Shown: piece after piece, positions 1 through 37,006 of the stretch | Layout of the letters: each line of letters opens with the position of its first letter | Numbering within the stretch: position 1 is the first letter of the stretch | Assembly (NCBI GenBank): GCA_021774435.1 | Contig: JAJFJB010000317.1 | Location: 1 to 37,006, forward strand | Source: Alphaproteobacteria bacterium | GTDB lineage: Bacteria; Pseudomonadota; Alphaproteobacteria; UBA8366; GCA-2717185 | Reading direction: 5' to 3' | DNA length: 37,006 nt | Notes under the pieces: model-generated | What the model was told of the DNA's origin: nothing | Databases searched by the model: none | Seen by the model: the letters and a program-made list of their open reading frames with translations, nothing else | Position numbers and translations under genes: made by a program

Positions 1-1
1 C

Positions 2-547
2 CAACTATACCGACGCATTATCGATTTAGCACCGCAGCATGTTGAGGCGCGAACGAATCTGGGGCTGGTCCTGATCGCCATTGGTCGGTTTGAAGAAGCT
101 ATCGATACCTACGACGAAGCACTGACAATCCAACCGGACGACGTAGAATTACATATTAACAAGGGAATTGCGTTGACCAAGCTTCGGCGTCTTGACGAAG
201 CGATAGCGTCGCTACAAAAAGCGCTGCAAATCTTCCCTGATTATGGCAGAGCTAATTTTAGTCTTGGTCTCGCCTTGAAGTACAAATTCCAGTTCGTGGA
301 AGCGCAACGTCATTTCGAAGCGACCTTGGACATGGAACCAGGACACGCGCTTGCCATGATCGAGTTGGGTGGATGCCTGCAGCAGCAGAATCGAGTTGAT
401 GACGCTTACGCGCTTTATGGGCAGGCGTATCGAATGGACAATAGTAATTTCAACAGCATTATTAAAAAAATGACGGCGCTCCCCTATGGACGCTTCAGCA
501 CGAGCTTTGCGCGGGTGCGTGACGTACTGGAGGCCGCTGGCAAGTGA
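2..547 (+). CDS. TPR-repeat protein, 5' end outside window
   Basis: The reading frame is open from base 2, so this is the last 181 residues of a longer protein; an internal TTG near base 173 is not a convincing start. The visible part holds consecutive tetratricopeptide repeats with the usual signature (LGLVLIAIGRFEEAIDTYDEAL, then further units with DEAIASLQKAL and EAQRHFEATLDMEP). It ends with a non-canonical segment containing NRVDDAYALYGQAYRMDN and LPYGRFS. The same C-terminal segment recurs almost unchanged in the TPR protein at 2282-3364, so the two are paralogs. TPR proteins are protein-protein scaffolds; neither partner nor location can be read here, and no membrane segment is visible. 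It lies 75 bases upstream of the SIS isomerase on the same strand and could share its transcript. Confidence 0.85.
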   Translation, partial: QLYRRIIDLAPQHVEARTNLGLVLIAIGRFEEAIDTYDEALTIQPDDVELHINKGIALTKLRRLDEAIASLQKALQIFPDYGRANFSLGLALKYKFQFVEAQRHFEATLDMEPGHALAMIELGGCLQQQNRVDDAYALYGQAYRMDNSNFNSIIKKMTALPYGRFSTSFARVRDVLEAAGK

Positions 548-622
548 ACCCGTTTTTCGATTTGCCAAGGCCGATAATGCATTGTCACAGGCTATTTTTC
601 GCCAATATTAGGTAGCGAGTCG

Positions 623-1249
623 ATGAATAAACCTGAAGAAATAGAGTTGCTTGCTGGTGTTCAAGAGATCATCGAAAGCGAAATCCAGGCAATCAGAAAT
701 ATCCCGTTGAATAGCTCGCTTGTCGAAGCAACCGACATGATATTTCAGCGTGTGCATACGCAAAATGGTAAGTTGGTTGTGACGGGTGTCGGCAAGGCGG
801 GCGAGATTGGGCAAAACATCGCGACAACCTTTTCTTCTACGGGAACACCATCAACTTTTTTGCATCCGCTGGAAGCCGTGCATGGCAACATCGGAATGCT
901 TCAGGACCAAGATATTCTGCTTGCCCTGTCAAATTCGGGCCGAACACGGGAGATTGTCGAATTGCTACCTGTGGCAAAACGGCTGGTCCCGAACCTACCG
1001 GTCATTTGCATAACGGGCTTCGACGATTCTCCTCTTGCCGATTTGTCCGACGTTGCCCTGTCCACAGGGCGTCCGGAGGAAGTCTGCTTGCTTGGCCTGA
1101 CGCCCACGACGTCGACGACCGTTATGACGGTACTCGGTGACGTTCTGGTCTATCTTATGATGAAAAAGATTGGATTTACGCGCGACGAATACGGCAAACG
1201 GCACCATGGTGGCTATTTGGGGTCGCTCGCGCGCGGCACCGGTTACTGA
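623..1249 (+). CDS. Stand-alone SIS-domain sugar isomerase, KdsD/GutQ-like
   Basis: A 208-aa protein consisting of one SIS (sugar isomerase) domain and nothing else. Against my memory of E. coli KdsD (arabinose-5-phosphate isomerase, the first step of Kdo synthesis), all four catalytic positions appear kept: K58 in GVGK, E110 in SGRTRE, E153 before CLLGLTPT, and H194 in HHGGYLG. KdsD itself is about 328 aa because two CBS domains follow the SIS domain; here the frame stops directly after it. Single-domain versions are known in some capsule loci. The likely reaction is ribulose-5-phosphate to arabinose-5-phosphate, or a related ketose/aldose-phosphate interconversion, in the cytoplasm. ATG at 623 is preceded by AGGTAG. 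Its position between two TPR genes suggests a glycan-linked locus. Family is sure; exact substrate is not. Confidence 0.85.
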   Translation: MNKPEEIELLAGVQEIIESEIQAIRNIPLNSSLVEATDMIFQRVHTQNGKLVVTGVGKAGEIGQNIATTFSSTGTPSTFLHPLEAVHGNIGMLQDQDILLALSNSGRTREIVELLPVAKRLVPNLPVICITGFDDSPLADLSDVALSTGRPEEVCLLGLTPTTSTTVMTVLGDVLVYLMMKKIGFTRDEYGKRHHGGYLGSLARGTGY

Positions 1250-1301
1250 CAGTACCGGCGCGACCGGGTTACGGACTGCTAGCGGCCAAATTTGCAGTGC
1301 A

Positions 1302-2024
1302 TCAGGGTTTTTTCACGCGAAACTGATTCTTGTACACGTTGGTGCCGTGGGCCAGTTCTCGCGTGAGCGGCAGGAATTTGGCTGCATCCTCTTCGCTCAT
1401 ATCCTCGAATTCGAGCGCATGCTCCTGCCGTTTGATGGCAATGCATTGTGCGACCGGGGTTCCCTTGGACAAAGTGCCCTTGAATTCCGAATCGACCCAA
1501 AGGACGGGAAAATTGATAAACACTTCGTTGTAGGTGTCGGCATCGACCAGCCCATTGATCGTCCGGAAGGGTAGATCGTAACGATTGGCGGGGTGGGTCA
1601 CATACAGCGAATAGCCGGGTTCCAATTCGATGGTCCAGAAGCAATTGAACTTGGCGAACCCAACGCCTTCGTTAAAATAAGGCGTGCCTTCCGCTTGCGC
1701 GGGCGAGTGAAACCCAAGCGGTGATTGGCTGTAGAGCCCGATATCTGTAGCGCCAGGATCGCCGGAAGGCTGTGGAACGTCCCAATTCCAAGAGAAATCG
1801 AGTCCATCCACGTCCACATCAACCGGCAACGGGACGATGAAGCCGTACATCATCGCATCCAGAAAGGGTGGGCATTGTTTCAACGTTTGCACATCGCGTT
1901 CAAGGTCGTTTGAAAACGCGGTCATGGGCATTTTTTTATACCAATCAGGAATGCCACGTTTCGCGGGATACGGCTTGGGCAGGTGTTCCCGCAATTCCGC
2001 CGGACACCGGAAGGTGATTTTCAT
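1302..2024 (-). CDS. Conserved-looking protein of unknown function, 240 aa
   Basis: I do not recognise a named family. The start at 2024 (MKITFRCPAEL) is chosen because AAAGGA sits about 7 bases before it; the frame is open 14 codons further upstream but without a better site. The protein is soluble-looking, rich in aromatic residues and prolines, with no signal peptide and no membrane segment. Notable stretches are RGIPDWYKKMP (residues about 24-34), CPPFLDAMMYGFIVPLP (about 51-67) and WTIELEPGYSLYVTHPANR (about 130-148). The last could be part of a double-stranded beta-helix, but no complete metal-binding triad could be assigned. It converges on the SIS isomerase (52 bases between stops) and diverges from the downstream TPR gene. 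I infer a link to the TPR pair from position only. Confidence 0.7.
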   Translation of the reverse strand: MKITFRCPAELREHLPKPYPAKRGIPDWYKKMPMTAFSNDLERDVQTLKQCPPFLDAMMYGFIVPLPVDVDVDGLDFSWNWDVPQPSGDPGATDIGLYSQSPLGFHSPAQAEGTPYFNEGVGFAKFNCFWTIELEPGYSLYVTHPANRYDLPFRTINGLVDADTYNEVFINFPVLWVDSEFKGTLSKGTPVAQCIAIKRQEHALEFEDMSEEDAAKFLPLTRELAHGTNVYKNQFRVKKP

Positions 2025-2281
2025 GTTTTTGTCCTTTAGACGGCGTTCTAATTGGTTACCTGACAAGAGTATCCAAGGTACCAGATCGTAGAAAGAACTT
2101 CTTGACGGTGTCGATTGACGCTTCTTAGGGAACGCAGCATAGTGATGCTCTCTTCAAATCGCCTACAGGGCGAACGTTGGTGTTAGATATAATAAGCGTT
2201 GCGGCGCGCCCTTGATCGTGTTGCGAAAGTTCATGTAACTCGTGTCATCAAGATCGGTGTCAGGCGCGCTCTGGATGAGGG

Positions 2282-3364
2282 ATGAAACGAGCCGAACGCA
2301 GACGCGCCTCCCGAAAGCAAGGTGACCGAGACAATAAGTCCCAGGATACCGGTACGTTGCTCGCCGACGCTATCGCCCGACTAGAGGCGGGTGAATTGCC
2401 GGCGGCGGAAAATTTGTTCCGTGAAATTCTCGTGCACACGCCGAACCATGCCGATGCTCTGCATTTGATGGGACTGGTCCATTTCCAGACCGAAAGAGCG
2501 GCACAGGCGATTGAGCTCATCAGAAGAGCGATTGCCGAGAACCCAAACGTCGCATGGTATCATGCGAACCTCGCGCGAATTTATAGCGAGAGGCGTCGTT
2601 TTGACGATGCCGTTGAATCGTACGATAAGGCGATTGAAATTGAGCCGGACAGGGCGGAAGCCCATGCCAATCGCGCTATCGCTTTGGAAGCGCTAGGGCG
2701 GAACGATGAAGCGGAATTGGCATATCGCGATGCCATGGCACTCGTGCCGGACAACCCCGACATTCAGTTCAATCTTGGCAATGTGCTGCTACGAAAGCGG
2801 AAAACCGACGAAGCGATCCAACTGTTTCGCCACGTCGCTGTATTGCTTCCGCGGCATGCCGGCGTGTGCCTCAAACTAAGCGAAATTTTTTCGACATTAG
2901 GCGATTTCGACAGCGCCCTGGCATATTACGACCGGGCGCTGGTGCTGGAACCGGCCAATCTGGAGGTGCAAGTCGACCGTGCTATCGCGTTGGCGCGGCT
3001 GCAGCGGTTTGACGAGGCAATCACTGAATTTGAAGCCGTATTGGCGCGGCAGCAAAATCACGTCAGGGCGCACTACAGTCTTGGACTTGCGTTCAAAAAT
3101 GCATACCGCATGGCGCAGGCGCGCGGATGTTTCGAGCGGGTAATGGTGCTGGACCCCGACCATGCTTTTGCGATGATCGAGTTGGGCGCGTGTCTGCAGA
3201 GGCAGAATAGGGTTGATGACGCCTATGCGCTCTATGGTCGCGCGTATCGTATCGACAACAACAATTTCGACAATATCATAAAAACGATGACAACCCTTCC
3301 TTATGGACGGTTCAGTGCCAATTACCAACGCATGCGGCAGATGCTTGAAACAATGGGTAGCTGA
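2282..3364 (+). CDS. TPR-repeat protein, 360 aa
   Basis: A 360-aa protein with a basic N-terminus (MKRAERRRASRK) followed by about eight tetratricopeptide repeats from residue 25 to about 330, for example the unit with LARIYSERRRFDDAVESYDKA and the unit with LSEIFSTLGDFDSALAYYDRA. The final about 65 residues (NRVDDAYALYGRAYRIDNNN through LPYGRFS) match the end of the truncated TPR protein at the left edge of the window nearly residue for residue. There is no signal peptide or membrane span, so a cytoplasmic scaffold is likely. In other bacteria such TPR proteins accompany glycosyltransferases; none is visible here. ATG at 2282 follows GGATGAGGG, a close and somewhat short-spaced ribosome site. 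A 257-base region separates it from the divergent unknown gene. Confidence 0.85.
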   Translation: MKRAERRRASRKQGDRDNKSQDTGTLLADAIARLEAGELPAAENLFREILVHTPNHADALHLMGLVHFQTERAAQAIELIRRAIAENPNVAWYHANLARIYSERRRFDDAVESYDKAIEIEPDRAEAHANRAIALEALGRNDEAELAYRDAMALVPDNPDIQFNLGNVLLRKRKTDEAIQLFRHVAVLLPRHAGVCLKLSEIFSTLGDFDSALAYYDRALVLEPANLEVQVDRAIALARLQRFDEAITEFEAVLARQQNHVRAHYSLGLAFKNAYRMAQARGCFERVMVLDPDHAFAMIELGACLQRQNRVDDAYALYGRAYRIDNNNFDNIIKTMTTLPYGRFSANYQRMRQMLETMGS

Positions 3365-3534
3365 CCTTCCTTTTGTCCGGTCCGCTCGTGTTAACTCGTC
3401 GACATTTGTTCCCACAGGGCGTTGTTCCTGCCACGCGTTGACCGCCCATGATCGAATCAGCATAGTACCGCCGCTCATGCTTCGCCCCTTGGACGAACAC
3501 GAATTGACGAATTAAATGAATAGGTAGCGCACAT

Positions 3535-5610
3535 ATGAACGACGGGGCGAGATTAGCTGTCGATATCGGCGGCACATTTACGGACGTGGTTTTAGAGCAT
3601 AAGGGCGGGCAAGATCGTTTTAAGCTTTTGACAACGCCGGACGCGCCGGAGCGTGCGGTTCTGGATGGCGTTAAGGCTGTTCTTCAGCAAACTGGCGTAG
3701 CCGCTTCCGATGTAAGTTTGGTTATCCATGGGACCACTCTAGCAACGAACGCCCTGATTGAGCGGAAGGGGGCTAAGACGGCGCTGGTGGCGACGGATGG
3801 TTTTCGGGACTCCATTGAGATCGCATACGAGCACCGGTTCGAGCAGTACGATCTCTATATGGAAAGACCGCAGCCGCTGATCGAGCGGGACTGGCGGTTC
3901 ACGGTGCCGGAACGGATCGCCGCGGATGGCTCGGTTCTGTTGCCGCTGGATGAAGCTGCGGTTCGGGCCTTGGCGCAGGATTTTGCGAAAACGGATGTCG
4001 AGTCGCTCGCCGTTTGCTTCCTCCACAGTTATGTAAACGGCGACCATGAAAAACGCGCGGGTGAGATACTCGCGGCCGCGCTGCCGAACGTTTCCATCAC
4101 ACTGTCATCGGAAGTGTGTCCGGAAATCCGCGAATATGATCGCATGTCCACGGCCGCCGCGAATGCCTATGTACAGCCGATGATGGCGGGCTATTTGAAT
4201 CGTCTGAAAGAGGGGCTGCAGACGAATGGCGTGACCTGCCCCCTATTGCTCATGATGTCGAGTGGCGGCGTTACGACGGTCGATACTGCCATGGAGATAC
4301 CAATTCGGCTCGTTGAATCGGGACCGGCTGGGGGCGCGATTCTGGCACGGGACATTGCCAAGGAAAACGACTTTGATTTGGTATTGTTATTCGATATGGG
4401 CGGGACGACGGCGAAGATTACACTGATCGACGATTTTACGCCGCATATAGCGCGCTCCTTTGAGGTGGCCCGCATGTACCGGTTCTTGAAGGGAAGCGGC
4501 TTGCCGCTGCGCATCCCGGTGATCGATATGGTGGAAATCGGTGCCGGTGGCGGTTCGATCGCCGATGTCGATGCGATGCAACGCATCCGGGTCGGGCCGG
4601 AAAGTGCCGGCTCGGTACCCGGGCCGGCTTGTTATGGTAATGGTGGCGAAGCGCCGACCGTTACGGACGCGGACGTCGTGCTTGGGCGTATTGACGCGTC
4701 ACGTTTTGCGGGTGGCCAGGTTACGCTGGAACCGGCGCGCGCAAAGACGGCTGTCGATCATGGTGTCGGCGACCCCTTGAAGGCGGAAACGAATGTGGCG
4801 GCCGCAGGCATTGCGGAAATCGTCGACGAACATATGGCCAATGCGGCGCGGGTCCATGCGATCGAGAATGGTAAGGACATGGTTGGACGGTCGCTCGTGG
4901 CCTTCGGGGGCGCCGCGCCTCTACACGCGGCGCGTCTCGCGGATAAATTGGGTATTGATACCGTCATTGTGCCGCAGGGTGCCGGTGTCGGGTCGGCGAT
5001 TGGCTTTCTGCGGGCGCAAATTTCCTACGAGGTTGTGCGGACCCGCTATATGGACTTGCGGGCTTTCGACCCGGCGATGGTCAATGAGATTTTTGCGGAT
5101 ATGCGAACCGAGGCGGAAGCCGTCGTCAAGCTTGGGGCACCGGATGAGCCATTGGTCGAGACCCGGGGGGCGTTCATGCGCTATCGCGGACAAGGGCATG
5201 AGATCATGGTGCCTATGCCCGATAGAGCGTTTGACGCGAAAGACGGTGAAACGATGGCTGAATGGTTCGCCGAAGCCTATAGCGGCCTGTTCAGCCGCAC
5301 CATTCCGAATCTAAGCGTTGAAGTGTTGACCTGGACGCTGTCTCTGGCCACCGACCGGCCCGTCGCCGAGACCGCACCGCAGCAGCAGGAACATCACCGC
5401 CCGGAAGCCGAGGCGCAACGTAAGGTGTTCGATCCCGCGAGTGGCGCATGGACCGAAGCCAATGTCTATAGCCGGTCGGCATTGCAGCCGGGTGCTGAAA
5501 TGCCGGGGCCGGCCATAATTGTCGAAGATGAAACAACGACGCTGGTAACCAACGGCTTCAATGCTGCCGTCAACGCGCTTGGCCAAATTGTGATGACGAA
5601 GGAGGGCTAA
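3535..5610 (+). CDS. hyuA: Hydantoinase/oxoprolinase family subunit A
   Basis: A 691-aa protein of the hydantoinase A / 5-oxoprolinase / acetone carboxylase beta-subunit superfamily. The N-terminal actin-like ATPase fold opens with DIGGTFTDVV at residue 9 and continues with HGTTLATNALIERKGAKT. The central Hydantoinase_A domain (about 195-490) carries VESGPAGGAI, the second phosphate-binding motif DMGGTTAK, and GAGGGSIA. The C-terminal part (about 500-680) is the small beta domain. Members hydrolyse ATP to open cyclic amides (hydantoins, 5-oxoproline) or carboxylate ketones, usually with a B subunit; hyuB follows 5 bases downstream, so translation is probably coupled. Substrate cannot be told from sequence: N-methylhydantoin, 5-oxoproline and acetophenone-like substrates are all possible. 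No carbamoylase (hyuC) is present nearby. The start is preceded by a weak AGGTAG. Confidence 0.93.
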   Translation: MNDGARLAVDIGGTFTDVVLEHKGGQDRFKLLTTPDAPERAVLDGVKAVLQQTGVAASDVSLVIHGTTLATNALIERKGAKTALVATDGFRDSIEIAYEHRFEQYDLYMERPQPLIERDWRFTVPERIAADGSVLLPLDEAAVRALAQDFAKTDVESLAVCFLHSYVNGDHEKRAGEILAAALPNVSITLSSEVCPEIREYDRMSTAAANAYVQPMMAGYLNRLKEGLQTNGVTCPLLLMMSSGGVTTVDTAMEIPIRLVESGPAGGAILARDIAKENDFDLVLLFDMGGTTAKITLIDDFTPHIARSFEVARMYRFLKGSGLPLRIPVIDMVEIGAGGGSIADVDAMQRIRVGPESAGSVPGPACYGNGGEAPTVTDADVVLGRIDASRFAGGQVTLEPARAKTAVDHGVGDPLKAETNVAAAGIAEIVDEHMANAARVHAIENGKDMVGRSLVAFGGAAPLHAARLADKLGIDTVIVPQGAGVGSAIGFLRAQISYEVVRTRYMDLRAFDPAMVNEIFADMRTEAEAVVKLGAPDEPLVETRGAFMRYRGQGHEIMVPMPDRAFDAKDGETMAEWFAEAYSGLFSRTIPNLSVEVLTWTLSLATDRPVAETAPQQQEHHRPEAEAQRKVFDPASGAWTEANVYSRSALQPGAEMPGPAIIVEDETTTLVTNGFNAAVNALGQIVMTKEG

Positions 5611-5615
5611 TCCAG

Positions 5616-7328
5616 ATGACTGACGCCAATATGGAACGCATCCGGTATCAGGTCATGTGGGACCGGCTCATCTCTGTTGTGGAGGAACAAGCCCAGACTT
5701 TGGTGCGGACCGCATTCAGCACGTCATCACGGGAAGCCGGTGACATCTCCGCCGGTGTCTTCAATCTCGAGGGTCAGATGCTTGCGCAGGCGGTTACTGG
5801 CACGCCGGGACATATCAACACGATGGCGCGAGCGGTCATTCATTTCCTCGACGTGTTCCCTGCGGACACCATGAAGGAAGGGGACGTATATCTTACCAAC
5901 GATCCATGGAAGGGGACGGGCCATCTACATGACTTTACCGTCGTAACACCCGCCTTCCGCAATGGCCGTATGGTGGCGATGTTCGCCTGCACCAGCCATG
6001 TTGTCGATATCGGCGGCGTCGGCATGTCGCCGGATGGTCGGCAGGTTTATCATGAGGGGCTTTATGTTCCGATCATGCCGCTCGCGACCGAAGGCAAGAT
6101 GAATGAATGGTTCCTGAATATGGTGCGCGCGAATGTCCGCGAACCGGTGCAGGTCGAGGGCGATATCTATGCGCTTGCCGCCTGTAATGAAACCGGTACC
6201 AAGCGACTGCTGGCCATGATGGACGAGTACCATCTCGACGATCTGGGCGCGCTTGGTGGGCACATCATCGAGCAGAGCAAGACTGCGATAACAGCGGCGA
6301 TCAACAAACTGCCACAAGGCAGCTGGTCGCATTCCATGCGCATTGACGGCATGGAAGCGCCAATCGACTTCGTCGCAAAACTGACAATCTCAAACGGTGT
6401 TATCAATGTCGATTACGAAGGCACTTCCGGCACGTCGGATTTCGGCATCAATTGCCCGATGTGCTACACGGAGGCCTATACGGCATTCGGCGTTAAATGC
6501 GTTGTCGCGCCGGAAATCCCGAACAATGCCGGTACATTGGATGCGGTCACCGTAACGGCGCCAGAGAATACGATCGTCAATGCGCCGCATCCCTGTGCCG
6601 TCGTGGCGCGGTCGACGATCGGCCACATGTTGCCGGACATCGTATTCGGCTGCCTGCATCAGGCGATGCCGGACGTGGTGCCCTCCGAAGGAACGTCCAA
6701 CCTTTGGAATCTCAAACTGGGCGCGGGCCATGGCATCACGGCACGGACCGAAAAAGAGTCGACGCCATTTATGATGATGACATTCCACAGCGGCGGTGCG
6801 GGCGCGCGTCCTAAGCAGGATGGCCTGTCGGCAACGCCATTTCCCAGTGGGGTCCGGAACGTGCCGGTCGAAATTTCGGAAGCGATCACGCCAATGGTCA
6901 TCTGGCGCAAGGATTTGCGCGCCGATTCCGGCGGGGCGGGTGCGCAACGCGGCGGTTTGGGGCAGGTCATGGAAATCACCAGCCGGGAAGAAGCGCCCTT
7001 CGGTATTTTCGCGAGTTTCGAGCGGGTTGTTTATCCCGCGCGCGGTCGGGATGGCGGTGCACCTGGCGCCAATGGCCGATTGCATTTGGAGTCAGGTACG
7101 GAATTGCGCAGTAAGGGCTTTCAAACGATACCGACGGGTGACCGTTTAATCGTCGAAATGCCGGGCGGTGGTGGATATGGCGATCCCAAGGCACGCGACC
7201 CGGAAGAAGTCGCCACGGATGTGCGGCTAGGGCTGGTGAGCGTCGAGGCAGCCGCGGCTGATTACGGTGTCGTTCTCACCGCAGACGGTTCGGTTGATAA
7301 GCCGGCAACGGAAGCGCAGCGCGCTTAA
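5616..7328 (+). CDS. hyuB: Hydantoinase/oxoprolinase family subunit B
   Basis: A 570-aa Hydantoinase_B protein spanning nearly the whole length. Visible family hallmarks are SREAGDISAGVFN near residue 40, LTNDPWKGTGHLHDF about 95-110, HVVDIGG, the FHSGGAGARP segment in the second half, and the glycine-rich tail MPGGGGYGDP close to the C-terminus. It forms the catalytic complex with HyuA for ATP-dependent hydrolysis of a cyclic amide or carboxylation of a ketone. The two genes are 5 bases apart and clearly one operon. The gene ends with a stop that shares bases with the stop of the convergent LysE-type exporter. The product is cytoplasmic; no export signal is seen. The family assignment is firm and the substrate open. 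Confidence 0.93.
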   Translation: MTDANMERIRYQVMWDRLISVVEEQAQTLVRTAFSTSSREAGDISAGVFNLEGQMLAQAVTGTPGHINTMARAVIHFLDVFPADTMKEGDVYLTNDPWKGTGHLHDFTVVTPAFRNGRMVAMFACTSHVVDIGGVGMSPDGRQVYHEGLYVPIMPLATEGKMNEWFLNMVRANVREPVQVEGDIYALAACNETGTKRLLAMMDEYHLDDLGALGGHIIEQSKTAITAAINKLPQGSWSHSMRIDGMEAPIDFVAKLTISNGVINVDYEGTSGTSDFGINCPMCYTEAYTAFGVKCVVAPEIPNNAGTLDAVTVTAPENTIVNAPHPCAVVARSTIGHMLPDIVFGCLHQAMPDVVPSEGTSNLWNLKLGAGHGITARTEKESTPFMMMTFHSGGAGARPKQDGLSATPFPSGVRNVPVEISEAITPMVIWRKDLRADSGGAGAQRGGLGQVMEITSREEAPFGIFASFERVVYPARGRDGGAPGANGRLHLESGTELRSKGFQTIPTGDRLIVEMPGGGGYGDPKARDPEEVATDVRLGLVSVEAAAADYGVVLTADGSVDKPATEAQRA

Positions 7329-7966
7329 GGTGTCTTGGGGTGCAGGGCTTGATGGTCTGAGAAGACAAGACCAGCGCCGATCATGATGTAAAAGGCAGCC
7401 GTCGCGCGATTGAACGTAATGCGCCGCCGTGCTGTGCGGAGAACCTTGGTGACAGTAATCCCCAGGGTGCAGTAACCGCCGTAAACCAGGATACTGATCG
7501 CAAATGAGGTCGGCATCAGAATCACCAGCTGTTCGGCAAGTAGTTTGTCCGGCTCGATAAATTGCGAAAATATTGCGACGTAGGAAAAGATCGCTTTCGG
7601 ATTGCTTATCGAAATGAGCGCTGCGCGAAGGACCGTTCTTCGCCATTTTGTGTTGTTCCCTCGGCTCTGTTCATGGAATCGGGTTCCGTTGCGCCACAGC
7701 GATAGTCCCATCCAGATCAAATAGGCTGCGCCGAAAATCTTAAGTATCTGGAACAGGTCAGCACTTATTGTCGTGATCGCTGCAAACCCTAAAACCGTGG
7801 CAGCCATGTGGCAAATCGATGCGATCAGAATGCCGACAATGGTCCAGAGCGATCGCTGAAAGCCTGAATTGGCGGAAACCGATATACAATTTAGCGCATT
7901 GGGGCCAAGCGGCAGTGAGGCCGCAAACCATATAGCCACAAAAAGAAGCCATTGCTCGAAGGTCAT
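7325..7966 (-). CDS. LysE/RhtB-family amino-acid exporter
   Basis: A 213-aa inner-membrane protein with the LysE/RhtB pattern: a first hydrophobic helix (WLLFVAIWFAASLPLGPNAL), the family's PGPN-like loop present here as LGPNALNCISVS, a helix with LKIFGAAYLIWMG, and SNPKAIFSYVAIFSQF in the middle. LysE-family proteins export amino acids or small amines in exchange for protons. The start at 7966 (MTFEQW) is chosen because the usual family length is about 205-215 aa and AGGA stands 8 bases before it; the frame extends 57 codons upstream but would overlap the divergent regulator and adds no family sequence. It is divergent from the ArsR-type gene, which probably controls it. Confidence 0.85.
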   Translation of the reverse strand: MTFEQWLLFVAIWFAASLPLGPNALNCISVSANSGFQRSLWTIVGILIASICHMAATVLGFAAITTISADLFQILKIFGAAYLIWMGLSLWRNGTRFHEQSRGNNTKWRRTVLRAALISISNPKAIFSYVAIFSQFIEPDKLLAEQLVILMPTSFAISILVYGGYCTLGITVTKVLRTARRRITFNRATAAFYIMIGAGLVFSDHQALHPKTP

Positions 7967-8018
7967 GCACTGCGTCCTGTTCGCTCTTAACATCTGATGC
8001 GAATCATTGTCTGGCAGC

Positions 8019-8041
8019 GCGTTGCAGTCCAATTGCAACGC
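8019..8041. promoter_or_regulatory. Inverted repeat in exporter/regulator intergenic region
   Basis: Two perfect 8-base arms, GCGTTGCA (8019-8026) and TGCAACGC (8034-8041), are separated by 7 bases in the 163-base gap between the divergent exporter and regulator genes. Size and symmetry suit a dimeric winged-helix regulator. A further half-site GTTGCA overlaps the regulator start (8125-8130). Binding by the adjacent regulator is inference. Confidence 0.5.
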
Positions 8042-8129
8042 TTCGATGACCATCGAACTCATTGTCATGTCGTCTGCAATAGTCGTGCGGTAGGGTAGGC
8101 GCGCTTTATCAGTAGACGGTGAGGGTTGC

Positions 8130-8837
8130 ATGACCAAGCTTGACGCGAGAATTTCTTTTCCCGCTGCGATGCTGGCAGATCAGACACGTGAAACCATAGT
8201 GATGTCGCTCATGGACGGGTGCGCTTACACGTCAAAAGAGCTGGCCTTTCGCGCCCGGGTCACGCCGCAAACGGCGAGCTTTCATCTCAAGAAGATGGTC
8301 GATGCGCAATTGCTGCTATGCCACTGTCAGGGCCGCCACGCCTATTACCGGATCAATGGACCCGACGTTGCGGCGGCGATAGAAGCTTTGGTTCGTATCG
8401 CGCCAACACCCGGCATGCCCCCTCATTTGAAACGAGCGCAAGAGCCATTCCTTTTTGCACGGCGGTGCTACGACCATCTGGCTGGCCGTCTCGGTGTTGC
8501 CGTTGCAGCGCGCGTCGAGGCGCTCGAGTTGATCACCTCGTCCGGAATTGAGTGCACTCTGACGGATAAGGGAGCGGCTTTCTTTGATCGGATGGGTTTG
8601 GACGTCGCGGCATTGCGCAAGCGCCGGCGTTCCTTTCTCCGGCCTTGTATCGACTGCACGGAACGAAAACCGCATCTTGCTGGTGTTCTTGCAGCGGCGA
8701 TGCTGGATCACTTCAACGATGACGGCTGGGTCGTCTCTGCGGAAATGCCGCGTGTTTTGCTTGTGACCGAGCGCGGACGCAGGATGTTTGCGCGGTCGTT
8801 TGGTGTCGCGCCGGCACAGCTCCGGCCCGCCGCATAA
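8130..8837 (+). CDS. ArsR-type winged-helix transcriptional regulator
   Basis: A 235-aa regulator. Residues about 10-90 form an ArsR-like winged helix (DQTRETIVMSLMDG, then the recognition helix with VTPQTASFHLKKMVDAQLL and the wing GRHAYYRI). A C-terminal extension (about 105-225) has the RRCYDHLAGRLGV segment and CIDCTERKPHLAG. This two-part layout belongs to a known subgroup of ArsR-like proteins. It is cysteine-rich (C31, C64, C66, C113, C142, C173, C176), including a CHC by the wing and a CxxC in the extension, which raises redox or metal sensing as a possibility. ATG at 8130 has GAGG 5 bases upstream. It is divergent from the LysE-type exporter, with a candidate operator between them, so it most likely represses that gene and perhaps itself. 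Confidence 0.85.
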   Translation: MTKLDARISFPAAMLADQTRETIVMSLMDGCAYTSKELAFRARVTPQTASFHLKKMVDAQLLLCHCQGRHAYYRINGPDVAAAIEALVRIAPTPGMPPHLKRAQEPFLFARRCYDHLAGRLGVAVAARVEALELITSSGIECTLTDKGAAFFDRMGLDVAALRKRRRSFLRPCIDCTERKPHLAGVLAAAMLDHFNDDGWVVSAEMPRVLLVTERGRRMFARSFGVAPAQLRPAA

Positions 8838-8847
8838 CGCGGCATCC

Positions 8848-9318
8848 TCAAGCAGGTAAGTGCGGTCCGCCACGGTTCCTGTCATGCACCTGGTTGGCGG
8901 ACTTTTCCAGAATGCGGGCAAGCCGGGTATTGTCGAAGCCGAGTTGCGCCAACGCGATGCCTGTATCGAAATTTTCCGAATAGTCGCGGATTTTGCCATC
9001 TTCCAGTTGGAAGCGCGACATCCCTTCGAAGATAACGCGGCGGCCTTCCGCTTCCGGCATTGTCGATGTGTAGCTGAAGATATATCGGGCATATCCCGAG
9101 TTTCCATCGCATACGGGGTCGAGCATCTGCCAGTGAAAATCTTTGGCATTGCCATGAAAGTGCTGCTCGAGCATTTCCGCGATGGCCACCTGGCCTTCAG
9201 CCGCACCATAGAAGCCGTCATGATAGACGCCATCGTCGCAGAAGAGCGCCGCGAGCTTCCGTCCATCGCCACTTTCAACTGCGGCAGTGAATTTTGCTAG
9301 CAGGGTATCAAAACCCAT
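8848..9318 (-). CDS. SnoaL/NTF2-like fold protein
   Basis: A 156-aa soluble protein with the NTF2/SnoaL pattern: an N-terminal helix (LLAKFTAAVESGDGRKLAALFCDDGVYHDGFYG), a helix with AIAEMLEQHF, then beta strands ending in FEGMSRFQLEDGKIRDYSENFD, with the typical aromatic and acidic cone residues. The fold serves isomerases, cyclases, hydrolases and ligand-binding proteins, so the reaction is open. Start 9318 is supported by GGGAGA. It is encoded tail to tail with the ArsR-type gene (10 bases between stops) and head to head with the polyphosphate kinase gene (90 bases). No operon partner is visible. Family confidence is good; no function is assigned. Confidence 0.8.
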   Translation of the reverse strand: MGFDTLLAKFTAAVESGDGRKLAALFCDDGVYHDGFYGAAEGQVAIAEMLEQHFHGNAKDFHWQMLDPVCDGNSGYARYIFSYTSTMPEAEGRRVIFEGMSRFQLEDGKIRDYSENFDTGIALAQLGFDNTRLARILEKSANQVHDRNRGGPHLPA

Positions 9319-9408
9319 CCTGATCTCCCTTTACCGTACCCAATCGCATTGCCACTGGAGACAATTCCAACAAACAACTAACCTGTTTGACGACACCACA
9401 ACAATAAC

Positions 9409-10230
9409 ATGTGCGATCGCATGAGCGGGAAAAGCAAAAAATCTGCAAAGAAGAGTGCATTGAACGCGCTCAATATGGATCAGCAGCTCGAGCAGAAACC
9501 GTACGATAAACAGCTCGCTGCGCTACACGAAAAATTGCGGCTGATACAACAAGCCTACATGTACTCCGGCGATTCAGCGGTGATCCTTTTCGAGGGGTGG
9601 GATACGGCGGGAAAAGGTGGAACGATTCGGCGAATTACGTCGGCGCTCGATCCGCGTAGTGTGAAAGTGTGGACCGTATCGGCGCCACGTAATTATTACC
9701 TTGAACGTCATTATCTCGCGCGATTTTGGGAAAGGTTGCCTCCATCAGGGGCTATATCGATATTCGACCGTTCCTGGTATGGCCGTGTTCTCGTCGAGCG
9801 CGTGGAGGAATTTGCAACGCCGGCCCAATGGCGCAGGGCCTATCGCGAGATTAATGATTTCGAAAAATCATTAAGTGATAACGGCACGCGGATCGTTAAA
9901 TTTTTTCTCCACATCACACCCGAAGAACAACTGCGCCGTTTCGAAAAACGCCTTCGTGATCCTATGAAGCGATGGAAGTTGCAGTATGAGGATTTCCGCA
10001 ACCGAAAGCGCTGGGGTGATTACGAAGTCGCGATAGAGGAAATGCTTGCGAAAACCTCGACACGCCACGCCCCCTGGCACGTAATTCCAGCTAACGACAA
10101 GAAATTTGCGCGCATCACCATTATAAAACAGATCTGTAAATGTTTGTCTGCCGGGGTGGACTTGGAGCCGAGGCCTCTTGATGAGCGTACATTGTCGGAA
10201 GCGAGAGAGCTGTTTAATCTAGAGCCTTAG
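9409..10230 (+). CDS. ppk2: Polyphosphate kinase 2 family protein
   Basis: A 273-aa PPK2 enzyme, which moves phosphate between inorganic polyphosphate and nucleotides (making or consuming GTP/ATP, depending on class). The P-loop is GWDTAGKGG (residues 63-71, K69). The Walker B/lid region is FDRSWYGRVLVERVE (119-133). The family motifs RNYYLERHYLARFW and FFLHITPEEQLRRFEKR are present. Length fits a one-domain PPK2. The N-terminus is lysine-rich. Two in-frame ATGs (9409 and 9421) are possible; neither has a clear Shine-Dalgarno site, so the first four residues are uncertain. It converges on the acyl-CoA ligase with 4 bases between stops. Direction of catalysis and class cannot be fixed by eye. 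Confidence 0.92.
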   Translation: MCDRMSGKSKKSAKKSALNALNMDQQLEQKPYDKQLAALHEKLRLIQQAYMYSGDSAVILFEGWDTAGKGGTIRRITSALDPRSVKVWTVSAPRNYYLERHYLARFWERLPPSGAISIFDRSWYGRVLVERVEEFATPAQWRRAYREINDFEKSLSDNGTRIVKFFLHITPEEQLRRFEKRLRDPMKRWKLQYEDFRNRKRWGDYEVAIEEMLAKTSTRHAPWHVIPANDKKFARITIIKQICKCLSAGVDLEPRPLDERTLSEARELFNLEP

Positions 10231-10234
10231 GCGA

Positions 10235-11764
10235 TTAGATTTTTCGACCGGCTTTGGCCCAATAAGGCTCACGGAGTTTGCGTTTGAAGATTTTCCCTGT
10301 GTCTTCGCGAGGCAGGTTGCGGCGGAATTCGATCAGGCGTGGCACTTTGTATTTTGCAAGATGTTTACCCAGATGCGCGCGTAAATCGGTCTCGCCAATT
10401 GAGCGGCCCGCTTGGGGTTCGATGAGGGCGGCGACCGCTTCGCCAAATTCATCGTCTGGGATGCCGAATACCGCACAGTCGCGCACGCCAGGGAAGTCGA
10501 GAATAGCCGCTTCGATTTCGGCGGGGTAGATATTGACGCCGCCGGAGATCACCATGTCCCGCACGCGGTCGCAAATGTAGAGAAATCCTTCCTCGTCAAA
10601 GTAACCCACATCACCATTGGTGATAAGCCCGTCGCGGTCGATCGAACGCCGTTTTTCCGGGTCATTGTGATAGGTGAAATCCGGGTTGTCCGACGATTGC
10701 ATGAACACCTCGCCGGGTTCGTTGACTGCGGCTTCGGTGCCGTCTTCCCGATAGATACGAACGGTTGCTGATTCAACCGGCTTGCCCGCCGTGCCTGGAT
10801 GGCCGAGCGCCTGCGCGCTGTCGCAGTGGGTGATGAGGCCGCTTTCGGTGCTGCCGTAAAACTCGTGTATGATCGGTCCCCACCATTCGATCATATCTCG
10901 CTTCACGTTTGGCGGACACGTCGCGCCGGCGATGATGATGTGTTGCAGGCTCGATAGATCGTATCGTTGCCGCGTCTCGTCCGGCAGGCGCAGTAGGCGC
11001 ACGAACATGATCGGTGCCATGAACATGCCCGTAATCTTGTGCTGTTCGATGAGTGCCAGAAATTCCTCCGCATTGAAGCGAGGCTGCAAAACGATCGTTG
11101 CACCAAAGGCAACAGCCAGATTGGCATAGCTGTTCGGCGCCGCGTGATAGGCGGGCCCGCAGACGATTGTGCGCATGCCGGGGTGATGGCCCATGACGGT
11201 GCGGGCGCGAGCTTGTACGCGCTTGGTTTGTTCTTCCGTCGGTGGCTCGCGCTTGACGCCCTTCGGGCGACCCGTGGTGCCGGATGTGTAGAGCATTCTG
11301 GTGGGCGCGCGCGGCGCCGGTTCCCGGCGTGGTTCATATTGTTCCAGCCAGTGGGACCAGATGTGGGCGCCCGCAGGCGCCTTGCAAAGCTCCGTGTCCA
11401 GATTGTACGCCGTTGCAATTGGTTTCGGTGTTGGCACGACGAGGACAAGCAGATCAGAGGAAAGTTCCGCAGTTACTTTTGCCAATAGGTCGGCATGAAC
11501 GATGAGGGCCTTGGCGCCGCTGTCTTGGATGACATAGGCGACTTCCTCGGCTGAAAAATGCCAATTGACGGGCACGACGGATGCGCCCAGCAACTGAATG
11601 GCAGCAGTTGCTTCGAATATCGGAATGTCATTGCGCAGCAGCCATGCAACCGTATCGCCAGGGCCGACGCCGGCTTCATGCAGACCAGCAGCGGCCTGGG
11701 CGGCACGCGTTTGCAGTGTATCGCTGGAAACTGCCCGGTCTCCAAGAATAAAGGTCGATGTCAC
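10235..11764 (-). CDS. AMP-forming acyl-CoA synthetase (ANL superfamily)
   Basis: A 509-aa adenylating enzyme that activates a carboxylic acid to its CoA thioester through an acyl-AMP. Motifs in order: the P-loop-like YTSGTTGRPKGV (159-170), HEFYGSTESG, the hinge DRVRDMVISGGVNIYPAEIE, and the C-terminal catalytic lysine in DTGKIFKRKL (K491). The start is GTG at 11764, with AGGG about 9 bases upstream, 24 bases after the SDR stop. It is the last gene of the dehydrogenase-hydratase-SDR-ligase operon. In that setting it most likely makes the CoA ester on which the other three enzymes act. Chain length or ring type of the substrate cannot be read. A second, unrelated CoA ligase (NDP-forming) is encoded in the facing operon. 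Confidence 0.93.
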   Translation of the reverse strand: MTSTFILGDRAVSSDTLQTRAAQAAAGLHEAGVGPGDTVAWLLRNDIPIFEATAAIQLLGASVVPVNWHFSAEEVAYVIQDSGAKALIVHADLLAKVTAELSSDLLVLVVPTPKPIATAYNLDTELCKAPAGAHIWSHWLEQYEPRREPAPRAPTRMLYTSGTTGRPKGVKREPPTEEQTKRVQARARTVMGHHPGMRTIVCGPAYHAAPNSYANLAVAFGATIVLQPRFNAEEFLALIEQHKITGMFMAPIMFVRLLRLPDETRQRYDLSSLQHIIIAGATCPPNVKRDMIEWWGPIIHEFYGSTESGLITHCDSAQALGHPGTAGKPVESATVRIYREDGTEAAVNEPGEVFMQSSDNPDFTYHNDPEKRRSIDRDGLITNGDVGYFDEEGFLYICDRVRDMVISGGVNIYPAEIEAAILDFPGVRDCAVFGIPDDEFGEAVAALIEPQAGRSIGETDLRAHLGKHLAKYKVPRLIEFRRNLPREDTGKIFKRKLREPYWAKAGRKI

Positions 11765-11788
11765 TAAGTTGCGCCCTGGATTGGTGGG

Positions 11789-12610
11789 TTAGCGTCCACC
11801 ATCGCACATCAGCAGTTGGCCTGTGATGTAATTCGATTCCGGCGTGCAGAGTAGATAGATTGCGCCGGCGGCTTCCTCTGGGTAGCCGCCACGGCCGAGC
11901 GACATGTTCGTGCCGGCGGCTTCCAGCCGGGCGCGTTGGATGCCAACGGCGATGTTGCGTCCTTCGATATCGATACTGGCGCCTTCGCCGTCGAGCGCCT
12001 GTGTGAGACGCGTATGAACGAGCCCGAAACCAACGGCGTTTACATTGACTTTATAGCGGCCCCATTCGCGTGACAGGGCTTTGGTCATGCCAACGATTCC
12101 CGCCTTGGCTGCTGAATAGTTCGCTTGACCGGCATTGCCGAAATAGCCCGACGTCGAGGAAATATTGACCACTTTGCGAAAGACTTCGCGGCCTTCCTTG
12201 GCTTCCTTCTTGGCCGCGATACGGATCGGCTCCGATGCCGCACGCAGGATGCGGAAGGGGGCGGTCACGTGAACATCCATGATGGCTTGGAATTGCTCGT
12301 CGGTCATTTTCTGGATGACGCTGTCCCAGGTATAGCCGGCATTGTTGACGATAATGTCCGGCGTGCCCCAATTGTCCAATGCCGTGTTAACGAACCGCTC
12401 GGCGAAACCGGGTTCGACAACGCTGCCGACACAGGCGATGGCTTCCGCACCGCTGGCTTTCAGCGCTTCGACTGTTTCCATGGCGGGGGCTTCGTCCAGA
12501 TCGTTGACAACGATTTTGGCACCCTCGCTGGCGAATTTTTCGGCAACGCAGCGACCGATTCCACGGCCTGATCCTGACACGAGGGCGATTTTCCCTTCGA
12601 GCTTGCTCAT
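11789..12610 (-). CDS. SDR-family 3-hydroxyacyl-CoA-type dehydrogenase
   Basis: A 273-aa short-chain dehydrogenase/reductase. The Rossmann glycine motif GSGRGIG is at 13-19, D37 follows the second strand, NNAG is at 89-92, and the catalytic S152, Y165 and K169 (NYSAAKAG) are all present. Start 12610 is chosen for GGGAGA just upstream and for the family's usual N-terminus (MSKLEGKIALVSG); the frame runs 19 codons further without a ribosome site. The operon places it after a MaoC hydratase and before a CoA ligase. This suggests oxidation of a 3-hydroxyacyl-CoA to the 3-oxo compound with NAD(P)+, as in multifunctional-enzyme-like beta-oxidation. That specificity is inference from neighbours; the SDR family itself is certain. 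Confidence 0.9.
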   Translation of the reverse strand: MSKLEGKIALVSGSGRGIGRCVAEKFASEGAKIVVNDLDEAPAMETVEALKASGAEAIACVGSVVEPGFAERFVNTALDNWGTPDIIVNNAGYTWDSVIQKMTDEQFQAIMDVHVTAPFRILRAASEPIRIAAKKEAKEGREVFRKVVNISSTSGYFGNAGQANYSAAKAGIVGMTKALSREWGRYKVNVNAVGFGLVHTRLTQALDGEGASIDIEGRNIAVGIQRARLEAAGTNMSLGRGGYPEEAAGAIYLLCTPESNYITGQLLMCDGGR

Positions 12611-12641
12611 CTTTGTCTCCCTGAATTGACAGCCGTTTTTT

Positions 12642-13496
12642 TCAGCTTGCCAGTGTGCACTTTCCATTGCGGATCACGGTGACGTCCCGTTCCGCCAAGC
12701 GGCATTGAAACGAAACGATGTTTCCATCACGCCACATGTCGGTAATGATCGTTTCGCCCGGATAGACCGGTGCGGAAAAGCGAGCATTAAGGCCCATGAT
12801 CATGGTGTGATCGTAATCGCAAATTGTCTTTAGAATTGCCAGGCCGGCGGTCCCATAGGTGCATAGTCCGTGCAGAATAGGGACAGGAAAGCCGACGCTC
12901 TTGGCCAGTGCCGGGTCGGCATGCAGCGGATTTCTGTCGCCATTCAACCGGTACAGCAAAGCTTGGTCCGGCCGCGTTTGCAACGCGCACGACATATCGG
13001 GCTCGCGGTCGGGTGTGGCATGGGGGGCGGGGCTTGGCCCTGTCGCGCCGCCAAATCCACCGTCGCCGCGCGCAAATGTAGCGCTCGTCGCGGTGAACAT
13101 CGGCGTGCCATCAACCTTTGAACGTGCGACGGTCTCGCTGTAGATCAACGCGCCTTTGTTCGCACCCTTGTCGTAGGCTTCGACAACCCGTGCATCCGCA
13201 ATCAATTCACCTTCGGGCGGTAAGGGCTGGTGCAAGGTCAGCTGCATCTCGCCGTGTAGCACCTTCGTGTAATCGTAACCGCAATCCTTGAGCAGTGGCA
13301 TGCGGGTCAGTACCGCGGCCATGGTTGGGACGGTTTTAAGCGTGTCGCCTTCGAAAACATAATCGAGTTCTGTTTCGTTCAGCGGGTCGCGGCCCATGCC
13401 GACGCCCAGCGCATACAGCATGGTTTCACGGTCGCCATACTGGAACTCCTGGCCCTCCAATTTCAGCGACATTATGTGATCGTAGTCGATCGCCAT
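12642..13496 (-). CDS. MaoC-like enoyl-CoA hydratase 2
   Basis: A 284-aa double hot-dog protein. The C-terminal half carries the hydratase 2 motif YRLNGDRNPLHADP (182-195; D187 and H192 match the catalytic Asp and His) followed by GFPVPILHGLCTYG. The N-terminal half is a degenerate hot-dog that binds the acyl chain. These enzymes add water to trans-2-enoyl-CoA to give the (R)-3-hydroxyacyl-CoA. Start 13496 has GGGAGA 9 bases upstream. Second gene of the operon, 42 bases after the acyl-CoA dehydrogenase and 31 bases before the SDR, which gives a dehydrogenation-hydration-oxidation order. Whether the natural substrate is a straight chain, a branched chain or a ring-derived side chain is not visible. 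Confidence 0.92.
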   Translation of the reverse strand: MAIDYDHIMSLKLEGQEFQYGDRETMLYALGVGMGRDPLNETELDYVFEGDTLKTVPTMAAVLTRMPLLKDCGYDYTKVLHGEMQLTLHQPLPPEGELIADARVVEAYDKGANKGALIYSETVARSKVDGTPMFTATSATFARGDGGFGGATGPSPAPHATPDREPDMSCALQTRPDQALLYRLNGDRNPLHADPALAKSVGFPVPILHGLCTYGTAGLAILKTICDYDHTMIMGLNARFSAPVYPGETIITDMWRDGNIVSFQCRLAERDVTVIRNGKCTLAS

Positions 13497-13538
13497 TCCG
13501 AAAATTCTCCCCGTCTATTGGTGCATAGCTGTATTGGT

Positions 13539-14768
13539 TTAGTTTCCGCCTTGTGGGAGGTCGTTGAATGCGACCTCCTTATCGACGCGAATATCGGGCG
13601 GCAGCCCGAGTACCCTTTCGGCGATGATGTTGCGCAAGATTTCGTCGGTACCGCCGGCGATACGGCCGCTGGGCGACGAGAGCAAGGCTTCCTGAAACAG
13701 GGCCCGCATCGGCATCGTTTCATCGTCGAGAATGACGCCGGCCATATCCATCAATTCCATGCCGAAATTTGCGATTTCCTGGTGTTTCCTGCCGGCAACG
13801 ACTTTGGTAATGGAGGCTTCAGGGCCGGGTTCGGCACCACGCGATAATGCGGTGACCGTACGCAAGCGGGTCAACTTGAGGCCCTGCATTTCGACATACC
13901 ATTTCGCGAGTTTTTCGCGCACCGCCGTATTGGCGATTGCGGGGCCGTCTTCGAGGTCTAGGTTCCGCGCTATTGAGAAGGCTTCATCAAAATCCGGGGC
14001 AGGCCGTTCCCCAACCGCCAGCCGCTCGTTCATGAGTGTTGTGATCGAGACGCGCCACCCGTTTCCGACGTCGCCAAGGCGTTGCAAATCGGGAATACGG
14101 ACGTCCGTAAAAAAGACTTCGTTGAAGTTCGAGACACCGGAGACTTGCTTGATCCGGCGGACTTCGATGCCCGGTGACTTCATGTCGAGGAAGAAGTAGG
14201 TCAGGCCTTTGTGCTTCGGCGCATTCGGGTCGCTGCGGACCACGATAACGCCATAGTCGGAAAAGTGCGCGCCGGACGTCCAAATTTTCTGCCCGTTGAT
14301 GACCCAGTCATCCCCATCTCGCACGCATCGGGTACGCAGACCGGCGAGATCCGATCCGGCGGAAGGTTCGGAGAACAGCTGGCACCAGATTTCCTTGCCC
14401 TCGAGCGCTGGCACCGCATATCGGGTTTTCTGTTCTTCCGTCGCGTAAGTCAGCATGGTTGGAATGCACATGCCGAGGCCAATTTCGTAGACACCGCGCG
14501 GCGCGACGAAATTGCTTTCTTCCTGGTTGTAGATGATCTGCTGCAGCTGACTTCCGCCTTGACCGCCAAATTCGCGGGGCAAGGTAATACCAGCGTACCC
14601 GGCCGCGTATTTCTTTGCCTGCCAATCTTTCGCCAGTGGCACTAAATCGTCCGAACCCTGCCTTGCCCTGAAGGTTTTTCCCGGCTGTTTGGGTTCCGCG
14701 TTGTCGCTTAACCAGGCGCGAACCCCGGCACGATATTCGGCTTCCTCGGGTGTGTCGGAAAAGTCCAT
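13539..14768 (-). CDS. Acyl-CoA dehydrogenase, full-length, catalytic Glu present
   Basis: A 409-aa FAD-dependent acyl-CoA dehydrogenase. The N-terminal helical domain leads to LFSEPSAGSDLAGL (131-144, flavin and substrate contact) and VINGQKIWTSGAHFSDYG (156-173). The C-terminal helical domain starts near 230, with LMNERLAVG carrying the likely base E248, and ends with IAGGTDEILRNIIAERVLGLP, the usual FAD-binding tail. Start 14768 has GAGG 7 bases upstream. First gene of a four-gene operon with MaoC hydratase, SDR and CoA ligase. It introduces the 2,3-double bond and passes electrons to electron-transfer flavoprotein, whose genes are not in this window. A candidate regulator motif lies 53 bases upstream (14821-14834). 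Confidence 0.93.
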   Translation of the reverse strand: MDFSDTPEEAEYRAGVRAWLSDNAEPKQPGKTFRARQGSDDLVPLAKDWQAKKYAAGYAGITLPREFGGQGGSQLQQIIYNQEESNFVAPRGVYEIGLGMCIPTMLTYATEEQKTRYAVPALEGKEIWCQLFSEPSAGSDLAGLRTRCVRDGDDWVINGQKIWTSGAHFSDYGVIVVRSDPNAPKHKGLTYFFLDMKSPGIEVRRIKQVSGVSNFNEVFFTDVRIPDLQRLGDVGNGWRVSITTLMNERLAVGERPAPDFDEAFSIARNLDLEDGPAIANTAVREKLAKWYVEMQGLKLTRLRTVTALSRGAEPGPEASITKVVAGRKHQEIANFGMELMDMAGVILDDETMPMRALFQEALLSSPSGRIAGGTDEILRNIIAERVLGLPPDIRVDKEVAFNDLPQGGN

Positions 14769-14820
14769 GATCTAACCTCGTTTCGCGGTGCAGGCATAGC
14801 GTATGCCCTCATGCGGGAAG

Positions 14821-14834
14821 ATTGAAATCGAAAT
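14821..14834. promoter_or_regulatory. Candidate LysR-linked motif, copy 1
   Basis: The 14-mer ATTGAAATCGAAAT stands just upstream of the acyl-CoA dehydrogenase operon. It recurs with one change (C to T) at 16002-16015 beside the LysR gene. I see nothing else in the 222 bases between the LysR stop and the dehydrogenase start. Role as a regulator site is inference. Confidence 0.4.
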
Positions 14835-14990
14835 TCAACACGTGTCTAGCATTTGTACAACGATGGAAAAATCAAATCCCTCTTGAAGATTCATCAACAC
14901 CTAGCGGGAGTTCTACTCAAGCCCGGTTGAAAACTAAGTTTGGCACGATGTTCGATAATGATAGCAGTCGACGGCATGGAGGCGTTTCGA

Positions 14991-15959
14991 TTATCGATTG
15001 GCTGGTTCCGAATTATCCACAACGCCGATAACCTGCATTCCGGCTGGAAGAACGGACTTTGAAAGGGCTTCGGATTCGCCGACCCGGTTCGCAATCCAGT
15101 CTCGAAACGCCTCGATCTTCCAATCCGTACGCCGGGAGTCGAGGCAAACCAGGCAATAGCTTTGTTGGGAAAGGATACTTTGCGGTAGTGGCACAACGAG
15201 GCGTCCCGCGGCGATGTCTTCCGCCACGAATAATCGTTGACCCAGGGCAACGCCCAACCCGTCTCTTGCGGCGCGGTAGGCATTGGACGAATTTTCGAAG
15301 CGCATTTCGCGTGCTATTTCGACGTCGCCGGCGCCGGCGGCATTCAGCCAGTCTGGCCAATTCGGGATCCGGGCGGTTGAATAGAGCAGGGTATGGTGGC
15401 GCAGGTCGCTTGCTTTCCTGAGCGGCGGCCCATTTTCCAATAATGCTGGGCTGCAAACGGGGAAATGATCGGCACTAAAGAGTTCGTCGAAATGAATGCC
15501 AGGCCAGTGTGCCGGCCCGATCCATAAACCGACATCGACTTGCCCGTCATAGAGCCCGATTGGTTCGCTGGATGCCACGAGTTTGACATCGATACCGGGA
15601 TGCAGGTCTCGAAACGATTCCAGCTTGGGCAGCAGCCACTCCATTGCCAGCGTTGTGAAGGAAAAGACGGACAGCCCGGTCGGTTCCGCTCGCCCTTGCA
15701 GATCCTCTGTCGCCGCATCGATTGAATCAAAAGCATCGGTGAGCGCGGCTGCGTAGCCTTGTCCCTTTTCGGTTAGCTCAACACCGCGTGGATTGCGCAG
15801 GAACAGAGTCTGGTCCAAATAGGATTCCAGGCGTGAGATTTGTCTGCTGACGGCACCGGTTGTGACGGACAGCTCAGTCGCGGCGCCGGACAAACTACCG
15901 TGACGGCTTGCCGCTTCAAAGGCACGCAGAGCATTCAGGAGCGGAAATCGCCGACGCAT
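14991..15959 (-). CDS. LysR-family regulator, GcvA-like
   Basis: A 322-aa LysR-type regulator. The start at 15959 (MRRRFPLLNALRAFEAA) is chosen because the GcvA-like subgroup begins this way; a TTG nine codons upstream is the alternative. Residues 1-60 form the winged helix (ELSVTTGAVSRQISRLESYL as recognition helix, then LFLRNPRGVELTEKG). The effector-binding domain follows from about 90, with FSFTTLAMEWLLPKL, YDGQVDVGLWIG and ENSSNAYRAARDGLGVALGQ. It is divergent from the TauD-like gene and upstream of the minus-strand dehydrogenase operon, so it probably controls one or both. A shared 14-bp motif near both minus-strand promoters supports this. The inducer is unknown. Confidence 0.92.
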   Translation of the reverse strand: MRRRFPLLNALRAFEAASRHGSLSGAATELSVTTGAVSRQISRLESYLDQTLFLRNPRGVELTEKGQGYAAALTDAFDSIDAATEDLQGRAEPTGLSVFSFTTLAMEWLLPKLESFRDLHPGIDVKLVASSEPIGLYDGQVDVGLWIGPAHWPGIHFDELFSADHFPVCSPALLENGPPLRKASDLRHHTLLYSTARIPNWPDWLNAAGAGDVEIAREMRFENSSNAYRAARDGLGVALGQRLFVAEDIAAGRLVVPLPQSILSQQSYCLVCLDSRRTDWKIEAFRDWIANRVGESEALSKSVLPAGMQVIGVVDNSEPANR

Positions 15960-16001
15960 CTTTGATCCGATTTGAATTTTCCTCAACTGTAGCTTGATTT
16001 T

Positions 16002-16015
16002 ATTGAAATTGAAAT
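16002..16015. promoter_or_regulatory. Candidate LysR-linked motif, copy 2
   Basis: ATTGAAATTGAAAT lies in the 238-base divergent region between the LysR and TauD-like genes, 43 bases upstream of the LysR start. It differs at one position from the copy at 14821-14834. It contains two tandem ATTGAAAT/TTGAAAT units. Autoregulatory and divergent control would be typical for LysR proteins, but binding is not shown. Confidence 0.4.
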
Positions 16016-16197
16016 GGGATGATCGATTTTGAAAGATGTGGAATGCCGTCGGCAGGGATGTAGGTTTGGCCTATTGAGCGGCAAACGCCGATTTTGAGTT
16101 TTCCTGAAATCGCGCTCCGCGCGAGGGCGAGCTGTCGAAATAAAAGGCGGGCCGAAATCGTTGTGACGGTCCCGAACGGGAATCCGAGAGGAATGGC

Positions 16198-17049
16198 ATG
16201 GCGAAGCAGAACATGGAGGTGCGGCGGGTTGCCGGTTCGCTAGGCGCCGATGTCTTTGGTGTCGACCTGTCGCAGGATGTCGGCAATCAGGTCTATGATG
16301 ACATCCACCAAGCCTTTCTTGATCATCAAGTTTTATTCATCCGCGACCAAAATCTGACGCCGCCGCAGCAGGCCGACTTTGCGCGGCGCTTTGGGCCGCT
16401 CAACGAATATCCCTTCGTAAAGGGGCTAGAAAACGCACCGGAGATCATCGAGATCGTCAAAGAACCGGACGAGACGATTAACTTCGGCGGTGTTTGGCAT
16501 TCCGATACGACATATTTGGATGACCCGCCACTTGGCACCGTTCTGTATGCATTGGAAGTGCCGCCCGCCGGCGGCGATACGATGTACGCGAATATGTATG
16601 ATGCCTACGATGCCTTATCGGACGGGATGAAGCGGATGCTCTCCTCCCTTGTTGGTATAAGCAGTGCCGCATTGCGCCGTTCGGGTGGGCGGGCCAAAGG
16701 CATCGGCAAGGATAGCACGATGACGCCACTTAATATGGACAAAGCCGAGGCGATCATGGCCGAACATCCGGTGGTTCGGACACATCCCGAGACGGGCCGC
16801 AAAGCATTGTACGTGAATAGCGCGCACACGGTCTCGTTTAAGGGCATGACGGAAGCGGAGAGCAAACCCTTGATCGAGTTTCTCTGCACACACGCAACAC
16901 GCCCAGAATTTACATGCCGTTTTAAATGGGAGGTCGGAACGCTCGCAATTTGGGACAACCGTTGTGTCCAGCATTTTGCGATCAACGACTATCATGGCGA
17001 GCGCCGGCGCATGCATCGTGCGACAATAACCGGCGACCGGCCGCATTAA
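16198..17049 (+). CDS. TauD/TfdA-family 2-oxoglutarate dioxygenase
   Basis: A 283-aa Fe(II)/2-oxoglutarate dioxygenase. The iron ligands line up with E. coli TauD: H101 and D103 in WHSDTTY, and H259 in WDNRCVQHFAINDY. R270 and R274 (ERRRMHRATI) match the arginines that hold 2-oxoglutarate. Family members hydroxylate an unactivated carbon beside sulfonate, aryloxy, sulfate or amine groups, releasing sulfite, phenol or a similar product. First gene of the plus-strand operon (17 bases before the short acyl-CoA dehydrogenase) and divergent from the LysR gene. This suggests it performs the opening oxidation, or a cleavage, of the compound later handled as a CoA ester. A split sulfopyruvate-decarboxylase-like enzyme 12 kb away makes a sulfonate worth testing, but nothing here proves it. 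Confidence 0.92.
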   Translation: MAKQNMEVRRVAGSLGADVFGVDLSQDVGNQVYDDIHQAFLDHQVLFIRDQNLTPPQQADFARRFGPLNEYPFVKGLENAPEIIEIVKEPDETINFGGVWHSDTTYLDDPPLGTVLYALEVPPAGGDTMYANMYDAYDALSDGMKRMLSSLVGISSAALRRSGGRAKGIGKDSTMTPLNMDKAEAIMAEHPVVRTHPETGRKALYVNSAHTVSFKGMTEAESKPLIEFLCTHATRPEFTCRFKWEVGTLAIWDNRCVQHFAINDYHGERRRMHRATITGDRPH

Positions 17050-17065
17050 GGGAAGAAAAGCCAAT

Positions 17066-18127
17066 ATGAGCGACGACAACATTATCATCGACGCGACAAC
17101 GCGGATTTTTCAGGATCTCTGCGACCCGCAGACAATAACCAATGCTGCCGATGACAGCTGGAAGGCACCGTTGTGGGAGGCGCTGGAAGAATCGGGGCTG
17201 ACACAGGCCTGGACGCCCGATGATCTGGGTGGTGCCGGGGCAACGATCGTGGATGGCTTCGATGTGTTGCGGGTTTCCGGTGAATTTGCGGTGCCGGTGC
17301 CGCTGGCGGAAACGCTGCTGGCCGGCTGGTTGCTATCGCGGGCGGGTATTATTGTGCCGCAAGGGGCGATGACGATCGCCCCGGCTCGTGCGGGAGAACA
17401 ATTGACACTTGGCGACGATGGATCATTGTCGGGGAAAGTCCGTGATATTCCCTTTGCGAATGAAGCTGGGAAAATCGCTGTCATGGCGCGTCGCGGTGGA
17501 TCGCTGGTTGTTGCACTTGTCGACCGTGCATCCTGTCAGGTCGCAGAAGGCAGTAGCCTGGCAGGCGAGGCTCGCAGCACCGTGGGCTTCGATGGTGTCG
17601 TTCCGGAAGAGGTTTCGAGCCCCGTCGAGGGCTTGAATGAAGATACATTGATGCAAATGGGCGCCGCGGTCCGGACCGCGCAAATGGCCGGCGCCTTGCA
17701 GGCTATCCTCGATATATCGGTCGAATATGCCAAGGAACGGGTGGCGTTCGAGCGACCGATCGGAAAATTTCAGGCGGTGCAGCACAATCTTGCGCGGCTT
17801 GGGGGCGAAGCCGCGGCGGCAATTGCCGCATCTGGTTCGCTGGCGGACACAATCGGCCGTGCCGAACGGTTCGATGATCAAGTTTTCCTGGAAGTTGCCT
17901 CGGCGAAAATTCGTGTTGGCGAAGCAGCGGGTGAAGGGGCGGGAATTGCGCACCAGGCGCATGGTGCGATTGGGTTCACCGCTGAACACATTCTGCATCG
18001 CTTTACGACCCGGTTGTGGTCATGGCGCGATGACTTTGGCAGTGAGAGCGTCTGGGCGGTGCGGCTTGGCGAAATGGTTGCGGCGCGCGGCGCCGATGAT
18101 TTGTGGCCGATGGTTGCAACACAGTAG
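17066..18127 (+). CDS. Acyl-CoA dehydrogenase-like subunit, short form
   Basis: A 353-aa acyl-CoA dehydrogenase homolog. The N-terminal helical domain contains TPDDLGGAGATIVDGFDVLR and the middle beta domain is reduced. The C-terminal helical part has KERVAFERPIGKFQAVQHNLARL (FAD-contacting arginine region) and HQAHGAIGFTAEHILHRFTTRLW. I do not see the SEPxxGSD flavin/substrate motif nor the usual catalytic Glu context at the start of the C-terminal domain. The next gene has both, and follows 17 bases downstream. Unequal dehydrogenase pairs that form mixed tetramers with shared active sites are known from steroid side-chain degradation; this pair fits that pattern. ATG at 17066 follows GGGAAG. 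Substrate unknown. Confidence 0.88.
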   Translation: MSDDNIIIDATTRIFQDLCDPQTITNAADDSWKAPLWEALEESGLTQAWTPDDLGGAGATIVDGFDVLRVSGEFAVPVPLAETLLAGWLLSRAGIIVPQGAMTIAPARAGEQLTLGDDGSLSGKVRDIPFANEAGKIAVMARRGGSLVVALVDRASCQVAEGSSLAGEARSTVGFDGVVPEEVSSPVEGLNEDTLMQMGAAVRTAQMAGALQAILDISVEYAKERVAFERPIGKFQAVQHNLARLGGEAAAAIAASGSLADTIGRAERFDDQVFLEVASAKIRVGEAAGEGAGIAHQAHGAIGFTAEHILHRFTTRLWSWRDDFGSESVWAVRLGEMVAARGADDLWPMVATQ

Positions 18128-18144
18128 GTGGGAGAAGTTTAGAT

Positions 18145-19308
18145 ATGTCCAGTGCAATACAATTCGATCCAATCCGACTCCCGCCCGAAGCCGAGGCACT
18201 CCGCGTCGAGGTGCGTGAATTTCTCAGGCAAGAGATTGATGCCGGTACGTTTGACCCCATCACCGCGCCTTACCGGGATGGATTCAACCTTGAATTCAGT
18301 CACCGCGTCGGTGAGAAAGGTTGGATCGGACTGACCTGGCCGAAGCAATATGGCGGGCAAGAGCGTAGTTTTCTCGAACGTTATGTCGTCACCGAAGAAT
18401 TCCGCGCCGTCAGCGCGCCGACCCGCGTGCATTTCACCGCCGACCGGCAGAGTGGTCCGGTCCTGATCAAATATGCGCCGGAGCATATCAAGATGGATAT
18501 TCTGCCGCGGATCACGCGCGGCGAATGCTGTTTCTGCATCGGTATGAGCGAGCCTGGCTCCGGTTCCGATCTGTTCGCGGCGAGCACGCGCGCCACGAAA
18601 ACAGACGGCGGCTGGCTGATCAATGGAGCCAAAGTCTGGACCAGTAGTGCGCACCGGGCGGATTACATGATCGGATTGTTCCGCACCTCGTCGTCGACGG
18701 AAGAAAACCGCCGCCATGGCCTGACATCCTTTTTGGTCGATATGAAGAATACGCCGGGAATCACGGTCAACCCGATCAATCACATGACCGGTGTTCACGA
18801 GTTCAATGAAGTCGTCGTCGAGGACGCCTTCGTGCCGGACGACAATGTGCTGGGTGAAATCGATTCCGCCTGGAAGCAGGCGACCAGCGAACTGGCGTAT
18901 GAACGCAGTGGGCCGGAAAGGTTCCTCGAAACCATTTATATCCTTACCGAACTGGTTCGGGCGCTGGGCGACAAGCCTGACAAGCGGGGCGCGGAAGGGA
19001 TCGGCCGATTGGTTGCCCAACTGCATACGATGCGACGGATGTCGGTTTCCGTAAACGGCATGTTGCAGGCGGGAAAAGAGCCAACGCTCGAAGGCTCGAT
19101 CGTCAAGGATATGGGCACGCAATGGGAGCAAAGATTGCCGCAACGTGCCCGCGAACTCGCGGCCTTTGTCGATGAGGATGCAGGGAACCGCGCCGATTTC
19201 GACGAGCTTCTGCGGTTTGCCACGATGATCGCGCCGAAATTGACGATCCAGGGCGGAACAACGGAAGTGTTGCGTGGCATTATCGCGCGCGGCCTTGGCC
19301 TTCGCTGA
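18145..19308 (+). CDS. Acyl-CoA dehydrogenase, likely partner of the short form
   Basis: A 387-aa acyl-CoA dehydrogenase. Clear motifs are GMSEPGSGSDLFAAS (133-147), INGAKVWTSSAH (159-170), LAYERSGPERF (E253, the probable base) and the C-terminal IQGGTTEVLRGIIARGLGLR. Start 18145 (MSSAIQF) is preceded by GGTGGGAGAAG; the frame runs 14 codons upstream into the previous gene without a better start. Only 17 bases separate it from the short dehydrogenase-like subunit, and the NDP-forming CoA ligase begins 38 bases after it. Together with the separate dehydrogenase at 13539-14768, the locus has three such proteins. Electron acceptor genes are not in the window. Confidence 0.92.
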   Translation: MSSAIQFDPIRLPPEAEALRVEVREFLRQEIDAGTFDPITAPYRDGFNLEFSHRVGEKGWIGLTWPKQYGGQERSFLERYVVTEEFRAVSAPTRVHFTADRQSGPVLIKYAPEHIKMDILPRITRGECCFCIGMSEPGSGSDLFAASTRATKTDGGWLINGAKVWTSSAHRADYMIGLFRTSSSTEENRRHGLTSFLVDMKNTPGITVNPINHMTGVHEFNEVVVEDAFVPDDNVLGEIDSAWKQATSELAYERSGPERFLETIYILTELVRALGDKPDKRGAEGIGRLVAQLHTMRRMSVSVNGMLQAGKEPTLEGSIVKDMGTQWEQRLPQRARELAAFVDEDAGNRADFDELLRFATMIAPKLTIQGGTTEVLRGIIARGLGLR

Positions 19309-19346
19309 GGTTTTGCCAGACAGGAAACAAGCGGGAAATCTAGTCT

Positions 19347-21494
19347 ATGCCTGATATCGGCGCTCTTCTATCGCCGACGACCGTTGCTGTCGTCGGTGCG
19401 GCCTCCGACCCTCATATTCTTCGCGGCCGTATCATGCAGGTTATGGGCGGCCATCCCTTCAAGGGACGGGTTTATCCGGTAAGCCGCAGCAGCGACGAAA
19501 TAATGGGTCTAAAGGCCTATAAGACTGTTTCCGATTTACCGGAAATCGTCGATATGGCGGTGCTGATCATCCCGGCGAAGTTCGTGCCCGATACGCTTGA
19601 AGAATGCGGTGCGATGGGGATCCGTGCGGCGCAAATCATTACGTCCGGCTTCGCCGAGGAGGTGGATGGCGAGGGTGGCGATATGCAGCAGCGTATCCGC
19701 GACATAGCCGAAAAATACGACATGGCGGTTTGTGGCCCGAATTCAGAAGGCTTCGCCAACATGGGCCTTGATTTCTGCCCTACCTTCAGCCCGGCGGTTG
19801 ATGATCCGGATACATCGCTGATGCCGCAATGGTGCAATGATAATCACATCGGTGTCGTCGCGCAGAGCGGCGGCATGGGGTTCGCGTTCTATGACCGCGG
19901 ACGGCCGAAGCAACTTCCATTCAGCTATGTCATCACGACGGGTAACGAGGCATGCCTGGAGGGTTTTCAACTCGTCGATTACATGCTCGATGACGGGAAC
20001 ACTGAAGTCATTGTGATGTTCATTGAGGACATTAAATCACCGGAAATTTATGCAACTGTCGCTGAAAAGTCGCTTCGGGCCGGCAAGCCGATCATTGTAA
20101 CAAAAATTGGACACTCGCAAGCGGGACAGCGCGCGGCCGCATCGCACACGGCGGCGCTCGCGGGATCCTATTCCGCGTATAACGCGATGTTTGAGCGTTA
20201 TGGCGTAATCGAAGGGCGGGATATCGAGGAGATTGTCGATATTGCGTCCGGCTTTTCCTTCTGGGGCGATCGTCTGCCGAAAGGCAAACGGGTTGGTATC
20301 ATCACCGGTTCCGGCGGCGCTGGCGGTTGGATGGCGGATACGGCGGTTGAGGCCGGGTTATCGGTACCGCCGCTCGATGCGAAGACTCGAGCGCAGATCG
20401 AAGCTCTCTTGCCAAGTTATGGGACGGCGCAGAACCCGATCGACGGGACAGCGGGGGCAATTCGGGAAGTCGGCTATCCGAATCTAATCCGAATGACGGC
20501 GGCTTCCGATGAGGTCGATGCGATCATCGCCATAGCATCGGCGCGCAATGCGTCACGGTATGAGCCGGATTTGGAACCGATGACGGCGGTGGCGCGGGAG
20601 GCAGAAAAACCGATTTTCTTCAATTCCTACACGATGCCGAAACCGGAAGGCTTCGCCGTATTCGGCCGTGCCGGGTTTCCTGTGTTCACGAACATGCGGA
20701 ATACGGCACATGTGATATCTTGCCTTGCTGATTACCGAGCATTCCGGGAAAAATTTCTCAAGATCCCATCAATTGACACGGTTTCCAAGAAACCCGCTGA
20801 TTTATCGGAGGCATTCTCGCAAGCAGGCGATACACTCACGGAGTATGAGTCGAAACATATACTCGCGGCTTACGGCGTTTCGACACCGCAGGAAATTCTC
20901 GCCAACAACGCTGATGCCGCTGCTGATGCAATGGCGGGTATGGGCGGGCCGGTTGCCTTGAAGGTGCAATCTCCCGACATCATTCACAAAACCGAAGCCG
21001 GGGCGGTTGCGCTTGGGCTTGAAAGCGGCGAGGCCGTCCGGGCTGGGTTCGACAGGATTATCGATAATGCCCGTGCCTATAATGCAAACGCGGCGATTAA
21101 GGGTGTGCTGGTGCAGCCGATGGCGCCACCGGGCCGCGAAATTATTCTGGGCATCAATCGTGACGAGGCGTTTGGCCCGATGTTGATGATAGGGTTGGGT
21201 GGCGTTTATGTAGAGGTGATGCGCGATGTTGTCTTCGCTCCGGCACCTGTCGGCCGCGAGGAAGCGAAAATGATGCTCGATCGCCTTCAGGGTGTGGCGC
21301 TTTTGCATGGCGTTCGCGGCGAGCCGCCAGCGGACATCGATGCTTTGATCGATCTTATGGTAACGGTATCCTGCATTGCAGACGATTGGCGCGATGACAT
21401 TGCAGAGATTGATTTGAATCCTGTTCTTGTTCATCCAAAGGGGGAAGGATTGACAATTGTCGACGCGCTAGTCGTCAAGACAAAACAAGTCTAA
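19347..21494 (+). CDS. NDP-forming acyl-CoA synthetase (acetate-CoA ligase type)
   Basis: A 715-aa fused acyl-CoA synthetase of the acetyl-CoA synthetase (ADP-forming) / succinyl-CoA synthetase-like superfamily. The CoA-binding domain starts at residue 8 (SPTTVAVVGAASDP). The ligase domains follow with VCGPNSEGFANMG, and ASHTAALAG contains H267, the residue phosphorylated in this family. The C-terminal ATP-grasp domain (about 490-710) includes GGPVALKVQSPDIIHKTEAGA. It makes an acyl-CoA from acid, CoA and ATP, reversibly, giving ADP and phosphate. Last gene of the TauD-dehydrogenase operon. Its presence alongside an AMP-forming ligase in the facing operon suggests two acids are activated, for example an entry substrate and a released fragment. 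That role split is inference. Confidence 0.92.
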   Translation: MPDIGALLSPTTVAVVGAASDPHILRGRIMQVMGGHPFKGRVYPVSRSSDEIMGLKAYKTVSDLPEIVDMAVLIIPAKFVPDTLEECGAMGIRAAQIITSGFAEEVDGEGGDMQQRIRDIAEKYDMAVCGPNSEGFANMGLDFCPTFSPAVDDPDTSLMPQWCNDNHIGVVAQSGGMGFAFYDRGRPKQLPFSYVITTGNEACLEGFQLVDYMLDDGNTEVIVMFIEDIKSPEIYATVAEKSLRAGKPIIVTKIGHSQAGQRAAASHTAALAGSYSAYNAMFERYGVIEGRDIEEIVDIASGFSFWGDRLPKGKRVGIITGSGGAGGWMADTAVEAGLSVPPLDAKTRAQIEALLPSYGTAQNPIDGTAGAIREVGYPNLIRMTAASDEVDAIIAIASARNASRYEPDLEPMTAVAREAEKPIFFNSYTMPKPEGFAVFGRAGFPVFTNMRNTAHVISCLADYRAFREKFLKIPSIDTVSKKPADLSEAFSQAGDTLTEYESKHILAAYGVSTPQEILANNADAAADAMAGMGGPVALKVQSPDIIHKTEAGAVALGLESGEAVRAGFDRIIDNARAYNANAAIKGVLVQPMAPPGREIILGINRDEAFGPMLMIGLGGVYVEVMRDVVFAPAPVGREEAKMMLDRLQGVALLHGVRGEPPADIDALIDLMVTVSCIADDWRDDIAEIDLNPVLVHPKGEGLTIVDALVVKTKQV

Positions 21495-21620
21495 TTCACG
21501 GCAATTTGAGCCTTTTGATTATGGGGCTCGATTGTTAAGCTGCGCACAGCAATCTGCCGGACTCCCGCAGCGCGAGTGGGAGTAATAAGGCGGAAATTGG
21601 AACAGAGAGCGATACACGAA

Positions 21621-22589
21621 ATGGCAGACACGATTCTTGAACTCGATGATCTGACAATCCGTTTTAAGTTGAAGCGTGGCGACCTTACCGCCGTGAATGG
21701 CGTGTCATTTAAGGTCAAACGCGGCGAAACATTTGGATTGGTGGGTGAGTCCGGCTCCGGCAAAACAGTAACCGCGCGTTCGATCATGCGGTTGGTACCC
21801 ATGCCCCCGGGCGAAATCCTCAAGGGCAAGGTGCTTTTCGAAGGCGAAAGCGTCTACGACAAGTCCGATCAGGAAATGCGTGAGATGCGCGGCAGCAAGG
21901 TCGCAATGGTTTTTCAGGAACCGATGAGCGCGCTCAACCCCGTTTTTACGGTTGGAAGCCAAATTGGCGACGCGTTGCGTACCAACATGGGGATGAGCAA
22001 GCAGGAGGCGCAAGAACGTACCGTTGAGCTCTTGCAACTCGTCGGTATTCCCTCGCCGGGGTCGCGCCTTGACAGCTATGTCCATGAATTCAGCGGCGGC
22101 ATGCGCCAGCGTGTCATGCTGGCGATGGCCTTGAGTTGCGATCCGACATTTCTTATCGCGGATGAACCGACGACGGCGCTCGATGTGACGATTCAGGCGA
22201 CGATCCTGGAACTGATCGAAAGCATGATCGACCGCTTTGGCATGTCGCTCATTTTCATTACGCATAATTTAGGTGTTGTCGCGCATGCTTGCGATACGAT
22301 CGGCGTGATGTATGCCTCGCACATTGTCGAACTCGGATCGACGCAGGAATTGTTCAAGAATCCGCAGCACCCGTATACGATAGGGCTACTGAATTCCATT
22401 CCACGCCTTGACCATCAGTCGAAATATTTGACGCCGATCAAGGGGCTGGTTTGCAACATGATGAACCCGCCAACGGGATGCAAATTCCACCCGCGGTGCG
22501 ACAAGGCGATGGATATCTGTCGCAAGGAAATACCGCAAATGAAAGAACTCGCGCCGGGACACTTCGCGGCGTGTCATCTGCATAATTAA
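21621..22589 (+). CDS. ABC transporter ATPase, DppD/OppD type
   Basis: A 322-aa ATPase of the peptide/opine/nickel (PepT) class. Walker A is GESGSGKT, the Q-loop is [12 protein letters not shown], the signature is [12 protein letters not shown], Walker B is [12 protein letters not shown], and the switch His is in FITHNLG. The C-terminal oligopeptide-type extension with clustered cysteines ([15 protein letters not shown]) is present. Start 21621 (MADTILEL) is preferred over a GTG 15 codons upstream because it begins at the family's N-terminus. It is followed 24 bases later by the DppF-type ATPase. The matching permeases and binding protein are encoded on the opposite strand just beyond a shared terminator. 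It powers uptake at the cytoplasmic face of the inner membrane. Confidence 0.92.
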
Positions 22590-22613
22590 TTCACAGATTT
22601 GGAAGAGCGACAG

Positions 22614-23591
22614 ATGACCGAAAATCTTCTCGAAGTGCGCGGCCTGACCAAGCATTTCATGCTCGATAACGATACCGTTTCCCGGATGGCGGGGAAGACC
22701 CGTACCCTGAAGGCCGTCGATGGGATCGATTTTTTTATCAAACGCGGTGAGACGCTTGGCCTTGTTGGCGAAAGCGGTTGCGGCAAATCGACGACAGCAC
22801 GGCTTATCACGCGGTTGGTTGAACCAAGCAACGGCGAGGTCTTGCTCAAGGGCGAGAATCTTCTCAAATACAACCGTTCTCAGATGCAGGAAGTGCGCAA
22901 GACGGTTCAGCTGGTGTTCCAGGACCCCTACAGTTCATTGAATCCCAGCAAAACCATTATTAAAATCCTCAGCCGGCCATTGGAGGTTCATAAGCTTGCC
23001 AACAGCTGGAAAGAAAAGCGGCGGCGGGTTCTCGAACTTTTGAGTCTCGTCGGTCTGGGCGAGGAGCACGCGGACCGCTATCCCCATGAGTTCAGTGGTG
23101 GGCAGCGTCAGCGTATCGCGATCGCGCGGGCGCTCGCGGTAAGTCCGGAACTGATCATTGGCGACGAGCCGGTCTCGGCCCTGGACGTTTCGATTCAAGC
23201 ACAAATCCTAAACCTGTTCCGCGACTTGCAGGAACAGTTTTCACTGACATATTTGTTCATTGCGCATGATCTGAGTGTTATCCGGCATATCAGCGATCGG
23301 GTGGCCGTGATGTATGTCGGTAAAATTGTTGAAGCGGGCGATGTCGTCGAAATTTTCGAAAACCCCAAACACCCTTATACGAAGGCGTTGCTGCAGGCCG
23401 TTCCCGAAGCGGATCCGGACAAGCCGCCACCGCATCTGGTGCTGCAAGGTGAAGTGGCGACGCCAATCGATCCACCACCGGGCTGCCGGCTTTGCGCACG
23501 CTGCCCTCTCGCCGACGATTATTGCGCGGAAGTTGCACCGGAATTGAGAGACGATGGTGATGAGCACTATGTAGCGTGTCACAAGGTCTGA
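22614..23591 (+). CDS. ABC transporter ATPase, DppF/OppF type
   Basis: A 325-aa ATPase pairing with the DppD-type subunit. Walker A is GESGCGKST, the Q-loop VFQDPYSSLNP, the signature FSGGQRQRIAIA and Walker B LIIGDEPVSALD. The C-terminal extension has CRLCARCPLADDYC. Start 22614 is chosen because GGAAGAG stands 6 bases upstream; a TTG five codons earlier overlaps that site and is unlikely. Length is typical. It ends 69 bases before a strong hairpin-plus-T-run terminator that also faces the convergent permease gene. Substrate follows from the binding protein and is not known. Confidence in subunit type is high. Confidence 0.92.
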   Translation: MTENLLEVRGLTKHFMLDNDTVSRMAGKTRTLKAVDGIDFFIKRGETLGLVGESGCGKSTTARLITRLVEPSNGEVLLKGENLLKYNRSQMQEVRKTVQLVFQDPYSSLNPSKTIIKILSRPLEVHKLANSWKEKRRRVLELLSLVGLGEEHADRYPHEFSGGQRQRIAIARALAVSPELIIGDEPVSALDVSIQAQILNLFRDLQEQFSLTYLFIAHDLSVIRHISDRVAVMYVGKIVEAGDVVEIFENPKHPYTKALLQAVPEADPDKPPPHLVLQGEVATPIDPPPGCRLCARCPLADDYCAEVAPELRDDGDEHYVACHKV

Positions 23592-23660
23592 ACGAGACAT
23601 CGTAAAGTAACGCGCATCAGGACACTGAATTCCGGCTTGTGAAGCCGGTCGAAAAATTAA

Positions 23661-23691
23661 GGGGCGGTCCTATATGACCGCCCCTTTTTTT
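23661..23691 (+). terminator. Strong intrinsic terminator between convergent transporter units
   Basis: A perfect 9-bp stem, GGGGCGGTC (23661-23669) and GACCGCCCC (23676-23684), with a 6-base loop is followed by seven T residues. On the other strand the stem is followed by TTAATTTTTC, so it can also end the minus-strand permease transcript, whose last gene stops at 23711. Confidence 0.93.
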
Positions 23692-23710
23692 ATCGTGACG
23701 TTTTAACGTT

Positions 23711-24661
23711 CTACCGTTCTGTCATCCTTGGGTCGAGGATATCACGGAGACCGTCGCCAAAGAGGTTGAATGCGAGAACCGTGTAACATATCGCCAATCC
23801 AGGGAAGATCGCGATCAGAGGGTTCGTTTCCATATGATCTCGCGATGCACTTAGGTCCGCACCCCAGTCCGGTGTCGGTGGTGGCGAGCCCAACCCGAGG
23901 AAGGACAAGGCGGCGATAATCAGAATCACGAAGCCCAACCGCACCGTTGCGTTCACGATCAACGGCGAGACGCAATTGGGTAGAATTTGTCGCATAGCGA
24001 TGTAGAGATTTGCCTCACCGATCGTATTCGAGGCTTCGACATATTCCTTTTGTTTTTCCGTGAGGACCGAACTTCGCGCGAGACGGGCCACTTCAGGGAA
24101 GAAGGCAAATCCCAGTGCAAAGACCAATATCAAGTCGTTCCAAAACCCTTCAAGCTTCCATTCTCGAGCAAGGGTTACGATCAATAGGTACAAGAGTATG
24201 CCAGGGAAGGCTAGCAGGCCATCCACAACCCGCATCGCAATTGAGTCAACCCAACCGCCGTAATAGCCTGATAGAACACCATAGGGAATGCCGATTGTGA
24301 GCCCGAATATGACGGCGACAATCGCGATTGATACAAGCCTTCGCCCCCCCCACAGGACCCGGGAATAAATATCCCGGCCATAGCGGTCGGTGCCAAAATA
24401 ATTTTCCGCGCTCGGTGCTTTAAGGAATGCGGAATAGTTCGGTTTGACCGGGTCATGCTTGGCGATCACCGGTGTGAGAAGCAGAATAATGATCAACGAC
24501 ACCAGCATAAGGCCGCCAATGAACGCGGTTTTACTTTTATACAGTTCGCTAAGCGCTTCCTGTAACATGCCGCCGTAGCGAGACATGCGTTCGGCCATTG
24601 TCGGCGGCTGAATCGCTTCTTCGATTCCGCGACGCCCGTTTTGCAGTTCCGTGCTTGACAT
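23711..24661 (-). CDS. ABC transporter permease, DppC type
   Basis: A 316-aa inner-membrane permease of the DppC class. A cytoplasmic N-terminus with a long linker is followed by a first membrane helix (FIGGLMLVSLIIILLLTPVIA), then the periplasmic DPVKPNYSAFLKAPSAENYFGTDRYGRDIYSRVLWGG segment that is a DppC hallmark. Further helices carry the EAA-type loop for ATPase contact (EASNTIGEANLYIAMRQILPNC), and the C-terminus ends in LFGDGLRDILDPR. It starts 13 bases after the DppB-type gene and is the last gene of the minus-strand transport operon. It forms the channel with a DppB-type partner; two candidate partners exist (24675-25625 and 27743-28693). Confidence 0.92.
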   Translation of the reverse strand: MSSTELQNGRRGIEEAIQPPTMAERMSRYGGMLQEALSELYKSKTAFIGGLMLVSLIIILLLTPVIAKHDPVKPNYSAFLKAPSAENYFGTDRYGRDIYSRVLWGGRRLVSIAIVAVIFGLTIGIPYGVLSGYYGGWVDSIAMRVVDGLLAFPGILLYLLIVTLAREWKLEGFWNDLILVFALGFAFFPEVARLARSSVLTEKQKEYVEASNTIGEANLYIAMRQILPNCVSPLIVNATVRLGFVILIIAALSFLGLGSPPPTPDWGADLSASRDHMETNPLIAIFPGLAICYTVLAFNLFGDGLRDILDPRMTER

Positions 24662-24674
24662 GACTCCGGCCCTC

Positions 24675-25625
24675 TTAATTCAATGCGACGCGCGGATTAA
24701 GCACGCGGTATAGCAAGTCGACCAATAGATTTACGCTCACAACGATAATACCGAGCACGAGAATGCCGGCCTGGATGAGCGGGTAGTCATGATCGATAAT
24801 GGCAAGGTAAATCGCCTGCCCAATACCCGGCCATGCGAAAATCGTTTCCAGGACCACCGTGCCGCCCAGCAAGTTTGCCAATTGCAGGCCGCTGATCGTG
24901 ATTGTCGGAATCAACGCATTGCGAAGCGTATATTTGTAAATCACTTTCGAATCCGAAAAACCGAGAGAGCGGGCCGTATCGACATATTCTTTGTTCATTT
25001 CGTCGAGCATGCTCGATCGTGTCAGCCTTGTCGTGTAGGCCGCTTGCCGAAATCCGACCGCAACTGCCGGCAAAATCAGATAGTACAAACTCTGACTTAG
25101 ATCTTCGAACGGGCTGACGTACCCTGATGATGGTAGTAATCCCCAGTGAAGCGAGAAAAGCAGAACGGCCATGATCGCAAACCAGAATTCGGGGATTGAA
25201 ATTCCTATAAGCGATGTGACTTGGGCCGCATAATCAGTCGGCGAGTTTCGTTTTACAGCCGCAATCGATCCCAACGGCACCGCGATGATGATGGAGATAC
25301 CAATGCCCACCAGAGCGAGATAGACCGTTGCCGGGATGGATTCGAACAGTTCCGTGGAAACCGGGCGCCGTGTAATCAGAGATTTTCCGAAATCGCCCTG
25401 TAAGGCCTTGCCGAGCCATATGCCATATTGGACATAAATCGGTTGGTCGAGGCCATATTCCTTCATCAGGAAGGCCCGCAGTTCTTCGTCTTCAGCTTCT
25501 TCGTCACCGATGAGCGTATCGATAACGTCACCGGGTAGAAGCTGAACAAACGAAAAGACCACCACCGTCAGCACGAAAAGCACCGGAATCATGTGGAGAA
25601 TTCGATTGATCGCGTAAATCAGCAT
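24675..25625 (-). CDS. ABC transporter permease, DppB type (copy 1)
   Basis: A 316-aa inner-membrane permease with the DppB layout: an N-terminal helix (ILHMIPVLFVLTVVVFSFV), the LLPGDVIDTL segment, and a periplasmic domain with KEYGLDQPIYVQYGIWLG and DFGKSL. The membrane core follows with TLRNALIPTITISG near the ATPase-contact loop and LETIFAWPGIGQAIY. GAGGAAA precedes the start. It lies between the binding-protein gene and the DppC-type gene, the normal order. A second DppB-type gene of exactly the same length at 27743-28693 matches about four fifths of its residues by eye, with no insertions, so one arose by duplication or both came in from close relatives. Confidence 0.92.
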   Translation of the reverse strand: MLIYAINRILHMIPVLFVLTVVVFSFVQLLPGDVIDTLIGDEEAEDEELRAFLMKEYGLDQPIYVQYGIWLGKALQGDFGKSLITRRPVSTELFESIPATVYLALVGIGISIIIAVPLGSIAAVKRNSPTDYAAQVTSLIGISIPEFWFAIMAVLLFSLHWGLLPSSGYVSPFEDLSQSLYYLILPAVAVGFRQAAYTTRLTRSSMLDEMNKEYVDTARSLGFSDSKVIYKYTLRNALIPTITISGLQLANLLGGTVVLETIFAWPGIGQAIYLAIIDHDYPLIQAGILVLGIIVVSVNLLVDLLYRVLNPRVALN

Positions 25626-25736
25626 GACTGAGATTTCCTCGGAACGACCCTAATACTTTTATCTGCGCTGCAGCTGAGGCGTATTTTTATTGTCGGGACG
25701 TCCGTAACTAACTGAACGATTTGTAAATAAAGGCGA

Positions 25737-25768
25737 GACCGCGAGATGCACGATAACATCTCGCGGTC
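25737..25768 (-). terminator. Intercistronic hairpin after the binding-protein gene
   Basis: A perfect 12-bp stem, GACCGCGAGATG (25737-25748) paired with CATCTCGCGGTC (25757-25768), with an 8-base loop. Read on the minus strand it lies 18 bases after the binding-protein stop and before the permease genes, and has no good T-run. This suits a partial terminator or an mRNA-stabilising hairpin that gives more binding protein than permease. Confidence 0.65.
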
Positions 25769-25786
25769 TTACCTAATTTACCTGAC

Positions 25787-27415
25787 TTACGTCATCCAAG
25801 AGGCGCGGAGACCGGCACCTTGGATGCTGTAGGGACCAGCGAAGGCTGGTGCATACCCTTTGAGGTTCTTCACGCCCGCTTCGAGTAGCGGAATGTAATG
25901 CGTGTAGAGCATGGGCAATTCTTCGTTCACGATTTCCTCAACAGCTTGATAAAGCTCAATCCGTTTGGCCTTATCGTCTGTTTGCTGCGCTTCGAGGATT
26001 AGTTTGTCCGCTTTCTCGCTCGCGAAGCCTGTCCGCAGCTTGGTCGAACCGGATGTCGATAGAACCGAACGACCGTACCAGGCATCCGGATCCGGACGGT
26101 AGCTGTTCGCTGTGGAATCGAGGTGGAATTCACCTTTCCGCCACTTCGCTTTCAGCACCGAATACGGGTGGATTTCGTGCTGCACCTTGAGGCCGACTTC
26201 CGACAGCATGGCGTGTACGATTTCACCGGTTTGGTGCATGTACGCATAGGCGTCGCGAGAGGTCAGGATGACGGGCTCGCCAACAGCGCCTGCTTTTTTG
26301 ATCAGGAAACGTGCTTTGTCCGGATCAAATTCATACGGGCGTTTGATGTCCGGCATGTACCACGGGCTGACCTTGCTGTAGAAGCCCGGCGCCGGTGAAC
26401 TCAAGCCGTTGAAGATGGCCTGGTGGACAGCGTCATGGTTGATCGCGTGCGCCGCCGCTTGACGAAGCAGCTTACCATGTGGGTTTTTCGGCGAGAACGG
26501 GCCGTTTTTCCAGTTGAAGCCGATATAGCCGGTACCAACCTGCGGGACGTCCCAGGAATTGTACTTGTCGCCGTACTTTTTCTTGAACCCGGCCGCGTCG
26601 GCATAGGACATGTTGTCGATGAGATCGACTTCACCGGTCCGCAGCGCTGTCAGACGAACCCTGTCTTCTTTCTTCGGACGGCCAACGATGCCGTCGAGAT
26701 AAGGCAGCGTATTGCCTTTGTCATCCGTCTCGTACCAGTTCTCGAACCGCTCCATGACCGTGGAATCGAACTTCTTCCAGGACTTGAACTTAAACGGTCC
26801 GCAACCGACCGGGTGCGTGTCGGCTTTGTCGACGCTTCCGGGGGCCATGAACTGCATGGGATAATAGGTTACGTTCGGGATAAGAACCGCACTTGGATTC
26901 TTCAGGTGCGCGCGCACCGTCCATTTATCGACAACTTCGATTTTCTCGAAGTCCTTAATCGCCGACCGGACGAACGGATGGCCAACCTTCGGGTCGAGAA
27001 TGCGTTCGAAGTTCCATTTGACGGATTCGGCGTCGACATCCTCACCATTGTGGTACGTCGCGCCCTTGCGGAGGTTGAACGTGTAGGTCTTGTTGCCATT
27101 GGAGATTTCGTGACCCACGGCGATGCCGGGCACGGGCTCCATTTTTTGGTTCAGATCCATCAGCCCCATCGATGTGGCGGCCAGCGGATGGGAAACGTAG
27201 TAATAGTAATTGCGGTGCATATCGAGGCCGCGGGAGTCCGCACGCGTTGCGAACCGCACAGTGCCGCCACGCTTGGGATCACGTTTTGCTGACGCTGCTT
27301 GTGGCGTCATGCCGACCGCTGCCGCACCGGCAACCGCGCCCGCTGTTCCTAAAAACTGACGTCGCGTCGGTCCCGAGCTTGTCTCTGGTTTTTTACTGGT
27401 ATCGTCTGTTGACAT
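25787..27415 (-). CDS. Extracellular solute-binding protein family 5, Tat signal
   Basis: A 542-aa periplasmic binding protein of the SBP_bac_5 (peptide/opine/nickel) class. The N-terminus has a twin-arginine signal: TRRQFLG at 17-23, a hydrophobic Ala/Gly stretch and a probable cleavage after QAASA (about residue 43). The mature part shows the family's RGLDMHRNYYYYVSHPLA, the signature-like LRKGATYHNGEDVDAESVKWNFERI, and a long C-terminal lobe. The Tat route is less usual than Sec for this family but common in alphaproteobacteria. GGGAGG stands about 8 bases before the start. Upstream are three GC-rich palindrome-like boxes (27441-27537). It supplies ligand to the adjacent permeases. The ligand is not readable from sequence. 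Confidence 0.93.
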   Translation of the reverse strand: MSTDDTSKKPETSSGPTRRQFLGTAGAVAGAAAVGMTPQAASAKRDPKRGGTVRFATRADSRGLDMHRNYYYYVSHPLAATSMGLMDLNQKMEPVPGIAVGHEISNGNKTYTFNLRKGATYHNGEDVDAESVKWNFERILDPKVGHPFVRSAIKDFEKIEVVDKWTVRAHLKNPSAVLIPNVTYYPMQFMAPGSVDKADTHPVGCGPFKFKSWKKFDSTVMERFENWYETDDKGNTLPYLDGIVGRPKKEDRVRLTALRTGEVDLIDNMSYADAAGFKKKYGDKYNSWDVPQVGTGYIGFNWKNGPFSPKNPHGKLLRQAAAHAINHDAVHQAIFNGLSSPAPGFYSKVSPWYMPDIKRPYEFDPDKARFLIKKAGAVGEPVILTSRDAYAYMHQTGEIVHAMLSEVGLKVQHEIHPYSVLKAKWRKGEFHLDSTANSYRPDPDAWYGRSVLSTSGSTKLRTGFASEKADKLILEAQQTDDKAKRIELYQAVEEIVNEELPMLYTHYIPLLEAGVKNLKGYAPAFAGPYSIQGAGLRASWMT

Positions 27416-27440
27416 TCTTCAGCCTCCCTTGGCTTATGAC

Positions 27441-27537
27441 GGCGCTTGGCGCCTATGAAATCCAACCGCGTCAAAGCGGTACTCCGTACGACCCTTATAT
27501 TATTTCGCGCCTTGGCGTGCACAGACACGCCTTGGCG
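27441..27537 (-). promoter_or_regulatory. Three related palindromic boxes upstream of the binding-protein gene
   Basis: The 327-base gap between the two transport units holds no gene. It contains GGCGC-TTG-GCGCC (27441-27453) and two identical CGCCTTGGCG boxes at 27508-27517 and 27528-27537, starting exactly 20 bases apart, about two helical turns. All share a GCGCC/GGCG frame around TTGG. They lie 26 to 122 bases upstream of the binding-protein start, where an operator or 5'-leader hairpin would act. The rest of the gap is AT-rich (27545-27742), which would fit a promoter and the tail of the duplicated permease transcript; I could not fix a -35/-10 pair. Confidence 0.45.
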
Positions 27538-27742
27538 CATATTGTAAGATCGGTCATGGGAATGTTCTTACAGAATCCACATTACCTCAACAATAATCGA
27601 CATTATTTGCCGAGATTGTGAGAATACTTTGTGGCCGTCCGGTTGGTATCAGAGATATCCCGAACGAATTATGCCGAATTGATCGATTGTCCGCGCGCGC
27701 CAAGAAACCATAAAGAGATGTTTGTAAAATTTACTAAACTTT

Positions 27743-28693
27743 TTATTGTAGAATTACCCTTGGATTTAGTGCGCGATAAAGTAAGTCAACCAATAGGTTT
27801 ACAATCACGACGATGAACCCGAGAACAAATACACCCGCTTGAATGAGGGGATAATCACGGTCGACGATTGCCAAATAGATCGCTTGGCCGATTCCGGGCC
27901 ACGCAAAAATCGTTTCTAGTACCACAGTACCGCCAAGCAGGTCGGCCAATTGCAAACCACTGATGGTGATCGTGGGTATCATCGCATTGCGGAGGGTGTA
28001 TTTATAAATAACACGCTTTTCCGTAAACCCCAGCGAGCGAGCGGTATCCACGTATTCCTTGTTCATTTCGTCCAGCATGCTTGAGCGCGTCAATCGCGTT
28101 GTGTAAGCAGCCTGCCGAAAACCGATCGCGGCGGCGGGCAGGATCAGATAAAGCAGACTCTGCTTCCAGTCTTCGAAGGGACTCATATAGCCGGATGAGG
28201 GAAGCCAGCCCAGATAGAGCGAAAAAACAAGTACGCACATAATGGCGAACCAGAATTCAGGTATCGAGATTCCGATTAGGGATGATACCTGCGCTGTATA
28301 ATCTATGGGCGTATTTCGTTTTACAGCGGCAATCGATCCTAAAGGTACTGCAATCAAGATTGAGATTGTGATGCCTGCAAGCCCGAGATAGACCGTCGCG
28401 GGTATGAGTTCGAACAACTCCGTTGCAATACTCCGTCGCGTCACTAGGGATTTTCCGAAGTCGCCCTGCATGACTTTGCCGAGCCAGAGTCCGTACTGGA
28501 TGTAGACGGGCTTATCGAGTCCGTATTCTTTTAACAGAAGTGCTCGAATTTCCGGATCTTCCGCCTCCTCGTCACCGACGAGCGTGTCGATGACGTCCCC
28601 CGGTAGAAGGTGCACGAAAGAGAATACGACGAGAGAAAGAATAATCAGGACCGGAATGAGATGGAGCACCCGGTTAACCGTATAGATCAGCAT
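27743..28693 (-). CDS. ABC transporter permease, DppB type (copy 2, duplicated)
   Basis: A 316-aa permease collinear with the DppB-type protein at 24675-25625. It has the same LLPGDVIDTL, GDEEAED, IGISIPEFWFAIM, TRLTRSSMLDEMNKEYVDTARS and LETIFAWPGIGQ segments, and differs mainly by conservative changes in the membrane helices and in the QYGLWLGKVM and SGYMSPFEDWKQSL loops. All membrane segments are intact, so it is not a pseudogene. No DppC-type gene or remnant follows it: an AT-rich gap and then the binding-protein gene come next. It lies 125 bases after the ThDP decarboxylase beta-subunit gene and may share that transcript. It could swap with copy 1 in the transporter to change expression or specificity; this is inference. 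Confidence 0.9.
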   Translation of the reverse strand: MLIYTVNRVLHLIPVLIILSLVVFSFVHLLPGDVIDTLVGDEEAEDPEIRALLLKEYGLDKPVYIQYGLWLGKVMQGDFGKSLVTRRSIATELFELIPATVYLGLAGITISILIAVPLGSIAAVKRNTPIDYTAQVSSLIGISIPEFWFAIMCVLVFSLYLGWLPSSGYMSPFEDWKQSLLYLILPAAAIGFRQAAYTTRLTRSSMLDEMNKEYVDTARSLGFTEKRVIYKYTLRNAMIPTITISGLQLADLLGGTVVLETIFAWPGIGQAIYLAIVDRDYPLIQAGVFVLGFIVVIVNLLVDLLYRALNPRVILQ

Positions 28694-28818
28694 GAACAGA
28701 GTACCTTGTCTCGCTGGCCAGGTTTGTCGGTTGCGGTGGCCACCCGCGAGTTCTCGCGAACATAGGCGAGTGCCCCTGCCCAGCGCAAGATGCTGGCGCG
28801 ATCACAAAATTGCTGAGA

Positions 28819-29400
28819 TTAGTTCTCGAGGACAGCCATTCGGAACCGGTCCTTGGCGAAAGCACCATCCAGCGGCGGATAAACCGTCCCGGGCAATTCC
28901 GGCGCCACCTTGATGACATAGAATGCGGGCCCTTCATCCTCGTGGATAGCGTTGACCGTATTTTGCAGTTCGCCGTCAGTGTGGACCGTGCCCGTTACTG
29001 ATATACCGGATCCGGCAGCGATCGCCGCCAGGTCCGTGACCCCGGCGGTGTGGGTGAGTTGCCCGCCGGTTTCGCCGTAGCGCTCGTTATCGAGCACAAC
29101 GATGATCAGATTGCGCGTTCCTGCGTGAGCGACCGTGGACAGTGAGCCCATGCCCATCAGCATATCGCCGTCGCCTGTGATCACGAGAACGCGGTTGTCG
29201 GGTCTCGCTTCGGCGAGGCCGAGCCCGACTGGCACTGCGAGACCCATGGCGCCAACCAGACAAAAATCGCGATGATTGTCATCTGTTGCCGCGATATCCC
29301 ACGAGGATGAGCCGAGGCCGCCGACGACAAGCAAATCGCGTTTCCGGGGTGCGAGTATTTGGCCAACTACATCGCGCCGCTGCAGCATTGTCGTACTCAT
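28819..29400 (-). CDS. ThDP-dependent decarboxylase, beta (ThDP-binding) subunit, ComE-like
   Basis: A 193-aa protein corresponding to the C-terminal pyrophosphate-binding domain of thiamine diphosphate enzymes. The ThDP motif GDGD begins at residue 76 and ends at N105 in VVLDNERYGETGGQ, which is close to my memory of ComE, the beta subunit of sulfopyruvate decarboxylase, and of phosphonopyruvate decarboxylases. Its partner, the pyrimidine-binding half, is encoded directly upstream with a 4-base ATGA overlap, so the two form one split enzyme. The reaction would be non-oxidative decarboxylation of a 2-oxo acid bearing a charged group (3-sulfopyruvate to sulfoacetaldehyde, or phosphonopyruvate to phosphonoacetaldehyde). 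Substrate choice is open because the family is poorly sampled. Confidence 0.88.
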   Translation of the reverse strand: MSTTMLQRRDVVGQILAPRKRDLLVVGGLGSSSWDIAATDDNHRDFCLVGAMGLAVPVGLGLAEARPDNRVLVITGDGDMLMGMGSLSTVAHAGTRNLIIVVLDNERYGETGGQLTHTAGVTDLAAIAAGSGISVTGTVHTDGELQNTVNAIHEDEGPAFYVIKVAPELPGTVYPPLDGAFAKDRFRMAVLEN

Positions 29401-29918
29401 TTGAACCCCTTAGCGCCGATTAGCCGTTGCGAAATCAGAACGGCTGATGAACAATTGTTGTTGAAAGCTTGTTTTGCCGCCGCATTCACGGTGTCGGTCA
29501 TCTCTTCCGGCCGGTCTACGCGGAACAGGGACACGCCCATCGCGTCCAGCGCGCCTGGCGCGCCTTGTCCCATAGGGACCTGCCATGGGTTCCCTTCACC
29601 CCATTCGCCGCGCATGGTCACGATAGTCAGGAACGGCATTCGGCACGCAGCGGGTAATGCTAGCGCATTGATTGTATTGCCGACTCCACTACTTTGCATC
29701 AACAGGGCGCCGCGACGGCCGCCAAGCCAGGCGCCGGCGAGGATGCCAACGCCTTCTTCTTCGGTGGTCAATGTAATGACTGACATATCGTTCTGTGCGC
29801 TACACAAACGGATCAATCGGTCGTGTCCGGCGTCGGGAACGTGGCAAATTTGTGTGATATCCTGAGCGCGAAGTACCGTAAAAATATCTTCTGGCCACTC
29901 GGCCGTTTCCTTATTCAT
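29397..29918 (-). CDS. ThDP-dependent decarboxylase, alpha (Pyr-domain) subunit, ComD-like
   Basis: A 173-aa protein corresponding to the N-terminal pyrimidine-binding domain of ThDP enzymes. The conserved glutamate that activates the cofactor is in TTEEEGVGILAGAWLGGRRGALLMQSSGVGN (E55 region). The following MRGEWGEGNPWQVPMG segment is of the kind seen in phosphonopyruvate and sulfopyruvate decarboxylase alpha chains. GAGGAAA precedes the start at 29918. Its stop overlaps the start of the beta subunit by four bases. It is the first gene of the minus-strand run that continues with the duplicated permease and the transport operon, hinting that the transported compound yields a 2-oxo acid. That link is inferred from position. 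Confidence 0.88.
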   Translation of the reverse strand: MNKETAEWPEDIFTVLRAQDITQICHVPDAGHDRLIRLCSAQNDMSVITLTTEEEGVGILAGAWLGGRRGALLMQSSGVGNTINALALPAACRMPFLTIVTMRGEWGEGNPWQVPMGQGAPGALDAMGVSLFRVDRPEEMTDTVNAAAKQAFNNNCSSAVLISQRLIGAKGFK

Positions 29919-30350
29919 GTTTCCTCTGTCGTCGTTCTAAAAGACGAAGCCGCGTGGCTGCGAATGAGAGGATAGCGCCTGAAAAGGATATTGGAAGGGA
30001 AGGCACTCATTGCGCGCGGCGGCTCATTTTTGTCAAATCTTAAATTGTATCGATATCCCACTATGAGCCCCGGGCCGCCGGGGCCGTTGTGGTCAGGCCT
30101 ACAGGTGTCGCCAATAATCACGTGAGCGGGACAGATACATTCGCCTGTGAATCCAACGGATTGACCGTTCGACCGCAAGACACGCAAAAATTAATTAAAA
30201 TTAGAGATTAATTAAGCTCGCCTCGGTTAACTATTTCCATTAAGTATCAATACTTTAGCCTTGCATTTTCGGAAAATTACTGTATAGTTTCGCTACTCTC
30301 AAGTTAATGATTTAGGGGCGGTCTGACAGTTCCGGACCGGGTATTTGAGA
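29919..30350. other. Divergent intergenic region, no gene
   Basis: 432 bases separate the decarboxylase alpha gene (minus) from flagellin (plus). I see no supportable coding frame. It holds a short GC hairpin (GCCCCGG at 30067-30073 pairing with CCGGGGC at 30078-30084) and an AT-rich stretch with TTAATTAA twice (30191-30198 and 30208-30215). Beyond these lies the flagellin promoter candidate listed separately. Confidence 0.7.
30261..30288 (+). promoter_or_regulatory. Candidate sigma70-type promoter for flagellin
   Basis: TTGCAT (30261-30266) and TATAGT (30283-30288) are separated by 16 bases, 62 bases before the flagellin ATG. AT-rich DNA with two TTAATTAA palindromes lies upstream. I did not find a convincing flagellar sigma28 or sigma54 promoter, though a diverged one could be missed. 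Confidence 0.45.
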
Positions 30351-31166
30351 ATGGCAGATCAAGTCAGTCTTTCGGGGGCAGTACGCTCCAACCTGCTGGG
30401 ATTGCAGCAAACGTCAGGTTTGGCGCAGCGGACCGATAACCGACTGTCGTCTGGTCTTCGGGTGCGCGATCCGCTGGACGGCGCCGCTGAGTTCTTCCAG
30501 TCACGCGCCTTGAGCGACCGGGCCCAAGATTTAACACAGACCAAGGACGGTGTGGATCAGGCTCTCAGCACCATTCAGGCGGCGACGAACGGTCTGGACG
30601 CGATCGGTCAGCTCACGCAGCAGGCAGAAGGCTTGGCGCTTGCCGCGCGGAATACCAGTGATCCCACGCAACGGGCAGCGCTGGCGGATCAATTCAACGA
30701 AGTGCGCTCGCAGATAGATAGTCTCGCGCAGGACTCGGGTTTCGGCGGGACGAATTTGGTGCAAGGGTCGCCGGATAACCTTGATGTCGGCTTGAATGAG
30801 GATGGTTCCAGCAGCCTGACAGTGCAAGGTGCGGACTCTTCAAGCGCGGGCCTCGGCATCGGGAGCCGGACCTTCGCGAGTGATGCCGATATCGATGCGG
30901 CGCTTGCGGAAACCCGCGACGCGTTGTCGACGGTTCGTACGAATACGGCGACTCTGGGGTCAAGTTCCTCGGCATTGCAGACCCGGCTTGATTTTACCGA
31001 AGACCTCACGAACACGCTGGAAGCGGGTGCCGCTTCCTTGACCAATGCCGATTTGACGGAAGAGGCGGCGAATCGGTTGTCGCTTCAGACGCGCCAGCAA
31101 GTCGGTCTGAATGCGACCAGCTTAGCGGCGCAGAGCGAGACCGCAATCTTGGGATTGTTTGGCTAG
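30351..31166 (+). CDS. Flagellin, compact form
   Basis: A 271-aa flagellin, the subunit of the flagellar filament. The N-terminal D0/D1 part shows SLSGAVRSNLLGLQQTSGLAQRTDNRLSSGLRVRDPLDGAAEFF and a long coiled-coil-like helix (QALSTIQAATNGLDAIGQLTQ). The C-terminal D1/D0 part runs from TRLDFTEDLTNTLEAGAASL to LNATSLAAQSETAILGLFG. The central surface domain is very short, as in other compact alphaproteobacterial flagellins. The start is ATG at 30351 (MADQVS); a TTG two codons upstream is the alternative and no strong ribosome site is visible. No other flagellar gene lies in the window. A hairpin stands 39 bases after the stop. Confidence 0.88.
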   Translation: MADQVSLSGAVRSNLLGLQQTSGLAQRTDNRLSSGLRVRDPLDGAAEFFQSRALSDRAQDLTQTKDGVDQALSTIQAATNGLDAIGQLTQQAEGLALAARNTSDPTQRAALADQFNEVRSQIDSLAQDSGFGGTNLVQGSPDNLDVGLNEDGSSSLTVQGADSSSAGLGIGSRTFASDADIDAALAETRDALSTVRTNTATLGSSSSALQTRLDFTEDLTNTLEAGAASLTNADLTEEAANRLSLQTRQQVGLNATSLAAQSETAILGLFG

Positions 31167-31204
31167 AAGAATTTACGTTGTCGCTTCTTGGGTGACTTGT
31201 TAAA

Positions 31205-31237
31205 GACGGCCGTGCTTCATTAAGACGCACGGCCGTC
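31205..31237 (+). terminator. Hairpin after flagellin, possible terminator
   Basis: A perfect 11-bp stem, GACGGCCGTGC (31205-31215) paired with GCACGGCCGTC (31227-31237), with an 11-base loop. Only a weak run (GCTAATTCT) follows, so it may work with Rho or protect the 3' end rather than terminate by itself. Confidence 0.65.
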
Positions 31238-31393
31238 GCTAATTCTGACATCGACTCGTCGAACTGGGATTAGGACCGGTGCGGCTCAGGATTGATTTCC
31301 TGCGGTGCCTTTGCTTCCGCTATAAATAGGACAGTACAAATAACTTGTCGGTCTGGCCGACAGTAATGCCTGGAAATGGGAGTGGAGCCGCGC

Positions 31394-33754
31394 ATGCCTG
31401 CAAAGCGTCTTTCTGCCGCCGATGTGTCCCTGCCTAAAATGGAACCCGGATTTCGGTCCGGTGGCGACATATTCACGTTATCGAGCCACAGCCGCGCACG
31501 GAAGGCACTTGAATTCGGCCTCAATGTAACCGACTCCGGCTTTAACATTTTTGTTGTTGGCGAAGATCGCAGCGGTCGAATGACGTCGACGATGAACTTT
31601 CTCGAATCGTTCGTCGAGGATGAACCGCCACCCAGCGATTGGGTTTATCTGAATAACTTTCGGCGGCCGCATCGGCCACGACCCCTGCCATTACCAGCGG
31701 GCGTAGGCCGGCGTTTTCGGGACCGCATGATCGTGTTGGTCCGCCAAATTCGGGAATCGCTTTCCGGCGCGTTTGGCGGCGATCAATATCAATCCGAGGT
31801 CCGGGCCGAAAGCGAGAAGCTGCAGCAATCCGTCGCCACTGAAATGGATGCGTTGAGAACGGAAGCGCAAGCAGTAGGATTGGATGTTATCCAATCGCAG
31901 CAGGGCGCTACCGTCGTCCCCATCAACGCGGAAGGCAAACCGGCAAACCTGGATGAATTCTCGGTCGAAGACCAGCAGCGCCTTCAGGAGGCAGCCAAGG
32001 CAATAGGAGAAAAGCTGGGCGCAATTAATCGCCGGGCGGCGCGTGAGCACGGCGAACTCGGCGCACGTGTTTTGCAAATTACAAGGGACACAGCGGATAC
32101 CGCGCTGGACGTCCAATTCGATGCCGTTCGTGAAGAATTTTCCGGATATGGCGGCGTCGTGCGCTGGCTTGTTGAAATGCGCAACGACGTTCTGGAGAAT
32201 GTGCATTTGTTCGGCAAAGGCGATGAGTCGGAAACCCGCCGTGAGCTTCCGGAAGATCGCTATGCGATAAACCTGTTCGTTGATCACAGTGACGACCCCA
32301 ACCCGGGCGTCCTGTTGGAAGCGAATCCTTCCTATGAAAATCTCTTTGGCCGCATGGAATACAGGCCTGCGGAGGGTGGCCTCTATACCGACTTTACAAT
32401 GCTGCGCGCCGGGTCGGTGCACCGGGCGAATGGCGGCATTCTCGCGCTTCGCGCCGAATCGCTGGCCCAAAACCCAGTGAGCTGGGAATTCCTCAAAGGG
32501 GCGCTTCGGGATGGCGAAATCCGCATCGAGGAAATGCAAAGAAATGGTGCGGTACCTTTAGCCGGAGCGCCGCGGCCAAAACCCGTACCGCTCGATTTGA
32601 AAGTGGTAATTATCGGGGCGCCACGTTGGTATTACGCGTTTTTCTCGATCGATCCGGAGTATCAGACCTACTTCAAAGTCAAGGCCGACATCGACGCCGA
32701 TATGGACATAACGCCCGAAAACGTTGCCAGCTATGCAGCGCTCATTCGGAAATTCGCCCACGACCACAACGAATTCGAAATCGACGACGACGCGGTTCAG
32801 CGACTGATTGGCATGGCAACGCGATGGGCCGAGAATCGCGAGAAGCTGACGGCACGGTTTGAAATTGTCCAGGATGTCATTTTGGAAGCTGTGGAGCTTG
32901 CGATCGAGGCCAAATCGACAACGGTGACGCTTGATATCGTATTGCAGGCGGTCGAGAATCGCCGTCGCCGAAACGCCAGGGTCGAAGACCGCATGCAGGA
33001 ATCGATCGCCGACGGACAGGTCATGATTGCCACCACCGGCCAGACAGTGGGGCAGATTAACGGTCTGACGGTACGCGATCTTGGCGATCATGCCTTCGGG
33101 GGGCCGGCGCGCATTACCGCGCGTGCTTCCGCCGGGCGTCACGGCGTCATCAATATAGAAAGACAGGTCGCACTGGGCGGACCGATCCAGCAGAAAGGCG
33201 TTATGGTGCTGCAGGGATTCCTGTCGGGCCGGTTTGCGCGCCGCTTCCCGCTCTCCTTCAACTGCTCGATCACCTTTGAACAAAATTATGGCGGCGTCGA
33301 AGGGGACAGCGCGTCTCTAGCGGAAGTCTTGGCGATCCTCTCGGATTTGGCCGGGTTGCCGCTGCGCCAGGATCTCGCAATCACGGGATCGATGAATCAG
33401 CGCGGAGACGCCCAGGCGATCGGCGGAGCCCACCACAAGATCGAAGGGTTCTTCCGCAGTTGCCTCGAAAATGGTGGGCTAAATGGCGAGCAAGGGGCCG
33501 TCGTACCGGCGTCCAATGAGCGCAATCTGATATTGCGCGACAAGGTCGCAGAAGCGGTCGAGGCGGGGCAATTCCATATATGGAGCGTTCAGACGATCGA
33601 CGAGGCTGCAGAACTCTTTATGGGCTTGCCGGCGGGCGAGCTTGGCGCCGACGGCCGCTATCCGGCGGATACTATTTACGGCCGTGTGCAGGTCGAATTG
33701 GAAGCCTTCGACAAAGCGCTCTATGAGCGCGAGCGATGGGCGGGCGCTGAGTGA
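31394..33754 (+). CDS. Lon-like ATP-dependent protease family protein, altered Walker A
   Basis: A 786-aa protein of the Lon-related family with a large helical insertion in its AAA part (YcbZ/LonH-like). Start 31394 (MPAKRLSA) is chosen because TGGAG stands 6 bases upstream; an ATG six codons earlier has none. The N-terminal AAA region has GEDRSGRM (56-63), where Arg62 stands at the usual P-loop lysine. The insertion (about 110-250) is coiled-coil-like. The second AAA segment has NGGILALRAESL (346-357), with Arg353 where a Walker B acid is often found. The C-terminal Lon protease domain is intact: catalytic S639 in GDSASLAE and K682 in HHKIEG, 43 residues apart as in E. coli Lon. Peptidase activity is likely; ATP dependence is uncertain. 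Confidence 0.88.
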   Translation: MPAKRLSAADVSLPKMEPGFRSGGDIFTLSSHSRARKALEFGLNVTDSGFNIFVVGEDRSGRMTSTMNFLESFVEDEPPPSDWVYLNNFRRPHRPRPLPLPAGVGRRFRDRMIVLVRQIRESLSGAFGGDQYQSEVRAESEKLQQSVATEMDALRTEAQAVGLDVIQSQQGATVVPINAEGKPANLDEFSVEDQQRLQEAAKAIGEKLGAINRRAAREHGELGARVLQITRDTADTALDVQFDAVREEFSGYGGVVRWLVEMRNDVLENVHLFGKGDESETRRELPEDRYAINLFVDHSDDPNPGVLLEANPSYENLFGRMEYRPAEGGLYTDFTMLRAGSVHRANGGILALRAESLAQNPVSWEFLKGALRDGEIRIEEMQRNGAVPLAGAPRPKPVPLDLKVVIIGAPRWYYAFFSIDPEYQTYFKVKADIDADMDITPENVASYAALIRKFAHDHNEFEIDDDAVQRLIGMATRWAENREKLTARFEIVQDVILEAVELAIEAKSTTVTLDIVLQAVENRRRRNARVEDRMQESIADGQVMIATTGQTVGQINGLTVRDLGDHAFGGPARITARASAGRHGVINIERQVALGGPIQQKGVMVLQGFLSGRFARRFPLSFNCSITFEQNYGGVEGDSASLAEVLAILSDLAGLPLRQDLAITGSMNQRGDAQAIGGAHHKIEGFFRSCLENGGLNGEQGAVVPASNERNLILRDKVAEAVEAGQFHIWSVQTIDEAAELFMGLPAGELGADGRYPADTIYGRVQVELEAFDKALYERERWAGAE

Positions 33755-33767
33755 CGCGTTGCAGCGT

Positions 33768-34979
33768 TCAGGCAAGCGTCAGCGGATAGGATAGGTAGCC
33801 TCGGAACCGGGCCCTGCCGCCGCGTTTAGGCGCGCCATTCGGCTTCAGTTCCGGGAACCGCTGCAACAGGCGGCCAATCGCAATTCGTCCTTCCATTCGC
33901 GCCAAGGTCATGCCGGCGCAGGCGTGAATGCCGGCGCCGAAGGCGAGATGCCGGTTGGGCGTTCGCGTGATATCGAGGCGGTCCGGATCGGGAAACTCCG
34001 CCGGATCCCGGTTGGCGGCGCCAATACAGAGTGTGATGAACGTGCCGGCCGGCATGCCGACGCCGCCGATTTCAACGTCTTCGGATGCGCGCCGATTGCC
34101 AAGTTGATTGGAACTTTCAAACCGCAAGAACTCCTCGACCGCGGCGGTGATGAGATCGGGGTTCTCCTGCAATTTTTGGCGCTCGTCTGGGTATTCAATC
34201 AAGGCGGCGATGCCATTGCCGATAAGGTTCGTCGTCGTTTCATGTCCGGCGTTGAGCAAGAAAATGCAATTCTGAATCAGTTCTTCATCAGACAATTGCT
34301 CGCCATCGACCTCTCCGACAATGAGGGCCGTGAGCACATCTTCGTCCCGGGGATTCTTGCGCCGATCGACAATGAGTTCGTGTAGATACGCAGAAAATTC
34401 GGTGACGGCGTCGTTTCCATGACGTGCCACTTCTTCGGAAAGGACGGGTTCCAGGGCGCCCAGAATCGCCAGCGACCACCCTCGCAAGGGACCGCGGTCC
34501 GCGCGCGGCACGCCCAGCATGTCGCCAATGATCTCCACCGGCAGCGCCGACGCGAAACCGCCGATGAGATCCATTTCGCCTCGGCTTTCCGCATCGTCAA
34601 GCAACATATCGACGAGTTCGACAAAGCGCGGCTCCAAGACCGAAAGCGCCCGTGGCGTGAAGGCAGGCGATAGCAGTTTTCTGACACGGGTGTGCAGCGG
34701 TGGGTCATTGAAGACGAGGCTTGTCGTATGGTGCCGATAGAGGGGGGTGTCGCCGAATTTCGGGCCGAATTCCGCCTTCTTGTCGGAACTGAACCGCCGG
34801 TCGCGATACACCGCCATGACGTCGGCATAGCGGGTCAAAAAATAGGACCCGTCCAGGCATCGGTGCACGGGGTCATGTTCGCGCAACGCGGCGTAGGTCG
34901 GAAATGGGTCATCGAGGAACGTCTGATCGATTTTGCTAAGATCGAAGTCCGCGGCACGGGACGCAGGGTTGTTAGACAT
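33768..34979 (-). CDS. Cytochrome P450
   Basis: A 403-aa soluble bacterial P450. The I-helix oxygen-activating motif is AGHETTT (244-250), ExxR is EFLR (283-286), and the heme loop is FGAGIHACAG with the thiolate ligand C354. N-terminal features (DPFPTYAALREHDPVH, the C-helix HTRVRKLLSPAF) are typical of bacterial class I enzymes that take electrons from ferredoxin. No ferredoxin or reductase gene is nearby. It converges on the Lon-like gene (13 bases between stops) and lies 81 bases downstream of alkB on the same strand, so read-through from the repair operon is possible but need not be meaningful. Substrate is unknown; such enzymes hydroxylate fatty acids, terpenes, steroids or aromatics. 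Confidence 0.94.
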   Translation of the reverse strand: MSNNPASRAADFDLSKIDQTFLDDPFPTYAALREHDPVHRCLDGSYFLTRYADVMAVYRDRRFSSDKKAEFGPKFGDTPLYRHHTTSLVFNDPPLHTRVRKLLSPAFTPRALSVLEPRFVELVDMLLDDAESRGEMDLIGGFASALPVEIIGDMLGVPRADRGPLRGWSLAILGALEPVLSEEVARHGNDAVTEFSAYLHELIVDRRKNPRDEDVLTALIVGEVDGEQLSDEELIQNCIFLLNAGHETTTNLIGNGIAALIEYPDERQKLQENPDLITAAVEEFLRFESSNQLGNRRASEDVEIGGVGMPAGTFITLCIGAANRDPAEFPDPDRLDITRTPNRHLAFGAGIHACAGMTLARMEGRIAIGRLLQRFPELKPNGAPKRGGRARFRGYLSYPLTLA

Positions 34980-35060
34980 TGGATTGCTTCCAAAATGGCG
35001 TCACCAGCTTGCCACGCTACCTAAAAGGAGTGGTCGGGTGCAATGCGCCAAAACGTCCGG

Positions 35061-35726
35061 CTAAAGCGCTTTACGGAATGTGAGATTAATTCGATTACGG
35101 CCTGTCAACGGATGGCATCCCTCGGCGATTGGTGCAATGCCGTGAAAATTAAGGCGGGCCGGGCCGCCCCATACAACGACATCGCCGCTGTCGAGGCGAA
35201 TGCGTTGAGGCCGGCCGGATCTTTTGTCGCCGCCGAATAGGAATATGGCGGATAAGCCTAGAGAGACGGAAACAATCGGGGCGTTGAAATCCTGCTCGTC
35301 GCGATCCTGATGCAAGGATAGCCTTGTCCCCGGACTGTAGCGGTTGATCAGGCAGGCATCCGGTTCGAACCCGTCAAATTCCCCGGCGGTTGCAGCACGT
35401 GTTGCAAGATTCAGGAATGTCTCTGGCATGGCAGGCCATGGCTGACCGGATGCCGGATCTTCGCTTTCATAGCGATATCCCCGCTTATCGCTGATCCAAC
35501 CGGCAGTACCGCAATTTGTCATCTCAACCGACATCTTGCGGCCGCCGGGCGTTGCCATGCACCGAAAGGGTGCGCTGTTGGCGATTTTGTTGACGGCGTC
35601 GATGAGAGTGGGCGCGTCATCTCGTGCGAACCCGCGAAGCAGTCGCGCGCCGGGAGACAGCGCTTCCCTCTCTAGTAAGCTGGCGGCAAACAAGTCTTGC
35701 GGCGCCATGTCAGGTCGTCTGGTCAT
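35061..35726 (-). CDS. alkB: AlkB, DNA/RNA oxidative demethylase
   Basis: A 221-aa Fe(II)/2-oxoglutarate dioxygenase that removes N1-methyladenine and N3-methylcytosine lesions by oxidation. All key residues align with E. coli AlkB at a constant offset of eight: iron ligands H139 and D141 (LHQDRDE) and H195 (LNFHGIAP), and the 2-oxoglutarate arginines R212 and R218 (NRINLTFRKAL). The nucleotide-recognition lid with MSVEMTNCGTAGWISDKRGYRY is present, and LINRYSPGTRLSLHQD is nearly the textbook motif. Its ATG overlaps the stop of the preceding oxygenase gene by four bases, so it is the third gene of a translationally coupled alkylation-repair operon. Confidence 0.96.
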   Translation of the reverse strand: MTRRPDMAPQDLFAASLLEREALSPGARLLRGFARDDAPTLIDAVNKIANSAPFRCMATPGGRKMSVEMTNCGTAGWISDKRGYRYESEDPASGQPWPAMPETFLNLATRAATAGEFDGFEPDACLINRYSPGTRLSLHQDRDEQDFNAPIVSVSLGLSAIFLFGGDKRSGRPQRIRLDSGDVVVWGGPARLNFHGIAPIAEGCHPLTGRNRINLTFRKAL

Positions 35727-36457
35727 TGCGCGTCGTGAAAAATGATGCCGAGTGTATGGCGATTACCGGATAGTACGCGGCTCACCCCATGACGAAGGTT
35801 GACCCGGTAGGTGCGCTTGACGCCCTGCACCGGACGCTGGCGCACGGGGAAAATGACCCCGTCTCCGTGCTGCAAGGGAACCACCATAGCGCGGGATTGC
35901 ATGCGTGGCCGCTGTTCCGTCATGACAAATTCACCGCCCTTGAAATCGCGGCCCGGTTCCGACAGGAGAATTGCTATTTGCAGCGGAAACACCGTCTCGC
36001 CGTAAAGGTCTTGGTGCAGGCAATTGAAGTCGTCCGCCTCGTACTTCAGCAGCAGGGGTGTCGGCCTGGTTTGCCCCGCGGCATGGCATCGATCCAGAAA
36101 AACCTGAAGATCCGCCGGATAATGAATGTCGATCCGCATCGCATCGTTCCATCGGTTCGCGATCTTGCAGAGTGATGGATAGAGAGCGGTTCGCAGGTCC
36201 TGGACCACCTGCGGCAAGGGATAGGCGAAATACTTGTACTCGCCACGACCGAAACCATGCCGCGCCATAACGACGCGGCTGCGGAAAGCGTCATCTTTTG
36301 GATAGAGGTCGATAAGCTGCCGGCATGCGGTGGAATCCAGCATCGAAGGTATGATCGCAAACCCCTCGGATTGCAGTTCGTTGGCGATATGGCACCAATC
36401 GAGTTGCGCGGTCTGAGCCGATTGCGGTGCAATATCAGCGCTGGCCACGTCGCTCAC
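35723..36457 (-). CDS. 2OG-Fe(II) oxygenase of unknown substrate in repair operon
   Basis: A 244-aa Fe(II)/2-oxoglutarate oxygenase that is not AlkB. The start is taken as GTG at 36457 because it overlaps the upstream methyltransferase stop as GTGA; the frame is open 42 codons further, but that part is a shadow of the methyltransferase gene. Iron ligands are H148 and D150 (CLHQDLYG) and most likely H223 (VNLRHGVSRV); R233 in NRHTLGIIFHDA would bind 2-oxoglutarate. The fold resembles prolyl-4-hydroxylase-like bacterial proteins. An N-terminal helical part (DWCHIANELQSEGFAIIPSML) precedes it. Both flanking genes repair alkylated DNA and both junctions are 4-base overlaps. A role in alkylation damage is therefore likely, but the substrate (base, nucleotide or protein) is unknown. 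Confidence 0.88.
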   Translation of the reverse strand: MSDVASADIAPQSAQTAQLDWCHIANELQSEGFAIIPSMLDSTACRQLIDLYPKDDAFRSRVVMARHGFGRGEYKYFAYPLPQVVQDLRTALYPSLCKIANRWNDAMRIDIHYPADLQVFLDRCHAAGQTRPTPLLLKYEADDFNCLHQDLYGETVFPLQIAILLSEPGRDFKGGEFVMTEQRPRMQSRAMVVPLQHGDGVIFPVRQRPVQGVKRTYRVNLRHGVSRVLSGNRHTLGIIFHDAQ

Positions 36458-36993
36458 TGTATGGCCTCTCTTTCGAGAAGGATACGTTTGCGCTCGATGC
36501 CCCAGCGATATCCGGATAGCGATCCATCGCCGCGGACAACGCGGTGGCACGGAATGGCGACGGCAATAGGGTTCGCCGCGCACGCTCTCGCGACAGCCCG
36601 GACGGCCTTGGGAGACCCAATGCGCGTGGCGATGTCCTTATAGCTCGCGGTTGTGCCCGGTTCGATTTCTCGCAGCGCCTGCCAGACGCGGATCTGGAAA
36701 TCGGTGCCGTCGGGATCGATCTGAAATTCGGCACTTTCTGTCGGGTTTTCGATGAATTTCAAAACCACGGCAATGACCGATCCGAATTCTTCCTTACCGC
36801 GCTGGAGGTTCGCGTCAGGAAATCGCAATTCGAGATCATCCGTCAGGGCGTCTGCGTCATCGCCAAACAGGACCGCGCAAATCCCCCGTTCGGTCGCGGC
36901 AACCAGAACCTGCCCAAGCGACCAGGGACTTGTCGCATATTGGATTTTTTCGCCGGCTTTATCTCGACTGTCTTTTGCCATGTCGATGTCCAT
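36454..36993 (-). CDS. O6-alkylguanine-DNA methyltransferase (Ogt-like, or Ada C-terminal part)
   Basis: At least 179 aa. The suicide methyl-acceptor is C149 in PCHRV. The helix-turn-helix and Asn hinge region is SYKDIATRIGSPKAVRAVARACAANP, and SLSGYRWGIERKR follows the active site. The N-terminal RNase H-like domain has SLGQVLVAATERGICAVLFGDD. The sequence is closer to the C-terminal domain of Ada as I recall it (ELGRCLVAESERGICAILLGDD) than to short Ogt. The frame is still open at the window end, four codons before the ATG at 36993, and no ribosome site is visible before that ATG or the one at 36981. It may therefore be a complete small protein or the last third of an Ada regulator. First of three coupled repair genes. 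Confidence 0.9.
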   Translation of the reverse strand: MDIDMAKDSRDKAGEKIQYATSPWSLGQVLVAATERGICAVLFGDDADALTDDLELRFPDANLQRGKEEFGSVIAVVLKFIENPTESAEFQIDPDGTDFQIRVWQALREIEPGTTASYKDIATRIGSPKAVRAVARACAANPIAVAIPCHRVVRGDGSLSGYRWGIERKRILLEREAIQ

Positions 36994-37006
36994 CGAATTG
37001 CATGGG

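Follow-up and report, generated by a model that had tools for sequence, protein, structure and literature searches.

A two-gene ThDP-dependent enzyme of an alphaproteobacterium, probably a 2-oxo-acid decarboxylase with a substrate other than sulfopyruvate or phosphonopyruvate

Results

A split ThDP gene pair beside a Dpp-type transporter

In the window, by which we mean the whole 37,006-nucleotide stretch of alphaproteobacterial DNA that was analysed (contig JAJFJB010000317.1 of assembly GCA_021774435.1), two small adjacent genes for the halves of a ThDP enzyme were found beside the genes of a Dpp-type transporter. The relevant features are listed below.

29397..29918, minus strand: alpha subunit gene, 173 aa, N-terminal (PYR-type) ThDP half (ORF, Pfam, AlphaFold model)
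29760-29762, minus strand: codon of alpha E53, an invariant catalytic-type Glu (alignment)
28819..29400, minus strand: beta subunit gene, 193 aa, C-terminal (PP-type) ThDP half with GDG(76-78)...N105 (ORF, Pfam, AlphaFold model)
29071..29073, minus strand: codon of beta E110, a position occupied by Ser in RhiF, ComDE and Ppd (alignment and motif counting)
27743..28693, minus strand: DppB-type permease, copy 1, starting 125 bp past the beta stop (ORF, profile match)
23711..27415, minus strand: rest of the Dpp-type transporter (context only)
25787-27415, minus strand: Tat-signal solute-binding protein of this transporter
24675-25625, minus strand: second DppB
23711-24661, minus strand: DppC
21576..23591, plus strand: DppD/DppF-type ATPases of the transporter (context only)
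16198-17049, plus strand: genuine TauD/TfdA gene, about 12 kb away on the other side of the pair

Within 28819-29918 on the minus strand, the beta start and the alpha stop overlap by ATGA. Alpha matched PF02776 (TPP_enzyme_N) with 31.5 bits (gathering score 26.8) and beta matched PF02775 (TPP_enzyme_C) with 73 bits (gathering score 21.9), in agreement with the overlapping half-domain genes described in the initial annotation. Both genes are intact, and the other three genomes of the genus have orthologous pairs, with identities of 86-87% for alpha and 72-74% for beta, indicating that the pair is not a chance feature. AlphaFold models of each half alone were both confident, with mean pLDDT values of 90.9 (alpha) and 91.5 (beta). 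In a fold search against solved structures, the top match of beta was RhiF (9iz4_B, TM 0.81, about 30% identity), which it also matches by sequence (1.4e-20). The top match of alpha was chain 9u8q_A of the AzcB/AzcC complex, at about 20% identity and with 9u8r also matching, and it matched RhiE (9iz4_A) with a TM of 0.83 and about 24% identity.

The catalytic Glu of alpha had initially been sought around E55; the Glu cluster E53/E54/E55 is indeed there, but the invariant residue in the alignment is E53, E55 being merely nearly invariant. The GDG (76-78) and N105 of beta, also pointed out initially, are invariant across the 26-row alignment. Thus, the adjacent separate genes for the PYR and PP half-domains, the catalytic Glu and the GDG...N motif place the pair, in the broad sense, among heteromeric ThDP decarboxylases. 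A full-length enzyme of the acetolactate synthase kind, which the initial annotation had named as the contrary outcome, was rejected, as separate half-domain genes of 173 and 193 aa contrast with a chain of about 550 aa carrying a middle (TH3) domain.

The next gene on the same strand is a permease gene, as had been noted, and is of the Dpp type. The sole transporter model over its cut-off in the window was that of the general dipeptide ATPase subfamily. A TauD-like dioxygenase had been placed upstream of the pair and read as a sign of sulfonates. The upstream oxygenases (35061-36583) are instead AlkB and a PF09859 (Oxygenase-NA) protein adjoining a 6-O-methylguanine-DNA methyltransferase; judging from these family matches, they belong to DNA alkylation repair and not to TauD, and the genuine TauD/TfdA gene lies on the other side. 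A P450 gene was found at 33768-34979, 4 kb from the pair and beyond flagellin-like and LonB-like genes. This clue to heterocycle chemistry of the LumKL kind was set aside, given the distance, the intervening genes and the lack of further support.

None of the pair's own neighbours in the window names a substrate; no methylsuccinate/itaconate-type gene set was seen beside it, and no phosphonate gene was recognised among the window ORFs searched. The initial remark that no downstream gene for sulfoacetaldehyde or phosphonoacetaldehyde is visible holds for the window ORFs read, but the genome has Xsc and PEP mutase elsewhere (see below).

The pair falls outside ComDE and Ppd

The best NCBIfam models for both halves were those of the ComDE subunits, with both scores below the curated cut-offs: 133.3 bits for beta against TIGR03846 (cut-off 221.5) and 127.5 bits for alpha against TIGR03845 (cut-off 147.95). 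Against the model of the fused Ppd (TIGR03297; cut-off 312.5), beta and alpha reached 127.6 and 67.5 bits, respectively, again below the cut-off. The initial annotation had suggested a phylogeny against characterised ComDE and Ppd proteins. Built on profile-identified rows (94 selected from the 177 collected), a midpoint-rooted tree was split (100/99) into ComDE (9 rows) and Ppd (8 rows) on one side and 77 type I and type II rows on the other, with type II nested within type I. The window pair lies among the 77 and carries the Glu described below, as expected of a type I member. When the window lineage (7 rows) was held with ComDE, the topology was rejected (p-AU 0.0155); when it was held with Ppd, the rejection was marginal (p-AU 0.041). 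ComE loci passing the cut-off were found in 6 of the 289 genomes of the class, 56-72% identical to the copy at L089 (G031), and together with the ComDE copies of G011 and G031 they form one clade (99/94). Judged by sequence, the pair belongs to a clade, type I, that is separate from ComDE and Ppd, and the names that databases usually give to such a pair are probably wrong. In database records, some type I genes bear the name phosphonopyruvate decarboxylase, or even aldehyde dehydrogenase.

A Glu replaces a Ser at a pocket position of beta

The groups also differ at one pocket position, located five residues past the DN of the GDG...DN motif. Counted over related and partly identical rows, Glu occupies this position in 131 of 133 type I rows (127 of the 129 matched by pattern, plus 4 read directly; the other two have Ala) and in 10 of 10 type II rows, whereas it is Ser in all 12 ComDE and all 14 Ppd rows. 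The pattern scan left 9 of the 177 rows unmatched, comprising the four type I rows then read and L092, L094, L096, L102 and L215, which stay uncounted; L193, L196 and L197, grouped as "other", were set apart. A profile alignment likewise sets the type I Glu onto a Ser of RhiF.

By counting past the NN motif, the position would be equivalent to I472 of Zymomonas pyruvate decarboxylase and A460 of benzoylformate decarboxylase. A study on standard numbering assigns positions 476 and 477 (E473 = 477) to the variable S-pocket or its entrance (PMC3534367), and in another study on an engineered benzoylformate decarboxylase, A460 is one of the mutated positions depicted in the active centre (PMC6435721). 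A Glu at such a position would disfavour a sulfonate or phosphonate group in the substrate. As a single residue, Glu versus Ser also offers a simple annotation test.

The arrangement with the transporter is confined to one genus

The dppB gene adjoins beta in four of the four genomes of the genus (the window and L038-L040) and lies beside the pair in none of the four sister-genus genomes. The latter keep the flagellin-like and LonB-like genes on the pair's other flank, as far as their contigs reach, and hold only distant DppB homologues (at most 39% identity). In a third genus (G009), the transporter is found at 84% identity on contig C407 without the pair there, and the pair is located on C53 beside a gamma-glutamyltransferase (GGT) gene. 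Distant Dpp/Opp-type genes (at most 45% identity) occur less than 8 kb from the pair at three other relatives' loci (L051, L066 and L070) and at 4 of the 80 listed genome-collection loci (L129, L143, L162 and L183). A GGT gene adjoins the pair or sits one gene away in G007, G009, G019 and G028, which is a weak clue because GGT genes are numerous, with 8 to 21 matches per genome. Overall, the close arrangement of pair and transporter is lineage-specific and limited to one genus. We therefore rejected the Dpp transporter as a generally conserved partner, given its absence beside the pair in the sister genus and its separate location in G009. The DppB permease (27743..28693) is probably not a functional partner of the pair.

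Gene context varies among type I loci

A genome-collection scan gave at least 579 confirmed matches, and the 80 loci among the matches listed are mostly labelled alpha-, beta- or gammaproteobacterial, with one from Nitrospira. A quick tree placed 78 of these 80, all in the clade of the window pair. The operon-like neighbours of 60 representative loci were heterogeneous (147 genes, with none at some loci), and the idea of a universal operon partner was set aside. Absences at L052, L067, L068 and L069 are not evidence, since the simple ORF caller overlooks genes where the DNA is AT-rich.

A recurring gene pattern was found in plasmid-borne relatives. In the plasmid sample, 78 records matched, of which 16 among the 30 listed were opened and 15 of these were annotated; L231 (H24), without annotation, was dropped. 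An aldehyde dehydrogenase gene lies within about 8 kb of the pair in 13 of the 15, and is the next gene in nine (one being a 130-aa fragment), although the 15 loci are not independent, two each being from Deinococcus, Mesorhizobium and Methylobacterium. The same loci contain genes for a CoA-transferase (10), an acyl-CoA dehydrogenase (9), a MaoC dehydratase (8), MmgE/PrpD (8) and a CoA ester lyase (7). Control stretches of equal size from six of the plasmids, one each, contained none of these six families. Genes for PxpA, a 5-oxoprolinase subunit, occur in 5 of the 15 clusters (in two only on extending three loci), and genes for an aminotransferase or a glutamate-type dehydrogenase in some. 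In Bosea sp. F3-2, the best solved match of the MaoC protein was itaconyl-CoA hydratase (1.5e-58), and the best match of the lyase was RipC/Ccl, at 161.2 bits below the cut-off of 375. Ten of the 16 plasmid loci were placed in the tree (H2, H6, H14, H28 and H30 were left out), and all ten are type I, on several branches.

When the 8 kb around alpha at 109 type I loci were searched by tblastn (E 1e-20) with the Bosea proteins, the pattern was sparse, the counts being lowered by short contigs. Aldehyde dehydrogenase was found at 5 of the 80 listed collection loci, at none of the 29 relatives' loci and at none of the 10 in the window's family. For the other families, the respective numbers at collection and relatives' loci were 11 and 4 (acyl-CoA dehydrogenase), 10 and 4 (CoA-transferase), 6 and 0 (MaoC), 6 and 1 (MmgE) and 2 and 0 (lyase). 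A 3-hydroxyisobutyrate-dehydrogenase-type gene, searched with the L137 protein, was found at 12 of the 80 (eight of them SAR116-type, L110-L120) and at 7 of the 29. No RipC/Ccl lyase over the curated cut-off was found in the 59 genomes (own genome and relatives). Clearly, the plasmid gene pattern is not general among type I loci.

Genes linked to sulfur were observed at some loci. TauE/SafE exporter and rhodanese genes adjoin the pair in one family (f4), a gene that by eye resembles D-cysteine desulfhydrase precedes the pair at L149, and the B. guangxiense cluster contains a cysteine dioxygenase. With such neighbours, some members may act on a sulfur-containing substrate.

Genuine sulfonate and phosphonate enzymes occur elsewhere in the genomes

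Outside the window, the own genome (G000) encodes a true Xsc (928.7 bits, cut-off 676.4), as does G003, and a true PEP mutase (391.5 bits, cut-off 319.55) on contig C465, where a fused Ppd directly adjoins this cut-off-passing PEP mutase. A profile search of the own genome gave no PEP mutase match on the window's contig (C243) and no ComDE over the cut-off anywhere in it. A further half-domain locus of this genome, on C397, carries a paralogous pair next to hydantoinase/oxoprolinase-like genes. Among 59 genomes, the own included, alpha proteins over the ComD cut-off were found in G011, G016 and G033, and those of G022 and G031 fell just under it (147.0 versus 147.95, 0.95 bits short); all five genomes hold ComDE together with a type I pair.

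Xsc over the cut-off was found in 20 of the 59 genomes, a partial match of 630 bits in G002 being counted as none. It is present in 15 of the 30 genomes with type I versus 5 of the 29 others (Fisher p 0.013, ignoring kinship); type I presence was here assigned from strong beta matches, not all of them placed in the tree, and G027 and G030, with 42% matches, were left out. The 15 type I genomes without Xsc include G004, which is 100% complete and has the pair, arguing, though not decisively for the own genome, against an obligate route from sulfopyruvate to Xsc.

Taken together, the initial proposal of a ComDE-type or Ppd-like enzyme stands for the heteromeric architecture, which is of the ComDE/RhiEF kind. 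Its assignment to sulfopyruvate or phosphonopyruvate is unsupported, given the scores below the cut-offs, the separate clade, the pocket residue and the genuine Ppd or ComDE carried besides.

Discussion

By comparison with known proteins, the pair has the fold, the cofactor motifs and the two-gene architecture of a ThDP decarboxylase, a place in a separate clade and a Glu for a Ser in the pocket. We lean, with some reserve, towards the reading that it belongs to an uncharacterised subfamily and decarboxylates a 2-oxo acid, probably neither sulfopyruvate nor phosphonopyruvate and perhaps a branched 2-oxo-dicarboxylate. Alpha and beta would then be the halves of a heteromeric, non-oxidative enzyme, in which the alpha Glu would activate the cofactor and the GDG...N of beta would hold Mg-ThDP; the 2-oxo acid would add to ThDP, CO2 would be lost and the aldehyde would leave. 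The new substrate that the initial annotation had held possible is, from the sequence data, the best reading of the pair.

Several characterised systems resemble the pair. ComDE is likewise built from two small ThDP half-domain subunits, whose genes are adjacent and often overlap, with the same catalytic Glu and GDG...N, but the pair scores under both of its cut-offs, is separated from it in the tree (100/99) and has Glu where ComDE has Ser. RhiEF, the heteromeric phosphonopyruvate decarboxylase of Bacillus subtilis ATCC 6633 (PDB 9iz3/9iz4), is a two-gene enzyme with a strong fold match to the pair, but shares only about 30% (beta) and 24% (alpha) identity with it and carries Ser in the pocket; a comparison of RhiEF with ComDE is given in PMC12141560. 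The fused Ppd (TIGR03297) unites the same two half-domains in one chain, but falls in a separate clade with Ser in place of Glu, and in the own genome it is a separate gene beside PEP mutase. According to the entry titles, AzcB/AzcC of Streptomyces is a ThDP-dependent alpha-imino acid decarboxylase (PDB 9u8q/9u8r/9u8s); it is a two-gene ThDP decarboxylase and the top fold match of alpha, but has about 20% identity and, by that title, a substrate that is no 2-oxo acid. LumK/LumL, compared here by description and not by sequence, is likewise encoded by two genes and is described in PMC12746152 as a ThDP-dependent heterocycle decarboxylase, a 1:1 complex of 20 kDa and 23 kDa ThDP proteins. As AzcB/AzcC and LumK/LumL are two-gene ThDP decarboxylases too, an unexpected substrate for the window pair would not be exceptional.

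Three other explanations have to be weighed against this reading. The pair could be a de facto sulfopyruvate decarboxylase, a divergent replacement of ComDE that makes sulfoacetaldehyde for the genome's Xsc. The own genome indeed has a true Xsc and no ComDE over the cut-off, the best models of both halves are ComDE subunits, type I and Xsc co-occur (uncorrected for kinship), and TauE/SafE and rhodanese genes lie beside the pair in one family. Nevertheless, both subunits stay under the curated cut-offs, a joint clade with ComDE is rejected, the pocket has Glu in place of Ser, half of the type I genomes, the complete G004 included, are without Xsc over the cut-off, and five relatives hold ComDE as well. 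The Xsc of the own genome would presumably be explained equally well by the use of taurine or isethionate, and we consider a sulfopyruvate decarboxylase unlikely. Far less probable still is a phosphonopyruvate decarboxylase of the RhiEF kind serving phosphonate metabolism: among solved structures, RhiF comes closest to beta, but a fused Ppd already stands beside PEP mutase on C465, the window ORFs searched contain no recognised phosphonate gene, and the clade and the pocket Glu speak against it, even if the joint-clade test with Ppd is marginal.

Alternatively, the pair and the Dpp-type transporter might form one catabolic unit, in which the 2-oxo acid is derived from an imported compound resembling a peptide or an opine. 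The shared strand, the 125-bp gap and the order kept throughout the genus favour such a unit, as do the distant Dpp/Opp-type genes near the pair in three relatives and at four listed collection loci; the GGT genes by the pair in four genomes hint at peptide-like compounds. These points are countered by the sister genus, in which all four genomes have the pair without the transporter, and by G009, whose transporter has no adjacent pair; moreover, the DppD-type matches may be ATPases of other ABC systems and single GGT adjacencies weigh little among so many GGT genes. We give this arrangement a small chance. In our preferred reading, the substrate would be neither sulfopyruvate nor phosphonopyruvate, and the neighbouring transporter would not be the dedicated importer of the pair.

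For the substrate class, the plasmid-borne relatives, and only these, hint at a branched 2-oxo-dicarboxylate of the 2-oxoglutarate kind. In them, a semialdehyde product might be oxidised by the aldehyde dehydrogenase and passed on to CoA-dependent steps. In Cupriavidus necator and Pseudomonas aeruginosa, methylsuccinate and itaconate are degraded by a proven route whose gene cluster (PMC12290011) encodes a CoA transferase, an itaconyl-CoA hydratase, a citramalyl-CoA lyase, an acyl-CoA dehydrogenase and MmgE/PrpD. Genes of these kinds recur beside the type I pairs on plasmids; unlike there, the pair is absent from the published cluster, and the terms "thiamine" and "aldehyde dehydrogenase" are missing from the main text of that paper. 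In the plasmid relatives, the decarboxylase and the aldehyde dehydrogenase might stand upstream of such a route and turn methyl-2-oxoglutarate into methylsuccinate. The route would start from methyl-glutamate or methyl-5-oxoproline, converted to the 2-oxo acid by an aminotransferase or a glutamate-type dehydrogenase and with PxpA; the type I pair would convert this acid to methylsuccinate semialdehyde and the aldehyde dehydrogenase would yield methylsuccinate, from which methylsuccinyl-CoA/itaconyl-CoA steps would lead to pyruvate and acetyl-CoA. That type I/II as a whole is a new functional family for branched 2-oxoglutarate-like acids in an undescribed soil route, with the window pair as a marine member, seems doubtful to us, as aldehyde dehydrogenase lies near only 5 of the 80 listed collection loci.

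In the literature searched, mainly outside subscription journals, we found no paper describing this type I subfamily, none on an alpha-imino acid decarboxylase and nothing relevant on ThDP, citramalyl-CoA lyase and MmgE together or on 4-methyleneglutamate. For methyl-2-oxoglutarate, the top papers among the matches listed concern 4-hydroxy-4-methyl-2-oxoglutarate.

Type I genes are common, with at least 579 confirmed matches in one collection, and if they were tallied as ComDE or Ppd, the turnover of sulfonates and phosphonates by bacteria would be overestimated. If the reading of the plasmid loci is true, branched C6 2-oxo acids would be broken down by an undescribed route that begins with some members of the subfamily.

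Genes flanking the pair

The genes next to the split thiamine diphosphate (ThDP) decarboxylase pair and at the end of the window are as follows:

30345-33754, short flagellin-like gene (273 aa) and adjoining LonB-like protease gene
35061-36993, AlkB, Oxygenase-NA family protein and 6-O-methylguanine-DNA methyltransferase, encoded by consecutive overlapping genes

The second row is an alkylation-repair cluster. The flagellin-like and LonB-like genes are retained next to the pair in two other genomes of the window genus (L038 and L040) and, to the extent that the contigs cover them, in the sister genus; both are absent next to the pair in L039, a further locus of the window genus.

The window also carries a Dpp-type transporter cluster, in which one permease gene is duplicated:

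24675-25625 and 27743-28693, DppB-type permease genes, two copies

These copies are 82% identical to each other, and the same cluster holds only one DppC. The duplicate is present in all four genomes of the window genus, being split over separate contigs in G002, and a single DppB copy, adjoining a binding protein gene, was seen on contig C407 of G009, from a third genus.

Variant and additional split ThDP pairs

Among type I pairs, the clade to which the window pair belongs, the beta subunits of four Reyranella-like loci (L145, L156, L160 and L168) carry GDA in place of the cofactor-binding GDG, and GDG is intact in their clade neighbours L125, L127 and L146. At L074 (G025, 1169-2906), a single alpha gene is followed by two differing beta genes in tandem, whose products share 45% and 50% identity with the window beta.

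Other split pairs and neighbouring genes were found in related genomes:

L102 (G049), 5886-10826, split ThDP pair with adjoining xanthine-dehydrogenase-type and ABC-transporter genes (read by eye)
L047, 10948-11214; L048, 2771-3064; L066, 9816-10085, conserved protein of ~88 aa, family f2

Judged by eye, the L102 alpha resembles the 9u8r chain (AzcB/AzcC, an alpha-imino acid decarboxylase) and the gene layout is reminiscent of the LumK/LumL cluster. L092, L094 and L096, from the same order and class, belong to yet another split ThDP family, the third, whose sequences are highly diverged; by-eye reading placed hydantoinase/oxoprolinase-like genes near L094 and a gamma-glutamyltransferase-like gene near L096.

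In family f2, the ~88-aa protein gene lies immediately 5' of alpha in at least six loci, and its L048 copy had no Pfam match. In family f4, a TauE/SafE-type exporter gene overlaps beta in L056, where its type was checked with Pfam, and in L071, and sits between alpha and beta in L070, with a rhodanese-type gene upstream in L056 and L070.

A PEP mutase locus in the same genome

Elsewhere in the genome of the window (G000), contig C465 carries:

L084, about 5509-8303, PEP mutase gene (553 aa) and abutting fused Ppd gene

This PEP mutase exceeds its 284-position family in length. Phosphatidylserine synthase and decarboxylase genes, as read by eye, lie ~2.5 kb from the PEP mutase/Ppd genes. The region is possibly a phosphonate or phosphonolipid locus.
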